From the NCBI GenBank assembly GCA_900315925.1, contig ONAV01000003.1:1-64000 (forward strand): DNA of 64,000 nt. The letters are read 5' to 3'. Position numbers and translations under genes: made by a program. This DNA is from an uncultured Selenomonadales bacterium (GTDB taxonomy: Bacteria > Bacillota > Negativicutes > Acidaminococcales > Acidaminococcaceae). The notes under the pieces are model-generated. The model had not been told where the DNA came from, did no database searches, and saw nothing but the letters and a program-made list of their open reading frames with translations. This document shows positions 1 through 64,000 of this stretch, piece by piece. Position 1 is the first letter of the stretch; each line of letters begins with the position of its first letter.

Positions 1-1
1 A

Positions 2-1522
2 ATGAACAAAACCGGTAAAGTGTATCTCATCGGCGCGGGCCCCGGCGACCCGGGCCTGCTGACCTTAAAAGGCCGCGACTGCCTGGCCGCCTGCGACGTG
101 GTGGTGTATGACCGTCTGGCCGACCCCCGCATCTTAAGCTGGGTCAATCCGGAAGCGGAACGCATCTACGTAGGCAAAGCGTCCAGCAACCATGTAATGA
201 AGCAGGAAGACATTTCCAAACTGTTAGTTAAACTGGCTGCGGAAGGCAAAACCGTAGCCCGTCTGAAAGGCGGAGACTCGTTCGTCTTCGGCCGGGGCGG
301 TGAAGAAGCCCTGCTGTTGAAAGAAAACAACCTCCCCTTTGAGTTTGTGCCCGGCATCACCAGCGCCATCTCCGTACCGGAGTACGCAGGCATACCCGTC
401 ACCCACCGGAAGGTAGCCGCCAGCTTCGCCGTAATCACCGGCCACGAAGACCCGTCCCGGGAAAAATCCGGCATCAACTGGAAAAGTCTGGCCACCGGCG
501 TCGATACGCTGGTCTTCCTCATGGGCGTGGAAAACCTGAAGAACATTGCAGCTAAGCTGATGGAAAACGGCCGCCCGGCCGATACCCCTGCCGCCCTGAT
601 CCGCTGGGGCACCCACCCGGAACAGCGTACCCTCATTACCACACTGGGCAACGCGTATGATGATGTGGTACGCACCGGCATGAAACCGCCTGCCATCTTC
701 ATCGTAGGCGAAGTAGTAAAACTGCGGGACTCCCTCAGCTGGTTCGAAACCAAGCCTCTCTTCGGAAAAACCTTTGTCGTAACGCGCGCACGGGCCCAGG
801 CTTCCGCACTGACGGAAAAACTGGAAATGGAAGGCGCCAAGGTGATGGAAGTGCCTGCCATCAAGATTATAGATCCGGACGACTTCGCACCGCTGGATGC
901 GGCACAGAAAAACCTGGCTTCCTACGACTGGGTCATCTTCACCAGCGCCAACGGCGTAGACCTGTTCTTCGACCGTCTGCTGCAGAACGGCAAGGACGCC
1001 CGCGCCTTTGCACATAATAAAATCGCGGCCATCGGTACTGCCACGGCAGACATGCTGACCGCGTATGGACTGACAGCCGATTTAATCCCCGCCTCCTACA
1101 AAGCGGAAGACCTGGTTGACACCCTGCTGCCACAGTTGCACAAAGGCAGCAAAGTACTGCTGGCCCGGGCCAAAGAAGCCCGCAACGTACTGCCGGACGC
1201 CTTACAAGCAGCCGGCGCCGATGTGGATGTGGTTGCCGTATATCAGACCGTCAGCGACTGCGAAAACAAGGAAGAGCTGCTGGACGCATTAAAGAATAAA
1301 GCCGTGGACTGCATCACCTTCACCAGTTCCTCCACTGTGACCAACCTGCTGAAAGCACTGGACAGCGAGAAAGAACTGCTGAAGGGTGTGACTCTGGCCG
1401 CCATCGGTCCCATCACCGCCAAAACCATGGAAAAGAACGGACTGAAGCCCACCGTATGCGCCGACACCTACACCATCGACGGCCTGGTGGAAGCGCTGAA
1501 TACCTTTTATGCAGTAAAATGA
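2..1522 (+). CDS. cobA-hemD: Uroporphyrinogen-III C-methyltransferase / uroporphyrinogen-III synthase fusion
   Basis: Bifunctional cytoplasmic enzyme. The HemD half cyclises hydroxymethylbilane to uroporphyrinogen III, and the CobA half methylates it to precorrin-2 using SAM, feeding sirohaem or cobalamin. Residues 1-245 form the methyltransferase, with the GAGPGDPGLLT start, VVYDRL, and the RLKGGDSFVFGRGGEE signature. Residues 255-500 form the HemD fold, with FTSANGV and FTSSSTV segments. The 506 aa length fits the fused form common in Firmicutes. The ATG lies at base 2, so no ribosome binding site is visible, but the protein begins where the family normally begins. hemB and hemL follow on the same strand; hemA and hemC could lie upstream, outside the window. 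Confidence 0.93.
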   Translation: MNKTGKVYLIGAGPGDPGLLTLKGRDCLAACDVVVYDRLADPRILSWVNPEAERIYVGKASSNHVMKQEDISKLLVKLAAEGKTVARLKGGDSFVFGRGGEEALLLKENNLPFEFVPGITSAISVPEYAGIPVTHRKVAASFAVITGHEDPSREKSGINWKSLATGVDTLVFLMGVENLKNIAAKLMENGRPADTPAALIRWGTHPEQRTLITTLGNAYDDVVRTGMKPPAIFIVGEVVKLRDSLSWFETKPLFGKTFVVTRARAQASALTEKLEMEGAKVMEVPAIKIIDPDDFAPLDAAQKNLASYDWVIFTSANGVDLFFDRLLQNGKDARAFAHNKIAAIGTATADMLTAYGLTADLIPASYKAEDLVDTLLPQLHKGSKVLLARAKEARNVLPDALQAAGADVDVVAVYQTVSDCENKEELLDALKNKAVDCITFTSSSTVTNLLKALDSEKELLKGVTLAAIGPITAKTMEKNGLKPTVCADTYTIDGLVEALNTFYAVK

Positions 1523-1592
1523 AATAGGGTTTTGCCTGATGAAAGCTGTTTCCAAGTGGCAGAATTCCATAGCATTCCATAATCATTACATC

Positions 1593-1616
1593 GTTTTGAT
1601 GCAGCGGAATCAAAAC
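1593..1616 (+). other. Small hairpin in cobA-hemD / hemB spacer
   Basis: A perfect 8-base inverted repeat, GTTTTGAT and ATCAAAAC, is separated by 8 bases in the 138-base gap before hemB. No run of T follows, so it is not a clear terminator. It could be a processing or attenuation hairpin; this is a structural observation only. Confidence 0.35.
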
Positions 1617-1660
1617 AGTTAGTAACCATATAAATTATAATCAAAGGAAGTGTTTACATC

Positions 1661-2647
1661 ATGACCGGTTTTCCCATTTACCGTCCCCGCCGTCTGCGCG
1701 CTACCGAGAACCTGCGCAGCCTGATCCGGGAGACGAGCCTCAGTGTAAAAGATTTGATTTTCCCCCTGTTTGTGGTACCGGGCGAAAATGTTAAGAACGA
1801 AATTGAAACTTTGAAAAACAATTACCAGTGGTCTGTGGACCGGGTGATGGAAGCCGTAGACGAAGCAATGGATCTGGGCATCCCCGCCGTGCTGCTGTTC
1901 GGCCTCCCCTCTTACAAAGATGAAGAAGGAAGCAGTGCCTGGGACGATAACGAACCGGTGCAGCGGGCCAGCAAAGCCATCAAAGCGAAATATCCGGAGA
2001 TGGTGGTCATCACCGACGCCTGCTTCTGCGAATACACCACCCACGGTCACTGCGGCATTCTGACCCCGGACTGCGCCTCCGTGGACAATGACAAGACCCT
2101 GCCCAACCTGGCCAAGCTGGCTGTCAGCCAGGCCCGGTGCGGTGCGGATATCATCGCCCCCTCCAACATGATGGACGGTTACGTGGCCACCATGCGCAAA
2201 GCGTTAGACGACGCGGGCTACACCAACACAGCCATCATGGCCTACAGCGCCAAATTTGCTTCCGCCTATTACGGCCCCTTCCGTGCCGCGGCGGATTCCG
2301 CTCCCGGCAAAGGCGACCGCAAGGGGTATCAGATGGACCCGGGCAACAGCGACGAAGCCATGCGGGAAATTGCGCTGGATATTGAAGAAGGCGCAGACAT
2401 CGTCATGGTAAAACCCGCCCTGGCTTATCAGGACGTAACCAGAAGAGCCCACGAAACCTTTAACCGTCCTCTCTGCGTATATAACGTCAGCGGCGAATAT
2501 GCCATGGTGAAAGCGGCGGCTGAAAAAGGCTGGATTGATGAAAAGCGCATCGTCATGGAAACCATGCTCAGCTTCAAACGGGCCGGCGCCAAGATGATCA
2601 TCACCTACCACGCCTTAGATGTGGCACGGTGGCTGAAAGAACAGTAA
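1661..2647 (+). CDS. hemB: Porphobilinogen synthase (delta-aminolevulinic acid dehydratase)
   Basis: Condenses two 5-aminolevulinate molecules into porphobilinogen, an early step in tetrapyrrole synthesis, in the cytoplasm. The 328 aa length is normal for the family. The two active-site lysines are visible: K198 in YSAKFASAYYGPFR and K251 in MVKPALAYQD. The segment DACFCEYTTHGHCG supplies Cys121, Cys123 and Cys131, the pattern of a zinc-dependent enzyme. The ATG is preceded by AAAGGAAG at good spacing. It lies between cobA-hemD and hemL in a co-directional haem cluster. Confidence 0.96.
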   Translation: MTGFPIYRPRRLRATENLRSLIRETSLSVKDLIFPLFVVPGENVKNEIETLKNNYQWSVDRVMEAVDEAMDLGIPAVLLFGLPSYKDEEGSSAWDDNEPVQRASKAIKAKYPEMVVITDACFCEYTTHGHCGILTPDCASVDNDKTLPNLAKLAVSQARCGADIIAPSNMMDGYVATMRKALDDAGYTNTAIMAYSAKFASAYYGPFRAAADSAPGKGDRKGYQMDPGNSDEAMREIALDIEEGADIVMVKPALAYQDVTRRAHETFNRPLCVYNVSGEYAMVKAAAEKGWIDEKRIVMETMLSFKRAGAKMIITYHALDVARWLKEQ

Positions 2648-2668
2648 CGAAAAACAGTAAAAATGAAT

Positions 2669-2695
2669 TTGGCCGGTTGCGAATGCTCCGGCCAA
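2669..2695 (+). other. Hairpin between hemB and hemL
   Basis: TTGGCCGG and CCGGCCAA form a perfect 8-base-pair GC-rich stem around an 11-base loop, just upstream of the hemL ribosome binding site. No T-run follows, so it may act as an mRNA processing or pausing structure rather than a terminator. Confidence 0.4.
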
Positions 2696-2733
2696 TGTTA
2701 TATGAGTTAAATTGGAAAAGCAGGTGAATGCGA

Positions 2734-3996
2734 ATGAATACCTTATCCAAATCTTCTTCTGTCTTTGCGGAAGCCAAACAGTACATCCCCGGTGGCGTCA
2801 ACAGCCCGGTGCGTTCCTTCCGCAGCGTAGGAGGCAATCCTCCTTTCATTACCAGAGGTGAAGGCAGCAAACTGTATGACCTGGACGGCAACAACTATAT
2901 TGATTATGTTTTGTCCTACGGCCCGCTGCTGTTAGGCCACGCCCACCCGGTCGTTACGGAAGCCGTGCAGGAAGCGGCAGCCAAAGGCACCAGCTTCGGC
3001 GCTCCTACCGGCGCGGAAGTAGCGCTGGCCAAACTGGTCTGTGAACTGGTTCCTTCCATGGATATGGTGCGCATGGTCAACTCCGGCACAGAAGCTACCA
3101 TGTCTGCCATCCGTCTGGCACGGGCGTACACGGGACGGGACTGCATCGTGAAATTCATTGGCTGCTACCACGGCCACAGCGATGCTCTGTTAGTACATGC
3201 CGGTTCCGGCGCCACCACCTTCGGCGTGCCCGACAGCCCCGGCGTGACCAAAGGCACGGCGGAGACTACCCTCTCCGTTCCTTTCAACGATCTGCCTGCG
3301 CTGGAGAACGTGTTTGCGGAAAAAGGCAAAGAGATTGCCGCCGTCATCATGGAACCCACCCCCGGCAACATGGGGCTGGTACTGCCGAAAGACGGTTACT
3401 TACAGGCCATCCGCGAATTGACAAAGAAATACGGCAGCCTGCTGATCATCGACGAAGTCATGTCCGGTTTCCGCTCCGCCCAGGGCGGCAGCCAGTCCTT
3501 ATATCACATCGAGCCGGACATCACCTGCCTTGGCAAAGTCATCGGCGGCGGTCTGCCGGTGGCGGCGTACGGCGGCAAACGGGAAATCATGAACTGGGTC
3601 TCCCCCGTAGGCCCCATGTACCAGGCCGGCACACTTTCCGGCAACCCGCTGGCCATGGCTGCCGGTATCGCGGCTCTCACGTATATGAAAGAAAATGATG
3701 TCTGCGCCACGCTGACAAAACGGAATGCAGAACTGACAGACGCACTGAAAGCGGCCGCCGATGCAGCCGGCGTTCCAGTGCAAGTTCCCCGCCTGGGTTC
3801 CATGTTCACCGTGTTCTTCTCCGAGAAGGAAGTCACCAACTACGAGGACGCCACCGCCTGCGATCTGGACGCTTTCCGCATCTACTTCCACAGCATGCTG
3901 GAACAGGGCATCTACCTGCCGCCTTCCCAGTTTGAGACCAAAAAGTTGCATTTACGAAAGTGGCAGAAAGCAAATAGTTTCATCGATGTAATTTAA
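2734..3996 (+). CDS. hemL: Glutamate-1-semialdehyde 2,1-aminomutase with atypical C-terminus
   Basis: PLP enzyme converting glutamate-1-semialdehyde to 5-aminolevulinate, upstream of HemB in the C5 pathway. The fold is clear: [11 protein letters not shown] near the N-terminus, [13 protein letters not shown], the YHGHSD segment, and the PLP lysine K268 in [12 protein letters not shown] chose the ATG at 2734 because AGGTG at 2722-2726 is 7 bases upstream of it but only 1 base from the in-frame ATG at 2728. The 420 aa protein follows the family to LPPSQFET. Its last 18 residues, rich in K, W and N, do not resemble the usual FVSxAHTxEDI helix, and none of the three forward frames supplies it. The end looks replaced or truncated. 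Confidence 0.9.
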
Positions 3997-4015
3997 AGGT
4001 ACACTCTTCACATAA

Positions 4016-4055
4016 GAAACCGGCACCCTATAAAACGGATGTCGGTTTTGTTTTG
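4016..4055 (+). terminator. Rho-independent terminator after hemL
   Basis: The stem AACCGGCACCC / GGATGTCGGTT contains one G-U pair and one mismatch and is followed by TTTTGTTTT. It lies 20 bases after the hemL stop codon and would end the haem transcript. Confidence 0.75.
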
Positions 4056-4064
4056 GTATAAAAG

Positions 4065-4091
4065 GACCCTCTGCAGAACGTGCAGAGGGTC
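4065..4091 (-). terminator. Terminator for the lectin-domain gene
   Basis: A perfect 11-base-pair inverted repeat (GACCCTCTGCA / TGCAGAGGGTC, loop of 5). Read on the minus strand it is followed by CTTTTA, and it lies just downstream of the gene ending at 4144. Confidence 0.75.
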
Positions 4092-4143
4092 TACTTACTG
4101 TCTCCAATTCTTGACGATACACCAATCTATTATGTTTAGTTAA

Positions 4144-5652
4144 TCATCTATCCCATTCGCAGACAAAGGCATTGCCGCCCGTACTGGCGATGGAACCGTC
4201 TTCTTTAAGGTTCTTGTAGTTCCAGTAATACAGTCCGTAATACAATTCTTCGTCTGAATTATTATCCGAAACTGCTTTTTCATAGGTAACAGGCTCATTG
4301 GGTATGAAGCGGTCATAGCCTTCTTTTTCAAAGGATTCGTTATCATACCCGCTGTCGTTGATCAGCCGGAACAACCGCTCATTTTTGTCGTCGTCACCGA
4401 CTGTCGCCAGATGCCCGCCCATGGATTCGCAGAATTGCTGCGCGTCTTCCATGGATTTGCCGATATCGGAGAACACAAGATAGTGATGTCCTTTATATTT
4501 AATGGCTTCTTTAGGAATAAAGACGTAGTCAGAGACGTCTGCCTGATTGATTACGGTTGTATAATGGGTATCGTACGAAGAATGTATAATTTCTGCTGCT
4601 AACAACACAGACAATACGTCCGTATAGTAAACGCCGTGATAATATCCTCTGTAACGCCCCGGCCTGTGGGCGGGCCGATGATGCCACCAGTAATCTTTTG
4701 GAGGTTTGGGGGCGCGGCGCCATACATGCATATTTTTATAGGTTCTTTTCACAGGCGGGCGATGCAAATCTTTTCTTGGGCCCGGTTTCCTGTGTTCAAC
4801 GCGTTTTGCCTTATGCTCAACCGGCTTTGCAACACTGTGTTTGGGTTCGTGTTTAACGGGCTTTGCAACGGAACGTTTCTGTTCATGTATAACCGGCTTT
4901 GCAACGCTGTGCTTGGGTTCGTGTACAATCGGTTTTGCTACGGTGCGTTTCGGCTCTTGTACAACCGGTTTTGCAACGGTACGTTTCTGTTCTTGTACAA
5001 CTGGCTTTGCATTGGTACGCTTCGGTTCTTGTACTTTTAAACGCGGCTTCTCATGACTCGTTTTTATATATTTTGGTTTCCAACGCTTATTCTGCTGCGT
5101 CGGTTGCTGCGTAGAAGTATTTCTCGGCTGTTGCATTGTTGAACTCGCAGAACTCTGTCTTGATTGTTGCATCACCGGGCGCGGAGTCGTATGTCTCTGC
5201 TGCTGTACCACCGGACGTGGAGAACCGGTTCTGTGTTGCTGTACTGCCGGGCGCGGAGAACTGGTTCTCTGCTGTTGTACCGTCGGACGCAGAGAGCCCT
5301 GTCTTGTTTGCTTCACCATCGGCAGCGGATTACCGTTTCTCGCCTGCTGCATCGTTGGACGCGGGGAGTTGTGTCTTGGCTGTTGCATGGTCGGACGCGG
5401 AGATGTATGTCTCTGATGTTGTACCGCCGGCCTCGGAGATGTATGTCTTGGCTGCTGCATGGTCTGGCGTGGAGAGCTGTGTCTCGTCTGTTGCGCCGCC
5501 GGTCTTCTGTTCTGCTGACTTTGCTGTTGCGAAGGATTCGGATAATAGCCTTTCTTAGGCGGAGCGGCTTCTGCGGCAAAATAAGTAGTACTCAGACACG
5601 CGGTTATTATGGAAGCTATTATGAATCGTTTCAGTATGGATTTTCGTAGCAT
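4144..5652 (-). CDS. Exported proline/basic-repeat protein with C-type-lectin-like domain
   Basis: Not assigned to a named family. Residues 1-30 are a signal peptide ending in an Ala-rich cleavage region. Residues about 40-165 are a low-complexity block built from repeats of the kind QQ-R-(H/T)-SPRP. Residues about 205-285 are a second block of charged repeats of the kind EPKRTVAKPV, followed by a Pro/His/Arg/Tyr-rich linker. Residues 372-502 resemble a C-type-lectin fold: EDAQQFCESMGGHLATV, a W-containing strand, and a terminal AFVCEWDR pairing Cys408 with Cys499. Inferred role: a secreted or envelope protein whose basic stalk binds the wall or surface polymers and whose tip binds ligand. 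The start has GGAGG 9 bases upstream. The gene is monocistronic, with its own terminator. Confidence 0.75.
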   Translation of the reverse strand: MLRKSILKRFIIASIITACLSTTYFAAEAAPPKKGYYPNPSQQQSQQNRRPAAQQTRHSSPRQTMQQPRHTSPRPAVQHQRHTSPRPTMQQPRHNSPRPTMQQARNGNPLPMVKQTRQGSLRPTVQQQRTSSPRPAVQQHRTGSPRPVVQQQRHTTPRPVMQQSRQSSASSTMQQPRNTSTQQPTQQNKRWKPKYIKTSHEKPRLKVQEPKRTNAKPVVQEQKRTVAKPVVQEPKRTVAKPIVHEPKHSVAKPVIHEQKRSVAKPVKHEPKHSVAKPVEHKAKRVEHRKPGPRKDLHRPPVKRTYKNMHVWRRAPKPPKDYWWHHRPAHRPGRYRGYYHGVYYTDVLSVLLAAEIIHSSYDTHYTTVINQADVSDYVFIPKEAIKYKGHHYLVFSDIGKSMEDAQQFCESMGGHLATVGDDDKNERLFRLINDSGYDNESFEKEGYDRFIPNEPVTYEKAVSDNNSDEELYYGLYYWNYKNLKEDGSIASTGGNAFVCEWDR

Positions 5653-5812
5653 CGTTGTTTACCTCCATTCTTTATAATGCTGCTGATAAAACAGTAATTC
5701 ACTGAAGCAGAATCTTTGGATTTCTTTTCAATATCATTGTATTCCTGGTTTTTGTTTTTTTAATGGCATACCCCTGATTACATGGATATTTTTGACCATA
5801 TCGTTTTGCAAA

Positions 5813-5845
5813 AAAGAGGTATCGGACAAAATCCGATACCTCTTT
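5813..5845 (-). terminator. Terminator for the autotransporter gene
   Basis: A perfect 14-base-pair stem, AAAGAGGTATCGGA with its complement, surrounds a 5-base loop. On the minus strand it is followed by TTTTTTGC. It lies 19 bases beyond the autotransporter stop codon. Confidence 0.88.
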
Positions 5846-5863
5846 CTTTTAGTTTATATCGTT

Positions 5864-8800
5864 TTACCACATGCGTTTTACCGTTACCGAACAGAACCAG
5901 TCTTTGTCATGACTGCCGCGGGTTAAGCCGCCGTCGCCGCCAAGGCTCCAGCCTTTGGCAAATTCAGTTTCTCCGCCGATGGATAAAACAAAGTGTGTCT
6001 TGTCCTGTACGTTACGCATATCATAGCTGTTCGCCTGATTGCCCATGTAACTGTACCGAAGCCTCGGTTCCGCACCGGCAAAGGCATGACGGATACCAAC
6101 CCGGATGGTGTAATTCCCTCCGGACAGATATCGTTTGAACTCTACCCCTGCCCCTGCGCCAAAATAATCATTGTGCTTGCTGTCCACGACCTGATTGAAT
6201 ACGCCGGCCCCTGTTTCGCTGTACCCGTTCTGCCACAGCCGGGACAGTTGTACGTTAACATACGGTCGCACATGCCAGGGAACGTCTTTCTGCGCCTGCA
6301 GGTCGTACAGATACTCGCCGCCCAGCTCCAGAATGCGGCTGTGATAATCGGCGCTGGCAGTCATGCCCATAACACCCCTGTGCAGTTTGTTGCGCATCCA
6401 GCCATAATTCAGGAACACCAGGCCTTCCCTTCCGGCTTTGTTGTAACCGGCGTACAGACCAATGCGTGTGTCTCTCAGTTCGTTGCCTGCGGTACTGTCC
6501 GTAAAGGCCGTTTTACTGTAACCGGCATATACCCCGGCCCGCCAGTTGGGAGCAACGGCTTTGTCCCAGCCCAGTAATGTAGTGGAACTATGGTAATCGG
6601 CGTCGTCTTTCAAATCGCCCCAGTTCTTGCCAAACTTCAGCCAGATATCATTATCCGCCGGTTCCAGCAGGCTCAGGGAAACATCCGGACCACCGCCGTT
6701 GCCGTCATCCAGACCGGCCTCCGGCAGTTTTACCTTTACCGGTTTCGGCAGGAAGGCTTCGTTAAGACGGGAAGACAAAAGGTGACGGGTCATCACGCTT
6801 CGCTGGGTCAACGCCATACTGTTAGCCGACGCGTTGGACGCAATCGAAGACAGCGCTTTCTTTGTCTCCGCAGGCGTCAGTGTGAACAGGGAACGCATTT
6901 CATTACGGCGCATATCTCCATTTGCAGTCAGGTTGTTGTACATGGACATCATGGCGCCGTACGTTTCTTCCTGCACCGCGTCTACAGCGCCCAGGTTGTT
7001 GGCCGCTTTGCCGGTCACCACTGCCTGGTTCCCTTCCACAGAACCGATTTCATCCAGCATGCCGAACTTGTATGGCGCATTTTCCGTATTCTTTACGGAA
7101 CCGCTGACCGAACCGGCCTGCAATACCGCAAACGTTTCATCCGGCAGCAGATTTTTCGCAATGACCTGAGAACCGTCAATTTCTGCCTCATCACTCACAC
7201 GGATCGTCCCGGCCCTTCCTCCGGCCACGCCCTGCAGCATGCCGTCAGAAAGCAGTTTCCCGGTAATATGCATAGACGATGCATCGTCGATTGCGCCGAT
7301 GGTACCGTGACTGACCAGGTAACCCGTATCCGTACTGTCCATCTCCATGGCAAAATCGTCCACCACAGATTCGGTCATATCGTGAACCGTATAGCTGCCG
7401 CCAAACAGGCTGGCCCCTTTGGCAACCTGCACCCCAACCACATCGGCCTTGCCTCCGTAGGTCAGCGTTCCGCCCAGCACGTTCAGTTTCATATTGTCCG
7501 GGCCGGAGATGTTGCCGTTATATGTTATGTTCGCATTAAAATTCAGGTTCGTCACCAGGTCGGGAATATAGACGTCATATGAATAGTTTTTTCCATTATA
7601 TTGGAGGCACAGCGCCTGACCGTCTTTATCCCACGGAACTTCATCATAGCTGCCGTCAGTTTTGAAATGCTTCCAGTCAGAAGTTATGTTCCCGCTGATG
7701 GAAGCCCCTTCCTTCACATTAATCGACCTGACAAAGGCATTCCGTCCGATATAAATCGCATTCTTCGCGCCGGACAGGGATCCGGACAGGTTATATTCCG
7801 TAACCAGCGGTCCGTTCAGTTCCGGAACTGTCTCATCGATCCGGTTATTGACGGAACTTGTTATACTTCCGTCTTCTGCATCCACGTTACGGGAAAAGCG
7901 GATATACGACCCCCTGTATTCTGAACCCGCTCCCAGCATATTACTGCCAAAATCAAACTGTACCCCATTGCCGCCGGTTCCGTCCGCCGTAACCGTCCCT
8001 TCCTGGTTTAACGTTTGGTTCCGGCCATAGCTGATCAGTACGCCGATTCCGTTGGCGCCGTCTGCATGCACTACATTCCCGCGGTCAAGGGTAACGGTAT
8101 TTTCCGTACCGTCGATACGTATGCCCGCAGCGCCGTCGCCTTTTGTCAGGATATCCGCAGCCTGGATGATAGTATTCCGGGAGCCAAACACATGAAGCCC
8201 TATGCCATAGGGTACTTCACTGTATTTTCCGGCAATATATGCGGTACCCGCCGCGTTCCGGGCTGAATAGCCCTGGGTATTGATAAGGGTCAGTCCGTCA
8301 TTATAAACCGATCTTCCATAATAGGCCTTACGGTCAAACTGATAGCCTATATCCTGCATTGCCGCCAGTTCCACTTCCGTAAAAACAGTGTAGTTCCGGT
8401 AATCAGCGTGACTCATCAACCCGCCGGTTTCCAGATGGGACAGGTCCAGACTACTTGTTTCCCAGCCGGTGATAGGCAGGCCGTCCACGCCGTCAAACTG
8501 TTTGCCCTTCAATACGTTGGTCACTTCGTCACCAACAAAGTATGCTTTTCCAGAGCGGGGCTGTGTTGTGCTCTTACTATCTAAAATAAAGAAATCAGCT
8601 TCCCGTAATGATGGGTCTTTTGTTTTCCTTCTGGAAAACTCACGGGAAGTAATAATCATCTTCCCTTTTGTCGCCGGATTCAGGTTCTGGTCCCGCAGAT
8701 GGTAAATCCAAGCATTGTCTTGTGTTATGTCTGAGGGAAATTGCATGATGGGAACACCGTCCGCGTCTTCCATTTCTTTCCCTCTCTTATCCTCAACGGA

Positions 8801-9526
8801 TGCTGTTATCACATTGAAGCCAAGCGCATGGGCCATTTCATGTCGTACGGTAGCCGCCAAGTCTGCCGCCTGTTCATTATCCGGCAGGATATTTCCCTTC
8901 TGAGACCACCAGCCATCTGCACATCCCTTGCGGTCCGCACCCATAAACTGTCCTATGCTGATTATACCGTAGGCTGCATCATTCAGTTTTTTCCCGTCAT
9001 AAATTATGAATTTTTCTTGGCCCGAAGATATCATCTTCAGTTTTGTAAAATCATCGATCCGGTTCAGTTCTTTCCCTTGCTGCAGCGATTGCATCCAATA
9101 GTGGGCCGAGACGGGTTCTCCCTGTTTAAAAGCAACCGAAGCCGCATATGCGTTGCCTTGTTGGGCCTGCCCCCTGATGAAAATCTGTGCCGGCACAGGG
9201 TTCTTTGTACCGGAACCCAGCATATCCGCCCAATATTGCACCCCATGAATGACACATTGCTGCGTTTGTGCCGGATGGTTATAGGGAATCACGTTCTTGC
9301 TTTTGTCGTCCAGAAAATCAACAAACAGTACACCGGCCGCTTCCTTGTTTTGATCTGTAACGTTCACAAAATTCACATCAAACACGCTGCGCCCGCCACC
9401 GGAAACAATAAGCTTTGCAGCTTCTGCCGTACCAGGTACGACAGAGCCGCAAAGCCCCAGGAAAACCGCAGCTGTTAAAATTGTCAGTTTGCGCTTGAAA
9501 AGCAGATTTTGTTTCGTTCTTTTCAT
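5864..9526 (-). CDS. Autotransporter with leishmanolysin-like zinc metalloprotease passenger
   Basis: Predicted type V secreted outer-membrane protein of 1220 aa. Residues 1-36 are a signal peptide ending AEA-A. The passenger carries a zinc-protease motif, H229-EMAH233-ALGF, and a later segment, LETGGLMSH, that looks like a Met-turn with a third ligand; this arrangement resembles peptidase family M8 more than serine-protease autotransporters. Residues about 430-900 are rich in short beta and glycine repeats typical of a beta-helix. From about 955 to the end is a transmembrane barrel of alternating aromatic strands finishing with VKRMW, the aromatic end used for barrel insertion. AAAGGA precedes the ATG. 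The gene lies 18 bases downstream of the flavodoxin gene and may share its transcript. Substrate unknown. Confidence 0.82.
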   Translation of the reverse strand: MKRTKQNLLFKRKLTILTAAVFLGLCGSVVPGTAEAAKLIVSGGGRSVFDVNFVNVTDQNKEAAGVLFVDFLDDKSKNVIPYNHPAQTQQCVIHGVQYWADMLGSGTKNPVPAQIFIRGQAQQGNAYAASVAFKQGEPVSAHYWMQSLQQGKELNRIDDFTKLKMISSGQEKFIIYDGKKLNDAAYGIISIGQFMGADRKGCADGWWSQKGNILPDNEQAADLAATVRHEMAHALGFNVITASVEDKRGKEMEDADGVPIMQFPSDITQDNAWIYHLRDQNLNPATKGKMIITSREFSRRKTKDPSLREADFFILDSKSTTQPRSGKAYFVGDEVTNVLKGKQFDGVDGLPITGWETSSLDLSHLETGGLMSHADYRNYTVFTEVELAAMQDIGYQFDRKAYYGRSVYNDGLTLINTQGYSARNAAGTAYIAGKYSEVPYGIGLHVFGSRNTIIQAADILTKGDGAAGIRIDGTENTVTLDRGNVVHADGANGIGVLISYGRNQTLNQEGTVTADGTGGNGVQFDFGSNMLGAGSEYRGSYIRFSRNVDAEDGSITSSVNNRIDETVPELNGPLVTEYNLSGSLSGAKNAIYIGRNAFVRSINVKEGASISGNITSDWKHFKTDGSYDEVPWDKDGQALCLQYNGKNYSYDVYIPDLVTNLNFNANITYNGNISGPDNMKLNVLGGTLTYGGKADVVGVQVAKGASLFGGSYTVHDMTESVVDDFAMEMDSTDTGYLVSHGTIGAIDDASSMHITGKLLSDGMLQGVAGGRAGTIRVSDEAEIDGSQVIAKNLLPDETFAVLQAGSVSGSVKNTENAPYKFGMLDEIGSVEGNQAVVTGKAANNLGAVDAVQEETYGAMMSMYNNLTANGDMRRNEMRSLFTLTPAETKKALSSIASNASANSMALTQRSVMTRHLLSSRLNEAFLPKPVKVKLPEAGLDDGNGGGPDVSLSLLEPADNDIWLKFGKNWGDLKDDADYHSSTTLLGWDKAVAPNWRAGVYAGYSKTAFTDSTAGNELRDTRIGLYAGYNKAGREGLVFLNYGWMRNKLHRGVMGMTASADYHSRILELGGEYLYDLQAQKDVPWHVRPYVNVQLSRLWQNGYSETGAGVFNQVVDSKHNDYFGAGAGVEFKRYLSGGNYTIRVGIRHAFAGAEPRLRYSYMGNQANSYDMRNVQDKTHFVLSIGGETEFAKGWSLGGDGGLTRGSHDKDWFCSVTVKRMW

Positions 9527-9544
9527 CTTATCCTTTTACGCTTT

Positions 9545-10405
9545 TTACATCTCCAGCCACTTTTTAATCTCTTCGTCACTCATTTCAGCCAGCTTGTTCG
9601 CATCCAGACAGTCCTTCACGTCTGCCTTGGGAACGGTATTGCGGATAGCGTCCGCGCTGCTCTTGGGTCCGCTGGTCTTGCTGGTGCAGAACGGATACAC
9701 CTTCTTCCCTTCCAGGTTCACCTTCTCCAGGAACGAGTGAATAATATTAGGACAGCTGAACCACCATATGGGGAATCCAATGGCAATCTTCTCATAGCGG
9801 CTGCAATCCGGCAGCGAGCCTTTGATTTCCGGGCGTGCGCCGGAGGCCTTTTCCATACCGGCCTTGGCCACGCAAAGTCCGTACATGGACGGATAGGCTT
9901 TCACCGGCAGGATGCGGTAGGTATTGCCTTTCGCCACAGACGCGATCTTCTGGGCCGCTTTCTCGGTCACGCCGGACCAGGAATAAAACGCTACCAGCAG
10001 TTTGCCTGCCATCTGCGGTTTCCGGTTTTCAAAGCGCGGTCTGTACGGACGGTTGCCCCCCGGCCTGTTGCCACCGCGGCTCGCCGAGCCATCCCCTTTT
10101 CCTTCCGGTCGGTTGCCGCCGCGTTCTGCGTAACCTTCACGGTTAGCGCCCTTACCAACCCCATTCCGGTCTTTATTGCCGTCCCAGTTGTTCTTCCGGA
10201 ACTTGCGGGGCGGTTTACCACCCGGTTTGTTGGCAGTTCCTGGGCCCGGTTTGCCGGGTCTTCCGCCCTGACCGGCATTGGGTTTGTTTTCGTAATTTGT
10301 ATTTACCCTGTCTCCGCCGGCAGCCTTTGCTTCATTCTGTTCCGGCGCCCCCTGCCCTGCAGGTCCATTGGTATTCTTTTTATAAAAACGTTTTCCTTGT
10401 GCCAT
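9545..10405 (-). CDS. Flavodoxin-domain protein with long disordered basic N-terminus
   Basis: Residues about 132-286 form a flavodoxin-like FMN domain: GKLLVAFYSWSGVTEKAA matches the phosphate-binding loop pattern YSxTGxT, and GFPIWWF is typical of the isoalloxazine-facing region. Residues 1-131 are low complexity, rich in Gly, Asn, Arg, Lys and Pro, with GGNRPGGNRP-type repeats resembling RNA-binding RGG tails. This tail is not normal for flavodoxins. There is no signal peptide, so the protein should be cytoplasmic. GGAGA precedes the ATG. The gene lies upstream of the autotransporter gene. Inferred role: electron transfer or FMN-dependent redox, with the tail tethering it to nucleic acid or another polyanion. 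Confidence 0.75.
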   Translation of the reverse strand: MAQGKRFYKKNTNGPAGQGAPEQNEAKAAGGDRVNTNYENKPNAGQGGRPGKPGPGTANKPGGKPPRKFRKNNWDGNKDRNGVGKGANREGYAERGGNRPEGKGDGSASRGGNRPGGNRPYRPRFENRKPQMAGKLLVAFYSWSGVTEKAAQKIASVAKGNTYRILPVKAYPSMYGLCVAKAGMEKASGARPEIKGSLPDCSRYEKIAIGFPIWWFSCPNIIHSFLEKVNLEGKKVYPFCTSKTSGPKSSADAIRNTVPKADVKDCLDANKLAEMSDEEIKKWLEM

Positions 10406-10530
10406 ATTGTCACACTCTCCATTAATATTGAAAAGGGATTACTCACGACTTGCAATTTACAATTCATTTCTGCCCTGGGGCAGCATCCCGCAGCTGCACA
10501 CACAGCGACGGTTCATCAAATTCGGCCACT

Positions 10531-11952
10531 TCACACTCTCTTCGCCAGTTTCAGGAAAGCTTCGTAGCCCCGTCTTGCTTCGTATATATCCGCCTTGCTG
10601 GTAGCTTCCCAGGGGGCGTGCATGCTCAGCACCGGCACCCCGCTGTCGATGACGTTCATGCCGTACAGTGCCATGATGTAGGCAATGGTACCGCCGCCGC
10701 CCAGATCCACCTTGCCTAGTTCTGACATCTGGAAGTTAATCTTTTCTTTTGCAAAGATGCTGCGGATGTGGGCGATGTATTCCGCATTGGCATCGTTGGA
10801 ACCGGATTTGCCCCGGGCGCCGGTGAACTTGTTCAGCACCAGGCCCTTGCCAAAGTAGGCTACGTTCTTCTTGTCGAAAGCCGATGCATACAGCGGATCG
10901 AACGCGCTGCTCACATCGCTGGAGAGCATCGTGCTGTTGGCCAGGGTGCGACGCAGCACCAGATCCGTTCCCTTGCCCAGCAGTTCCAGCAGCTCTGCCA
11001 CGGTATTCTCAAAGAACATACTCTGCATACCGGTGGCGCCAACGCTGCCGATTTCTTCCTTGTCCACTAAAATGCAGCAGGCGGTACGGCTCACGTCCTT
11101 CACATCCAGCATGGCCTTGTAGGAACCGTAAGCGCAGACCCGGTCGTCCTGCCCGTAGGACAGCACCATGCTCCGGTCGAAACCGGCTTCCCGGGCGCGG
11201 CCTGCGGGGACCACTTCCAGCTCTGCGGAGAGGAAATCTTCCTCTTCCACGCCAAACTGCTTCTTCAAAATTGCCAGCACGCCTTTCTTCACGGCTTCCT
11301 TGCCTGCGGACTTTTTGTCTTCTTCCTTCACATTGCGGCCCACTTTGATGGGCTGGTTGCCCACGATCACATCCAGGGCTTCCCCTTCCACCACCGTCGT
11401 CGCCTTCTTGTTCATCTGGTCCTGGGCCAGATGGATCAGCAGGTCGGACACGAAGAACACCGGATCTTCCGGTTTTTCGCCCACGGCAACTTTCACCACC
11501 GTGCCATCCTTTTTCACGATGACACCGTGGATCGCCAGGGGAATCGCCACCCACTGGTATTTTTTGATACCGCCGTAGTAATGGGTATCCAGCAGGGCAA
11601 AGCCGCCGTCCTCATACAATGGGTTCTGCTTCACATCCATGCGGGGGGAATCAATGTGGGCCCCTAAAATATTCATGCCGTTCTCAATGGGCTCTTTGCC
11701 GATATTGAACATAGCAATGCCTTTTTTCATGTTGATGCGGTACACCTTGTCCCCAGCCTTCAGCTTCTTTCCTTTGGCAATCAGTTCATCCAGGTCTTTG
11801 TAACCGGCCTCCTGCATTTCCGCCAGGATAAGCTCCACGCATTCCCGTTCCGTCTTGCCGTTGCTCAGGAAATCCAGATATCCGTTGCAGAATTCATGAC
11901 AGGCCTTGATCTGGGCCGGTGTATAGTTTTCCCACGTGCTCTTCTTTTCCAA
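10531..11952 (-). CDS. M18 family aminopeptidase
   Basis: Cytoplasmic dinuclear-zinc aminopeptidase of the aspartyl aminopeptidase family, removing N-terminal (often acidic) residues from peptides. Metal-site segments are visible: GAHIDSPRMD near residue 99, DKEEIGSVG in the middle, and GGGGTIAYI near the end. The reading frame is open to a GTG at 12054 that overlaps the stop of the upstream gene, but I chose the TTG at 11952. AAAGGA lies about 8 bases before it, and the protein then begins LEKKSTWENY, which matches the usual start of bacterial M18 enzymes. This gives 473 aa. The 34-residue extension has no family resemblance. Confidence 0.88.
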   Translation of the reverse strand: MEKKSTWENYTPAQIKACHEFCNGYLDFLSNGKTERECVELILAEMQEAGYKDLDELIAKGKKLKAGDKVYRINMKKGIAMFNIGKEPIENGMNILGAHIDSPRMDVKQNPLYEDGGFALLDTHYYGGIKKYQWVAIPLAIHGVIVKKDGTVVKVAVGEKPEDPVFFVSDLLIHLAQDQMNKKATTVVEGEALDVIVGNQPIKVGRNVKEEDKKSAGKEAVKKGVLAILKKQFGVEEEDFLSAELEVVPAGRAREAGFDRSMVLSYGQDDRVCAYGSYKAMLDVKDVSRTACCILVDKEEIGSVGATGMQSMFFENTVAELLELLGKGTDLVLRRTLANSTMLSSDVSSAFDPLYASAFDKKNVAYFGKGLVLNKFTGARGKSGSNDANAEYIAHIRSIFAKEKINFQMSELGKVDLGGGGTIAYIMALYGMNVIDSGVPVLSMHAPWEATSKADIYEARRGYEAFLKLAKRV

Positions 11953-12050
11953 TCTGTTTCGTCCTTTCTGTTTGCTGCCTTTCACCCTCACGGTTTCACG
12001 CAACCGGCTTTCGGGATGCACAGCAAATACAATTTTAAACTTCCCTGCGC

Positions 12051-13760
12051 TCACGCAAAATACTTTTTCTCAAACTCTTCCACCGCAATGGGTTTCGAGA
12101 AATAGAAACCTTGCAGGTAATCGCACTGCAGCTCCCGCAGGAATTGCACCTGTTCGGCAGTTTCCACGCCTTCTGCCACCACGGCCATGTCCAGGGTTTT
12201 AGCCAGGTCGATGACCAGTTTGATGATCTGCTTGCCCCGTTCCCAGTGATCCAGTTTCCGGAGGAAGCCCATGTCCAGCTTCAGTATGTCAGCCTGGATA
12301 TTCTGCAGCATGTTCAGGGACGAATAGCCGCTGCCGAAATCGTCCAGCCCTACCAGGAATCCCCGTTTCCGCAGCTTTTCAATAATGAGATTGCAGGCAT
12401 CAAAGTTTTCGATGATGGTTGACTCCGTAATCTCCAGATGGAGCCGGGCGGGATTGATCTTGTACTTTTCCGCCAGCCGGATAAAGATGTCTGCCACATC
12501 GCCGTAATACAGATCCTTGGGAGACACGTTCACGGAAATGCTTACATCCCCATGGCCTGCCTTTTCCCAGATGGCCAGCTGTTTCGCTGCCTTTTCCCAG
12601 ATGTAATGATCCATCCGGTAAATGTTATCCGAGCGTTCCAGAATCGGGATAAAATCACCTGGCATAATCAATCCCCGATCCTTGTGGAACCACCGGGACA
12701 GCGCCTCCGCCCGATGCATCTTTCCGTCCAGACCGATCTGAGGCTGCAGGAACAGCCGCAACTCCCCGTTCTTCAGGGCATCGTCAAAATCGTTCAGGAT
12801 CTGCCGTTCCTTTACAGCTGTTTCCAGCAGGCTTTGTTCAAACCGCTGTTCCGCATACACGTCCTGTGTACGGATGGTCTGGATGGCCATGGTGGTACGG
12901 TCCAGCATCTGACCCAGGGAATAGCCTCTGTCCAGCTTTTCGTAAATGCCCACCTGGTAATGTACGTGATAGGACCGGCCCATGAGACTTCCGGCCAGCA
13001 TCTTCAGTTCGTTCTCCAGCGGGATGTCCGCAAAGACACCATGGGGAACACAGAGCGCAAAATTGTCCCGGCCGATGCGACCGTACAGCGCGCCATAGGG
13101 TTTTTGAAGCGAGGCCAGATACTGAGCCAGGCCAATGAGCAGCTGATCGCACTGATTGGCGCCAAAGAGCTGGGTGATCAGGTCGAAGCCGCGGATTTTG
13201 ATCTGGATCAGGTCGAAGTCCGCATCCGGCTCACTGCTCAGCCGCTCCCGCAGGCTTTCGCTGAAACCTTTCATATTATAAATGCGGGTCAGCAGATCAT
13301 GACGCAGGTTGTACAGAGCTGTAGCGTAATTGCTTCTCTCCCGGCTCTCATCCCTGGCAGATACACTTTCCCCTATTTCCGCCGGTTTCAGTGTCACCAT
13401 CTCAATGGTACAGTTCATCAACTCCCCGGTTTCCATCTCCACTTCCACCGGCATGGCATTGATCACATACTCCTGCCCGTCCAGAATTTCGATTTTGGTG
13501 AATTTTTTATGGGATACACAGGCGTTGAAGCTGATACAGTTCTTGCAGCGGCTGCTGCGCCCCCATACGGAGAAGCAGTTTTTCCCGTAATTCAGTTTTC
13601 CGTTTTTGGTGATGGAAAGTTCAAAGCATTCGCCGGGGTTCACCAGGCGCACAATCTCATATAACGGGCTCATGGCCTGCAGCATTTCCTGTACTTTGGC
13701 AATGGTCAGCCGGGGTACCGGGTTCTCCTGTGGCCTTTTTAAAAGGGTATCTACACTCAC
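12051..13760 (-). CDS. Cyclic-di-GMP phosphodiesterase: Cys-rich sensor, degenerate GGDEF, EAL
   Basis: Predicted signalling enzyme that hydrolyses cyclic di-GMP. Residues 1-130 are a PAS-like sensor containing Cys62, Cys72, Cys75 and Cys81, spaced as a possible metal or iron-sulfur site. Residues about 150-310 are a GGDEF fold whose signature has decayed to RIGRDNF, so it should not synthesise cyclic di-GMP. Residues 333-569 form the EAL domain, with E352-A-L, SVNVSP, LEITES, LDDFGSG, LKLD, AEGVE and QGFYFSKP all conserved, so it should be catalytic. I chose the GTG at 13760, with GGAGGA 9 bases upstream, rather than the ATG at 13796, which would lie upstream of that ribosome binding site. 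There is no transmembrane segment. Length 569 aa. Confidence 0.87.
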   Translation of the reverse strand: MSVDTLLKRPQENPVPRLTIAKVQEMLQAMSPLYEIVRLVNPGECFELSITKNGKLNYGKNCFSVWGRSSRCKNCISFNACVSHKKFTKIEILDGQEYVINAMPVEVEMETGELMNCTIEMVTLKPAEIGESVSARDESRERSNYATALYNLRHDLLTRIYNMKGFSESLRERLSSEPDADFDLIQIKIRGFDLITQLFGANQCDQLLIGLAQYLASLQKPYGALYGRIGRDNFALCVPHGVFADIPLENELKMLAGSLMGRSYHVHYQVGIYEKLDRGYSLGQMLDRTTMAIQTIRTQDVYAEQRFEQSLLETAVKERQILNDFDDALKNGELRLFLQPQIGLDGKMHRAEALSRWFHKDRGLIMPGDFIPILERSDNIYRMDHYIWEKAAKQLAIWEKAGHGDVSISVNVSPKDLYYGDVADIFIRLAEKYKINPARLHLEITESTIIENFDACNLIIEKLRKRGFLVGLDDFGSGYSSLNMLQNIQADILKLDMGFLRKLDHWERGKQIIKLVIDLAKTLDMAVVAEGVETAEQVQFLRELQCDYLQGFYFSKPIAVEEFEKKYFA

Positions 13761-13796
13761 GTTGCATCGTCCTCCGGTAATATTGGGGTGAGGCAT

Positions 13797-13855
13797 TTAA
13801 GGAGACACTGATTCAATGAGTTTGTACGATGACGAATCAATCAGCGTTTCCTTAA
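13797..13855. repeat. Palindromic copy of the TTAAGGAAACACTGATT repeat (family D)
   Basis: The left end TTAAGGAGACACTGATTCA and the reverse of the right end TTAAGGAAACGCTGATTGA are near-identical, so the 59-base element is an imperfect palindrome. Related sequences occur at 22788, 26131 and 34702. Confidence 0.65.
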
Positions 13856-13890
13856 CTCATATCATCTGATTCGTACTATCCTTATCTTCT

Positions 13891-13897
13891 TATTATA
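13891..13897 (-). promoter_or_regulatory. Possible -10 element for the EAL gene
   Basis: A TATAAT hexamer on the minus strand lies about 130 bases upstream of the EAL start and just downstream of the preceding terminator. The -35 region (TCTGGC, about 18 bases away) is weak, so this is tentative. Confidence 0.35.
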
Positions 13898-13902
13898 CTA
13901 AA

Positions 13903-13938
13903 AAAAGCTGACTTCTGCCAGAAAAAACACACCAGCTT
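13903..13938 (-). terminator. Likely terminator after the IPP isomerase gene
   Basis: On the minus strand AAGCTG and CAGCTT form a short stem, with an internal TTCTGGCAGAA mini-palindrome in the loop, followed by six T. It lies about 90 bases after the isomerase stop. The stem is only 6 base pairs, so efficiency is uncertain. Confidence 0.5.
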
Positions 13939-14029
13939 ATCTTTTGCGTTTGCATGCATCAGCGAGTTTCGAATCCTTCATCAATCAGATTTCATCGTTT
14001 CGGAATTGTTTCATAACGGAGGCTTCTTT

Positions 14030-15085
14030 TCACCGTATTCTCCTATCTAAAGGCGCATAGCCCCTGCTCCGGATAAAATCCATTGTTTCCCCCGAATAGA
14101 CCAGGTGTGCCTGCTGCAACTCCCGCACAGTGCGGCAGCCTGTCAGCACCATGATGTCTTTTAAATCAGCAATTACATCCTGCAGATACGCAATCGCTGC
14201 CTCTTCCCCGTTCTGCATAAGCATTGTCAGCACGTTTCCGCTCATGGCCACAGCATCTGCGCCAAGCGCAATCGCCAGAGCAGCCTGCCAGCCGTTACGG
14301 ATACCGCCGGACGCAATTACCGTGTCCCAGGGTTTCGCCACATGAGCCGCATCAATCAGGCTCCAGGCCGTAGGAATCCCCCAGCTTGCAAACTTTTCAT
14401 AGCGTGTGTTCCGGCCCCGGGCTGCCTCAATGGCTGCAAAGCTGGTGCCGCCAAGGCCGGCAATGTTAAAACATGAAAAACCCATAGCCTGCAGCTCCTG
14501 TATCTGCTCCGCCGCCATGCCGCAGCCTGTCTCTTTTATAATGATCGGAACATTCGTACAATCCTGCAGACGGGACAGATTATCCCGGATCAGGGAAAAC
14601 TGTTTGTCTCCCTCCGGCATAATCAGTTCCTGGGTCACATTCAGATGGATCTCCAGGGCGTCTGCCCGAATCATATCCACGGCAGCTCTTGCCTCTTCCG
14701 GCGTAGCAAGAGCGCTGACATTGGCAAAGAAGATGCCATCGGGATTCTCCTCACGAATCACCGCAAAAGTATCTGCATGCTGCCCTTCTCTGACCGAACC
14801 GTACTGGGACCCTACCGCCAGGGAAACACCGGCACGCCCTGCCACCGCAGCCAGTTTCCGGTTGATTTCCTTTACACGGTCCGCACCGCCGGTAATGGCA
14901 TCAATCATCACCGGAACCGGCAGTTTAAGGTTGCCGATCCGGGTGCGTATATCCACCCTGTCCGGCTCCACCGGTGTCAGGCAGTTGTGCAGAAAACGGA
15001 TATCCTCCAGACCTGTCTTGCGCTCTCCGTCTCCTAATTCCAGCGCGTACCGGATATGATCTAATTTTCGTTGTTCCCGTATCAT
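14030..15085 (-). CDS. fni: Type 2 isopentenyl-diphosphate delta-isomerase
   Basis: FMN- and NADPH-dependent enzyme interconverting IPP and DMAPP. The protein shows RKLDHIRYALE at the N-terminus, the MIDAITGGA segment, GSQYGSVR, LEIHLNVTQE, the IIKETGCGM strand, and IASGGIRNGWQAALAIALGADAVAMSG, the FMN phosphate site. The ATG at 15085 is preceded by AGGGG; upstream in-frame sequence lacks family similarity. Length 351 aa, as expected. MEP-pathway bacteria do not strictly need this isomerase because IspH makes both products, so its presence beside a damaged ispH is notable. Confidence 0.93.
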   Translation of the reverse strand: MIREQRKLDHIRYALELGDGERKTGLEDIRFLHNCLTPVEPDRVDIRTRIGNLKLPVPVMIDAITGGADRVKEINRKLAAVAGRAGVSLAVGSQYGSVREGQHADTFAVIREENPDGIFFANVSALATPEEARAAVDMIRADALEIHLNVTQELIMPEGDKQFSLIRDNLSRLQDCTNVPIIIKETGCGMAAEQIQELQAMGFSCFNIAGLGGTSFAAIEAARGRNTRYEKFASWGIPTAWSLIDAAHVAKPWDTVIASGGIRNGWQAALAIALGADAVAMSGNVLTMLMQNGEEAAIAYLQDVIADLKDIMVLTGCRTVRELQQAHLVYSGETMDFIRSRGYAPLDRRIR

Positions 15086-15161
15086 ACCAATCCCCTGATA
15101 AAACCAAACTATTACAATCCGGCGGTGTGATAACCTGCTTTTACACATCCGCCCTGCAGTA

Positions 15162-15206
15162 CAAATTGTTTAAAGCTATGCTGCAGACACCGTTTTAAAC
15201 AATTTG
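15162..15206. promoter_or_regulatory. Perfect 13-base inverted repeat upstream of the IPP isomerase gene
   Basis: CAAATTGTTTAAA and TTTAAACAATTTG are separated by 19 bases, between the S1 terminator and the isomerase start. It could be an operator for a dimeric regulator or an RNA hairpin. No T-run follows on either strand. Confidence 0.45.
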
Positions 15207-15222
15207 CCACTAAAAACCAAAA

Positions 15223-15247
15223 AGAGGACGGAAAAACTCCGTCCTCT
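15223..15247 (-). terminator. Terminator for the S1 gene
   Basis: A perfect 10-base-pair stem, AGAGGACGGA with its complement, around a 5-base loop, followed on the minus strand by TTTTTGGTTTTT. It begins 12 bases after the S1 stop. Confidence 0.88.
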
Positions 15248-15258
15248 GCGATTCAGGT

Positions 15259-16563
15259 TTATTTGTTCAGACCTTCCAGCTGTTCCGCCATAGCATTGTT
15301 GGAGAAGTTTTCTTCCGTATTGCCATCCATAAAAGCTTTCATTTCTGCTTTTTCTTCATCTTTCTTAGCGCGGGTCAGGGACAGTCCGATTTTCCGTTTG
15401 GCCTGATCAATCTTGATGATCATCGGTTTAACCACCTGGCCAATCTTCAGCACGTCTTCCGGTTTTTCCACACGGGTATCTGCCAGTTCGGAAACGTGAA
15501 TCATGCCTTCTACTTTATCATTCAGACGAACCAGTGCGCCAAAGGGCAGGAAGCGTTCTACCGTGCCTTCCACTTCATCACCTACCGCAAAGCCGGCAGC
15601 AGCAGCAATCCACGGATCTTCCTGGGTTGCTTTGATGGACAGGGAAACGCGATGGTTTTCTTTGTCAACTTTCTTGACAAATACTTTTACCATATCGCCT
15701 TCCTTAGCAACATCACCAGCTTTTACGCTGCGGTCGTAGGACAGTTCCGTATTGTGAACCAGGCCTACCAGACCTTCCAGCACTTCTACGAACAGACCAA
15801 ATTCAGCAACCTTTACAACTTTGCCTTCGTAGGTCTCGCCTTCTACGATTTCTTCATACGCAGCAGCTTCTCTGGCAGCACGGGCTTCTTTGGCAGCCGC
15901 GATACGGGCTTCACGGTTTTCTAGCCATTCCTGATGCTTCTGCGCCTTTTCCGCTTTCAGCAGGTCGCGGCGGGAAACAACAATACGTTTTTTCTCCGCA
16001 TTGACTTCGATAATCTCAGCTTCCATTTCTTTACCTACGTACGGGGTAAAGTCGTCAATATGACGCAGTTCTACGTGGGAAGCAGGCATAAAGCCTTCTA
16101 CGCCTTCGACTGCTACAGCCAGACCTACAACCTGTTTCGGTTTGTCGGAGTCCTTGTCGCGGCCGCGGGCTTTGATCACGCGTAATACCTTAACGGTTGC
16201 CGGGCGCTTTTCGCCTTCCGGCAATTCCTGTACCGTCTTCCATGCAGCTTCTTTTTCCGCACGGATCTTGGACAGGCGGATAAACTCTTCGGTAGTGGAA
16301 CCCGGTACAACAACTGCTTCCACTTCATCGCCAACGTTAACCGTACCCATCAGTTCTTCCGGGTTTGCGTCCATTGCCCAGTCAGCCCAGGCAATCAAGC
16401 CCTCACGTCTATAGCCAAAAGAAATATAAACGCCTTCTTTATCTACCTGAATTACTTTGCCGGTAACGAGTTTGCCCGGATGCACGCCGTAATCTTCCAT
16501 GCTGGCATCAAGCATCGCCTCGAATTCGTTACCCTCTACTTTGTTGATTTCCATGTTTTCCAT
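15259..16563 (-). CDS. rpsA: Ribosomal protein S1 homologue, four S1 RNA-binding domains
   Basis: Ribosome-associated protein that helps mRNA bind to the 30S subunit. The 434 residues contain four S1 domains: about 30-100 (GKVIQVDKEGVYISFGYRREGLI), 115-200, 240-310 (GKVVKVAEFGLFVEVLEGLVGLVH) and 325-400 (GTVERFLPFGALVRLNDKVEGMIHVSEL), followed by an acidic tail. The ATG at 16563 has AAGGAGG at 16575-16581, 11 bases away, and that site overlaps the ispH stop. The open frame continues upstream of this ATG and encodes AISAGASTPERIIKEAVKA, the usual IspH C-terminus. In several Firmicutes ispH and S1 are one polypeptide, so this gene probably descends from such a fusion. Confidence 0.92.
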   Translation of the reverse strand: MENMEINKVEGNEFEAMLDASMEDYGVHPGKLVTGKVIQVDKEGVYISFGYRREGLIAWADWAMDANPEELMGTVNVGDEVEAVVVPGSTTEEFIRLSKIRAEKEAAWKTVQELPEGEKRPATVKVLRVIKARGRDKDSDKPKQVVGLAVAVEGVEGFMPASHVELRHIDDFTPYVGKEMEAEIIEVNAEKKRIVVSRRDLLKAEKAQKHQEWLENREARIAAAKEARAAREAAAYEEIVEGETYEGKVVKVAEFGLFVEVLEGLVGLVHNTELSYDRSVKAGDVAKEGDMVKVFVKKVDKENHRVSLSIKATQEDPWIAAAAGFAVGDEVEGTVERFLPFGALVRLNDKVEGMIHVSELADTRVEKPEDVLKIGQVVKPMIIKIDQAKRKIGLSLTRAKKDEEKAEMKAFMDGNTEENFSNNAMAEQLEGLNK

Positions 16564-16574
16564 CGCTTTGACAG

Positions 16575-16581
16575 CCTCCTT
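16575..16581 (-). promoter_or_regulatory. Strong Shine-Dalgarno for S1 inside the former ispH coding sequence
   Basis: AAGGAGG on the minus strand overlaps the TAA that ends ispH (16580-16582). It allows S1 to be made independently even though the upstream IspH frame is broken. In the other frame the same bases encode part of the IspH-like segment IIKEAV. Confidence 0.7.
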
Positions 16582-17320
16582 AATTATACGTTCCGGAGTG
16601 GATGCTCCGGCCGAGATAGCACCGGGGGCAGATGGCGCTTACCAGCTCGGTCAGGTGCCTGGTGTTGGCACTGTTCCTGCCGCCTATCACGATAAAGGCA
16701 TCTACCTCGGCAGCCAGTTTAGCCGCAGCATTCTGCCGCTCTTTGGTCGCCAGACAGATTGTCCGCTCCACCCGGTATTCACCGGGCCTTGCAGCCTGCA
16801 GCGCCTGCAGTATTTCCTCAAATTTCGCCAGCTCAAACGTGGTCTGGATGATGACGCAATATTTGGAAACAAGGGGCACTTCGCCAATATCTTCTTTAGA
16901 TTCTATAATAATACCATTTTTTCCGGCAAATGCCAATATGCTTTTTACTTCCGGATGATTTTTTTCTCCGACGATAATGGGCTGGTAACCTTCCTCAAAT
17001 GCTTGCTGTGCCTTGCGTTGGCTCGTTTTTACATTAGGACAGGTGGCATCTAAAATTTTCAAATTTTTTTCAATTGCCTGCTCATAAATGTCCGGACCCA
17101 CCCCATGGGATCGGAAAATAACCGTTTCCCCTTCCGAAAACTGGTCCAATGAGTCTTTGCAGCCCACGCCTTTGGCTGCCAGTTCGTCTGTGAACTGCGG
17201 ATTGTGGATCAGAGGGCCCAGGGTTGCGGCAGGCAGGCTGTTTACAGCTCCCTCTGCGATTTCCACAGCCCGTTTCACACCGTAGCAGAAGCCACAGGGA
17301 TCAGCCAGGATGATTTTCAT
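16580..17320 (-). CDS. ispH: 4-hydroxy-3-methylbut-2-enyl diphosphate reductase, C-terminus lost by frameshift/deletion
   Basis: Last enzyme of the MEP pathway, making IPP and DMAPP with a 4Fe-4S cluster. The three cluster ligands are present: C12 (GFCYGV), C94 (DATCPNV) and C189 (TICLATKERQ), along with H72, H122 and GGRNSANT. At residue 233 (AICPR) the protein leaves the family and ends after 13 unrelated residues, at 246 aa instead of about 280. The missing SAGASTPE motif, which binds substrate diphosphate, is encoded in another frame immediately downstream and continues into S1. About 25 residues between these points are absent. Start: ATG at 17320, the usual family start, overlapping the end of plsC by 20 bases. 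Activity is uncertain. Confidence 0.85.
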   Translation of the reverse strand: MKIILADPCGFCYGVKRAVEIAEGAVNSLPAATLGPLIHNPQFTDELAAKGVGCKDSLDQFSEGETVIFRSHGVGPDIYEQAIEKNLKILDATCPNVKTSQRKAQQAFEEGYQPIIVGEKNHPEVKSILAFAGKNGIIIESKEDIGEVPLVSKYCVIIQTTFELAKFEEILQALQAARPGEYRVERTICLATKERQNAAAKLAAEVDAFIVIGGRNSANTRHLTELVSAICPRCYLGRSIHSGTYN

Positions 17321-17921
17321 TTTCCGTTGCCACCGCCTTTCGGAGAACCAGGACTTCTTCCCGCCAGCGGGCGCCCAGGGCGTCCAGGCTTTCCCGTCCG
17401 GTTCCCATGTCGGGATCATATTCTATGGGTTTTCCGAAGATGACCCGTACTTTGGGCCAACCCGGATGCCTGCTTAAATCGGTACCATATATATAGGCCG
17501 GCACAATCTTGGCTTTCCGCTTGACGCCCATCATGAAGGCGCCGCCGCCGGCCCGGCCCAGTTCCCCGGTTTTACTGCGGGTACCTTCGGGGAATACAGC
17601 CAGTACTTTGTTTTCTTTTAAAATCGCGAGTCCGGTTTTTATAGCTTCCCGGTCCATCTCTCCCCGTTTTACGGGGAAAGCTCCCAGTTTACGGATGAGA
17701 GCGCCGAACCAGGCAGGTTTGAAAAGTTCGGATTTTGCCATAAAATGCACTTTCCGTGTGGCTGCCGCACCTAATACAGGGGGGTCAAGCAGGCTCAGAT
17801 GGTTACTGGCAATGACCACGGGGCCTTCTGCAGGAATGTTTTCCTGGCCGTAGACTTCGCAACGGAGCCATATTTTGAATACCCAGGGGAAAGTCAGGTG
17901 ACAAAAATCGTATAAAGTCAT
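17301..17921 (-). CDS. plsC: 1-acyl-sn-glycerol-3-phosphate acyltransferase
   Basis: Membrane-associated enzyme that acylates lysophosphatidate to phosphatidate in phospholipid synthesis. The catalytic NHLSLLD motif (H41, D46), the GAFPVKRG block and the FPEGTRS glycerol-phosphate site (E112) are all visible. A hydrophobic N-terminal stretch could lie against the membrane. The 206 aa length is typical. Its end overlaps the ispH start, so the two are probably translated from one message with cmk upstream, although a 213-base repeat-bearing gap separates it from cmk. Confidence 0.92.
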   Translation of the reverse strand: MTLYDFCHLTFPWVFKIWLRCEVYGQENIPAEGPVVIASNHLSLLDPPVLGAAATRKVHFMAKSELFKPAWFGALIRKLGAFPVKRGEMDREAIKTGLAILKENKVLAVFPEGTRSKTGELGRAGGGAFMMGVKRKAKIVPAYIYGTDLSRHPGWPKVRVIFGKPIEYDPDMGTGRESLDALGARWREEVLVLRKAVATENENHPG

Positions 17922-17949
17922 ATGTATACGTCCTTAAAGCATACTGTCA

Positions 17950-18107
17950 GGAAAAGGGTTCGCAAAACCGTCAACGATTGCTATTTTATGGACTTATATG
18001 CCTGTGGCTTCGAAACTCAGGCTTCGCCTTCAAACAGTCGAAGCCACGACGGCAAATTTCGTCTCATAAAATTACGCAATCGTTGCCGATGTTTTGCTCA
18101 CTCCTTT
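17950..18107. repeat. Palindromic intergenic element, family A copy 1
   Basis: About 158 bases in the plsC/cmk gap fold on themselves. The outer arms match (left GCAAAACCGTCAACGATTGC, right the complement of GCAATCGTTGCCGATGTTTTGC). An inner stem GTGGCTTCGA/TCGAAGCCAC is perfect, and the tip is AGGC-ttc-GCCT. A second copy lies inverted at 23533-23757 and a decayed copy at 62307-62380. It resembles a MITE; no transposase is nearby. Confidence 0.78.
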
Positions 18108-18134
18108 ACCTGGCCGCAATATTACAATTAATCT

Positions 18135-18806
18135 TTATAACTGCTTTTCTTTAACCAATTCTAATACTTTATCCGTCACCTGTTCGATGTTCATAGCCGA
18201 GGTGTCCAGATAGATGGCGTCTTCCGCCTGACGCAGGGGGGAAACTTCCCTCTCCATATCCTGTTTGTCCCGGGAGGCGATTTCTTCCTTCAGCTTTTTG
18301 TAGTCTACGGTTTCGCCTTTGGCTTCCAGCTCCAGGCCGCGGCGGCGGGCCCGTTCTTCTACGGTAGCGGTGAGGAAGATTTTGCACTGGGCATCGGGAA
18401 AAACTACAGTACCGATGTCCCGTCCGTCCATGACGATGCCGCCTTCTTTACCCATGCGGCGCTGCTGGTCTACCATGGCAGTACGGACTTCGGGAACGGC
18501 GGCCACTTTGGATACCAGTCCGGTGACTTCGGCGGTGCGGATAGCGTCCGTTACTTCGGTTCCGTCTACGAAGACGCGGTTCACTGCGTTTTCGGGACGG
18601 AAGGTGATGCAGATTTCATGGGCCAGTTTGCCGGCCAGTTCCGGAGTGAAAGGTTTGCCTGTCTGCAGGAGTTTCCAGGTTACAGCCCGATACATGGCGC
18701 CGGTGTCGATGTAGGCAAAGCCGAGTTTCCCGGCCGCCAGTTTGGCGATGGTGCTTTTGCCTGCGCCTGCAGGTCCGTCGATAGCGACTACAAATCCGTT
18801 ATTCAT
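18135..18806 (-). CDS. cmk: Cytidylate kinase
   Basis: Phosphorylates CMP and dCMP using ATP. The N-terminal P-loop GPAGAGKST lies at residues 11-19, and DGRDIGTVVFPDA and RDKQDMERE segments follow. The ATG at 18806 has AAAGGTGAC about 8 bases upstream, so an 18-residue in-frame extension is rejected. Length 223 aa. The bases immediately upstream of the start belong to a palindromic repeat (18838-19009). plsC follows downstream on the same strand. Confidence 0.95.
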   Translation of the reverse strand: MNNGFVVAIDGPAGAGKSTIAKLAAGKLGFAYIDTGAMYRAVTWKLLQTGKPFTPELAGKLAHEICITFRPENAVNRVFVDGTEVTDAIRTAEVTGLVSKVAAVPEVRTAMVDQQRRMGKEGGIVMDGRDIGTVVFPDAQCKIFLTATVEERARRRGLELEAKGETVDYKKLKEEIASRDKQDMEREVSPLRQAEDAIYLDTSAMNIEQVTDKVLELVKEKQL

Positions 18807-18837
18807 AATTAATGTCACCTTTCTGTTATTAATGTTG

Positions 18838-19009
18838 TGCCCGGCTGATGCTGCCTTCATAGCGCTCCTCTAACGCTTCGGGCGTGTCCCGCGTCGCGTT
18901 GTCATGTGTAAAGTATTGATGCCCAACTTGCAAGATCTTCTTTAATGAACAGTTCCTCGCGCCCCTGCGGGGAGCACGCTCCGCTTATTCAGGCAGCATC
19001 AGCCGTGCA
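18838..19009. repeat. Palindromic intergenic element, family B
   Basis: TGCCCGGCTGATGCTGCC at 18838-18855 and its near-perfect inverse GGCAGCATCAGCCGTGCA at 18992-19009 bound a 172-base element filling most of the cmk/flavoprotein gap. Just inside are GGAGCGCTATGAAG (minus strand, 18855-18868) and GAATAAGCGGAGCG (minus strand, near 18976-18990). These two words occur joined at 32355-32378, which supports dispersal. No ORF is inside. Confidence 0.65.
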
Positions 19010-19027
19010 ATCTGAACTTGATTGCAC
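19005..19027. other. Hairpin at the edge of repeat B
   Basis: GTGCAATC and GATTGCAC pair perfectly around a 7-base loop, 25 bases beyond the flavoprotein stop codon. No T-run follows on the minus strand, so terminator function is doubtful. Confidence 0.35.
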
Positions 19028-19051
19028 ATATAATTCAAATCAAATAATGGT

Positions 19052-20377
19052 TTACCGATTCAAAACCTGCTTCGCCGCATGTAATCCGGCCACGTAGCCG
19101 CTGCTGAAAGAGGCCTGCAGATTAAAGCCGCCGGTGTAACCGTCTACATCCATGACTTCGCCGGCAAAGTAGAGACCGGCGATGCGTTTGGATTTCATGG
19201 TTTTGGGGTCAATTTCTTTCAACGCCACTCCCCCTGCCGTGACGATAGCTTCTGCCAGAGGTCTTGTTCCCATAAGGGGAATGGTGAAATGCTTCACGGC
19301 CTGTACAAGGGCCAGGCGTTCTTCTTTTGAAACCTGACTGACCTGCTTCTTACCGTCCAGAAAAGCGGTATCCAGAACCGGTTCCACCAAAGGCTGCGGC
19401 AAGAGCTTGCGTACAACTTCCGCCAACCGTAGTTTACTGAATTCCTGAAAGTCCCGTATGAGTCTGGCTTCCAGTTTTTCGTCTGACAACGCCGGCTTCA
19501 AATCAATGGAAAGTTCCAGTTCCGGCTGATTGTAATGTTGCAGCCGGGCCACTTTCCGGCTCATGGTCAGGCAGATGGGGCCCGCAATGCCGCCCCGGAT
19601 GAACTGCAGCTCGCCGAATTCTTTGGCCACGACTTTACTGTCTGCCAGTACAGAGGCTTCCACGTTTTTCAGCTGCAGGCCTTCCAGCTCTTCGGTAAAG
19701 CCCTCTTCCGGCTGGAGCGGTACCAGCGCCGGCAGCAGGGGTTCTATGGAAAGACCCAGCATTTCCAGTACCGGTACAAAATTGCCGTCGGAACCGGTTC
19801 CGGGGTAAGAGGCTCCCCCGGTGCAGACGATTACTGCACCTGCGTCCAGTGTATGTTCCGGTCCCAGTTTCATTTTGCCTTTGGTTTGGCTGCGGAAATC
19901 CTGTCCGTCCCTGCGGCCGTCGTTTTCCACGGTACGGTAACGGATACCTGTCACCTGTCCCGGTTTCACTGTAAAACCGGTAGCCTGGGCGCCGGTTACC
20001 AGACGTCCCCCCGCCTTCTGCAACGCGGAACGAAGTACTGCGATGACATCTTTCGCTTTTCCCGTTGCGGGAAACACCCGGCCGCCCCGTTCTGTCACCG
20101 TTTCCAGTCCCTGTTCCTGAAAGAAGCGCAGCAGGTCATCGTTGGTAAACTGTTGCAATGCGCTGAAAAGGAACTTGCCATTTCCCGGCAGATTGGGAAT
20201 AAATTCTTCCATGGGACAGGCATTGGTGATGTTGCAACGACCTTTCCCGGTGATCATCATTTTTTTTCCCGGTTCCTTCATGCGTTCCAGTACAACCACG
20301 GAGGCGCCCTGTCTGGCAGCCGTGATGCCCGCCATAAGGCCTGCCGCTCCGCCGCCGATTACAATTACATCAGCCAT
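19052..20377 (-). CDS. FAD-dependent oxidoreductase, HI0933/BaiN family
   Basis: Flavoprotein of the HI0933/YhiN/BaiN family; the physiological substrate of most members is unknown. The N-terminal dinucleotide fold GGGAAGLMAG is followed by the family hallmark GKGRCNITN. VVCTGGASYPGTGSDG lies in the middle, and MGTRPLAEAIVTAGGVALKEI plus GLYFAGEVMDVDGYTGGFNLQ at the end. Length 441 aa. Its ATG overlaps the TAA of rluB by one base, so the two are translationally coupled. Confidence 0.92.
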   Translation of the reverse strand: MADVIVIGGGAAGLMAGITAARQGASVVVLERMKEPGKKMMITGKGRCNITNACPMEEFIPNLPGNGKFLFSALQQFTNDDLLRFFQEQGLETVTERGGRVFPATGKAKDVIAVLRSALQKAGGRLVTGAQATGFTVKPGQVTGIRYRTVENDGRRDGQDFRSQTKGKMKLGPEHTLDAGAVIVCTGGASYPGTGSDGNFVPVLEMLGLSIEPLLPALVPLQPEEGFTEELEGLQLKNVEASVLADSKVVAKEFGELQFIRGGIAGPICLTMSRKVARLQHYNQPELELSIDLKPALSDEKLEARLIRDFQEFSKLRLAEVVRKLLPQPLVEPVLDTAFLDGKKQVSQVSKEERLALVQAVKHFTIPLMGTRPLAEAIVTAGGVALKEIDPKTMKSKRIAGLYFAGEVMDVDGYTGGFNLQASFSSGYVAGLHAAKQVLNR

Positions 20378-21312
20378 TATGATTCCTTCTTTTTATGGTT
20401 TGGCCTTGCAGCATTTTCCCTGTTTGCCCTGAGGCCCGCGGTTCGTTTCGTCCTGCCGGTTCCTTTATATTCCGGTTTTTCTTCAGCTCTGCGCTTCGTC
20501 CGATGTTCCGGCTTGCGCACCGGCTGCCCTTCTGCCCTGCGTTCTGGCTTACGTTCCACGGCACGTTCCGTTTTCCCTTCCGGATTCCGTTTCAGTCCGC
20601 AGGCAGCCCTCAACTCTTCAATCTCTTCATGAAAGAGTTCGCGGCAGTCCCCCCGGCGGAGTCCGTCCAGGGTCAGCGTCCCCATCATCACGCGCCGCAG
20701 ATAGCGCACCGGAAATCCGATGGCGTCACACATACGACGTACCTGACGGTTTCGCCCTTCATGGATCGTCACAGTAAAATGCGTCAGATTCTTTTCGTAA
20801 TCGTATCCGGTCAGTACCACCACTGCAGGAGCCGTCATGCCGTCCTCCAGCTTTACGCCCACCCGGAGCAAATCCAGCTTCTCCTGAGGCACAATGCCCG
20901 GCACCGTCACCTCATAGGTCTTATCGACCTCATGGCTGGGATGGGTCAGAGCCTGAGCCAGTTCCCCGTCGTTGGTCAGCAGCAGCAGTCCTTCTGTATT
21001 GTAGTCCAGCCGTCCTACCGGATAGACCCGTTGGGGAATATCCTTAACATAATCTGCAACCGTTTTCCGCCCTTCCGGATCCTTCATGGTTGTCACCACG
21101 CCCCGGGGCTTGTAAAACAACAGATAGGTCTTACGCTCCCGGTGGATGGGATGGCCGTCCACCATAATGAAAGCATCGGGGCCTACTTTGGTCCCTAATT
21201 CTTTCACGACCTTGCCGTTTACCTTCACGCGCCCTGCAAGAATATATCCTTCCGCTTCCCGGCGGGAAGCCACGCCGGCCTGCGCCAGCACTTTCTGCAA
21301 TCTCTCTTCCAT
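20377..21312 (-). CDS. rluB: Ribosomal large-subunit pseudouridine synthase, RsuA/RluB type
   Basis: Isomerises a uridine in rRNA to pseudouridine. Residues 1-60 are an S4 RNA-binding domain. The catalytic Asp103 lies in GRLDYNTEGLL, followed by the family segments HEGRNRQVRRM and LRRVMMGTL. The C-terminal 65 residues or so are a Lys/Arg/Glu-rich disordered tail that probably helps bind rRNA. Length 311 aa. It is co-directional with scpA and scpB upstream, a conserved Firmicute neighbourhood. Confidence 0.93.
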   Translation of the reverse strand: MEERLQKVLAQAGVASRREAEGYILAGRVKVNGKVVKELGTKVGPDAFIMVDGHPIHRERKTYLLFYKPRGVVTTMKDPEGRKTVADYVKDIPQRVYPVGRLDYNTEGLLLLTNDGELAQALTHPSHEVDKTYEVTVPGIVPQEKLDLLRVGVKLEDGMTAPAVVVLTGYDYEKNLTHFTVTIHEGRNRQVRRMCDAIGFPVRYLRRVMMGTLTLDGLRRGDCRELFHEEIEELRAACGLKRNPEGKTERAVERKPERRAEGQPVRKPEHRTKRRAEEKPEYKGTGRTKRTAGLRANRENAARPNHKKKES

Positions 21313-21327
21313 TCTCTGTAATCCTAA

Positions 21328-21981
21328 CTATGCATTATCTTTATCTGCGTCTTCCGCTTTACTGTCCGCCGCAGCCGCAACGGTATCCGTCACTGTCCCC
21401 GATTCCGCTTCCTCCTCGTCTTCCATCTCAAGGAGAGAAATCTGCTGCGGATGCCTGGCTGCATCTTCTGCCAGAATATCCGGCATGGCAGGCAGGTCTT
21501 TCAGCGTCTTTAATCCGAATACTTCCAGAAACCGTTTCGTAGTCTTATATAATATGGGTCGTCCGGCCGTTTCCTTTCGTCCGGCTTCTGCAATCAGCTC
21601 CCACTCCAACAGTGTGTTGACCACGCCGTCCACCTTCACCCCGCGGATTGCTTCCATTTCCGCCCGGGTCACGGGCTGCCGGTACGCAATGATTGCCAGG
21701 GTCTCCATGGACGCATTGGACAACTTCAGCTCCTGGGTATTAGCCAGTTGCAAAATTGCCTCATGATGGCATGCTTTGGTACAAAGCTGCCAGCCTTCCG
21801 CCACCTCCCGCAGTTCCAGGCCCCGTTTTTCCGTATTGTATTCTTCTTGCAACTGTCCCAGCAGCTCCCATGTCTGCGGTTTGTTCAGGCCCAGCAGTTC
21901 TGCCAGCTGCGGCACGCCGAGAGGTTCTCCCGCCGCAAACAGCAACGCCTCCAGCTGACCCAGCTTAAACTCCTGTTGCAT
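21328..21981 (-). CDS. scpB: Segregation and condensation protein B
   Basis: Winged-helix kleisin partner of SMC and ScpA in chromosome condensation. LGQLEALLFAAGEPL at the start, ETLAIIAYRQPVTRAEMEAIRGV in the middle and GRPILYKTTKRFLEVFGL are diagnostic. The 217 aa protein ends in a long acidic tail (EDEEEAESG and beyond). The start lies within the end of scpA (17-base overlap), indicating translational coupling. Confidence 0.96.
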   Translation of the reverse strand: MQQEFKLGQLEALLFAAGEPLGVPQLAELLGLNKPQTWELLGQLQEEYNTEKRGLELREVAEGWQLCTKACHHEAILQLANTQELKLSNASMETLAIIAYRQPVTRAEMEAIRGVKVDGVVNTLLEWELIAEAGRKETAGRPILYKTTKRFLEVFGLKTLKDLPAMPDILAEDAARHPQQISLLEMEDEEEAESGTVTDTVAAAADSKAEDADKDNA

Positions 21982-22714
21982 CCGGTTCCCCTCCTATCAG
22001 CACCGGCTCCGGCACGTTACGCAAAAACAAATAAATCGGTGCAAACGCCACACTCTGGCTGATGCGCAACACCTTCAGCCGCAACAGCTCAAGTACGGCC
22101 AGAAACGAAGCCACCCGTTCACTGGTACTTCCCGTTTTCACAAAAGCCTTTTCAAATTCAATCCCTTCCGGGTATTCTCCCAGCAATCTGACAATGTCCT
22201 GCATCTTTGCACTGACATCATACTCCTGCCTTTCCACCACCGCAATCTGACGGCGGAGAGGACCGGTCAGCCCGGCAAGGGCCAAAAGCAGTTCACTCAC
22301 CGGATAGTAATGCAGGTTACGAAGTTTGTTATCGGCAAAAAACGGTTTGCGGGTATGCTGTTGCGCCGCAGCCGCCTTCCTGAGCTCCAGCTGCCTGGCC
22401 ACCGCTTTGATATGCCGGTACTCTACCAGCATCTGCACCAGCATCTCCCGGGGGTCTGCCTCATCCTCTTCTTCCAGTTCCGTCCTGGGCAACAGCATAC
22501 GGGATTTAATCTGTAATAACAGGGACGCCATCACCAGGAACTGGCTTGCTTCCTCCAAATCCATCTCTGTCATGGTATGCAGATAGGCAATATACTGGTC
22601 GGTTATGGAAACAATAGGGATATCATAGATATCCATTTTGTTCTTTTCTATTAATTGTATCAACAGGTCCAGAGGGCCTTCAAATTGCAGGACCCGGACC
22701 ACCGGATCGGCCAT
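21965..22714 (-). CDS. scpA: Segregation and condensation protein A (kleisin)
   Basis: Bridges SMC heads in the bacterial condensin. FEGPLDLLIQLIEKNKMDIYDIPI at the N-terminus and YLVMASLLLQIKSRMLLP-type helices are typical, with the C-terminal winged helix at about 175-235. Length 249 aa. GGAG precedes the ATG. First gene of scpA-scpB-rluB-flavoprotein. Confidence 0.96.
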   Translation of the reverse strand: MADPVVRVLQFEGPLDLLIQLIEKNKMDIYDIPIVSITDQYIAYLHTMTEMDLEEASQFLVMASLLLQIKSRMLLPRTELEEEDEADPREMLVQMLVEYRHIKAVARQLELRKAAAAQQHTRKPFFADNKLRNLHYYPVSELLLALAGLTGPLRRQIAVVERQEYDVSAKMQDIVRLLGEYPEGIEFEKAFVKTGSTSERVASFLAVLELLRLKVLRISQSVAFAPIYLFLRNVPEPVLIGGEPDATGV

Positions 22715-22787
22715 GTACGGACTCCTTCATTCAATTTCGTGCATGCGAAGCCGGGCAACTGTATTGCCGCGCAGGCTTCCCTCCCTC

Positions 22788-22805
22788 TTAAGGAAACACT
22801 GATTA
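22788..22805. repeat. Family D repeat at the 3' end of the M50 gene
   Basis: TTAAGGAAACACTGATTAA begins in the spacer and runs into the stop codon of the M50 protease gene. The same 19 bases occur at the 3' end of argR (34702-34720). Confidence 0.6.
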
Positions 22806-23423
22806 AAACAAAATATTAGCTATTCCGTAACAAAGATGCAGGAACCAGGAAGCCAGGGGGCCGATGATCAGATTGGAAATACCACTGTACACAACGAGGA
22901 TCAGGACAATAAACCCATAACGTCCTACAAAGTTTTCATATTTATATGCAGTCTCGTAGTCCATGAAGGTTTCCAATATTTTAGAACCGTCCAGCGGCGG
23001 GATAGGAATCAGATTGAAGAAAGCGAACCAGACGTTATACAACATGAGCCAGTAGAGAAACTGGTTCACCATGTTGCTGGACATCCCCAGGCTGCCCCGG
23101 GCCGTCATAATCAGTACCGCCACAAAGCACAGGAACAGGTTGGCTACCGGTCCCGCAGCCGCTACCTTTAACTGACCGGAACGGAAATCTTTGTAGTACC
23201 GGGGATCAATTTCCACCGGTTTGGCCCAGCCAAAGCCGCACAACACCAGCATCAGGGTACCGATAATATCCAGATGGGCCAGCGGGTTCAGGGTCAGCCG
23301 CCCCTGGAGACCGGGGGTCGGATCGCCCAGGCTGTCGGAAACACAGGCATGAGCATATTCATGGATTGTCAGCGCAATCAACAGCGCCGGCGCGCGAAAC
23401 AATAATGTGGAAAAATCTAACAC
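22803..23423 (-). CDS. Site-2-protease-type M50 membrane metalloprotease
   Basis: Polytopic zinc protease of the short M50B type found widely in Firmicutes. Zinc ligands H21-EYAH25 lie in the first transmembrane helix, and the third ligand is the Asp of NLIPIPPLDG. About four to five hydrophobic helices are visible, and the conserved NPLAHLDIIGTL and AGPVANL segments are present. Length 206 aa. The start is GTG at 23423, with GGAGG 8 bases upstream. Substrate unknown. A dispersed repeat touches the stop codon. Confidence 0.9.
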   Translation of the reverse strand: MLDFSTLLFRAPALLIALTIHEYAHACVSDSLGDPTPGLQGRLTLNPLAHLDIIGTLMLVLCGFGWAKPVEIDPRYYKDFRSGQLKVAAAGPVANLFLCFVAVLIMTARGSLGMSSNMVNQFLYWLMLYNVWFAFFNLIPIPPLDGSKILETFMDYETAYKYENFVGRYGFIVLILVVYSGISNLIIGPLASWFLHLCYGIANILF

Positions 23424-23532
23424 GGGTGTATCCTCCGTTTGTATGTTTTAATTATGTATTTAATAATGTAGTAAATTTGGTGCGCATACATAACCAATTT
23501 ATTATAGCGCAAAAGCCCGAGGTTGTCTATTG

Positions 23533-23757
23533 TAAATATGTAAAATACTGTGAATTCAGTAACGGGGGGAGGAATAGCAAAACATGGCGAGTGTTTGCGT
23601 ATTTTTATGAGACGAAATGAGCCGTCCGTGGCGAGACTGTTTGAGGGCGAAGCCCGAGTTTGGAAGCCACAGGTGAATGAGTCCATAAAAAAGCAAACAG
23701 GAGAGAGTTTTTCTATCACTCCCCCCGTCACTGAATTTCATTATTCTTACATTTTAT
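23533..23757. repeat. Long palindromic intergenic element, family A copy 2
   Basis: This element occupies half of the 455-base divergent gap between the M50 and esterase genes. TGAATTCAGTAACGGGGGGA at 23551-23570 is mirrored by CCCCCCGTCACTGAATTTCA at 23721-23740. The core, read on the minus strand, matches copy 1 at 17950-18107 over about 120 bases. The tip is GGGC-gaa-GCCC where copy 1 has AGGC-ttc-GCCT, so pairing is kept despite base changes. The rest of the gap holds the start signals of the two divergent genes and no ORF I trust. Confidence 0.8.
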
Positions 23758-23775
23758 TTCTCTCTCAACTTGTGA

Positions 23776-23854
23776 TATAATAAATTAAACATACCACTTG
23801 ATTACCCTGTTCCACAGATTCCCCCTTAAACAAAATATGCTACTACCATAATAA
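23776..23854 (+). promoter_or_regulatory. Candidate promoters for the esterase/ATP-grasp pair
   Basis: TATAAT at 23776-23781 has no good -35, while TTAAAC (23826-23831), a 17-base spacer and TAATAA (23849-23854) form a weak but correctly spaced promoter nearer the gene. I cannot choose between them. Confidence 0.3.
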
Positions 23855-23878
23855 TACTAAAAGAGGAGCGTGTTATCC

Positions 23879-24652
23879 ATGCCATCACGTCAAGACATAA
23901 CGCATTTCAGCCAGCACCTGTGGCGGAATATGAACGTACGGATCTACGGTGGGGCCGGCTGGCCGCTGCTGGTATTTCCTACCCAGGATGCCATGTGCGA
24001 CAATTATGAAAATTTTGGGATGATCGATGAACTGGCCGAATATATTGATAAGGGACAGTTTCAGTTATTCTGCGTGGATACGGTGGACTGGGAAAGCTGG
24101 TCCGACATGTACGGCGACAAAGTGCTGCGGGCGGAACGGCAGGAAAATTATTACCGGTACATCGTTGATGAGTTGCTGCCCCTGATCCACGAGCACAATC
24201 AATCAGACAGGCGGCCATTCACCACCGGTTGCAGCATGGGGGCCACCCACGCCGCCATCATGTTCCTGCGCCGTCCCGATTTGTTTGAAGGCGTCATCGG
24301 CTTCTCCGGATGCTACGACGCCCACTACTTCTTCGGCGCCTGGATGAACAACACCCTGTACGACAATTCCCCCGCCACCTTTATGCCCAATTTGCCCGCG
24401 GACCATCCCTACATCAGGCTGTTCAATCAGCGGGTCATCATCTTCTGTGTCGGCCAGGGAGCCTGGGAAGACGAAGGCATACGCACCACCCGCGTACTGG
24501 ACGAAGCGTTCCGGGCCAAAGGTATCGCTGCCTGGTGTGACTTCTGGGGTTACGACGTAAACCACGACTGGCCCTGGTGGAAGAAAATGTACCAGTACTT
24601 CCTGCCCCACGTGCTGAACCACTGCCGTAATCACGGACTGGAAGACGAATAA
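23879..24652 (+). CDS. Putative esterase (EstD-like alpha/beta hydrolase) paired with an ATP-grasp enzyme
   Basis: Alpha/beta hydrolase of the putative-esterase family. The nucleophile elbow is GCSMGA (S119), the likely catalytic His is H229 in VNHDWPWW, and an acid could come from the WEDEG region. It is unusually rich in Trp and Tyr. There is no signal peptide, so it should be cytoplasmic. AGAGGAG at 23862-23868 fits the ATG at 23879 (10 bases) and not the in-frame GTG at 23870. Length 257 aa. It is followed after 93 bases by an ATP-grasp gene, and the two form the only plus-strand island between 4 and 64 kb. Substrate not known; the partner suggests trimming or releasing an amide- or ester-linked product. 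Confidence 0.8.
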   Translation: MPSRQDITHFSQHLWRNMNVRIYGGAGWPLLVFPTQDAMCDNYENFGMIDELAEYIDKGQFQLFCVDTVDWESWSDMYGDKVLRAERQENYYRYIVDELLPLIHEHNQSDRRPFTTGCSMGATHAAIMFLRRPDLFEGVIGFSGCYDAHYFFGAWMNNTLYDNSPATFMPNLPADHPYIRLFNQRVIIFCVGQGAWEDEGIRTTRVLDEAFRAKGIAAWCDFWGYDVNHDWPWWKKMYQYFLPHVLNHCRNHGLEDE

Positions 24653-24745
24653 GCGGAGGAACAACACATACGCGCAGGCGAACCTCCCACATCTTTCCCA
24701 AATCAATTGGCGGTTTATCAAACTCCCGCCTGAAAGGATCTCAAT

Positions 24746-25999
24746 ATGAACTTTATCTTTATCTCCCCGCAGTTTCCCCGCACCTACTGGAACTGGTGTG
24801 ACCGATTGAAGAAGAACGGAGCCAACGTACTGGGTATCGGCGATACCCCCTATGATGACCTGGCCCCGGAACTGAAACAATGCCTGACAGAATATTACAA
24901 AGTTGGAACCCTGGAAGATTATGACCAGGTATTTCGGGCCGTGGCTTTTTTCAGTTTTAAATACGGCAAGATCCACTGGCTGGAATCCAACAATGAATAC
25001 TGGCTGGAACACGACTCCATGCTGCGAACGGATTTCAACATCCTCTCCGGTCCGGACGTAGATGAAATCCAGGCCTACCGCAGCAAGGCCGCTATGAAGC
25101 CCTATTATAGAAAAGCCGGTGTGCCAACTTGCAGACAGGCCCCTGTTACCACACAGGAAGAAGCAGAAAAGTTTATTAAAAAGGTTGGCTACCCCGTCAT
25201 CGTGAAACCGGAATACGGCGTAGGTGCTGCTGCTACATGGCGCTTGGAAAACGAGGAAGACCTGGCTGCCTTCTTCGCAGAAAAACCGGAAGACGCCTAT
25301 GTAATGGAAGAATATGTATACGGCTGGATCTGCTCCTACGACGCCATAGTGGATTCTCAAAGCAACGTGCTTTTTGAGTCCATGAGCATCTCCCCGCCCA
25401 TCATGGACATCGTAAACGAGCAGACAGAACTGGTCTTCTATGTACCTCCGTCCGTAGAGCCCCAATTGCAGGAGCGGGGTCGCGCCACAGTGAAATCCTT
25501 TGGTGTGAAAAGCCGCTTCGTGCACATGGAATTCTTCAAGCTAACCAAAGCCAAAAAAGGGTTGGGAAAGGTTGGAGATTTCGTGGGACTGGAAGTTAAT
25601 ATGCGCCCCGGCGGCGGCTACATGCCCGATATGATGGACTTCGCCCACTCTACTGACGTGTACCAGCTCTGGGCCGACATGATCTGTTTTGACGAGCGAC
25701 GTCTGCCGGAGAATCCGGAACAGCAGTACTGCGTATTTTTCGGACAGCGTGATCGGTTCCGCTATGTCCATAGCAAGGAAGACATTTTGGCAAAGTATGG
25801 CAGCGGCATCAAAATGTGCGAGCGCATGCCCGACATCCTCTCCAGCGCTATGGGTAACCAGATGTACACGGCCCTGCTTCCAACCAAAGAGGATATGGAT
25901 GAGTTTGTAAGGTACGTTGGTGAAAAAGCGGAAAATTTCAAAGACGCCATCGATTATGAAGACGCTTACGAACAGGAAGAATGCCACCAGGCAGACTGA
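24746..25999 (+). CDS. ATP-grasp ligase-like protein of unknown substrate
   Basis: ATP-dependent carboxylate-amine (or thiol) ligase fold. The pre-ATP-grasp domain covers residues about 1-110. The ATP-grasp core shows KPYYRKAGVPTCRQ, VGYPVIVKPEYGVGAAATWRL (the lysine and glycine loop), VMEEYVYG, and metal-binding FVGLEVNMRPGGGYMPDMM. The rest continues in a C-terminal domain to 417 aa. It resembles carbamoyl-phosphate-synthase-type or peptide-ligase-type enzymes but I cannot name a substrate. It lies downstream of the esterase with a terminator after it, so the two probably form a two-gene operon acting on one metabolite. Confidence 0.8.
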   Translation: MNFIFISPQFPRTYWNWCDRLKKNGANVLGIGDTPYDDLAPELKQCLTEYYKVGTLEDYDQVFRAVAFFSFKYGKIHWLESNNEYWLEHDSMLRTDFNILSGPDVDEIQAYRSKAAMKPYYRKAGVPTCRQAPVTTQEEAEKFIKKVGYPVIVKPEYGVGAAATWRLENEEDLAAFFAEKPEDAYVMEEYVYGWICSYDAIVDSQSNVLFESMSISPPIMDIVNEQTELVFYVPPSVEPQLQERGRATVKSFGVKSRFVHMEFFKLTKAKKGLGKVGDFVGLEVNMRPGGGYMPDMMDFAHSTDVYQLWADMICFDERRLPENPEQQYCVFFGQRDRFRYVHSKEDILAKYGSGIKMCERMPDILSSAMGNQMYTALLPTKEDMDEFVRYVGEKAENFKDAIDYEDAYEQEECHQAD

Positions 26000-26046
26000 A
26001 TACGAAAAACGGATTAACAGAAAACGATAAACTGATTCATAATGCA

Positions 26047-26074
26047 AAAGCGACGGATTCACATCCGTCGCTTT
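26047..26074 (+). terminator. Terminator for the esterase/ATP-grasp operon
   Basis: A perfect 12-base-pair stem, AAAGCGACGGAT with its complement, around a 4-base loop; the T-run is short (CTTTACTAATTT). The A-rich left side could make it work in both directions. Confidence 0.75.
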
Positions 26075-26129
26075 ACTAATTTCACTTTAAACCACAATAA
26101 ATAGCAAGCTTTATTTTTGGCTCGTTATA

Positions 26130-26214
26130 TTTAAGGAAACGATGATTAATTCGTCTGCACGTTGACTGGCGCTTTTTGTGACTGACTGCTTCAATGTTCC
26201 TCAACGCAGCTACG
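26130..26214. repeat. Dispersed repeat linking families C and D
   Basis: The left part TTAAGGAAACGATGATTAAT matches family D, and the right part (GGCGCTTTTTGTGACTGACTGC, then TCAATG) matches the minus strand of family C at 40106-40211. This copy suggests C and D are pieces of one larger element. It sits in the 289-base gap between the ATP-grasp and thiE genes, which otherwise holds nothing I can name. Confidence 0.65.
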
Positions 26215-26288
26215 GAAACCCATTACAGGCAACTTACTAACTCACACCCGGTTCCATCATTACAGGACAGCATTGATTACAGAATTGT

Positions 26289-27035
26289 TTATATACCAGT
26301 CAAAAACGCGGTTACGGTTTCAGTAATATCATCGGCGCCTAAAATTCCACTGACGACTGCGGCGCCATCAGCACCGACAGCTAATACCTGCTGATAGTTG
26401 TTCAGAGTTATGCCGGCTATCCCAACGATGGGGATACGTACGGCCTTGCGAATAACCCGAAGACCTTCCAAACCTAACGGCACAGTATCTTTTTTTGTAT
26501 TTGTGGCAAAGACAGCCCCGCACCCCAGGTAATCTGCTCCGGCAGCCTCTGCTGCCAGGGCTTCCTGTACATTATGTGCCGTGGCGCCGATAATAAAGTG
26601 TTTTTCTGTTTGTAGAACAGATTTTGCAGTTTGGCTCGTCGTGGCAGCTTCCATCCGATGGACTGAAGCACGCTCCGCCACCGTTTCAAAATCCGGTTGA
26701 CAGGCCGCAGCGTTGTTGACTGCAAAAAGATCTGCCAATCTCCGTGCCTCTGCGACCGGTATATCGTCCTGCCCCAGATGTACCCCGTCAGCCCCCGACA
26801 ACAGGGCGATATCTAACCGGTCGTTTACCAGCAGGGGTACGTTGTATCGGTGACACAGTCTGCGCAACGCGATTGCCTTTTCCAGCATACTTCTTCCCAG
26901 ACCGGTCTTCTCCCGGTACTGTACCAGCGTCACACCTGCCTGCAAGGCTTCCTCCACCGCATGGAATAAATCTCTGCCGGGCGGCATACAATTTTCATCG
27001 GTAACCAGGTATAAGCGTAAATTAATGTTCTTCAT
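26289..27035 (-). CDS. thiE: Thiamine-phosphate synthase
   Basis: Joins HMP-PP and the thiazole phosphate to make thiamine phosphate. Typical segments are present: LYLVTDENC, VTLVQYREKTG, PLLVNDRLDIAL, ADGVHLGQDD, IIGATAHNVQEA, GADYLGCGAVFATNTKKD and PIVGIAGITLNN. The ATG at 27035 fits the family start, but no clear ribosome binding site precedes it, and I see no TPP riboswitch in the 133-base leader. Between HLGQDD and IIGATAH there is an extra stretch of about 35 residues, making the 248 aa protein longer than usual (about 210). ThiD is 4.5 kb upstream. Confidence 0.9.
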   Translation of the reverse strand: MKNINLRLYLVTDENCMPPGRDLFHAVEEALQAGVTLVQYREKTGLGRSMLEKAIALRRLCHRYNVPLLVNDRLDIALLSGADGVHLGQDDIPVAEARRLADLFAVNNAAACQPDFETVAERASVHRMEAATTSQTAKSVLQTEKHFIIGATAHNVQEALAAEAAGADYLGCGAVFATNTKKDTVPLGLEGLRVIRKAVRIPIVGIAGITLNNYQQVLAVGADGAAVVSGILGADDITETVTAFLTGI

Positions 27036-27168
27036 AGCTGTAACGTGCAAGGGAGCCGATGACCACCCGGAAAAGCCCCATCTGATGATACCGGGCAACG
27101 CCAACACAGTGAGCGTGCGCAGTGAGCAGGTTAGAGACGGGAGGACATCGACTCCTCATAGTATAATT
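27036..27168 (-). other. Structured-looking thiE leader, unassigned
   Basis: The minus-strand leader holds several short complementary pairs: GAGGA/TCCTC around 7 bases, CCCGG/CCGGG flanking about 20 bases, and GATGGGGCTTTTCC. The TPP riboswitch landmarks (CTGAGA, and ACCTGATC near the gene) are absent. It may be an unrecognised regulatory RNA or simply GC-rich spacer. Confidence 0.3.
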
Positions 27169-29154
27169 TTAAAAAACAGATTTCACCATGGCCGCAACAT
27201 TGGCAGCCGTCATTCCGTAGTGTTCTGCCACCACGCCGCCTGGCGCCGAAGCCCCAAACCTATTGATACCCAGTACCCGGTCTTCCCTTCCGGTATACCG
27301 CGTCCAACCCAAGGTTACCCCTGCTTCTACCGCAAACACAGGAACAAATTTTGGCAATACACTTTCTTTATAAGCTGCACTCTGCTCTTCAAACACTTCC
27401 ATGGACGGCATGCTCACCACTGCTACATCGATTTCTTCTTCCGCCAGCAGTTTCTGCGCCTCTAGGGCAATCTTTACTTCCGAACCGGTTGCGATGATCA
27501 CCGCTTTAGCCAGGTCTTTAGCAGGACTCAGCACATACCCGCCCTTTATGGCGCCTGCCTGTACTGCTTCCGCATATCCATTCAGCACCGGTAAATTCTG
27601 CCGGCTCAGACACAGGGACACCGGTCCGGTCTTATGCTCAACAGCATACTTCCAGGCTGCCGCCGTTTCCAGCGCATCTGCCGGTCTGAATACTACGGAG
27701 TTGGGAATCATACGCAGGCTCATCACCTGCTCGATGGGCTGATGGGTAGGACCGTCTTCCCCTACCGCGATACTGTCATGGGTAAAGACGAACAGGGACT
27801 GGATTTCCATAAGAGCCGCCATGCGGATAGCAGGACGCATAAAATCCGAGAACACAAGGAACGTTGCGCCAAAGGGGATTAACCCGCCGTGGACTGATAA
27901 ACCGTTGACGATGCAACCCATAGCATGTTCCCGCACGCCAAAGTGGACATTGCGGCCGGTGGGTTCCACTTTGCTGTAGTAACCGCAGGCTTTCATCACC
28001 GTTTTGTTAGAGGGACCCAGATCCGCACTGCCGCCAGCCAGTTCCGGTACTAGTTCCGCCAGTTTTTGTAAAATATCACCAGAGGCAGCCCGCGTAGCCA
28101 CACTGTCCTTCTCTTTAAAGAGTTTTTCCAACTCTGCCAAATTGACAGAACGGTTACCGGAAAGGGAAGCTAACAACTCTCCTGTCAGTTCCGGATACTT
28201 GGTTCCGTAGGCTTTTAATAATTCGTTCCAGTCTGCTTCTGCCTGAGCACAGGCCGGAATCTTACCGGCAAAGTACTCTTTCACTTCGTCAGGCACCACG
28301 AAGCTCTGTTCCGGATCCCAGCCGGCAGCTTCCTTGGTGGCTTTCAGCGCATCGGCCCCCAGAGGTTCCCCATGACAGGAAGGACTGTCCTGCTTCGGGC
28401 TGCCGAAGCCGATATGGGTCCGCACGATGATCAGGCTGGGATGTTCGGTATCTGCTTTGGCTTCCTTTACAGCGGCTTCCAACGCAGCCAGATCTTCGGA
28501 ACTGTCTACCCGCAGCACCTGCCAGCCGTAGCCTTTGAAGCGGGTCTTTACATCTTCCGTAAAGGCAATGTCGGTGTTCCCTTCTATGGTAATCTTATTG
28601 TCATCATACAGATAAATCAGCTTGCCCAGGCCCATCGTACCCGCCAGGGAAGCCGCTTCCGAAGCCACCCCTTCCATCAGGTCGCCGTCGGAAACCAGTC
28701 CGTAGGTGTAGTGATCGATAATCGCAAAGTCCGGCTTGTTGTATTTAGCTGCCAGCATACGTTCTGCCAGAGCCATGCCTGCCCCCATGGCAAACCCGTG
28801 GCCCAGCGGACCGGTGGATACGTCTACCCCGGGAGTAACGCCGTATTCCGGATGGCCCGGGGTCTTGCTCCCCCACTGCCGAAAGTTTTTAAGGTCATCT
28901 ATGGTAATTTCGTAACCGGCCAGATGCAGCATGGCGTACAGCAACGCCGAACCGTGGCCCGGGGACAGCACGAACCGGTCCCGGTTGAACCATTTGGGAT
29001 CTGCCGGATTGTAGCGCATAAACTTATCCCACAGGGTAAACATCAGGGGCGCGGTGCCCAGGGGGAACCCCGGATGCCCTGATTTCGCCTTTTCCACTTC
29101 GTCTGCCGCTAAAAAACGTAATGTCTGTACGCAGGTTTCCTGAATCATAGTCAT
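27169..29154 (-). CDS. tkt: Transketolase
   Basis: TPP-dependent enzyme of the pentose phosphate pathway, moving two-carbon units between sugar phosphates. The N-terminal SGHPGFPLGTAPL, the TPP/metal motif SDGDLMEGVASEA, the GFGSPKQDSPSCHGEPLG loop, the FGVREHAMG segment and EDGPTHQPIEQ are visible. Length 661 aa is normal for the single-chain form. The ATG at 29154 has GGGAGGAC just upstream. It is separated from the EF-G-like gene by a terminator and a plausible -10 element. Confidence 0.97.
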   Translation of the reverse strand: MTMIQETCVQTLRFLAADEVEKAKSGHPGFPLGTAPLMFTLWDKFMRYNPADPKWFNRDRFVLSPGHGSALLYAMLHLAGYEITIDDLKNFRQWGSKTPGHPEYGVTPGVDVSTGPLGHGFAMGAGMALAERMLAAKYNKPDFAIIDHYTYGLVSDGDLMEGVASEAASLAGTMGLGKLIYLYDDNKITIEGNTDIAFTEDVKTRFKGYGWQVLRVDSSEDLAALEAAVKEAKADTEHPSLIIVRTHIGFGSPKQDSPSCHGEPLGADALKATKEAAGWDPEQSFVVPDEVKEYFAGKIPACAQAEADWNELLKAYGTKYPELTGELLASLSGNRSVNLAELEKLFKEKDSVATRAASGDILQKLAELVPELAGGSADLGPSNKTVMKACGYYSKVEPTGRNVHFGVREHAMGCIVNGLSVHGGLIPFGATFLVFSDFMRPAIRMAALMEIQSLFVFTHDSIAVGEDGPTHQPIEQVMSLRMIPNSVVFRPADALETAAAWKYAVEHKTGPVSLCLSRQNLPVLNGYAEAVQAGAIKGGYVLSPAKDLAKAVIIATGSEVKIALEAQKLLAEEEIDVAVVSMPSMEVFEEQSAAYKESVLPKFVPVFAVEAGVTLGWTRYTGREDRVLGINRFGASAPGGVVAEHYGMTAANVAAMVKSVF

Positions 29155-29226
29155 GATGTCCTCCCGGAATTAAAAATTGAGTAAATCTGTCGTTACGACT
29201 GTAAATAACATAATCTCTGACAATAT

Positions 29227-29232
29227 ATTATA
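29227..29232 (-). promoter_or_regulatory. Likely -10 element of the tkt promoter
   Basis: TATAAT on the minus strand lies about 72 bases before the tkt start, downstream of the preceding gene's terminator. A weak TAGCAT sits 17 bases upstream as a -35 candidate. Confidence 0.45.
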
Positions 29233-29271
29233 CCATTTGTGAGAGGATAATGCTATAAGAATTGCAATATA

Positions 29272-29305
29272 AAAAACTGCCATGCAAAACAACACGGCAG
29301 TTTTT
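29272..29305 (-). terminator. Terminator for the EF-G-like gene
   Basis: AAAAACTGCC and GGCAGTTTTT pair perfectly, with two further pairs inside a 14-base loop; the minus strand ends in six T. It begins about 33 bases after the gene's stop. Confidence 0.85.
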
Positions 29306-29337
29306 CATTTAAGGATTATTCACTTATCAAACGATTC

Positions 29338-31404
29338 TTATTCTGCTTCTTTCTTGCGTTCTTCAATGATCTTTTCCGCCATCTTGGCCGGCACATCTTC
29401 GTAATGGTCAAACTTCATTTCAAAGGTACCCATGCCCTGGGTCAGCGCCCGCAGATCTACGGAGTATTCCATGATTTCCGCATAAGGAACCTGGGCTTCT
29501 ACCCGACTGATGCCTTCTTCTACGCTCTGCATGCCCAGGATACGGCCGCGCTTGGAGTTCAAATCACCGATAACGTCGCCCATCATGCTCTCTGCACAGA
29601 GAACATACAGATTGTAGTAGGGTTCCATCAGAACCGGTTTGGCTTCTTCCATAGCTTTCTTGAACGCGATACTGGAAGCGGTCTTAAATGCCATTTCCGA
29701 AGAGTCAACGGGATGGTAGGAACCGTCAACCAGAGTAATGCGTACGTCCACAACCGGGTAACCGGCCAGGATACCGTGCTGCATGCAGTCCTGCATACCT
29801 TTTTCCACAGCGGGGATGTACTGACGGGGTACCGCGCCGCCGAAAATCTTATCTACGAACTCAAAACCGCTTCCCGGCGGCAGGGGTTCCATATCGATCA
29901 CAACGTCGCCGTACTGGCCATGGCCGCCAGACTGTTTTTTATGTTTGCCCTGTACATGGGCTTTGCCGCGGATGGTCTCACGGTATTCAACCTGAGGCGC
30001 ACGCAGGTCGGCTTCCACGCCGAATTTCCGTTTCATGCGCTCCATGATGATTTCGATGTGCTGGTCGCCCATACCGCTTACCAGCATTTCCTTGGTTACC
30101 GGGTTGCGGCTCATAATGATGGTGGGGTCTTCGTCCATGAGGCGGCTCAGGGCATTGGAAATCTTGTCTTCTTCCCCTTTCTTCTTGGCGAAAATAGCCC
30201 GGGTATACATGGGCAGCGGGAAAGCGATAGGAGCGAACAGAACCGGGTTGGCCTTGTCGCTGAGGGTATCGCCGGTTACCGTGAACTGTAATTTCGAGGT
30301 TACGCCAATATCACCGGCGGTGATTTCTTTCATCGCAATCTGGTTCTTGCCGCGCATGGTGAATACGTTGGCAATACGTTCGTCTTTTTCACGGCTGGAG
30401 TTGTAAACCATGCTGTCGGCTTTGATGGAGCCGGAGAACACACGGATAAAGCTCAGACGGCCTACGAACGGATCGGAAGTGGTCTTGAACACCAGGGCCG
30501 CCATGGGGGCGCCTGCGTCACGGGTTACTTCTTCGCCGGTCGCAACGTCTTTTACCTTATAATCGTTCAGGATAGCAGGGTACGTATAGTCGATGATAGC
30601 ATTCATAGTGCGGCCCAAGCCGATGTTCTTGAGAGCACTGCAGCAGATCATGGGGAAAATGTGAGCCTGACGGATACCCTGGATCAGGCATTTTTTGATT
30701 TCTTCGTCGGAAATGGTCTCCCCTTCCAGATAACGCATCATGCACTCGTCATCGGCTTCTACGGCGGCTTCTACCATCTTTTCATGCATGTCTTCCGCAT
30801 AAGCTTTCAGGTCATCCGGAATCTCGATCTCATCGGAACCGTTGCCGTTCTTGCGATAGGCTTTCATCTTAACGCAGTCAATAACGCCTTCGAATTTATC
30901 TTCTTTGCCCAAAGGCAATTCCAGAGGCAGTACTTTCTTGCCGAATTTATGGCGCAGGTTTTCCAGGATGCTGTCGAAGTCCGCATTTTCACGGTCCATC
31001 TTGTTCACCAGCAGAATGCGGGGCAGACCGGCTTCTTCCGCCAGCTTCCAGCACTGCTCGGTACCTACCTGTACGCCAGCGGTGGCATTGATTACGATCA
31101 GAGCGCTGTCTACAGCCCGGAAAGCGCCTTTTACTTCCGCAACGAAATCGGCGAAGCCCGGGGTATCGATAAAGTTGATCTTGCTGTCGCGCCATTCAAC
31201 CGGAGCCAGCGTAGCGTTTACGGATACGCCGCGTTTAATTTCTTCCGGTTCATAGTCCGTGGTGGTAGCCCCATCTTCTACTTTGCACATACGATCAATC
31301 GCACCAGCGCGGTACAGCAAAGCTTCCGTTACAGATGTGGTTCCGGCCCCACCGTGACCTACAATGGCCACATTTCTAATTTTGTCGCCTGTATAAGCTT
31401 TCAT
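29338..31404 (-). CDS. EF-G-like translational GTPase (paralogue type) with altered P-loop
   Basis: Translation-factor GTPase with the domain order of EF-G: G domain about 1-270, domain II about 300-390, domains III-V to 688, including GQYGDVVIDMEPLP and PVVDVRITLVDGSYHPVDSSEMAFK. G3 (DTPGFADF) and G4 (NKMD) are intact, but the P-loop reads GHGGAGTTS, with Thr22 where the nucleotide-binding lysine should be. This and the sequence style RGVSVNATLAPVEW mark it as the EF-G-like group found beside true EF-G in many Firmicutes rather than the str-operon fusA. Its exact role is uncertain. It has a good promoter at 31443-31471 and its own terminator. Confidence 0.85.
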   Translation of the reverse strand: MKAYTGDKIRNVAIVGHGGAGTTSVTEALLYRAGAIDRMCKVEDGATTTDYEPEEIKRGVSVNATLAPVEWRDSKINFIDTPGFADFVAEVKGAFRAVDSALIVINATAGVQVGTEQCWKLAEEAGLPRILLVNKMDRENADFDSILENLRHKFGKKVLPLELPLGKEDKFEGVIDCVKMKAYRKNGNGSDEIEIPDDLKAYAEDMHEKMVEAAVEADDECMMRYLEGETISDEEIKKCLIQGIRQAHIFPMICCSALKNIGLGRTMNAIIDYTYPAILNDYKVKDVATGEEVTRDAGAPMAALVFKTTSDPFVGRLSFIRVFSGSIKADSMVYNSSREKDERIANVFTMRGKNQIAMKEITAGDIGVTSKLQFTVTGDTLSDKANPVLFAPIAFPLPMYTRAIFAKKKGEEDKISNALSRLMDEDPTIIMSRNPVTKEMLVSGMGDQHIEIIMERMKRKFGVEADLRAPQVEYRETIRGKAHVQGKHKKQSGGHGQYGDVVIDMEPLPPGSGFEFVDKIFGGAVPRQYIPAVEKGMQDCMQHGILAGYPVVDVRITLVDGSYHPVDSSEMAFKTASSIAFKKAMEEAKPVLMEPYYNLYVLCAESMMGDVIGDLNSKRGRILGMQSVEEGISRVEAQVPYAEIMEYSVDLRALTQGMGTFEMKFDHYEDVPAKMAEKIIEERKKEAE

Positions 31405-31442
31405 GAGTGAATTCCCCCTTTGAATTATTTATACATGAATAT

Positions 31443-31471
31443 ATTATACTATAAAGTGAAAGAAAGGTAAA
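31443..31471 (-). promoter_or_regulatory. Sigma-70-type promoter of the EF-G-like gene
   Basis: On the minus strand TTTACC, a 17-base spacer and TATAAT, followed by an AT-rich leader and AAAGGGGG before the ATG at 31404. Confidence 0.7.
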
Positions 31472-31505
31472 CTGTTTATGTGAAGAATCAGAGGCATTCC
31501 TGTTT

Positions 31506-32303
31506 TTACTCTGCATTCTTCCACATCTCTACAAAGTGATGCACAGGACCGTGCCCGTGCCCTAACGCAATGCCATGCCTGATACCAGTGGTCACGTAAG
31601 CTTTGGCTGCCGTAACGGCTTCCGTCAGGTCCATGCCCCTGGCCAGGTTGGATGCTAATGCGCTGGACAGGGTGCAACCGGTTCCGTGGGTATGTTCAGT
31701 CTGAATCCGTTCGCCCGGCAACCAGGTTCCATTTTTGCCGTCGTAAAGATAATCGTCGGCCCGTTCTCCTTCCAGGTGTCCGCCTTTTACCAGTACGGCC
31801 TTGGCTCCTAAACCGATAATGCAGGCCGCTGCCTTTTCCATGTCCTCTTCGGTGCAAATGGAAAAACCACAGATGGATTCTGCTTCCGGCAGGTTGGGAG
31901 TCAGCAGCGTGGCACAAGGCAGCAATTCCTTAATTAAAGCGTCGCAGGCTTCCTGCTGCAGCAACGGATACCCGCTTTTCGATATCATAACGGGGTCTAC
32001 TACCACTATCGGCGGTTTCCACTTTTTCAGGGCCTCTGCTATGGCATGAATACTTTCCTGTCGTGAAACCATACCAATTTTTACAGCATCTACCCGTATG
32101 TCACTGAACACGGCATCGATTTGCGCTGTGATGATTTCGGGAGTGATATCCTGTACCGCTGTAACGCCACAGGTATTTTGCGCCGTCACCGCTGTAATCA
32201 CGCTCATGCCAAACACGCCATGGGCCGCAAAGGCTTTGAGATCAGCCTGAATGCCGGCGCCGCCGCTGCTGTCGCTGCCGGCAATCGTAAGTAAGTGTTT
32301 CAT
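31506..32303 (-). CDS. thiD: Hydroxymethylpyrimidine / phosphomethylpyrimidine kinase
   Basis: Phosphorylates HMP and HMP-P to HMP-PP, the substrate of ThiE. GSDSSGGAGIQADLKAF, KIGMVS, VVDPVMISKSG, LTPNLPEAE, LVKGGH and the catalytic HTHGTGCTLSSAL block are all present. The ATG at 32303 has GGAGG 4 bases upstream; a nine-residue in-frame extension is rejected. Length 265 aa. With ThiE it covers thiamine pyrimidine use, either synthesis or salvage. Confidence 0.96.
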   Translation of the reverse strand: MKHLLTIAGSDSSGGAGIQADLKAFAAHGVFGMSVITAVTAQNTCGVTAVQDITPEIITAQIDAVFSDIRVDAVKIGMVSRQESIHAIAEALKKWKPPIVVVDPVMISKSGYPLLQQEACDALIKELLPCATLLTPNLPEAESICGFSICTEEDMEKAAACIIGLGAKAVLVKGGHLEGERADDYLYDGKNGTWLPGERIQTEHTHGTGCTLSSALASNLARGMDLTEAVTAAKAYVTTGIRHGIALGHGHGPVHHFVEMWKNAE

Positions 32304-32354
32304 AGTACCTCCATGGTAATTAATTCGCAAAACTCCTGGCCCCAGCGGGGGATT

Positions 32355-32378
32355 CTGAATAAGCGGAGCGCTATGAAG
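32355..32378. repeat. Fragment of repeat family B
   Basis: CTGAATAAGCGGAGCG followed by CTATGAAG joins two words that lie at opposite ends of the palindrome at 18838-19009. It sits in the 100-base thiD/Nudix gap. Confidence 0.5.
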
Positions 32379-32403
32379 AATTCACCGCTGAGGCCTCAGT
32401 CTG

Positions 32404-32961
32404 TTAAATTTTTCCTTTCATGGATAAAATTCCTAAAGCAGCCAGCGATTTACCATCATATAAGGTACCGTCTTCAATCATTGACAGTAATTTTTCTTTC
32501 GGTATCGCTTCCACCGTTATAAACTCATCCGGGTCCGTGTGCTGCTCATGACGGTGAAGGCCCGTAGCCGCATACAGATAAATCACTTCATTAGTAAAGC
32601 CCGGAGTTGTGGCAATAACCCCCAGATACTCCCAATGGTCCGCCTCATACCCGGTTTCTTCCGACAGTTCCCGCACGGCACAGACGTCTTTGTCCTCTCC
32701 CGGATCAATTTTCCCGGCAGGAATCTCGTACATAACCGTACCCATGGGATACCGGAACTGTTTCACGAAGATGATACTGCCGTCAGGCAGGATGGGTACC
32801 ACGGCAATGGCGCCCTGATGGTCTGCCATTTCCCGTGTGGTAGTACGACCGTTGGGCAGGCGCACCGTGTCTACATGTACATGCAGCAGTCGGCCGTCAA
32901 AAGCGGGCTTGCTGCTGACAAAAGTTTCGTCTAATGCCGGATCACTCATCTTTTTTAACAT
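32404..32961 (-). CDS. Nudix hydrolase, ADP-ribose pyrophosphatase type
   Basis: Cleaves nucleoside diphosphate sugars such as ADP-ribose. The Nudix box is complete: GKIDPGEDKDVCAVRELSEETG, spaced G-x5-E-x7-REL-x-EE-x-G. The preceding QFRYPMGTVMYEIPAG is typical of the ADP-ribose subgroup. The start is ATG at 32961, with AGAGGA 6 bases upstream; in-frame TTG at 32979 and ATG at 32967 lie on or before that site. Length 185 aa. It follows recN by 14 bases. Confidence 0.92.
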   Translation of the reverse strand: MLKKMSDPALDETFVSSKPAFDGRLLHVHVDTVRLPNGRTTTREMADHQGAIAVVPILPDGSIIFVKQFRYPMGTVMYEIPAGKIDPGEDKDVCAVRELSEETGYEADHWEYLGVIATTPGFTNEVIYLYAATGLHRHEQHTDPDEFITVEAIPKEKLLSMIEDGTLYDGKSLAALGILSMKGKI

Positions 32962-32975
32962 TTTCATTCCTCTTT

Positions 32976-34667
32976 TCAAAACAGCAGTTGCTTATTGTTT
33001 TTAAATTTATCAGCGGCCTTAAGCAGCGCGGCCGCGCTTTCTGCCGCAGCTTTGGTATTGTGCTCCCCGGCGGCCATGCGAACCAGTTCCTCAACTCTCC
33101 CTGTTTCATCCAACGTGGTCAGACTGGTTCTGGTCCGGTTTTCTTTCGTTTCTTTCCGAATCCGGATATGCCGATCTCCGAAAGCCGCAATCTGGGCCAG
33201 ATGCGTTATGCATATCACCTGCCCCCGGCGGGCGATAAGCGCTAGTTTCTCAGCCATTTTCTGGGCTGTGACGCCCCCTACTCCGGTATCGATTTCATCG
33301 AACACCATCGTATTGACTCCACTGATACCAATCAGTACGGTTTTCAGGGCCAAAGCCAGGCGGCTCAGTTCACCGCCGGATGCCACCCGCCCCAGGGGCT
33401 GCAAAGGTTCTCCTGCATTGGCGGAAAACAGGAGTTCCATTTGGTCTTTGCCTTCTATGGAAAAATCCGGTTTTTCCGTAAAAGCAATCTGCAATTTACC
33501 GTCCGGCATAGCAAGGTCATGAATGTGAGTCTCCACATCCCTGCAGAGCTTTTCCGCATTCTGTTTTCGCAAAGCCGTCAGGGCTTTAGCTTTGGAAGTC
33601 AGTTCTGTCGTTATTGATGCCAGTTCCTTCTGTGCATTGGCAATGCGGTTGTCCAGATCCTGCAGTTGTTCCTGTTGCTCTTTAGCCTGAGCCAGATAAG
33701 CCAGCACCGCTTCTTCACTGCTGCCGTATTTGCGCTGCAGCCGGTACAAAAGATCCAGCCGCTCCTGCACTTCTGTCATCCGGTTTGGATCAAAATTCTG
33801 GTTTTCCACATAGTTCTGAAGCTGACCGCAGGCGTCGTCTGCAGCAATCCACGCTCCGTCTATTCCTTCATACACAGCCTGCAGACGGCTGTCATAACGG
33901 ATTGCAGCGGCAATTTGTTCTCTGATTTCCGCCAGCTGGCTTAAAGCGCCGTTTTCCTGCTCCAGCATTTCGTAAGCCTGATGCAGGGCGTTTAGGATCT
34001 TGCCGCTGTTTTGCAGCAATTTAGCCTCTTCCTTCAGGGCTTCTTCTTCTCCCACTTTAATATTGGCGTCCCCGATTTCCTGTATCTCCCAGGCCAGTCG
34101 ATCCAACAGGCGTTCCCTCTGGCTTCCCTGCTCTTCCAGTTTCTGCAGGTTCTCCCGGGCCGCTTCATATTCTTTGTACTTTTCCTGATATGCTCCCAAC
34201 ACCTGTTCTGCCTGCTTTCCTCCAAAGGCATCTGTAAAGAACCTTGGCGCTTTGGACTGCAGCAGCAGTTGATTTTCGTGCTGCCCGTGAATATCCACCA
34301 GCAATTCGGCGAATCGTTTCAACACTGCCAAAGGCACCGGGATGCCGTTGACACTGCTCTGGCTTTTCCCGGCAGCTGTCACTCTGCGTTTTAAAAACAA
34401 AAAATCATCTGCTTCAATGCCCTGTTCCTGTAGCAGTGCACTGATTCTTTCATCTTGTACATCGAAGACGGCCTGTACCCAGAAAGCATCGGTGCCGGTA
34501 CGGACCATACCGGCTGCAGCCCGGCCTCCCAGGGCGATGCCAAACGCATCGACAAGGATGGATTTACCCGCGCCGGTCTCTCCGGTAAATACCGTAAAGC
34601 CACGGTCAAAATTCACCTTAGCGTCTTCAATTAATGCAAAATTATGCACGTGCAATGATTGCAACAT
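32976..34667 (-). CDS. recN: DNA repair protein RecN
   Basis: SMC-like ATPase that binds DNA ends in double-strand-break repair. Walker A GETGAGKS is at residues about 30-37, the coiled coils lie at about 150-360, and signature VASGGELSRLALALK and Walker B NTMVFDEIDTGVGG are in the C-terminal half. Length 563 aa. It stands next to argR, tlyA, dxs and xseAB, the standard Firmicute cluster. Confidence 0.97.
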   Translation of the reverse strand: MLQSLHVHNFALIEDAKVNFDRGFTVFTGETGAGKSILVDAFGIALGGRAAAGMVRTGTDAFWVQAVFDVQDERISALLQEQGIEADDFLFLKRRVTAAGKSQSSVNGIPVPLAVLKRFAELLVDIHGQHENQLLLQSKAPRFFTDAFGGKQAEQVLGAYQEKYKEYEAARENLQKLEEQGSQRERLLDRLAWEIQEIGDANIKVGEEEALKEEAKLLQNSGKILNALHQAYEMLEQENGALSQLAEIREQIAAAIRYDSRLQAVYEGIDGAWIAADDACGQLQNYVENQNFDPNRMTEVQERLDLLYRLQRKYGSSEEAVLAYLAQAKEQQEQLQDLDNRIANAQKELASITTELTSKAKALTALRKQNAEKLCRDVETHIHDLAMPDGKLQIAFTEKPDFSIEGKDQMELLFSANAGEPLQPLGRVASGGELSRLALALKTVLIGISGVNTMVFDEIDTGVGGVTAQKMAEKLALIARRGQVICITHLAQIAAFGDRHIRIRKETKENRTRTSLTTLDETGRVEELVRMAAGEHNTKAAAESAAALLKAADKFKNNKQLLF

Positions 34668-34701
34668 ATTAATATATCATCTTCCTTTTAATTCTTTAAA
34701 C

Positions 34702-34731
34702 TTAAGGAAACACTGATTAATTCGTCTCCTT
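34702..34731. repeat. Family D repeat forming the 3' end of argR
   Basis: TTAAGGAAACACTGATTAAT, continuing TTCGTCTCCTT, overlaps the last codons (K-E-T-N-stop) of argR. AAGGAAAC and GTCTCCTT at its ends are near inverses. Confidence 0.6.
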
Positions 34732-35169
34732 AAAATAGTTGGCAAAATCCGCCGCTACGCTGTCGTTTTCCACAGCCACGAAGATGGTATCGTCCCCAGC
34801 CACGGTACCCATGACTCCGACCCATTTCATACTGTCAATCGCAAACGCTACACCCTGGGCAGTTCCCGGCAAAGTGTGAAGCACCACCAGATTGCCTCCC
34901 GCCCATACAGAAATCACGGAGTTTCGCACCAGTCGCTCCAGTTGTTCGGAGGACATCATATGGCTGCGTTCCTTAGGAAAGGCATAGCGATATCCGCCTC
35001 TCATGTCGGAGACCTTGATCAGCATCAGTTCTTTTATGTCCCTGGACACCGTGGCCTGGGTTACCGGATAACCGCTTTCCTGCAGGGCTTTAGCCAGGTC
35101 ATCCTGTGTCTCGATATGTCTTGTTTCTACCAAATTTCGAATCAGTTGGTGACGTTCCTGCTTTTTCAT
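34717..35169 (-). CDS. argR: Arginine repressor
   Basis: Hexameric DNA-binding regulator of arginine genes. Residues 1-70 are the winged helix, with DLAKALQESGYPVTQATVSRDIKEL. The C-terminal domain shows VVLHTLPGTAQGVAFAID and MGTVAGDDTIFV, the arginine-binding region. The ATG at 35169 has AAGGAGA about 8 bases upstream, so 28 upstream in-frame residues are rejected. Length 150 aa. The last four residues come from a dispersed repeat. Confidence 0.96.
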   Translation of the reverse strand: MKKQERHQLIRNLVETRHIETQDDLAKALQESGYPVTQATVSRDIKELMLIKVSDMRGGYRYAFPKERSHMMSSEQLERLVRNSVISVWAGGNLVVLHTLPGTAQGVAFAIDSMKWVGVMGTVAGDDTIFVAVENDSVAADFANYFKETN

Positions 35170-35198
35170 GACATCTCTCCTTGTAAAAGTAAAAGAAT

Positions 35199-35298
35199 GA
35201 TTGCCGTGTGATTGTGCCAAAAACAAGGAATGAATCCGTATACGCTTAGGCACTACGCCAAGACATCAACGCAGCCATAAATAAAAACGGCAAGCTTA
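35199..35298. repeat. Palindromic repeat, family C copy
   Basis: An imperfect palindrome between argR and nadK. The left arm has ATTGCCGTGTGATT; the right arm read backwards has CTTGCCGTTTTTATT. It shares ACAAGGAA, a CTACGCCAAGACAT-type core and CGGCAAGC with the copy at 40106-40211. Its right edge includes the nadK stop codon. Confidence 0.6.
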
Positions 35299-36150
35299 CA
35301 AGTCTCTTATCAGTTTTTCCTGCCAGGTCTCGTAGTAACTCTTATCTGTCAGCCGTAACAACCGCAGAAACTGGCGGTTCTTTGAAATTTTCACAACATC
35401 CTTCTGTCCGATTTCGCAAACCGGTATCCCGTCAGCCGAAAGGGCCATGGGACTGGTGTTCCGGGGCAGCAGGCGGATTTCCACTTCTTCCGTAGCAGGA
35501 ATGACCAGAGGCCGGGTGGCCAGAGAGTGAGCGCAAATGGGTGTGATGACCATGACGTCCATGCCAGGCTGTACCAAAGGCCCCCCCGCGGAAAGCGAAT
35601 AGGCGGTAGAACCGGTGGCTGTGGCCACGATGAGCCCGTCCGCAGCATACCGGGCGGAAGGCTTCCCGTTGATATACAGTTCCATGTGGTTGGTGGTGGA
35701 CAGGTTACTGCGGGCTGCTACAAATTCGTTGATAGCCAGCTCGTTTTGCGGAGTCTTTCTGCCTTCCGCAAAGGTCTGGGCCTGCAACAGACAGCGTTTT
35801 TCAATGGAATACCTGCCATCCGTCAGCAGCTGGAACGCCTGTTCCATCGTATCATATTCAATTTCTGCCAGAAATCCCAGATGGCCGAAGTTTACGCCGA
35901 AGACCGGCACATTGATTTTCACCATATCCCGGGCCATGCGCAGGAACGTGCCGTCACCTCCCAGAGAAACAGCTGCCGTCAGCTGGGAATTGCGTCCGGC
36001 AAAGGGTTCCAGACTGTACATTTCCGCAAGTTTGTCCGGCAGTACTACCGTGATCTTGTATTTGCGACACAGGGCCAGAATCGCTTCAAAGTGAATACGC
36101 ACCTTGACGATGCTCATGTTGGGGAAAATCCCAAGACGTATGTTATCCAT
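35296..36150 (-). CDS. nadK: NAD kinase
   Basis: Phosphorylates NAD to NADP. The catalytic GGDGTFLR motif is at about residues 63-70. GVNFGHLGFLAE, the NE motif INEFVAARS, ATATGSTAYSLSAGGPLVQP and ICAHSLATRP are all visible. The ATG at 36150 has AAAGGAAG upstream; a GTG six codons earlier lies on top of that site and is rejected. Length 284 aa. Confidence 0.95.
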   Translation of the reverse strand: MDNIRLGIFPNMSIVKVRIHFEAILALCRKYKITVVLPDKLAEMYSLEPFAGRNSQLTAAVSLGGDGTFLRMARDMVKINVPVFGVNFGHLGFLAEIEYDTMEQAFQLLTDGRYSIEKRCLLQAQTFAEGRKTPQNELAINEFVAARSNLSTTNHMELYINGKPSARYAADGLIVATATGSTAYSLSAGGPLVQPGMDVMVITPICAHSLATRPLVIPATEEVEIRLLPRNTSPMALSADGIPVCEIGQKDVVKISKNRQFLRLLRLTDKSYYETWQEKLIRDL

Positions 36151-36260
36151 GATTACTTCCTTTGACACCGCAGCCGCACTGGAAGCAGCTACGGTTATTA
36201 TTAGTAAATTACCCGGAGTGCTGAATAAGCATTTGCAATACAGGGATACTGTGTTTTGAG

Positions 36261-37136
36261 TTACTTATCCAGCACAGCATGAGAAGCTGTTACAATGGTA
36301 TCAATGTCGATGGACAGTGCAGTGTTTTGCACTTCCGGCACAACCTTGTCCCGGTCCGCTTGTGTCCCATCAACTTTGCCAGCCCCTGACCCGCTTCCGG
36401 TAGTCAGGTACAACAGATACTCGATGTTTCCTTCCGGCCCTTTTACCGGAGAAAAATCCAGACCACCGATAGTGAATCCTTCTTCCTGTGCTAAAGTAAT
36501 GATGCGCCGAATGACTTCTTTGTGCACTTCCGGGTCCCGCACCACGCCTTTTTTGCCGATGTGTTCCTTACCTGCTTCAAACTGGGGCTTAATGAGAGCA
36601 AGAACAAAAGCATCGGGTGCCAGCAGTTTTTTCACCGCAGGCAGAATCTTATCCAGCGAGATGAAGGCCACGTCGATAGAGGCCGCATCCAATTGTTCCG
36701 GCAGACTGTGCTCGTCCAGTGTGCGGGCGTTAGTCCGTTCCATGTTGATGACCCTGGGGTCATTGCGCAACTTCCAGGCCAACTGACCGTACCCCACGTC
36801 GATGGCGTAGACTCTGCTTGCCCCGTTCTGCAGGGCACAGTCTGTGAAGCCCCCGGTAGAAGCGCCGATATCTGCCATCACTTTGCCGGTTACTGTCACG
36901 GGAAACACCTGCAGGGCTTTTTCCAGTTTCAGCCCGCCCCGGCTTACATATTTTAATTGGTCTCCCAGAAGACGGATTTTTGCTTCCGTTTTCACGGTGG
37001 TACCCGGTTTATCTATTTTCTGTTCGTCCACCAGCACCTGTCCCGCCATGATGGCTGCCTGTGCCCGAGCCCGGCTTTCAAAAAAGCCCTGTTCTACGAG
37101 AAAAGTGTCGAGACGGATCTTTTTCGGTTTATCCAT
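36261..37136 (-). CDS. tlyA: TlyA-family rRNA 2'-O-methyltransferase
   Basis: S4 domain plus FtsJ-like methyltransferase; characterised relatives methylate 16S and 23S rRNA and are annotated as haemolysin TlyA. The S4 part is RLDTFLVEQGFFESRARAQAAIMAGQVLV. The SAM part is ADIGASTGGFTDCALQNGA with VYAIDVGYGQL, and LIKPQFEAGKEHIGKKGVVRD follows. The ATG at 37136 matches the family start. At 291 aa it is about 20 residues longer than usual owing to a Gly/Ser/Asp-rich tail. Dxs is 11 bases upstream. Confidence 0.94.
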   Translation of the reverse strand: MDKPKKIRLDTFLVEQGFFESRARAQAAIMAGQVLVDEQKIDKPGTTVKTEAKIRLLGDQLKYVSRGGLKLEKALQVFPVTVTGKVMADIGASTGGFTDCALQNGASRVYAIDVGYGQLAWKLRNDPRVINMERTNARTLDEHSLPEQLDAASIDVAFISLDKILPAVKKLLAPDAFVLALIKPQFEAGKEHIGKKGVVRDPEVHKEVIRRIITLAQEEGFTIGGLDFSPVKGPEGNIEYLLYLTTGSGSGAGKVDGTQADRDKVVPEVQNTALSIDIDTIVTASHAVLDK

Positions 37137-37147
37137 ATGAATCACTT

Positions 37148-39025
37148 CTATAACCAATGAGAGATTTTCTCCGCCATCTGTTCCGGCATCAGTCCGATGT
37201 CATGCAGCAACAGTTTCCTGTCACCCTGTGAGATGAATTCATCCGGAATGCCAAAGGGCAGCACGGCGGTCATATGCAACAGACCATAACTGTTCAGGGC
37301 TTCCATCACTGCATCCCCTACGCCGCCTTTCAATACCCCTTCTTCCATGGTGACGATACGGTGGGTTTTGGCTGCATTTTCACAAAGCAGGTCCTCGTCA
37401 AGAGGTTTGGCGAAGCGCATGTTCACTACACCGGCGCTGATACCTTTTGCGGTTAGCAGGTCCGCGGTCTTTTCGGCTTCCGCCACCATACTGCCGATAG
37501 CCCATATGGTAAGGTCACTGCCTTCCCGCAGGGTCTCCGCCTTACCGATGGGCAGTGTGTGCAGAGGTTCACTGAGATCCGCTCCCACGCCGCTGCCTCT
37601 GGGATAGCGCAGGGAGATAGGACCGTCGTTGTATTCTATGGCTGTCCACAGCATGTGCCGCAGCTCGTTTTCGTCTTTAGGCGCCATCACTGTCATGTTG
37701 GGCATGGGAATCAGATAGGCATAGTCGAACACTCCGTGATGGGTGTAGCCGTCGTCCCCTACCAGACCGGCCCGGTCCATACACAGCTTCACCGGCAGGT
37801 TCTGCATGCAGATGTCGTGAATCACCTGGTCGTAAGCCCGCTGCATGAAGGTAGAGTAAATGGCTGCCACTGGTTTAATGCCTTCCGTAGCCAGCCCCGC
37901 TGCGAAAGTCACCGCGTGTTGTTCCGCAATGCCTACGTCAAAGAAGCGGTCCGGGAAACGTTTGGCGAACAGGTTGGTTCCGGTGCCGTCGGGCATAGCT
38001 GCCGTAATGGCTACAATGGATTTATCTTTTTCCGCCAGTTCCACCAGAGTTTTGCCAAAGACGCTGGTGTAAGTAGGCGGCGCCCCGGGTTTGCTGATTT
38101 TCTTCCCGGTAGCAATATCAAAGGGACCTGTTCCGTGAAATTCGTTGGCCCGTTCTTCCGCTGGGGCGTAGCCCTTGCCTTTTTTGGTGATAACGTGAAT
38201 CAACACCGGGCCGTCTTCCCGTTTGGCTGCAGTCAGCATGGGCAGAAGGTCCTCGATGTCATGGCCGTCCACAGGCCCGAAGTACTTAATACCCAAATGT
38301 TCGAACATGGACTCAGGGGCTACCAGATATTTGACCCCGCCCTTCACCCGTTCGATAACTTCCAGCACATCGTCACCGTGCTTCATATCCCCCAGCCAGT
38401 TTTCCACATTACGCTTCAGCTTATTGTAGGTCTCCCCGGTGCGCAGCTGATACAGGTACTGGGACATGGCTCCCACGTTTTTGGAGATGGACATCTCGTT
38501 ATCGTTGAGGATGATGATAAGCCTTCGCTTGGTATCCCCGATATGGTTAAGGGCTTCGAAGGACATACCGCCTGTCATGGCGCCGTCGCCGATGACAGCC
38601 ACCACCTGAAAGTCCTCGCCTTTCAGGTCACGGGCCGCCGCAATGCCATCCGCCGCCGAAAGGGACGTGGAAGAATGACCCACACCGAAGGCGTCGTGCT
38701 CACTTTCCTGCCGTTTGGGGAAGCCGGAAAGACCTTTGTACTTGCGCAGGGTGGGAAAGGCTGCTTTTCGTCCTGTTAAAATTTTATGAATATAGGCCTG
38801 ATGCCCTACATCAAATATAAGCTTGTCTTTGGGAGAGTCAAAAACCCGGTGAAGGGCAATGGTCAGTTCCACGGCCCCCAGGTTGGGAGCCAGGTGCCCA
38901 CCGTTTTTGGACACGACTTCAATGATCAGCTGCCGGATTTCCGCCGCCAGCTGATTCATTTCCGCCAGTGTGAGAGTTTTCAGGTCCAGGGGGCTGTTGA
39001 CTCTGTCCAGAATTTTATCAGACAT
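37148..39025 (-). CDS. dxs: 1-deoxy-D-xylulose-5-phosphate synthase
   Basis: First enzyme of the MEP isoprenoid pathway, joining pyruvate and glyceraldehyde-3-phosphate with TPP. DVGHQAYIHKILTGR, the TPP motif GDGAMTGGMSFEALNHIG, NDNEMSIS, YFGPVDGHD and the second-half DVGIAEQHAVTFAAG and DRAGLVGDDGYTHHG are all present. Length 625 aa. AAAGGT lies upstream of the ATG. The dxs-tlyA-nadK-argR-recN order is conserved in Firmicutes. Confidence 0.97.
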   Translation of the reverse strand: MSDKILDRVNSPLDLKTLTLAEMNQLAAEIRQLIIEVVSKNGGHLAPNLGAVELTIALHRVFDSPKDKLIFDVGHQAYIHKILTGRKAAFPTLRKYKGLSGFPKRQESEHDAFGVGHSSTSLSAADGIAAARDLKGEDFQVVAVIGDGAMTGGMSFEALNHIGDTKRRLIIILNDNEMSISKNVGAMSQYLYQLRTGETYNKLKRNVENWLGDMKHGDDVLEVIERVKGGVKYLVAPESMFEHLGIKYFGPVDGHDIEDLLPMLTAAKREDGPVLIHVITKKGKGYAPAEERANEFHGTGPFDIATGKKISKPGAPPTYTSVFGKTLVELAEKDKSIVAITAAMPDGTGTNLFAKRFPDRFFDVGIAEQHAVTFAAGLATEGIKPVAAIYSTFMQRAYDQVIHDICMQNLPVKLCMDRAGLVGDDGYTHHGVFDYAYLIPMPNMTVMAPKDENELRHMLWTAIEYNDGPISLRYPRGSGVGADLSEPLHTLPIGKAETLREGSDLTIWAIGSMVAEAEKTADLLTAKGISAGVVNMRFAKPLDEDLLCENAAKTHRIVTMEEGVLKGGVGDAVMEALNSYGLLHMTAVLPFGIPDEFISQGDRKLLLHDIGLMPEQMAEKISHWL

Positions 39026-39205
39026 TGGGTTTTACCTTTCAGTTGATTCCTGTTATATGGCGCCGCGAAAGCGCCTGCGCCACAGAGGCGGCAAAGACGC
39101 TGTGCGTCACCGTGTGAGAGTTATGTGAAACGTTGGCGCGTATGCGTTGCGCCTGTAGATTACGCTGCCTGAACAGCAATGTTGCAGCGAATGAGCAACA
39201 CGCGC
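39026..39205. other. GC-rich hairpin-bearing spacer between ispA and dxs
   Basis: A 180-base gap without a gene. It contains GGCGC-cgcgaaa-GCGCC, GGCGC-gtatgcgtt-GCGCC and TGTTGC-agcgaatga-GCAACA hairpins in a row. The word GCTGCCTGAA near 39167 also occurs at the edge of repeat B (minus strand, 18990s). Probably repeat remnants. Confidence 0.4.
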
Positions 39206-40081
39206 TCAGTTCTTACGGTTGGTCATCAGCTTAGCGATTTCCCGCAGGGCTTCTGCATTTTCCCCAAAGGAATCCAGGCAGGCCAGAGCTTCTTTTGTCG
39301 TTTCATCTGCCATCTTCCGGGCCGTTTCCAGTCCGAAAAGTGAAACATAGGTTGACTTGTTGTTTTTCTCGTCGCTGCCGATGGGTTTGCCCAGTTCTTC
39401 CGCGGTACTGGTCACATCCAGAATGTCGTCCTCAATCTGGAAGGCCAGGCCGATAAGTTCCGCAAAACGTGTCAGGGCAAGGAGCTGTTCGTCCGTAGCT
39501 CCCGCCAGGTGGGCGCCCCCCCGCACAGCTGCGATGAACATGGCGCCGGTTTTTCCTTCGTGGAGGGTCTTTAACTCTTTGGCCGTGATCTGCCGGTTCT
39601 CCGCGTCCAGATCCAGGGCCTGTCCTCCTACCATGCCAAAGTTGCCGGCGCACATGGCGGTTTCGTGAACTACTTCTACCAAGGTAGAAGGCTTCACGTT
39701 TCGCTGTTCCAGCATCACTTCAAAAGCCAGAGTAAGCAGACCATCCCCGGCCAGCACCGCCATGGCCTCCCCAAAAACCTTGTGGTTGGTAAGGCGGCCC
39801 CGCCGGTAGTCATCGTTGTCCATGCAGGGCAAATCATCATGAATCAGGGAATAAGTATGAATCATTTCCAGTCCGCAGGCTGCGGGCAGGAAATCGTAGC
39901 CGTTGGCTCCCACCGCTTCCGCTGTAGCCATCAGCAGAATGGGACGCAGGCGTTTACCTCCCGCCAACAGGCTGTATTTCATGGCATCGTCCACGTTGGA
40001 GATGCCCCGCTTTTCCATGCGTTTTTCCAAAAAATTGTTAACCAGCTTTTTGCGGGTGTCGTAGTATTGCTGAAAGTCCAT
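39206..40081 (-). CDS. ispA: Polyprenyl synthetase, farnesyl/geranyl diphosphate synthase type
   Basis: Chain elongation of IPP with allylic diphosphates. The first aspartate-rich motif is HDDLPCMDNDDYRRG and the second is FQIEDDILD; GGKRLRPIL and KTGAMF also fit. The two residues inserted in the first motif (DDxxxxD) are typical of bacterial short-chain synthases. The ATG at 40081 has AGGAGGA upstream, so 32 in-frame residues before it are rejected. Length 291 aa. Position next to xseB and dxs is standard. Confidence 0.95.
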   Translation of the reverse strand: MDFQQYYDTRKKLVNNFLEKRMEKRGISNVDDAMKYSLLAGGKRLRPILLMATAEAVGANGYDFLPAACGLEMIHTYSLIHDDLPCMDNDDYRRGRLTNHKVFGEAMAVLAGDGLLTLAFEVMLEQRNVKPSTLVEVVHETAMCAGNFGMVGGQALDLDAENRQITAKELKTLHEGKTGAMFIAAVRGGAHLAGATDEQLLALTRFAELIGLAFQIEDDILDVTSTAEELGKPIGSDEKNNKSTYVSLFGLETARKMADETTKEALACLDSFGENAEALREIAKLMTNRKN

Positions 40082-40105
40082 CTGTTCCTCCTGTTGTTGA
40101 CTGTG

Positions 40106-40211
40106 TGCTTGCCAGGTGATTTTTGCGAAGGACAAGGAAATGACTCGCCAACGCAGTGAGACTACGTCAAGAGGCATTGACGCAGTCTTTCACAAAAAGC
40201 ACCGGCAAGCA
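40106..40211. repeat. Palindromic repeat, family C (best copy)
   Basis: The whole 106-base element fills the ispA/xseB gap and folds back on itself. The left arm TGCTTGCCAGGTGATTTTTG aligns with the reverse of the right arm TGCTTGCCGGTGCTTTTTG, and the pairing continues for about 40 bases. Related copies are at 26130-26214 and 35199-35298. Confidence 0.75.
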
Positions 40212-40472
40212 TTACTCCTCCTCGTCCGGCTCCTCAAACTCTTCTGTATGGAAGTTATCATCGTTCACGGGACTTACTACCAGTTTCTGCACGGCTGCTT
40301 TTGCAACCTTCAGTTTTTCCATGCAAATGCGGCTCAGTTCCGTGCCTTTTTGGAATTCTTCAATGGCCTCTTCCAACGGCAGGTCGCCGCTTTCCAGTTT
40401 TTCCACTGCGGCTTCCAGTTCTGCCAGGGCTTCTTCAAATTTCATGTTTTTGTTAATCTTTTTTGCTGCCAT
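40212..40472 (-). CDS. xseB: Exodeoxyribonuclease VII small subunit
   Basis: Small helical subunit that coats the XseA coiled coils in single-strand exonuclease VII. FEEALAELEAAVEKLESGDLPLEEAIEEFQKGTEL is the family core. Length 86 aa, with an acidic tail ending EEPDEEE. AAAGG precedes the ATG. xseA is 86 bases upstream. Confidence 0.95.
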   Translation of the reverse strand: MAAKKINKNMKFEEALAELEAAVEKLESGDLPLEEAIEEFQKGTELSRICMEKLKVAKAAVQKLVVSPVNDDNFHTEEFEEPDEEE

Positions 40473-40558
40473 ATTCGTCGCGCCTTTCTGTTTTTAAAGG
40501 AAAACACTGCTGAATCAATCTATATATAGTATCTAACTTGGATTACTATTCTATTCGT

Positions 40559-42046
40559 TTAGTTAACGGTTTTTGAATTCTCTGTCCTTGGTATGACATC
40601 CTGCACCACGGAGCAGATTTCCCCGTCTTGAAGCCTTGTCCTGATTTCTTCGCCCCAGTGCACGTCATTTGCAGATTTGATGATTTTTCCCTGTTCATTA
40701 CTGGTAAAGGAGTATCCTCTTCCTAAAATCTTCAGGGGACTCACCGCGTCCAAATGGGCAGCCAGCAGTAAAAATTGCTGTTCTTGCGACGCAGACAGAT
40801 CTTTTGCCAGTGTAATAAGCGCATTCCACGTACTCTGAAATTTCATTTCGAAGGGTTCCCAGAGTGTTTTTTGTTTATCCAGAGTTTTCTGTGCTGTGGC
40901 AAGCCTTTGTTCCGGTTTAATCAGCAGATGTTCGGGATGCTGTAACATTCTTAAAGCCTGCCGTACTCTTCGCTCCGGCTCAAGCAACAGTTTTTCCGGA
41001 CGCTGCAGCGCTTTCATGGCCTGCTGCAACCGTAATTCCCGGTTTTCCAGACGCCGGGGCAATGTCTGTTGTAACTTCATCAATGCTTTGTCCAGTCTCT
41101 CTTCCGCTCTGTCTGTGATGCGGAGAGGATCCTGCAGCATACGGCTTCGCATAAGCCGCTGCAATGTCTCTGTTCTCTGCTGCAGCATACGGTTCATGGC
41201 GAGGGTCAGGCGTTGCTTTTTGTCCACCACCTGCCGCCGTAGCAACCGGGTATCTTCTACCGCCAGTTCCGCCGCCTGGGACGGCGTAGCTGCCCGCCGG
41301 TCTGCTGCAAAGTCACTGAGAGTAAAATCCGTTTCGTGACCCACAGAAGAAATCACCGGAATCACCGACGCTGCTATGGCCCGGACTACGATTTCTTCGT
41401 TGAAGGCCCACAGGTCTTCCATGGAACCACCGCCCCGGCCTACAATGAGTACATCCGCAAGCTGATGCCGGTTCATAAAGCGTATGGCATGGGCGATATC
41501 CCCCGCCGCGGCCTTGCCCTGAACCTGCACCGGATATAACAGAAGCTTCACCCCGGGATTTCTTCGCCGGGACACGGTAATCACATCCCGCACTGCCGCC
41601 CCTGCCGGGGAAGTAATGATACCCACCGTCCGGGGATGAGCCGGGATTGCTTTTTTCCGCTCTGCAGCAAACAGGCCTTCCGCTTCCAGTTTGCTTTTCA
41701 GCTTTTCATAGGCCTGCATCAGACTGCCGATACCTTCTTCAATCAGCATATCCGTGTACAGCTGGTACACCCCGTCCCGCTCATAGATGCCTATATGACC
41801 GATGGCCAAAACAGTGTCTCCGTTGACAGGATATTTTATCAGCTGCCGGGCCTGACGCTGGAACATGACACATTTCAGCACGCCGTTTTCATCTTTTAAG
41901 GAAAAATAGCAGTGCCCGGAGGGATAGCGTTTGAAATTGCTGATTTCGCCACGGACCTGCACATTGGCAACGAGACCGCTGCCTTCCACCAGATTTTTAA
42001 TCAGGTGGTTCATTTCCGTGACGGTATAGGTATGGACTTCAGCCAT
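40559..42046 (-). CDS. xseA: Exodeoxyribonuclease VII large subunit
   Basis: Catalytic subunit of exonuclease VII. An N-terminal OB fold shows VQVRGEISNFKRYPSGHCYFSLKD. The nuclease core is GIITSPAGAAVRDVI, VLIVGRGGGSMEDLWAFNEE and PVISSVGHETDFTLSDFAADRRAATPSQAAELA. A long coiled coil covers residues about 270-420. The start at 42046 has GGGGAGA upstream. Length 495 aa is slightly long because of repeated LLEPERRVRQALRMLQHPEHL-like coil units, three of which are recognisable. Confidence 0.96.
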   Translation of the reverse strand: MAEVHTYTVTEMNHLIKNLVEGSGLVANVQVRGEISNFKRYPSGHCYFSLKDENGVLKCVMFQRQARQLIKYPVNGDTVLAIGHIGIYERDGVYQLYTDMLIEEGIGSLMQAYEKLKSKLEAEGLFAAERKKAIPAHPRTVGIITSPAGAAVRDVITVSRRRNPGVKLLLYPVQVQGKAAAGDIAHAIRFMNRHQLADVLIVGRGGGSMEDLWAFNEEIVVRAIAASVIPVISSVGHETDFTLSDFAADRRAATPSQAAELAVEDTRLLRRQVVDKKQRLTLAMNRMLQQRTETLQRLMRSRMLQDPLRITDRAEERLDKALMKLQQTLPRRLENRELRLQQAMKALQRPEKLLLEPERRVRQALRMLQHPEHLLIKPEQRLATAQKTLDKQKTLWEPFEMKFQSTWNALITLAKDLSASQEQQFLLLAAHLDAVSPLKILGRGYSFTSNEQGKIIKSANDVHWGEEIRTRLQDGEICSVVQDVIPRTENSKTVN

Positions 42047-42152
42047 GATTTCTCCCCAAGGTTTGTAATCTGTTGTCGTAAAGCGCAACCTGCGATTGCG
42101 GACAGCCTGAGTCTAAGTCTTGTTTATATATCGGTGCTGTAGTAATTGTTTT

Positions 42153-43208
42153 TTACCCTTCCTGCTGTCGCCGCGCATAAGCTGCACAGCCAGAAGCGTT
42201 GTCACCGCTGTAGCGGTTTTCCGGCAGCCAGACTTTTATCTGCCGCCTGGATAGTTTTTCGATGATGCGGTTGCGTATCCATCGATTGGCGGACACGCCA
42301 CCAGCCAGGATCACATCTTTTACTTGATGTTCCGCTGCTCCGTTCCGAATCATGCGGACAAAGGTTTCTGCCAGTCCCCACTGTACACCGGCCGCAATAT
42401 TTGCAGCAAAGTTGTTTTGTTTAATTTGACGAAGCACCCAGGTACAGGGACCGGAAAAGCTTACGTTTGTTTTATGTACGGAAACAGGAATCTCCATAAT
42501 CTCTGTGTGCTGCTCTGCCAGCTTTTCCAGAGCCGGCCCCGCAGGGAAATCAAGTCCCAGAGCCACGCCTGCCCGATCCACAAACTGACCGGCATGCAGG
42601 TCCAGACTGCCGCCGATTTCTGTCAACCTATAATTGGCAACAACTTTTTCTTTCGGATTTGTCGGCGCTGCAGTGCCGACTGCATTCTCTTCGGCCTGAG
42701 CCATATCAGCCACAGGTAAACCACCTGTGGCGTCAGGTCCAAACATATCCATTTTTTCAACCAACAATAAATCAGTAGTCCCCCCGGAGGCATGAAGGAA
42801 CAGGAACCGATCTGTATCCGGTCCTTTGGCTGACCACATTGCCGCTTCCAAATGGTTTTCCTGGTGGCTGATCTGCCACAAAGGAATGCTGTATAACGCT
42901 GCCAGGGAACGGGCAAAGCCCCACCCTGCCAAAAAGGCGGGCATATAGGAATCCTCCCGGGGCCGGGGCCTAGCAGAAACACCAATCCCCAGCAGGGAAA
43001 ACGCATGTCCCTGTACCGCTTCTTCCATCAGCTCCGGCAGGTTACGGGTGTGCTGATAGAGCATCTCACTCTGCTGCAGTCCGCAGCCGCCCGGTTTCAC
43101 CTTCAGAATACGCCTTGCTTCAGCGACTTTCTGTCCCTGTCGGTTCATAAAAAACAGTGAGGTGGTATAACAACTGGTATCGATACCAAGGTAAACTTCT
43201 TCTGTCAT
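42153..43208 (-). CDS. Gcp/TsaD-like paralogue of unknown function
   Basis: ASKHA-fold protein related to TsaD, the tRNA threonylcarbamoyl transferase, but of the separate Firmicute group found in the nusB-xseA neighbourhood. YLGIDTSCYTTSL opens the fold. The metal-type HxxxH is H-QEN-H in SHQENHLEAAM, HASGGTTDLLLVE is the phosphate loop, and VILAGGVSANRWIR the second nucleotide region. Length 351 aa. A true TsaD is expected elsewhere in the genome. I cannot state whether this protein modifies tRNA. Confidence 0.8.
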   Translation of the reverse strand: MTEEVYLGIDTSCYTTSLFFMNRQGQKVAEARRILKVKPGGCGLQQSEMLYQHTRNLPELMEEAVQGHAFSLLGIGVSARPRPREDSYMPAFLAGWGFARSLAALYSIPLWQISHQENHLEAAMWSAKGPDTDRFLFLHASGGTTDLLLVEKMDMFGPDATGGLPVADMAQAEENAVGTAAPTNPKEKVVANYRLTEIGGSLDLHAGQFVDRAGVALGLDFPAGPALEKLAEQHTEIMEIPVSVHKTNVSFSGPCTWVLRQIKQNNFAANIAAGVQWGLAETFVRMIRNGAAEHQVKDVILAGGVSANRWIRNRIIEKLSRRQIKVWLPENRYSGDNASGCAAYARRQQEG

Positions 43209-43226
43209 ACTGTACTTCTTCCGTTA

Positions 43227-43289
43227 AGACGTGCAGGCTTCATTGCATTGCCTTTGTATTACTGCAGCAAACCTGCTTACCTGCAAGTC
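43227..43289. other. Inverted repeat between nusB and the Gcp-like gene
   Basis: AAGACGTGCAGG and CCTGCAAGTCTT are inverse with one mismatch and flank about 40 bases. A possible mRNA hairpin; no T-run on the minus strand directly after it. Confidence 0.3.
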
Positions 43290-43297
43290 TTGTTTCT

Positions 43298-43720
43298 TTA
43301 TTTTTCTTCACGCATCAGTTTGCCCAAAACGCCGTTGATGAATCTTGCGGACTTGTCCGTACCAAACATTTTGGCCAATTCCACGGCCTCATTGACAGCC
43401 ACGTTCACGGGCACCTTTTCTTCGGCAAAACGCATTTCATAAACAGCCATGCGCAAAATGTTGCGGTCGATGCCAGGCATCCGCTTCACATCCCAGTTGA
43501 TGGCATATTTCCCGATCAGGGCATCAATTTCCTCCAGTTTTTCCGCAGTGCCTTTTAATACTTTTTCAGCATATTTTACTGCTTTGGACGCTTCTTCGCT
43601 CTTTTCTTCATCCTGCTGTACCTCCAGGGCAATAGCCAGCGCTTCCGCCGGTTCGGCCTGGGTAAAATCCATTTGGAACAAACTCTGTAACACCATTTCC
43701 CTGGCGACTCTGCGAATCAT
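43298..43720 (-). CDS. nusB: Transcription antitermination factor NusB
   Basis: Binds boxA RNA with NusE in rRNA antitermination. RRVAREMVLQSLFQMDF at the start, then the RNILRMAVYEMRF and VAVNEAVELAKMFGTDKSARFINGVLGKL blocks. Length 140 aa. GGAGG precedes the ATG. The gene sits upstream of the Gcp-like gene and downstream of the DUF2273 gene. Confidence 0.96.
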   Translation of the reverse strand: MIRRVAREMVLQSLFQMDFTQAEPAEALAIALEVQQDEEKSEEASKAVKYAEKVLKGTAEKLEEIDALIGKYAINWDVKRMPGIDRNILRMAVYEMRFAEEKVPVNVAVNEAVELAKMFGTDKSARFINGVLGKLMREEK

Positions 43721-43811
43721 ATAAATGAATCCTCCGTTCAGTTATTATTCTACGTTCTGTTTACGACAGTCCGAAATGTTGCCCACAGCATGTGATGCTC
43801 ACGCGGGCCTG

Positions 43812-44039
43812 TTATTTATGATAACCCGGCGGCAGAAGCCGGTCCAGCCATTCTGCCAGGTCTTCCTTCTTATCAATTTTGTAACCGATAAAGAAGCCGC
43901 CGCCGACAAACAGTAATAAAAACAACGTCCGAAAGAAACCCACGGTCAAAAACAACGAAGCGATGACCAGACCGGTCAGCGAGCATAAGAAGCGGCCGCG
44001 GTAGTTAAGCCAGATGTCGGTGAATATATCTTTAAACAT
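43812..44039 (-). CDS. DUF2273 small membrane protein
   Basis: A 75 aa protein with two hydrophobic segments (about 18-33 and 36-52) and an amphipathic end. It belongs to the DUF2273 group nearly always found with amaP and asp23. AAGGAGG lies 9 bases before the ATG. Inferred role: a membrane component of the Asp23 envelope-stress complex. Confidence 0.85.
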   Translation of the reverse strand: MFKDIFTDIWLNYRGRFLCSLTGLVIASLFLTVGFFRTLFLLLFVGGGFFIGYKIDKKEDLAEWLDRLLPPGYHK

Positions 44040-44057
44040 CGCTGTACCTCCTTAAAC

Positions 44058-44591
44058 TCACTTTTCCTTTCCGCTGTTCTTTATCTTTTTGAAAAACAAT
44101 TCGATATTTTTTACTTCCAGCCCTACGACCTTTTTGATGGTCTCCCTAACGTTATCCTTGACCTCCTCCGTGATTTCAAATACATTGACCCCCGGTTCCA
44201 GCGAACCATGGATGCGGGCGTTAATCGTGGTCTTGTCTTCCATTTCCACAACCACTTTCACACCATAGATTCCATAGACTTCCTGGGCAATGTCCGCGAT
44301 ATAGTCTTCCAATGCCCGCTTGGAAACAACGGTCTTGCCGGAATCCGCATCGTCCAGAATCAGTGAGTTACTTCCGCCCAGCACACCGATGCCCGCCAGT
44401 AACAGCCTCACACTGATAATGAACAATATCGCGCCACCAATGGCAAACTCCCAGTTTCCCGGCAAGGCAACAATTACTCTGCGGAAAAAGTCAGGAGGGA
44501 TCATTCCCATCGTAATCATAATCAGCGTCACTGCAAACACAGCCATCAGGCATGTATATAAGGTCAATATAATTCGGTCCGGTATTCCCAT
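44058..44591 (-). CDS. amaP: Alkaline shock response membrane anchor protein
   Basis: Membrane protein that anchors Asp23 to the inner face of the cytoplasmic membrane. Two transmembrane helices lie in the first 75 residues, followed by a soluble Asp23-like domain with EDYIADIAQEVYGIYGVKVVVEME and NVRETIKKVVGLEVKNIELFFKKI. I chose ATG 44591, with AAGGAG 8 bases upstream, over the in-frame GTG at 44600 that overlaps that site. Length 177 aa. Confidence 0.88.
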   Translation of the reverse strand: MGIPDRIILTLYTCLMAVFAVTLIMITMGMIPPDFFRRVIVALPGNWEFAIGGAILFIISVRLLLAGIGVLGGSNSLILDDADSGKTVVSKRALEDYIADIAQEVYGIYGVKVVVEMEDKTTINARIHGSLEPGVNVFEITEEVKDNVRETIKKVVGLEVKNIELFFKKIKNSGKEK

Positions 44592-44670
44592 AGCATTCAC
44601 TCCTTATTTCAAACCAACTGTTTCGTTTTTCTCCAGGACAGGCCCGGCGGGCTTCCTGTAACCTCGTGGT

Positions 44671-45138
44671 CTAGTTAAAAATACTGCCCGGCTTCCCTTC
44701 CTCCGGATTATTGAAGCTGATTTCCAGCTCACTCTTTTCCCTGCGCCTTACACCTTCAATATGAACATCCACAAATTCTGCGGTATACTCTGTCATCTCA
44801 TCTATAGCGCTCTTCACTTTTTTTTGGAGCTTCATAGCCACCTCCGGTATATTACAGCCGTATTCCACTGTCACATAGACTGCAACCCGGCAGCTACGCC
44901 CGGTAACTTTGACACGAACCCCTTTAGCCAGACTCTTCTTGCCCAGAAAGTTACTGATTCCTTCCCGGAACCCTGTACTCATGGACACGACTCCATGAAC
45001 ATCAAGAGCAGCCAGGCTTGCCACGATAGCAATCACATCGTCTGCAAGTTCAATATAGCCCAAATCTTCTTCCTCTTCAGCCTGGCTATCCATATCAGGC
45101 TGGTTCGGATATGGTTTTTTCCCTTTTTCGTCCGCCAT
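44671..45138 (-). CDS. Asp23/Gls24 family envelope stress protein
   Basis: Cytoplasmic protein of the alkaline shock protein 23 family, recruited to the membrane by AmaP. IELADDVIAIVASLAALDVHGVVSM begins the domain, and VRVKVTGRSCRVAVYVTVEYG and VDVHIEGVR complete it. The ATG at 45138 has GGAGG 5 bases upstream; an upstream in-frame start adds ten non-family residues. Length 155 aa. The N-terminus is Asp/Glu-rich. Confidence 0.92.
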   Translation of the reverse strand: MADEKGKKPYPNQPDMDSQAEEEEDLGYIELADDVIAIVASLAALDVHGVVSMSTGFREGISNFLGKKSLAKGVRVKVTGRSCRVAVYVTVEYGCNIPEVAMKLQKKVKSAIDEMTEYTAEFVDVHIEGVRRREKSELEISFNNPEEGKPGSIFN

Positions 45139-45239
45139 CTGTACCTCCAAAATGACAAACTTCCCCATTTTTAAATTATGAATTATTATACCATACTCTG
45201 CATAAAAATTAAAGGAAACAACCCGAATTCCCTAACAAA

Positions 45240-45268
45240 AAAAGGACTTCCTTCTCAGAAGTCCTTTT
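45240..45268 (-). terminator. Terminator for efp
   Basis: AAAAGGACTTC and GAAGTCCTTTT pair perfectly around a 7-base loop, and the minus strand continues into seven T. It separates efp from the Asp23 gene. Confidence 0.88.
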
Positions 45269-45336
45269 CAGTTCATAAACTGTGAATTGGACAGACAGCC
45301 GTGCACAGCATCACCACCGCACACATGTACCGGCGG

Positions 45337-45894
45337 TTATGCCCGCTGGATATAGTCGCCGCTGCGGGTATCAATCAGCAGATGATCCCCTTCATTGATA
45401 AACAGAGGCACTTTAACAACATAACCGGTGTCCATGGTGGCCGGTTTGCTGCCGCCGGTAGCGGTATCGCCCCGAATGCCGGGTTCGGTCTTTACAACTA
45501 CCAGTTCTACCGTGTTCGGCAGTTCTACGCCCAGAATACGGTTCTGATACGAAATGACTTTGACATCCATGTTTTCTTTCAGGAAATTGATGCCGTTGCC
45601 AATCTGTTCTTTACTGAGTTCAGTCTGTTCGTAGGTGTCGTTGTCCATGAATACGAAGCTTCCGTCGCTTTCGTACAAGTACTGCATGATGCGGCGTTCA
45701 ATATTTGCTTTCGGCAAACGCTCACCGGCATTAAAGGTGCGCTCAACAACAGCGCCGGTAGACAGATTGCGCATTTTTGCCCGCACAAACGCCGCGCCCT
45801 TGCCCGGTTTTACATGCTGGAATTCCACAACCTGCCAGGGGTCATTGTCGATAGTGACAGTCAGACCAGTTTTAAACTCGTTGGTAGATACCAT
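45337..45894 (-). CDS. efp: Elongation factor P
   Basis: Rescues ribosomes stalled on proline stretches. The KOW-like domain with [20 protein letters not shown] places Lys32 at the tip that enters the peptidyl-transferase centre. Two OB domains follow, with [19 protein letters not shown] and [29 protein letters not shown]. Length 185 aa. AGGAGGA precedes the ATG. The M24 peptidase gene is immediately upstream, a common pairing. Confidence 0.97.
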
Positions 45895-45953
45895 AGATAC
45901 ATCCTCCTGTGTGTCTGATTAAATCAGTTTTTATATATTATTTTATAAAAATT

Positions 45954-47024
45954 TTATACAATCTCCGTCAGGATCTTTTTCAGGGTAGTCAGGCTGTGGG
46001 CCCCTTCCCGTGTAAGAACCACCGTATCCTCGATTCGTACGCCGCCACGGCCCTGGATATAAACACCGGGCTCGATACTGAACACCATGCCTTCCTCCAG
46101 CGGGATATCGCCTCTGCTGTTAATGTTCGGAAGTTCATGAATCTCCAGTCCTACACCGTGCCCCAGCCCGTGGTTAAAATATTTACCGTAACCCCGGGAC
46201 TCTATGTATCCGCGAATCTCCGCGTCCAGTTCTTTCCCGGTAATTCCGGGTTTGGCTGCTTTCATGCCGCGATACTGAGCTTCCTGTACCACTGTGTAAA
46301 TTTCCCGGTGCCAGGAATTCGCCATGCCCATTACAACGGTACGTGTCGTATCCGAATGGTAGCCATTATACATGGCGCCAAAATCGAACGTAACAAAGTC
46401 GCCTACTTCTATCACCTTGTCTGTTGGCGCTCCGTGAGGCAGCGCACTGCGGTGACCCGAAGCTACGATTGTGTCAAAAGATACACCTTCCGACCCAAGG
46501 CTTCGCATATAATACTCCAACCGGGCTGCCAGTTCTTTTTCCGTCATGCCAGCCTTGATTTCTTTTAACAGCCGTTCAAAGGCTCCGTCGGCAATTTTGG
46601 AAGCCTGCCACAAACATTCCAGTTCCCGTTCATCTTTTACCGACCGCAAAGAACGAAGACTTACACTGACCAGTTCGATTGTTTCCGGCAGAGACATTTG
46701 CAGCGCTTTGGCATCGTCATAAGAATATGCCTCCCCATCAAAGCCCATCTTCCGGTTCGTTCCAACCAGTCCGGCCACGGTTTCCCAGATACTGTTACTA
46801 TGTTCAGCCTTATACTCCATCACACGACAATACTTTAATTCTGAACGTGCCTGTTCAGTATAGCGTCCGTCTGTAATCAGTACAGCGACCCGGTCATCCG
46901 CGTACAGTATGCTGGAATCACCTGTAAAACCCGTAAGGTAACGAATAGTATAGATATCCTTAATCGCAATACATTCTAAGCCATGTTCTTTCATGAACTT
47001 AAATATCTTCCCGATTCGTTCCAT
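45954..47024 (-). CDS. Xaa-Pro peptidase, M24 family
   Basis: Metal-dependent aminopeptidase acting before proline. The N-terminal creatinase-like domain covers residues 1-125. The metal ligands are visible: both Asp of FDFGAMYNGYHSDTTRT, the His of HGLGHGVGLEIHE, and Glu in FSIEPGVY and VRIEDTVV. Length 356 aa. GAAGGT is 10 bases before the ATG. Next to efp, as in many Firmicutes. Confidence 0.94.
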   Translation of the reverse strand: MERIGKIFKFMKEHGLECIAIKDIYTIRYLTGFTGDSSILYADDRVAVLITDGRYTEQARSELKYCRVMEYKAEHSNSIWETVAGLVGTNRKMGFDGEAYSYDDAKALQMSLPETIELVSVSLRSLRSVKDERELECLWQASKIADGAFERLLKEIKAGMTEKELAARLEYYMRSLGSEGVSFDTIVASGHRSALPHGAPTDKVIEVGDFVTFDFGAMYNGYHSDTTRTVVMGMANSWHREIYTVVQEAQYRGMKAAKPGITGKELDAEIRGYIESRGYGKYFNHGLGHGVGLEIHELPNINSRGDIPLEEGMVFSIEPGVYIQGRGGVRIEDTVVLTREGAHSLTTLKKILTEIV

Positions 47025-47174
47025 AAAAATACATACCTTCTTCTGCCACTATAGTAATGTCGTAATATTCTATCACACTTTCGGCAATTGCGCCACTAGA
47101 AATTTCAGACATCCGTTTGGGAAAGACACTTTCAGCCACAAATCCGCCATTTCTTAGGAATGCTGACTCATTCC

Positions 47175-48398
47175 TTACGGTATCTTCCGGCGCAGGATGG
47201 CAGATTCAGGTATGCTTTCCGCCGCCTGGCAGGTAAAGACCATCTGGGGATGCTGCGCGGCGACAATGGGTTCTCCCTCCTGATTCCTCATTTCCTTCAG
47301 TACCAGAGTACGAAGGCTCCCATCGGGACAGAATACTTCCAACGTCTCCCCCGCTTTCATGTGATTGCGCTGTTCCACCGTAAGCCGACCGTTGTCCCAG
47401 TCCCGTACCAATCCCACAAACTCATGTGTCTGCAAATAGGAAGAGGTGGTATAGACCTGCGCTGAGGCATCCGGTTTTCCCAGGGCAAAACCGGTAGTAT
47501 AGGGCCGATGTGATACCTTTTCCAGTTCATCCAGCCATTCCTGTTTCACTGTGAAATGTTGCGGGTCACGCCAGCAGGCGTCAATGGCCCTCCGGTATAC
47601 GCTGACCACACTGGCTGCATAATGGGCGCTTTTCATTCGTCCTTCTATTTTAAAACTGCAGATACCGGCTTCCATGAGTTGAGGCAGGTACGGCAGTAAG
47701 CACAGGTCTTTGGAATTCATGATATAAGTACCCTGGTCATCCCCTGCCACGTCGTATACTTCACCGGGACGGTTCTTCTCGGTGAGGCTGAATTCCCAAC
47801 GGCAAACCTGAGCACAGGCGCCCCGGTTCCCGTCCCGACCGGTCAGGTAACTGCTGAGCCAGCATCGCCCCGAATAGGAAATGCACATAGCTCCGTGTAC
47901 AAAGGCTTCCAGCTCAACTTCCGTTTTGCTGCCGATTTCTTTCATTTCTCTAAATGACAGCTCCCGGGCCAGTACTACGCGGCTGGCACCCAGATTTTCC
48001 CAGGCTTTGACCGCCGCCCAGTTGGTGGTGTTAGCCTGCGTGCTTACATGCAGTGGCATTTCCGGAATGATTTCTCTGGCCACGGACCACACCCCAAAAT
48101 CTGAAACCAACAGGGCATCGACTCCGATTGCCTGCAGGCTGCGCAAGTAGTCCGGCAGAGCGTTGATGTCTTCATTGTGGGCAAAAATATTGACCGTCAC
48201 ATAGACTTTTTTATGGAGACTGTGCGCAAAAGCCACCGCCTCATCCATTTCCGCAAGGGAAAAATTGCTGGCAAAGGCCCGCAGGCCGAACATTTTCCCT
48301 CCCAGATAGACCGCGTCAGCGCCATAAAGCAGCGCCATATGGAGTTTTTCCATATTGCCTGCAGGAGCCAGAAGCTCCGGTTTTTGTATTCGTCTCAT
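47175..48398 (-). CDS. U32 family peptidase-like protein (tRNA/rRNA hydroxylation type)
   Basis: U32 family; relatives such as RlhA and TrhP are RNA hydroxylation factors using prephenate-linked chemistry. KPELLAPAGNMEKLHMALLYGADAVYLGG opens it. The conserved cysteine cluster is HGAMCISYSGRCWLSSYL and ACAQVCRWEF, and FKIEGRMKSAHYAASVVSVYR follows. Length 407 aa. The ATG overlaps the mltG stop by 4 bases (ATGA), so translation is coupled. Confidence 0.9.
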   Translation of the reverse strand: MRRIQKPELLAPAGNMEKLHMALLYGADAVYLGGKMFGLRAFASNFSLAEMDEAVAFAHSLHKKVYVTVNIFAHNEDINALPDYLRSLQAIGVDALLVSDFGVWSVAREIIPEMPLHVSTQANTTNWAAVKAWENLGASRVVLARELSFREMKEIGSKTEVELEAFVHGAMCISYSGRCWLSSYLTGRDGNRGACAQVCRWEFSLTEKNRPGEVYDVAGDDQGTYIMNSKDLCLLPYLPQLMEAGICSFKIEGRMKSAHYAASVVSVYRRAIDACWRDPQHFTVKQEWLDELEKVSHRPYTTGFALGKPDASAQVYTTSSYLQTHEFVGLVRDWDNGRLTVEQRNHMKAGETLEVFCPDGSLRTLVLKEMRNQEGEPIVAAQHPQMVFTCQAAESIPESAILRRKIP

Positions 48399-49414
48399 TT
48401 AGTATCGTCCTTGTGTATGTCTGCAATAGCTTTCAGGTGTTCCCCGTAGGTTTTGGTGAAACGGTGATGCCCATCCTTTTCCGCCACAAAATACAAGTAT
48501 TCCGTAGCTTCCGGGTTGAGGCAGGCCTTGATGGCATCTATGCCGGGGGATGCGATGGGGCCCGGAGGCAGGCCGGGATTCTGATACGTATTGTAAGGAC
48601 TTTTAATCCGGGTATCTGCAATGGTAACTTCTTCTTTTTGGGTGCCCAGCAGATACTGGATGGTTGTATCTGACTGGATAGGCATATAGATATGCAGCCG
48701 TTTCAGGAATACACCGGCAATGCGGGCCTGCTCTTCCGGATAGACGGCTTCCAGTTCCACCATGGCCGCCAGGTTTATCAGATCCCGCAGGTTCATGTTC
48801 TTTTCCCTGGCCAGAGCCGGGATATTCTCCCGGTTCATTTCCGTATTAAACGTCCGGACCATAAGCGCCAGAATATCCTTTTCCGTCATATCCGGATCCA
48901 GTTGATAGGTAGTAGGAAAAATAAACCCTTCTGCTTTGAAAATGACATCCGGATTTTTTGTTTCCATATAGGGATACGGAGTATAATTCCGAGCCGCCTC
49001 TTCGAATTTTTTAGCATCGCCCAGACCTTCCGCTTCCAGCTTGCGTCCGGTTTTCACTACATTAAAGCCTTCCGGAACCGTGAATTTAACATTATAGGTT
49101 TGCCCCTTGGAAAGGATGCTGACAATTTCACTGTTGGACATACCGCCTACAATTTCATAGCGTCCGGCTTCCAGTTTGCCGGCCAGTCCCCGCAGGCGCG
49201 CTTCCATGCGGAAGGCTTCCGGCGTCTTCACCAAATGCTTCTTGTGCAGCAGGTCGGCAATATCCGCCGTAGTCATCCCCGGTTTGATTGTAACCAGGTA
49301 GCGATGTCCCTTTGCAAATTCCGTATTGTTGCCAGTATAATACAGCAGCCAATAAGCACCCAGTCCCAACATCAACGTCAGGGCAAGCAACAATGGGATT
49401 ACGCGTTTAAACAA
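48395..49414 (-). CDS. mltG: Endolytic murein transglycosylase MltG
   Basis: Membrane-anchored enzyme that cuts nascent glycan strands and sets their length. Residues about 5-25 are a transmembrane anchor, followed by a LysM-like region, GFIFPTTYQ, the catalytic glutamate region LAAMVELEAVYPEEQARIAGVFLKRL, and IQSDTTIQYLLG and SPYNTYQNPGLPPGPIASPG. The start codon is TTG, with GGAGG 8 bases upstream. Length 339 aa. Coupled to the U32 gene downstream. Confidence 0.95.
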   Translation of the reverse strand: MFKRVIPLLLALTLMLGLGAYWLLYYTGNNTEFAKGHRYLVTIKPGMTTADIADLLHKKHLVKTPEAFRMEARLRGLAGKLEAGRYEIVGGMSNSEIVSILSKGQTYNVKFTVPEGFNVVKTGRKLEAEGLGDAKKFEEAARNYTPYPYMETKNPDVIFKAEGFIFPTTYQLDPDMTEKDILALMVRTFNTEMNRENIPALAREKNMNLRDLINLAAMVELEAVYPEEQARIAGVFLKRLHIYMPIQSDTTIQYLLGTQKEEVTIADTRIKSPYNTYQNPGLPPGPIASPGIDAIKACLNPEATEYLYFVAEKDGHHRFTKTYGEHLKAIADIHKDDTK

Positions 49415-49480
49415 CTCTGTTTCCTCCGTTGTCTTAAATACATGGGCATGGTCATAATGCCGTCATGTTATTTACGCTGG

Positions 49481-49858
49481 TTATGCTTCCAGTGCTTCAT
49501 AGGCAATCCTTGCCTTTTCAAACTCTTCATCCGAAGGAACCTGGATATCGATTTCCCCGTTTTCATCCGTAACAATTTTAGCCAGGATGATATTCGGTTC
49601 TTCGTCTTCCTCTCCTGCATCATGATCATGGTCGCAGTCGCACTCTTCATGGTGGGCGTGATCGTGGTCACAGTCACATTCTTCTTCCTCTTCTGCAAAG
49701 ATAGACGGATCTACTTCCAGCAGGGCCACATAATCGTCCTTACCAACCTTGAACCTGCTTTCTACCACAAAGCAATGATCCTGCCCTTCCTCATCCGTAA
49801 ATTCAAAGGTCTCAATGGTTTCTTCTTCCATTACTTCCGCAACGTCTTTTTCAGTCAT
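49481..49858 (-). CDS. DUF1292 protein with a Cys/His/Asp metal-binding-like insert
   Basis: Small acidic protein of the DUF1292 family usually found next to ruvX and ireB. The family core is residues 15-52 (ETFEFTDEEGQDHCFVV, VALLEVD) and 90-125. Between them lies a stretch of Asp/Glu with CDCDHDHAHHEECDCDHDHD, supplying four Cys and six His. Such clusters usually bind zinc, nickel or copper. Length 125 aa. GGAGG precedes the ATG. Metal binding is inferred only. Confidence 0.82.
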   Translation of the reverse strand: MTEKDVAEVMEEETIETFEFTDEEGQDHCFVVESRFKVGKDDYVALLEVDPSIFAEEEEECDCDHDHAHHEECDCDHDHDAGEEDEEPNIILAKIVTDENGEIDIQVPSDEEFEKARIAYEALEA

Positions 49859-49970
49859 AATGATCCTCCCTGTTTCATGAATAATAAAACTACCAGATTC
49901 CTGCTAATTATCAGTATACTGTTCCTGCCTGTTCTTTTCAGTCAGACAGAATAATCAAGTCATACTATGT

Positions 49971-51587
49971 TTAAAACAGCGACGAAGATACTTTCTGCCC
50001 CAACTTGATTTCGGCTGCATCCTTATCCCCTGCCACCACAGAAATACTGTATTTTGTACGTCCAATCTTCATTATGGCATTTTGGGTTCCAAACATTCCG
50101 TTCTGAATGACAATATCACCTTCCAACAGCCGGATATCATCACTCCGAAGATTGCCTTTTGTGTAATAATAACGCCCTTTCTGCATGACAAACTGCCCGT
50201 TACCCGTCGCAGAGTCAGCCTGACCGCGTCCTGTAATGCGGGCTTCTGCCTGAAGGACCCCGGTGATCCGATTATCTGTCATCTGAGCAGCATCCAGATT
50301 ATTTCCCGAAAGATTAAAATCATACTCTCCCGTAACAGGGTTCAGATAGCCATTCACGGATACATTCGTTCCGGCTCCCAGCGCCTCTGCTTTTTTCAGC
50401 ACCAGCTTGCCGGAGTCCCAGACAAACTCACCATGTAAATTGTTCATTTGCAACGGCGCTGCATACAGGTAATTGCTTCTGAAGTTCCCTTCTATTTTAG
50501 GTTCCACAGCCGTCCCTGTCAGTTTGCCGGAGAATTCTACAGAAGCATCATCAAGATTCAGGCCTTTGCTTAAAGCCTGCGTTTTAAAATAACCCGCGGA
50601 AAACGTCAAATCAAAACTCGGAGGAAGAGGCGTAGCCCTTCCGCTTTTAATCGTACCCCGCAGCAAGACCGGCATACCGTTTACATTGGCCTGTAACGTA
50701 TGCAGGTCGGTTTTATCCCTGTCGGCCGTAAAGCTTCCTTCCCCTTCGGTAAACGCCATGCCGAAAAACTGGCCGGAAAGGTTGCGCGGTTTGCCATCAA
50801 GCCTTATGTGCCAGCCATCCCGGTCTTTAGATGCGGCAATATTTACCGTAGGAATGACGCCGGATGTAACCTTTATATGCTTCAGATCCGGATACATGGC
50901 AAGCACGTCCGTCACAGCAGCATTTTTCGCTTCCCCTGTCACCTGAGCGGTCCCATTCTCATAGACCATGTTCAGGACCACGTCACAGTTTTCCTTGCTG
51001 GCCGTTGCGCTGGCCCGTAGCTGGGGATACTGTTTAAACGTCATCTGGGCATTCATTTTATCCAGCCGAACCTTTTTACCGTTAGAGTTCAGCCCTACAT
51101 ACCCATCTTTTACTTCAATCAGTCCCCTGAATCTGGTTGGCCTGGAAGGTTCCTGTTTCTTCCCGTCCGTCTGCTTTTTTTCATCGCCAGCAAGCAGCAG
51201 CAGGTTTAACAGGTCAAGCCCCTTGCCTTCTTCATAGGTTCCGTAAAATCTGGGGCTGTTAAAAACGATATTGGTTACGGCGCCTACACCGCCACCCTGA
51301 CGCAGCGTATCAAAAAAATTCACGGAAGCAGTGGCCAGCGGTATCTCCAGCTTCACATCTCCGTTTGGAGCTTTCCAGACAAGATTCCGTATTTCAACAT
51401 CTCCGGCAAACCCGGCATTGATTTTTTCATATGTCAGCGTTCCGGCTACGATGTTCTGCCTCTCCAGCATCTGCTCTGCCATCCGTGCAGCCGCGCCGCC
51501 GCCAAACTTAATAACAAGGGCAATGGCAATTAAAACTGCCAGCGCCCCTCCCATGATTATTTTTTGTTTTGAGGAAATTACTTCCAC
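49971..51587 (-). CDS. AsmA-like envelope protein
   Basis: Predicted inner-membrane-anchored periplasmic protein of the AsmA/TamB-like group, which helps move lipids towards the outer membrane. One transmembrane helix (about 10-27), then a long beta-rich region with typical DVEIRNLVWKAPNGDVKLEIP and late LQAEARITGRGQADSATGNGQF. The GTG at 51587 has AGGTGA 6 bases upstream. Length 538 aa. A paralogue with the same first-100-residue layout is at 59184-60731; the two share LVWK-P-GDV-L-IP. Fits a diderm organism. Confidence 0.75.
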   Translation of the reverse strand: MEVISSKQKIIMGGALAVLIAIALVIKFGGGAAARMAEQMLERQNIVAGTLTYEKINAGFAGDVEIRNLVWKAPNGDVKLEIPLATASVNFFDTLRQGGGVGAVTNIVFNSPRFYGTYEEGKGLDLLNLLLLAGDEKKQTDGKKQEPSRPTRFRGLIEVKDGYVGLNSNGKKVRLDKMNAQMTFKQYPQLRASATASKENCDVVLNMVYENGTAQVTGEAKNAAVTDVLAMYPDLKHIKVTSGVIPTVNIAASKDRDGWHIRLDGKPRNLSGQFFGMAFTEGEGSFTADRDKTDLHTLQANVNGMPVLLRGTIKSGRATPLPPSFDLTFSAGYFKTQALSKGLNLDDASVEFSGKLTGTAVEPKIEGNFRSNYLYAAPLQMNNLHGEFVWDSGKLVLKKAEALGAGTNVSVNGYLNPVTGEYDFNLSGNNLDAAQMTDNRITGVLQAEARITGRGQADSATGNGQFVMQKGRYYYTKGNLRSDDIRLLEGDIVIQNGMFGTQNAIMKIGRTKYSISVVAGDKDAAEIKLGQKVSSSLF

Positions 51588-51628
51588 GTTTCTTCACCTG
51601 TTCTATCGGCAAACCCGGTTTCCCGTCA

Positions 51629-52081
51629 TCAGCAGTCACTGCCGTCCCGGACCGCTGTTCCGCCTCGCAGCACTTTACTGTCCAGATAGTTTTGCAGTAT
51701 TACCACGGCGGCCATCATATCGATAACTTTGCGCCGTTTTTTGCGCTGCATATCCGCATCAATCAGGACGCGTTCCGCCGCTACCGTTGAAAGCCGCTCA
51801 TCCCACAATACAACAGTAACGTCAGCAAAACGGCTTCGCAGTTCTTCCGCAAATGCTTCCGAAAGCTTCGCCCTTTCGCCAATCGTTCCATTCATATTCT
51901 TGGGATACCCCAGAACGATCTCTCCAACTTCCCATTCGTTCAGCAGTTCACCAATCCTTGCAAAATCTCGTTCCGGAGATGTCCTTCGTATGGTTTCCAC
52001 CCCATTGGCTATCATTCCTGTCAGGTCACTGACGGCCACGCCGATGGTCCGGCTCCCTAAGTCCAATGACATGCTTCTCAT
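51629..52081 (-). CDS. ruvX: Holliday-junction-resolvase-like protein RuvX/YqgF
   Basis: RNase H-fold nuclease involved in pre-16S rRNA processing. [15 protein letters not shown] opens the fold, with [27 protein letters not shown] and [20 protein letters not shown] following. I use the ATG at 52081; an adjacent in-frame TTG at 52084 is also possible. Length 150 aa. IreB is 15 bases upstream. Confidence 0.94.
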
Positions 52082-52096
52082 CAAGATGCCATCCTT

Positions 52097-52354
52097 TTAC
52101 TGAAGCGATGTAAGATAACTGTCCAGCAGGGCTTCCACCAATTCATATCTTTCATACTGGCGCAGTTTATTACGGGCATCCTTATAACTGGTAATATAGG
52201 TAGGATCGCCGGAAAGCAGATAACCCACCAGCTGGTCTTTGGGATTATATCCCTTTTCCTTCAACGCTTCACAGACTTCCCGGATTGTCTGCTCAACCGG
52301 AGTCTTTTCGCGGTTTCTTTTAAACATCATAGTTTCCTGGGATACATTTGCCAT
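52097..52354 (-). CDS. ireB: IreB family regulatory phosphoprotein
   Basis: Small protein phosphorylated by the IreK-type Ser/Thr kinase in characterised Firmicutes, affecting cell-wall stress responses. VEQTIREVCEALKEKGYNPKDQLVGYLLSGDPTYITSYKDARN is the family core. Length 85 aa. AAGGAGT precedes the ATG. In most Firmicutes alaS lies upstream; here addA does. Confidence 0.92.
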   Translation of the reverse strand: MANVSQETMMFKRNREKTPVEQTIREVCEALKEKGYNPKDQLVGYLLSGDPTYITSYKDARNKLRQYERYELVEALLDSYLTSLQ

Positions 52355-52495
52355 TTATACCACTCCTTTTCGCTTACAATGACATACGTTAACAGCTATA
52401 TCCATAAACTGTCTATTTTACCTATCAATTCATATTGTACCACATTTTATCTGCCATAGTGCTTTTTTGTTAATATTTCACTAAAAATTTACTAC

Positions 52496-55400
52496 TCACT
52501 TATTGCACATATAGGCAAAGGGGCAGTAAGGACATTGCTCCATATTATGTGCAAAATCGTTTTCCGTTTTCTTTCCGGCAATCTCCCTGCAAACCTGCAG
52601 GATCTCCTGCCGATAATCCTGCCCGGGCAGAACCCACTCGCTCCAGTTCCGTAAAAAGTGAAGGGAAGCCCCTGTCACTGAAAGAGAATCTTTTCCTTTT
52701 ATTTGCAGCAGGCGTTCCAGTGCCATCTTGTATAATGCCAGCTGCCAGGCATAACCGTTACGGACTTCTCCTTCCCGGGGCGGTTGTCCGGATTTGTAAT
52801 CGATAATGACCAGTTCACCCCGGCTGATTTCCGCCACTGCGTCTATGAATCCCGTAATTAAAAAGCGATGTTCCCCATCCTGCAGCTGCACCTGGAATTC
52901 GTATTCCGCAAATTTCTGTTTGGAGGCAAAAGAACGGTATAAGTCCGAATGCAGGTACTCGCGCAGCATGGTTTCAGCCTCCTGCGTCAGGTCAAAACGA
53001 CCGTTGGCCAGTTCTTCTGCCGCATCCCGGTAGTACGCCGTCCAAACGGTATCATCCTCCGCAAACCCGTTTTCCATGCGCCATTTTGCGTATTGCTCCA
53101 GCACTTGGTGTACCAGACTGCCAAGTACATCAGGCGGCAGGCGCTTCCCCTGCTTTTCCCGGGTATCCAGGGGCGGTATATTTTCAATAAACTGATAATA
53201 ATACCTTCGGGGACATGTGTCATAAGTATTCAGTGAAGAAGCGGAGAACCGGTTCATCCCACGACCGCCGTAGGTTTCCAGTGGCGCGGCTCCTTCCAGC
53301 AGATGCCTTTTCATCTCTTCCGAAAGCTCCGGCACCGGAGAAGCAGACGTATCCCCTTCTCCGGAAACGGTGGAAGGCGCAACCCGGATTTCTTTCCGCT
53401 CTGCCAGGGTACTATTACACTCCAGTCCCTGATCCAGCCAGTTGAGCCAATGGGTTGCAGTAGAAGGATTCTTTGTATCTTTCCGGATACCCGACAGGAC
53501 CAGCCGGTCTTTAGCCCGGGTCAGAGCCACATACAGCAGGCGGATCTTTTCTTCCTCCTCTTTTGTTTTATTCTCTTCCCGAATCTGCTCCAGCACTTTA
53601 CCGGGAACCAGTTTGCCTGCCGCATCCCGAAGGGAGATACCCAGGCCCAGCACCGGATGAAAGACTGCATTCTGGTCATCGTTTTGGAACGGTGCATCCA
53701 GATAAGGCACGGCAACCAGCGGAAATTCCAGCCCTTTTGATTTATGGACGGTCATCACCTGCACCGCGTCATCTGCCGCCACCGTTGCCGCCGCTTCTTT
53801 ATTCTTTGCTTTTTGCAGCCGCGTTACCCGGGTTACAAAATCCCGGATGCCGCCCTGTCTCTGTGAGCTGAATTCGTGCGCCAACTGGAAAAACTTACGA
53901 AGGTTCGCCAACTGTTCCGCCCCGTCACACTGCATCGCAAGGATCGTTTCCGGATGCAGCAGGTTCTGCAGTTCCCTGCAGAAATCCGGCAGATTTAGAA
54001 CAGTGCCGGCAGACAGTATCTGCCTCAGAAGCGTGACAGCCCTGTGCAGGGCCGCTTTTGCATTGAGAGACAATGCCAATACCGCGCTCCTCACTCCATC
54101 AACAGATTCTGTCAAATCCAAAGACGCTGTCGAATCCAAATCCGTTTTTACCTTCAGCAAAAAGTCCCACAGGGATATTGGTTTGTTGTCTGTCTCCGCC
54201 GTCCCGGAATTAGCAGACGTGCCATTCGTTGTTACCGATGTTCCAGATAGCGAAGCCGCCCAGTTTTCTTTATTCATTTCTACCAATGCCAGGTGGATTC
54301 GGGTCAAAGTTTCGTCATCCAGCCCCATATAAACGGAACGGAGAACCCCCGCCAGGTTCAGATTGTCGTGGGGATTGACGGCAAAGGAAAACAGGTTTAA
54401 CAGGTCCTGTACCTCTATCCGGTCATAAAATCCCCGCCCGTCAACCACCGCACAGGGTACCTTGTGCTTCTGCAGGGCCTCTGTCAGGAGTGAAACATGG
54501 GTCATGTTCTGCAGCAGGATGGCCATATCACGGTAAGCCAGTCCGGTGCCGTGCAACTCCCTGAGGCGGATAGCCAGCCAATCTGCTTCCGCCCGTCGGG
54601 CTTCCTCTGCAGACAGATCTTTGGCATAACAGTGAAGGCAGAACTCCGGTTGCGGTCCGGCCTCCCGGTGAGATTGCAAAGCTTCATAATATACATCCCG
54701 GGTCTCTTCCGTTCCCATGAGTTCCGGGAAGACTCCGTTACAAAGCTGCAGTACAGAGTCCACGGTACGGAAATTGTCATTTAACTGGATGAGCTCGCCG
54801 CCTGCAGCCGTAATCTCATTCCGAACCCGGGCGAACACACTGACATCCGCTCCCCGGAAGCGGTATATGGACTGCTTGCCATCGCCCACCACAAAGAGAC
54901 GGTTTCCCTGCAGTATATCTTTGTTACCCCCGCACAGAAGATACACCAGCTGCCGCTGGCGATCATTGGTATCCTGAAATTCGTCAACCATGATGTACCG
55001 GAACTGCCGTCTGCATTTGTCCAAAACAGCAGGATGCGTTTCCAGAAGCGCAAGGGCAAGATCTTCCAGATCATCAAACGCAAGAAGGCCCAGCTTTTGC
55101 TTTTGCATCCGGATGTTTTCCTGCATCTGCAGCAAAAAGGTTTCCCAGGCCGGCGCCAGAGAAAGCGCTTTCAGGTTAATAGGACGGGACAGCAGAAGGT
55201 CCAGCCCTTGTTTGACCCGGTCTATATCGGCCTTATTTTTGCCTGTGCGCTTCAGGCTTTTGCCAACAGCCTGAAAGAGTTCAAGGTTTTCCTGTTTAGT
55301 TATATCGGATAAAGCGTTGCGGATCTGCTCCAGTTTAGCTTCCAGTAAAGCCCGGTTGACGGGCGAACAGGCTGACACAAAATCCGGCGTAAGCACGGCC

Positions 55401-56029
55401 TGCAGCCTTTCCGCTTCCCGGTCTGATTCCGCCACTGCTTCCTGATAAATATGGGCCGTTGTTCCCGCAGTAAGCGTAAAGCCTTTCTGCAAAAGAGACA
55501 CGGTCTGTTCCAGCAGGCTGCGGCTGCCGTATTCATCGCAGAGAAGGCAGGCCGCTTCGTCTTGTTCATGCAGCAGGCGGCGGAGCCTGTTTCTGACTTC
55601 GGTTGCCAGAAACTCGTCATGATCGGTTTCTTCCATCACCGTAAAGTCCGGATCCAAACCGCACTCTACCGGATTCGCCCGCAGCAGGTTGCTGCAGAAA
55701 CTGTGGATAGTACCGATCTGGGCCTGGTCCAGCCCTTTCAGCTGCTGTTCCCAGTAGGCCCGATCCTGCCCCGCTTCCAGTTTTCGTTCCATTTCCCTGC
55801 GGATTCGGTCCCGCATCTCCGCCGCAGCTTTCCGGGTAAAGGTAACCGCCAGTATTTCACGGGGAAGTACGGTTTCTTCCGGATGGGAAGCCCCCCGGCT
55901 TATCAGGTACAGGAAGCGCTGCACAAGGACACGGGTTTTCCCGCTGCCAGCGCCGGCAGAGACCGCAACATTTGTATCTATACAATGAATCGCCCTTTCC
56001 TGCGCAGGCGTAAACTGCAATTCACTCAT
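52496..56029 (-). CDS. addA: ATP-dependent helicase/nuclease subunit A
   Basis: UvrD-like helicase plus RecB-type nuclease that processes double-strand breaks with AddB. Walker A AVSAGAGSGKTRVLV is at residues about 20-34. YIMVDEFQDTNDRQ, VGDGKQSIYRFRGAD, VMTVHKSKGLEFPLV and LLYVALTRAKDRL are helicase motifs. The nuclease motif ITGFIDAVAEISRGELVIIDYKSG is at about 1060-1090. The C-terminal CPYCPFAYMC fits the family's cysteine end. ATG 56029 has GGAGGA 5 bases upstream and lies within the end of addB (8-base overlap). Length 1177 aa. Confidence 0.97.
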   Translation of the reverse strand: MSELQFTPAQERAIHCIDTNVAVSAGAGSGKTRVLVQRFLYLISRGASHPEETVLPREILAVTFTRKAAAEMRDRIRREMERKLEAGQDRAYWEQQLKGLDQAQIGTIHSFCSNLLRANPVECGLDPDFTVMEETDHDEFLATEVRNRLRRLLHEQDEAACLLCDEYGSRSLLEQTVSLLQKGFTLTAGTTAHIYQEAVAESDREAERLQAVLTPDFVSACSPVNRALLEAKLEQIRNALSDITKQENLELFQAVGKSLKRTGKNKADIDRVKQGLDLLLSRPINLKALSLAPAWETFLLQMQENIRMQKQKLGLLAFDDLEDLALALLETHPAVLDKCRRQFRYIMVDEFQDTNDRQRQLVYLLCGGNKDILQGNRLFVVGDGKQSIYRFRGADVSVFARVRNEITAAGGELIQLNDNFRTVDSVLQLCNGVFPELMGTEETRDVYYEALQSHREAGPQPEFCLHCYAKDLSAEEARRAEADWLAIRLRELHGTGLAYRDMAILLQNMTHVSLLTEALQKHKVPCAVVDGRGFYDRIEVQDLLNLFSFAVNPHDNLNLAGVLRSVYMGLDDETLTRIHLALVEMNKENWAASLSGTSVTTNGTSANSGTAETDNKPISLWDFLLKVKTDLDSTASLDLTESVDGVRSAVLALSLNAKAALHRAVTLLRQILSAGTVLNLPDFCRELQNLLHPETILAMQCDGAEQLANLRKFFQLAHEFSSQRQGGIRDFVTRVTRLQKAKNKEAAATVAADDAVQVMTVHKSKGLEFPLVAVPYLDAPFQNDDQNAVFHPVLGLGISLRDAAGKLVPGKVLEQIREENKTKEEEEKIRLLYVALTRAKDRLVLSGIRKDTKNPSTATHWLNWLDQGLECNSTLAERKEIRVAPSTVSGEGDTSASPVPELSEEMKRHLLEGAAPLETYGGRGMNRFSASSLNTYDTCPRRYYYQFIENIPPLDTREKQGKRLPPDVLGSLVHQVLEQYAKWRMENGFAEDDTVWTAYYRDAAEELANGRFDLTQEAETMLREYLHSDLYRSFASKQKFAEYEFQVQLQDGEHRFLITGFIDAVAEISRGELVIIDYKSGQPPREGEVRNGYAWQLALYKMALERLLQIKGKDSLSVTGASLHFLRNWSEWVLPGQDYRQEILQVCREIAGKKTENDFAHNMEQCPYCPFAYMCNK

Positions 56030-59000
56030 GGCGTTCCTCCCCGCCCGGATCCGGCTGTAAAATTCGGTAACGGCAGATTTTCGCTGCCGGGCAGTAAGCG
56101 TCACACTTGTCCGTGTGTGTGGGACGGAACCCTCCCTGCCCCATACAACACAGGGTATCTGCCAGAACCTGTTCCGTTTTTTCCTGCAAAACCGTTATAT
56201 CGGTAACCGGGATCTTGTTCCCGTCTTCATCCTGCATTTCTGAATAGGTCTGCCAGGGAGGTTTCCCGTCCTGCGCATTCACAAACAGAAAGCTTTCCTT
56301 CCGTTCCCCGTCCTTCAGCACATAGTAACCGCCTCCGGTGACAGTGCCGCCCTCTTTGGCAGCCACCAGCCTGTCCGCCGCAAGGATATACAGGGGAAGC
56401 TGAAGATTCGTATCCAGGAAATCCGCCTTTTTCGGAGCCTGACTGCTTTTGTAATCAGTTATATAAAATGAGTTGCCGGCTCTGTCGATCCGGTCAATTT
56501 TGCCGTTCAGGAAAATGCGCCGCCCGTTGATTTCCAGTGGCATCAGATTAGTGCTGCCACGCCCGAATTCCATTTCGGTATAGACTGGCCGCAGGAATCC
56601 CGCTTCACTGTAAGCGATTTCTTTGTGCAGCCACTGCTGCAACAGGAGGCGCTGCTGTTCCTTGTCATGCTGCCAAAAGTCCCCCGCATAGAGCTGCCCC
56701 TGCTCCGCAAACTCATGCCAGGTTTCAGAAAAGAGCCTGTCCAGTTCTGCCTGCAGTTCCTCCTGCCGGCTCATTTGCAACGGTTCCCCCAGATGATTGC
56801 TGATAAATTTTTCCAGCACTTTGTGCAGCAGACTGCCCCGCCGGGCAGGGTCCATATCCTCTTCCATTTCTTCCGCCGGCTGCTGCTGCCACACATAGCT
56901 CACCAGGAACCGAAAAGGACAGCCCCGGTAGGTTTCCAGTTTGGAAGCGCTGAACCGGTCCCCAATCTGCCGTTCCACCTGCCGGAGCAGTTCCGGATCC
57001 CCCAGATTGCCGTTCCAGCCTGTTTCGTTGGTAAGCCGTTTCCGGTCGCTGCCACCTGCTTCGGTAATGCCTTCCGCCAACTGCCGCAAAAAGTCTGCCT
57101 GCCCTTCCCGGGCCAGCGCCAGTTCCAGTTCCCGGGTCGAAAGGCTGTCAGCGATTACCCGTTCCGTTTTTTTCACCTGAATCTTCAAATCGGTAAACAG
57201 AGACTGTACTTCCGCGATATAAGGGGAAGCGCCCTGCTCGTCATCGGTAAAAAATGTCAGTACGAGGCGTTCCGATGCCGCAGCACAGGCATTGGCAAAG
57301 AAACGGATATCCTCCCGGTATCCGTCAGCGGAAGAAGGCAGCCCGATACCCAGGGCGGTAAGGTCGGCCCGTTCCCTGTCGCTGTAAAGCCAGTTTTCAT
57401 GTTTGAAAAGAGGGAATTCGTGTTCCCTCAATCCCAGGACATAGACCTGCCTGAAAGCAGCCTCTTCCAGATTGACGGCTGACAGGACTGCAATCCCTTC
57501 CTGATTTTCCGGTTGAAGGTTCAGGGATATACCCTCCGCCTTCTCGGTTAACGCTTCCGTAAAAAGGGCACAGGATAGTTTTTTGTTACCACAGCCCCCG
57601 GCAAGGTAATCCTGGGGCAGACTCTGCAAAAGTAAGGTCAGGGCGTCATGGGCACAGGCTATGTTTTTGAAGCCCGTCAGCGTAATCTGCCCTTCTTTAT
57701 ACAACTGACCTGCTTTGACTTTTAACTCTGCAACGGACAAAATGCCGAGGATTTTTTCACAGTATTCCTCTACAGTCGCTTCCGGTTTAAGTTCTGTAAA
57801 GGCCTGCCAAAGGTCCTGCAGAGGAGTACAGCCTGTTTTCTGCAAAGCCTCTGTTACAAACGTCTTACAGTCCGTATAGTAATGTGCATTTGCGATTTCC
57901 GTTGCAATCTGGGTAGGAAGCCCCAGGGCAATGCGCTGCAGCGGCTGTGCCAGCAAATCGCTCCAGGCCTCTGCCTGTTCTCTCCCGTGCAGGGAAACGG
58001 ATGACAACAGCGTAACGATACAACGAAAGACCGGATTGGCTGCCAACGTTGCGCTGCCCCGGAGTTGCGCCGGGATCCCGTATTCATCGCACAGTGCCCG
58101 CAGTCCGCTGTAATCTTCCATACGACGGACGACCACAGCCACTTCATCCGCCTTCACCGTTTGCCCGCGCAACAGTTTCTTGATGTCACACAACACCGCC
58201 CGCATCTCTTCCTGACGGTCTTCCGTCTGCCAGATTTCAATGGTGGAATCTGCCGGGACCGGCTTTATTTCCGGAGCACGCAACGTACTTACAAGATGCT
58301 GCAGGGACGATTTCCGTTGCGGCCCTGCAGGCAATGTTACCTGTTCCAATACAGCCTGCCGCATCAAATCCCCGTATGTAAACTCCGTAGCACCGTATAA
58401 TTCAGGCCTTACGGCTTCATAGGGCAATGCGATCCAGACGTCACAGAGCCGGCTGAGGGAACGGATAATGGAAAGCTGCCAGGCATCGAACTGATAGAAC
58501 CCCATAAAGAACAGGGTGTCCCATTGCAACGCGCCCTCTGCCTGTATCAGTGTTTCCAGTTTTTCCGCCGCCAGCCGGTACATGCCGGCCACATCATATA
58601 CATCATGGGCAATCAGGTAACGGATATACTCACGGTAAAGTTCTGCCGACTCCCTGTCTTTTTGCCTGTATGAGCCGGAGCGCCCGTCCCAGTGGGCAAA
58701 CGCATCCGCAATTTCATCCGGTGTAACTCCGCAGCTGCCCAGTTGGTCCATTAAGGACGTGACAGAGCGCAGGAAGCCCTTTTTGGCAATCAGCTTCTCA
58801 AAATAGGGAAGCCGCCCCTGTTCCTGTAACGCTTGCAGAATATTCCCCACAATCAGTTCCTGTGCCTTACGGCTGATCCGGCGCACATGTAACCGCCCGC
58901 ACCGCCGCAGAACCGCATTGGCCAGATAATCAAAATTGACCGCATTAACGCCCTGCATACGGGCTTTCTGTACTAAAACAGTAGAAGATGTAACCAGCAT

Positions 59001-59087
59001 GGAACGTCCGTATTCCTGCTGCAGAGCTCTCGCAAAAAAATCAGAGGAAGCACTGCAGCCTGCCGGTACGCATAACAAATGCAACAT
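56022..59087 (-). CDS. addB: ATP-dependent nuclease subunit B
   Basis: Partner of AddA with an inactive helicase fold, a second nuclease and an iron-sulfur cluster. The nuclease motif is INGRRIFLNGKIDRIDRAGNSFYITDYKSS at about residues 850-890. Cluster cysteines fit the GCPFRFLVSYVW Cys and the C-terminal KCDAYCPAAKICRYR set. The N-terminus VPAGCSASSDFFARAL lacks the GxGKT of some AddB proteins, so no ATP binding is expected here. At 1021 aa it is shorter than B. subtilis AddB. AGGTGA precedes the ATG. Confidence 0.92.
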   Translation of the reverse strand: MLHLLCVPAGCSASSDFFARALQQEYGRSMLVTSSTVLVQKARMQGVNAVNFDYLANAVLRRCGRLHVRRISRKAQELIVGNILQALQEQGRLPYFEKLIAKKGFLRSVTSLMDQLGSCGVTPDEIADAFAHWDGRSGSYRQKDRESAELYREYIRYLIAHDVYDVAGMYRLAAEKLETLIQAEGALQWDTLFFMGFYQFDAWQLSIIRSLSRLCDVWIALPYEAVRPELYGATEFTYGDLMRQAVLEQVTLPAGPQRKSSLQHLVSTLRAPEIKPVPADSTIEIWQTEDRQEEMRAVLCDIKKLLRGQTVKADEVAVVVRRMEDYSGLRALCDEYGIPAQLRGSATLAANPVFRCIVTLLSSVSLHGREQAEAWSDLLAQPLQRIALGLPTQIATEIANAHYYTDCKTFVTEALQKTGCTPLQDLWQAFTELKPEATVEEYCEKILGILSVAELKVKAGQLYKEGQITLTGFKNIACAHDALTLLLQSLPQDYLAGGCGNKKLSCALFTEALTEKAEGISLNLQPENQEGIAVLSAVNLEEAAFRQVYVLGLREHEFPLFKHENWLYSDRERADLTALGIGLPSSADGYREDIRFFANACAAASERLVLTFFTDDEQGASPYIAEVQSLFTDLKIQVKKTERVIADSLSTRELELALAREGQADFLRQLAEGITEAGGSDRKRLTNETGWNGNLGDPELLRQVERQIGDRFSASKLETYRGCPFRFLVSYVWQQQPAEEMEEDMDPARRGSLLHKVLEKFISNHLGEPLQMSRQEELQAELDRLFSETWHEFAEQGQLYAGDFWQHDKEQQRLLLQQWLHKEIAYSEAGFLRPVYTEMEFGRGSTNLMPLEINGRRIFLNGKIDRIDRAGNSFYITDYKSSQAPKKADFLDTNLQLPLYILAADRLVAAKEGGTVTGGGYYVLKDGERKESFLFVNAQDGKPPWQTYSEMQDEDGNKIPVTDITVLQEKTEQVLADTLCCMGQGGFRPTHTDKCDAYCPAAKICRYRILQPDPGGEERHE

Positions 59088-59183
59088 AGTTCACCTGTAA
59101 AATTCAGTCTTTATAAATCGCTTTAACACATTGGCTCCTTGTTGGAGAAACAATCAATGCGTTTTCTAAGTTTTCTAGTTATC

Positions 59184-60731
59184 CTAGTTGTTTTTATTAT
59201 TCTTGCTATTGTTATTCTCTTTGTTGTCCTTCTTCTCTTTGCTGTCTTTGTTGTCCTTATTGTCTTTGCTGTCCTTACTGTCTTTGCCCTTATTACCCTC
59301 ATGCACCATCATTTCTTTTCCCGTATCGTGATCCATCAACATAATTTTATTCAGATGGAGTTTTCCTCTAATAATACTGAAAGCATCCGTACTGACGGTC
59401 CCAAACTGAGTGATGATTTTTACATCATAAAAGCGCAAATCCCTATACCGGTTGCTGAAACGTCCCTGCAGACTGTCGAAAGGAATAAGGCTGTAATGTC
59501 CCTTTCCGGATTTAAAATTCCCGGTGGTCAGTGTGCTTCGGGCATTCCCTTTACACTCAAGGCTTATATCCAAATCCACCGGACAGGACAGGTGAGAATT
59601 CCGCAAGGCTCTTTTGCTGTCCAGATTCTTTCCGTTTCCGAAGATTCGGTATCTCCTGGTATTCATATCATAATCGCCCCGGGCTGCCAGAGTTCCGCCA
59701 AACACTTTTGCATGGACATCCGAAAACCGGAAAATCCCATTGGCATAGTTCACATCCCCGATGATATCTGTAAAATGCAATGCCGGAATATGCAGTTCTT
59801 GCATTTTAACAGTTCCCCGGCCCATAGGCCCCGTAACCGGTCCTTCCATTCTGACCACTACCGTCATATTATCATGGACATTCATGCCAAAGCCCAGAGA
59901 GGAAGGATCCACATCCCGCAGCGATACATCCACATCCAGCACAGGGGTAGCCGGTTTAAAATTAATTTCACCGTAGATGGACATACCGCCGCCCTGCATG
60001 GTTCCGCCAAATTTCCCGGTGGACAGGTCAATATGGGACATACCGGTCGTATCGAGTCCCAGCTTCATGTTAACATTGTTCAAAACATAATGATGCTTTT
60101 TATAGCGGGCTGCCAGCTGACAGTCCTCTAACACAATCACCGACCGCAACCTGCGGGCGCCCAGGTCAAAATTGATACCATCGTCATCATAAACGTAGTC
60201 GTGATCTTCGATCCATTCCGTTTCCAAATCCTGTCCCGTCTTATGTTTCGGATCCTGTTTCGTATTCTTTTCCATCCCCTGCGGTGCTTCCGGCTTCGGC
60301 AGACTGATTTTTCCAGGTTTCTGATCAAGAAAATCAACTTGCATATTCTCGTTAAAGCGCACAGAGATTACAGCGTTTTTCAGCGTCAGATGCTGAATGG
60401 AAGTTGCTTTAAAACGGCGGGTGATAACGTCCCAGAGACGCACTTGAAAGCTTCCTTCCGGAATATGAAGGATCACATCCCCGTCAGGTTCTTTCCATAC
60501 TAAATTTTCGAAATTAACATCTCCGGTGATATGGGCCATAAGGGTTTCCACCGTTATGGTTCCCCGCAGCATCGTCTGCTTTTGCATTTCCCGGTTGAAG
60601 ATGAACGCAGCGCCCCGTCTGGCAAACTGCAGCAAACCCAGGATGACAAGGATACTGACGATAACGCTTGCAATAGCTGCTGCAACACTGATTTTATGCC
60701 GTTTTAAGAAGCTTTTTCCCGGGAATTCCAT
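59184..60731 (-). CDS. AsmA-like envelope protein with Lys/Asp/Asn repeat tail
   Basis: Paralogue of the protein at 49971-51587. One transmembrane helix (about 15-38), then a periplasmic beta-rich region starting GTITVETLMAHITGDVNFENLVWKEPDGDVILHIP. Later segments (MTVVVRMEGPVTGPMGRGTVKMQEL) match AsmA/DUF748-type repeats. The last 37 residues or so are a low-complexity run of KDNKDSKEKKDNKEN type. Length 515 aa. AGGAGG precedes the ATG at about 11 bases. Inferred role: lipid transport or outer-membrane maintenance. The tail is highly charged and may be disordered. Confidence 0.72.
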   Translation of the reverse strand: MEFPGKSFLKRHKISVAAAIASVIVSILVILGLLQFARRGAAFIFNREMQKQTMLRGTITVETLMAHITGDVNFENLVWKEPDGDVILHIPEGSFQVRLWDVITRRFKATSIQHLTLKNAVISVRFNENMQVDFLDQKPGKISLPKPEAPQGMEKNTKQDPKHKTGQDLETEWIEDHDYVYDDDGINFDLGARRLRSVIVLEDCQLAARYKKHHYVLNNVNMKLGLDTTGMSHIDLSTGKFGGTMQGGGMSIYGEINFKPATPVLDVDVSLRDVDPSSLGFGMNVHDNMTVVVRMEGPVTGPMGRGTVKMQELHIPALHFTDIIGDVNYANGIFRFSDVHAKVFGGTLAARGDYDMNTRRYRIFGNGKNLDSKRALRNSHLSCPVDLDISLECKGNARSTLTTGNFKSGKGHYSLIPFDSLQGRFSNRYRDLRFYDVKIITQFGTVSTDAFSIIRGKLHLNKIMLMDHDTGKEMMVHEGNKGKDSKDSKDNKDNKDSKEKKDNKENNNSKNNKNN

Positions 60732-60857
60732 ATTCTTACATTGCCTCCTGAGTAATTATTGACAGTAAACACCGGTGTAACAGACTTAAAAATCTGCCGT
60801 ATCTTGATTTTTCCCAAGCCGGCCCCTGCGTTGGCAGATGACATCCGAGAAAGCGGA

Positions 60858-62183
60858 TCAGATTTTCGCCCCGTGTTTCCGTTTCCATTCTTTAATCTGC
60901 TGCAACCGTTCCTTGTAGCGCGCTTCAAATCCTTCTTCTGTAGGCTGGTAGTAGGTTCTTCCCAACAGGGAATCAGGCAGGCACTGCATATTGGTCAGTT
61001 TATCTTCTGTATCATGTGCATACTGATAGCCTTTGCCGTAGTTCAGATTTTTCATCAGTTTGGTGGGCGCATTGCGAATTACAAGAGGAACCGGCTCCGC
61101 AATCATATTCAGGGCATCCACCCGGGCTGTATTGTAAGCTACTTCCATAGCATTGGATTTTGGCGCCAGAGACATATACACCACAGCCTCCGTCAGATGC
61201 ACCGTACACTCCGGCATACCGATAAAATGACAGGCCTGATACGCCGCCACCGCAATTTCCAGCGCCCTGGGATCCGCCATGCCCACGTCTTCGCTGGCAA
61301 ACCTTGTCACCCTGCGGGCCACATACAGAGGGTCCTCTCCTGCTTCCAGCATCCGGGCCAGCCAGTACACCGCTGCATCCGGATCCGAGTTACGCATGCT
61401 CTTATGCAACGCAGATATCAGATTATAATGTTCTTCCCCGTTTTTATCGTAAAGCAGAGATTTTTTGGAAATACACTGCTCCAGTATTTCTTTGGTCACA
61501 ACGACCGTGTCGTCCTTCAGGTCCCCGTTCAGCACTACCATTTCCAGCGTGGACAGGGCCGAGCGTGCATCCCCGTTGGCAAAATTGGCAATAAGACGTA
61601 ACAGGTCCTCTGCAATTTCAATTTTCTGTCCGCCAAAACCCCTGGGACTTTGCAGCGCATGGTGCAGCATCTCTGTCAAATCATCTGCCGAAAGAGGCTG
61701 CAGCACAAAGACACGGCAGCGGGATAACAGCGCCCCGTTCACTTCAAAAGAAGGGTTTTCCGTGGTAGCACCAATAAGAATGATACTGCCTTTTTCCACA
61801 AAAGGCAAAAACGCATCCTGCTGCGCCTTATTGAAGCGATGGATCTCGTCTACAAATACGATGGTCCGCTGTCCGATCTGACGGTTCTTCTCCGCTTTTT
61901 CCATCACGACACGGATTTCTTTGATGCCACTGGTAACAGCAGAAAAGTTGATAAATGCCGATTGTGTCATCCGCGCAATGATCTGGGCCAGCGTGGTCTT
62001 TCCGACTCCGGGAGGACCCCAGAAAATCATGGAAGAAATTCGGTCCTGCTCGATCATACGGCGCAGCACCCGGCCCCTTCCCAACAGATGCTCCTGCCCC
62101 ACATATTCTTCTATTGTTTCCGGCCGCAATCGGGCGGCCAGAGGCTGGCTCACCAAATCGTCAAAAATGCCTGCCTGTTCCAT
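60858..62183 (-). CDS. rarA: Replication-associated recombination protein A (MgsA/WRNIP1 family)
   Basis: AAA+ ATPase acting at stalled replication forks. RPETIEEYVGQEHLLG, Walker A GPPGVGKTTLA, Walker B IVFVDEIHRFNKAQQDAFLP, sensor GATTENPSFEVNGALLSRCRVF and the C-terminal SMRNSDPDAAVYWLARMLEAGEDPLYVARR are diagnostic. Length 441 aa. GAGGT lies 9 bases before the ATG. Confidence 0.97.
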   Translation of the reverse strand: MEQAGIFDDLVSQPLAARLRPETIEEYVGQEHLLGRGRVLRRMIEQDRISSMIFWGPPGVGKTTLAQIIARMTQSAFINFSAVTSGIKEIRVVMEKAEKNRQIGQRTIVFVDEIHRFNKAQQDAFLPFVEKGSIILIGATTENPSFEVNGALLSRCRVFVLQPLSADDLTEMLHHALQSPRGFGGQKIEIAEDLLRLIANFANGDARSALSTLEMVVLNGDLKDDTVVVTKEILEQCISKKSLLYDKNGEEHYNLISALHKSMRNSDPDAAVYWLARMLEAGEDPLYVARRVTRFASEDVGMADPRALEIAVAAYQACHFIGMPECTVHLTEAVVYMSLAPKSNAMEVAYNTARVDALNMIAEPVPLVIRNAPTKLMKNLNYGKGYQYAHDTEDKLTNMQCLPDSLLGRTYYQPTEEGFEARYKERLQQIKEWKRKHGAKI

Positions 62184-62306
62184 AGTGGTCTACCTCGTTC
62201 AGCAGATATATAACAAGCTCATTGCAAAACAGTTGTTCGTATTTCATTTTACCATATTCATCGCAAAAAGGAAAGTTCCATGTGTGATTATTTTGCAAAT
62301 AAATAA

Positions 62307-62380
62307 AAAAGGCTGCAAGGGAAATACAACGCAAACCCGTCTCCGATGTTTTGCTTGTGCCTTTTCATTTGCAGCCTCAT
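62307..62380. repeat. Decayed family A palindrome
   Basis: AGGCTGCAA (62310-62318) pairs with TTGCAGCCT (62369-62377). Inside, ACGCAAAC and CCGATGTTTTGCT reproduce the outer-arm words of copies 1 and 2, while the central hairpin is missing. It lies in the 256-base rarA/metQ gap. Confidence 0.6.
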
Positions 62381-62396
62381 TAGTAATTAAAAAGTA

Positions 62397-62426
62397 AAGG
62401 AAGTGCTGAACAATCAACACTTCCTT
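62397..62426 (-). terminator. Terminator for metQ
   Basis: AAGGAAGTG and CACTTCCTT pair, with further TGA/TCA pairing in the loop. The minus strand continues TTTACTTTTT. It begins 14 bases after the metQ stop. Confidence 0.8.
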
Positions 62427-62439
62427 AGATATTTTTCTA

Positions 62440-63270
62440 TCAGAACGCAGGAACTACCGCGCCTTTGTATTTGTCCTGAATGAACTTCTTTACTTCCGGC
62501 GTCTTCAGCGCTTTGGCCAGTTTCACCAGTTCCGGACGCTTTTCATCGCCGGTTCGTACTGCGATTACGTTAGCGTACGGGGAATCCTTTTCAATGAACA
62601 GGGAGTCCTTCACCGGGTTCAGTTTGGCTTCCATTGCGAAGTTGGAATTGATGACTGCCAGGTCGGTGTCATCCAGAGCACGGGGCAGCGTAGCGCTTTC
62701 CACTTCAATGATCTTCAGGTTTTTGGGATTCGCTGCCAGATCGTTAGGTGTAGCGGTAATGCCTTTGCCATCTTTCAGTTTCAGCAGACCCGCAGCTTCC
62801 AACAGCATCAGGCTGCGGCCACCGTTGGTAGGATCGTTGGGGATTGCAACTTTAGCGCCGTTAGGCAGAGATTTGATGTCCTTGTACTTCTTGGAATAGC
62901 AGCCCATGGGTTCGATATGAATCTTATCCAGTACCACCAGTTTCAGGTTACGTTCCTGACAGGTCTTCTCCAGGAACGGAATATGCTGGAAGAAGTTAGC
63001 GTCCAGTTCTTTATCAGACAGGGACAGATTCGGCTTTACATAATCCGTAAATTCAATGACCTGCAGGTCTACCCCTTCTTTCGCCAGCTGCGGCTTTACA
63101 AAATTCAGCAGTTCCGCATGGGGCACCGGAGTTGCTCCCACTTTTACAACAACTTTCTTATCTGTCTGGGCCGCCGGAGCCGCCGGTTTTTTGCCGCCGT
63201 CACCGCCGCATCCCAGCATCAGCATCGATGCCATCGCAACAGATAGTATGCCAAAAATGAACTTTTTCAT
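62440..63270 (-). CDS. metQ: Methionine-binding lipoprotein MetQ/NlpA
   Basis: Substrate-binding protein of a methionine ABC transporter. Lipoprotein signal with lipobox LMLGC at Cys21, a short Pro/Ala/Lys linker, then VVVKVGATPVPHAELL, DYVKPNLSLSDKELDANFFQHIPFLE, AIPNDPTNGGRSLMLLEAAGLL and ALDDTDLAVINSNFAMEA, all family segments. Length 276 aa. The ATG at 63270 has a GGAG site upstream. No metN or metI partner is in the window; they may lie elsewhere. A consensus promoter lies upstream at 63350-63378. Confidence 0.94.
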   Translation of the reverse strand: MKKFIFGILSVAMASMLMLGCGGDGGKKPAAPAAQTDKKVVVKVGATPVPHAELLNFVKPQLAKEGVDLQVIEFTDYVKPNLSLSDKELDANFFQHIPFLEKTCQERNLKLVVLDKIHIEPMGCYSKKYKDIKSLPNGAKVAIPNDPTNGGRSLMLLEAAGLLKLKDGKGITATPNDLAANPKNLKIIEVESATLPRALDDTDLAVINSNFAMEAKLNPVKDSLFIEKDSPYANVIAVRTGDEKRPELVKLAKALKTPEVKKFIQDKYKGAVVPAF

Positions 63271-63321
63271 GTTTCCCACTCCTTCACTAAATTTTAATAC
63301 CAAAAATATTTGTCGTCTGTG

Positions 63322-63355
63322 ATATATATTCTACCCATCCGATAGGAATATATTA
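63322..63355. promoter_or_regulatory. Possible operator overlapping the metQ promoter
   Basis: GATATATATTC and GAATATATT flank 14 bases as an imperfect inverted repeat whose right arm overlaps the -10 element of metQ. This is where a repressor could bind. No S-box riboswitch is visible. Confidence 0.35.
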
Positions 63356-63378
63356 AAAGGCTTTCTCTGTTTTGTCAA
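63350..63378 (-). promoter_or_regulatory. Strong sigma-70 promoter of metQ
   Basis: On the minus strand TTGACA, a 17-base spacer and TAATAT; transcription would start about 70 bases upstream of the metQ ATG. Confidence 0.8.
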
Positions 63379-63431
63379 GTAAAATGCATCCTGTCATCCC
63401 GATATGCATTTGCAGACCGGCCTGTTTCTCT

Positions 63432-64000
63432 TCAGTTCCAACCCAGCACAGCCCTGGCATAAGCCCGCAGATACAGGGCTATTTTATCATGCCCGCTGGC
63501 AAGGGGATGCACGCCATCCAAAGTGTCTGACGGGCCCAGCAACGGTCCACGTGCATTTAAATCAACAAAATACACATTGGTATCTCCCGCGGCCCGTAAT
63601 TCTGCAACCGCACCGCCCATACCCGGCACCGAACGCCGGCTGGTCACAATGTTGGAAGGGGTCATGCAGAAAATCACGGAATTGGGACGGAACTGCCGCA
63701 ATTTCAGAACAAGCTCTTTATACTGTTCTTTAAAGTAAGCATCCGACGGACGGTTCACTTCATCGTTAAAATCATTTTCCCCATAGGCCAGGATCACCAG
63801 ATCCGGATCGTCCATCTGGTTACTCCAGCGCGGTTCCTTCTGACTATAAAAAGCCCGTTCAATCTGTTCCCCGGCATGCATTGCATTATAGGGGGGCTTT
63901 TCTTCATTATTACGTACAGCCCCTTCCCCGGAGGAAGCCACCAGACTCCAGTCGGCGTTCAACATACGGGCCAGCCGGGGACCAAATGCCAGATAACTGC
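63432..64000 (-). CDS. SGNH/GDSL-type hydrolase, N-terminus beyond window
   Basis: Lipase/esterase-like hydrolase, seen only from its middle onward. LVILAYGENDFNDE carries the block III Asn (GEND) and DTLDGVHPLASGHDKIA carries the catalytic Asp and His (DGVHP). An internal Met at 63965 opens a shorter frame, but the same frame runs upstream with SYLAFGPRLAR, so the gene continues past 64000 and the block I GDS motif is not visible. The likely product is an esterase or acetyl-hydrolase acting on cell-surface sugars. It is partial. Confidence 0.8.
   Translation of the reverse strand, partial: SYLAFGPRLARMLNADWSLVASSGEGAVRNNEEKPPYNAMHAGEQIERAFYSQKEPRWSNQMDDPDLVILAYGENDFNDEVNRPSDAYFKEQYKELVLKLRQFRPNSVIFCMTPSNIVTSRRSVPGMGGAVAELRAAGDTNVYFVDLNARGPLLGPSDTLDGVHPLASGHDKIALYLRAYARAVLGWN

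Follow-up and report, generated by a model that had tools for sequence, protein, structure and literature searches.

Internal in-frame starts that give a shorter second product are already known as a kind, with infB, cheA, clpB and mcrB as examples, and in these genes, likewise, a second Shine-Dalgarno sequence and a start lie within one reading frame. Unlike in those genes, the second product predicted at the locus described here is a whole ribosomal protein, S1, which is fused to an unrelated metabolic enzyme, IspH. This fusion is itself already known, as the family NF000907/PRK00087 and as the IspH-RPS1 protein of Rao et al., which has the same domain order (Rao et al. 2015, PMC4746011). 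In the parts of that paper available to us, the Clostridium thermocellum fusion was expressed as one active polypeptide, no free S1 is reported, and the fusion was interpreted as a ‘Rosetta stone’ protein linking the ribosome with isoprenoid and Fe-S metabolism (PMC4746011). A 46 kDa protein that co-purified with it was identified there as E. coli Rho by mass fingerprint with 69% coverage, an identification that is the authors’ own and is backed by their oligomer wash (PMC4746011). Since a free C. thermocellum S1 would, by our estimate, be of similar size, this band might deserve another look. The embedded S1 start proposed here is not mentioned in the available parts of that paper, and term searches of open-access literature, including the accessible text of PMC4746011, PMC11641769, PMC12605070 and PMC6203783, found no mention of it.

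The window, meaning the whole stretch of 64,000 nucleotides that was analysed, contains 0 N and comes from a genome (G000) of 2.56 Mb in 100 contigs, listed as 88.41% complete, of a rumen-type bacterium whose nearest named relatives are Succiniclasticum genomes, including S. ruminis DSM 9236. The locus lies in a row of minus-strand genes that runs from cmk, encoding (d)CMP kinase (18135..18860, profile match), through a plsC-like 1-acylglycerol-3-phosphate acyltransferase (17301..17921, profile match), which overlaps the ispH start, to a truncated IspH domain of 246 aa (16580..17320), a ribosomal protein S1 ORF of 434 aa (15259..16563, profile matches) and a type 2 isopentenyl-diphosphate isomerase (14030..15148, TIGR02151 above cut-off), which acts on the products of IspH. 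The same window contains, also on the minus strand, a full-length dxs (37148..39025, profile match), which encodes the first MEP-pathway enzyme. Searches of a plasmid collection with the locus and of Rfam with the window gave no match.

Elsewhere in the window, positions 1-3941, which hold its first genes (the first being cobA/hemD-like), are 95-97% identical in DNA to the relative G010; the other aligned blocks have about 74-88% identity, an EF-G block apart, and a recent exchange between species is possible for the first stretch. The EF-G-like block (29338-31455) has the opposite orientation in both G004 and G010 and, with 92% similarity, stands above its surroundings. An ORF of 1,220 aa (5864-9526) has a signal-like N-terminus and no NCBIfam match at 1e-10, and is mostly unaligned to G004 and G010 in the listed blocks.

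The IspH frame starts at 17320 on the minus strand and is family-like through ...LVSAICPRC, after which 12 residues follow up to the stop TAA at 16582-16580; it reads ...GGRNSANTRHLTELVSAICPRCYLGRSIHSGTYN. Of the 246 residues, about 234 follow the family and the final 12 come after the deletion point. Translated in the neighbouring frame, the bases at the end of IspH give AISAGASTPERIIKEAVKAMEN... and continue without a stop into S1, this frame being open for 459 aa; the IspH C-terminus remnant AISAGASTPERIIKEAVKA (16564..16620, minus strand) is readable only there. Frame translation thus confirmed two parts of the original prediction, namely that IspH leaves the family after AICPR and stops at 16580 and that its true end is encoded in the neighbouring frame, open into S1. 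The broken frame is not a chance arrangement because in 11 congeners (L003-L013) a single frame of 710-759 aa is open across the same place. These congeners contain 62 bases that are absent from the window, and their alignment places the lesion at 16619/16618 on the minus strand, with a loss of about 21 codons and a frame shift. The frame-shifting deletion in a fusion that had been proposed therefore stands, at a smaller size than the 65-80 bases and about 25 residues first given. The junction of the deletion is ambiguous by 1 base, or by 4 (TATC) if the ancestor had TATC like L006 and L007.

Profile searches agree with a truncation at the C-terminal side of IspH. The truncated IspH scored 223.7 bits with TIGR00216, over the cut-off of 187.85, and covered profile positions 1-241 of 282; with PF02401 it scored 240.8 bits (cut-off 24.5) and was matched to position 228 of 267. 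NF000907, the bifunctional IspH/S1 profile, was matched by the truncated IspH at positions 1-236 of 671; the intact congener L004 passes its cut-off of 624 with 632.9 bits, whereas the pieces in the window, in two frames, fail it with 256.6 and 307.3 bits. S1 models matched strongly yet under their cut-offs (NF005208, 294.7 bits against 368), as did the intact L004 with 299.2 bits. Three Cys stretches are retained in the truncated IspH (CGFCYG, ATCPNV and TICLAT), and a complete IspH domain including the C-terminal SAGAS/TAGAS segment was not found, this segment being present only in the other frame. When the L004 domain is aligned to solved IspH structures, the stretch that the window lacks and its frame-shifted tail fall on the C-terminal end of the domain, including the SAGAS segment. 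The Ser of this segment contacts the substrate. The truncated IspH is probably inactive; in the available parts of Rao et al., C. thermocellum IspH residues 1-171 were inactive, but that construct lacks more than the IspH in the window (PMC4746011).

We then compared the locus with its relatives in a family sample of 59 genomes, which was searched with the fused protein of L004 and whose result table was sorted by eye. A single-frame ispH-S1 fusion is present in 49 of the 59 genomes, the fused gene is cut or split by contigs in four (G006, G017, G022 and G030), only short S1-domain matches were found in three (G016, G028 and G034), and breaks within a contig occur in three, G000 itself, G009 and G070. 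G028, which is listed as 98% complete, has no IspH or dxs match, although its genus mates G072-G074 have both; it is possibly a lineage without the MEP pathway, or this is a gap. The deletion of the window is absent from the 49 intact fusions and from G009 and G070, the other seven family genomes lying outside that comparison. Relatives with the same shortened IspH, which the original prediction had named as evidence against itself, did not appear among the family genomes in which the place is readable. The break in G009 (L107, G009:C26:50500-54790) is an independent 22-base out-of-frame deletion in the S1 N-terminus, after the embedded start, which breaks the frames of both the fusion and the free S1 and leaves IspH whole; this break on the S1 side speaks against such breaks being tolerated because S1 is spared. 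In the draft genome G070 (L108, G070:C44:500-4161), the frame breaks within the IspH half near residues 117-122. The control gene dxs has one within-contig break (G005) in the 55 genomes with a match, and 3 of 59 genomes against 1 of 55 are too few to claim a break hot-spot in the fused gene.

The remaining IspH, up to the break, has a dN/dS of 0.077-0.132 against nine congeners, which is close to or under the range of 0.120-0.188 for four pairs of intact relatives. It carries 0 private amino-acid changes at positions invariant in the nine congeners (the relatives, taken in turn, have 0 to 5), and purifying selection on it is normal. As no decay is visible, the lesion would be of very recent origin, a minor variant or an error of the assembly and not an old fixed change, and we lean to the last two. 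Compensation elsewhere in the genome, which had been offered as one way to live with the lesion, found no support in G000. In this assembly, listed as 88% complete, a profile search found one ispH, and a DNA search with the intact L004 junction matched only the two sides of the locus, which meet at 16618, so that no second copy of the junction was seen. The two mevalonate enzymes searched in the same assembly, HMG-CoA reductase and synthase, gave no match, and the MEP enzymes IspG, Dxr and IspF are present in addition to the dxs product.

Taken together, we favour, with some reserve, an error in the assembly or its consensus, or else a variant of low frequency, with a living population that would have the intact fusion. 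This explanation is consistent with an IspH otherwise under purifying selection and free of private changes, with a single ispH beside dxs, dxr, ispG and ispF where HMG-CoA reductase and synthase were not found, and with the draft state of G000; the other within-contig breaks, in G009 and G070, also lie in genomes that are listed as 89 and 87% complete. It is less at ease with the deletion itself, a clean loss of 62 bases with 1-4 bases of microhomology that resembles slippage and not a homopolymer error, and with the rest of the window, where no other frame break held up among 38 G004 and 42 G010 orthologues (at least 60% identity to either genome). Among the breaks flagged in that scan, the one near 9737-10649 involves an ORF antisense to an intact minus-strand ORF (9545-10405), the minus frame at 21430 runs on against G004, and at 60731-60857 the flagged ORF of G010 spans the gap between two ORFs of the window; the short PNPase in G000 has a frame that begins at a contig end.

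A deletion that is real and fixed appears rather unlikely. It would be a gene fission with loss of IspH activity and survival through an unassembled second ispH or through isoprenoids from outside. About 12% of the genome may be missing, and an IspH stop that overlaps the S1 Shine-Dalgarno sequence is a workable geometry for S1, but the IspH is without decay, no second copy was found and the rest of the pathway, including the type 2 IPP isomerase, is kept. Moreover, the pathway enzymes are described as essential in the available parts of Rao et al. (PMC4746011). Both an artefact or variant and a fixed change are compatible with the motif at the junction being an embedded start for S1.

This motif, AAGGAGG at 16581-16575 on the minus strand, lies 11 bases ahead of the S1 ATG (16563-16561) and is overlapped by the shifted IspH stop TAA (16582-16580). 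The original prediction took it as a restart newly used through the deletion. The motif was not made by the deletion, however, because the intact family fusions carry it too: in 39 of 39 distinct intact family fusions, AGGAGG is present at one place with an ATG 11 bases on. At the class level, the motif occurs at the same place in 17 of 20 further loci (L111-L130), and 15 of 17 whole fusions have the motif with an ATG or GTG at the usual place. In one more whole fusion (L130) the motif and ATG lie further on, so that 16 of 17 contain a Shine-Dalgarno motif with an in-frame start. The exception is L122 (G053:C9:12100-15300), an intact fusion with no motif, relocated or not, within the 240 bases read. 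We also observed that, over 47 non-redundant fusions, synonymous conservation in 5-codon windows along the gene peaks at the junction, with an excess of 0.284 (mean 0.002, sd 0.052); the peak lies there also when the two subsets are analysed separately, with an excess of 0.331 (sd 0.078) for 30 family sequences and 0.216 (sd 0.049) for 17 class-level sequences. Motif and start are thus conserved at synonymous sites, as expected for an internal in-frame start, with L122 as the one exception.

The conservation extends across the phylum sample. A fixed pattern of the IspH motif, AGGAGG, 11 bases and RTG was matched in at most 244 of 398 phylum genomes, an upper figure because at least one match (G224) looks unrelated to ispH, and controls with the reversed pattern gave 0 as far as they were followed by eye. 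A protein search found IspH in 126 of 129 phylum genomes, and one locus was taken from each of 125 genomes besides G000 (L131-L255), a second, unfused match in G137 being left out. The IspH C-terminal motif was located in 123 of these 125 loci, of which 108 were called fused, that is, with at least 150 codons after the C-terminal motif within the stretch, and 15 were not. In L208 and L228, which were left out of the counts, the frame continues past the junction, and both motif and ATG are present; L236, one of the 15 called unfused, is truncated at the end of its contig and carries a motif and an ATG at a shorter spacing.

Under the first strict rule for motif and start, 98 of the 108 fusions pass. 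The ten that fail have GAGGGGG or AAGGGGG, which can pair through G-U wobble, and an ATG follows at the usual spacing. A uniform rule that was widened after these exceptions were known (AGGAGG, GGGAGG or AGGGGG at a spacing of 4-14 to an in-frame ATG, GTG or TTG) holds in 108 of 108 fusions, 98 of them at one position and spacing, and in 20 of 1,784 in-frame background segments drawn at random from these genes. The in-frame composite with the 11-base spacing is found at the junction in 99 of the 108 genes and elsewhere only 5 times in 64,149 codons. Codon choice points in the same direction: where the second motif codon encodes Glu, it is GAG in 97 of 97 cases (2,558 of 7,123 in the gene background, site included), and where the first encodes Lys or Glu, its third base is G in 101 of 101. 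At the start column, we counted ATG 91, GTG 10, TTG 3, CTG 2 and GTT 2 times. Five phylum fusions lack the motif or the start at the usual place; three of these (L151, L231 and L232) have the ATG one codon earlier, at an 8-base spacing after the motif, and in the other two (L202 and L210) both motif and ATG lie further on. These counts are not independent events because the sampled genomes are related.

Loci in which ispH and S1 are unfused serve as natural controls. In G051 (L132), the two genes occupy separate, overlapping frames; ispH carries the AAGGAGG motif at the usual place, and a GTG behind it is available as the S1 start. Since S1 is out of frame with ispH there, no fusion can form. 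Seven other unfused loci encode Glu at the second codon without an S1 start immediately behind it, and this Glu is GAA in six (L170, L173, L247, L251, L252 and L254) and GAG in one (L212). In L170 and L173, the motif is missing and S1 begins at a start of its own downstream of the IspH stop. L212 keeps GAGGAGG at the old site, and its S1 appears to begin beyond it, behind a second motif. Among nine IspH loci from other phyla, the eight whose junctions were read lack the motif; the ninth (L061), which has a different C-terminus, was missed by the rule.

The predicted pairing with the 16S tail suggests that the embedded site is strong. In 93 of 108 fusions, no other site of the ORF pairs better with the anti-Shine-Dalgarno sequence than the junction, and among 54 loci tried, the junction outscores the upstream ispH site in every one of the 52 that yielded a value. 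The median pairing energy is -11.5 kcal/mol at the junction compared with -7.5 kcal/mol at the upstream ispH site, where some energies may be off because a simple rule was used to assign the ispH start; the window has -11.1 and -7.6 kcal/mol, respectively. The spacing counts against the strength of the site: the 5' end of AGGAGG lies 17 bases before the start, which is longer than the 13-base spacing that gave the highest translation in Clostridium ljungdahlii according to the accessible text of PMC6203783.

From the conservation of motif and start, we infer that ribosomes initiate at the embedded start, and we judge it likely that the ispH-S1 locus normally has two products. Ribosomes that start at ispH would read through and make the IspH-S1 fusion, and other ribosomes would bind the embedded motif and make free S1. 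In the window, the 62-base deletion just upstream of the embedded start would shift the frame and cut the fusion product short; ribosomes that finish at 16580 would stop atop the S1 motif, and S1 would be readable from its own start. We lean only slightly to the further proposal that, across the phylum, free S1 from the stronger embedded site predominates in the cell and the IspH-S1 fusion is the lesser form. Against an embedded start stand L122, which has no motif, and the unfused L212, which keeps GAGGAGG at the old site; in addition, 108 of 108 depends on the widened rule, compared with 98 of 108 under the strict one. The single biochemical study of the fusion, on C. thermocellum, also counts on this side, as it describes one polypeptide and no free S1 (PMC4746011).

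Shine-Dalgarno-like sequences have been proposed to slow ribosomes, and AGGAGG, which sits at the border between the IspH and S1 domains, could instead be an elongation-pause signal and not a start site. We consider this improbable, as an ATG, GTG or TTG occupies the usual codon in 104 of the 108 phylum fusions, three of the four others have an ATG one codon earlier and the fourth has motif and ATG further on, and the unfused S1 of G051 has a start just after the same motif. That the motif is an inert relic of once separate genes is very improbable: unfused genes with the same motif do exist (L132 and L212), but the invariant GAG and the peak of synonymous conservation indicate continuing selection on it.

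If the embedded start is used as proposed, annotation would be overlooking a protein in many members of the phylum, and a cell could keep its S1 despite a frame break in the IspH half. With free S1 also being made, the ‘Rosetta stone’ idea would be recast, and the ratio of fused to free S1 would become the quantity of interest. If free S1 is the main form, the supposed link between IspH and the ribosome would apply to just a part of the S1, and S1 would be spared by lesions in the IspH half such as the one in the window.
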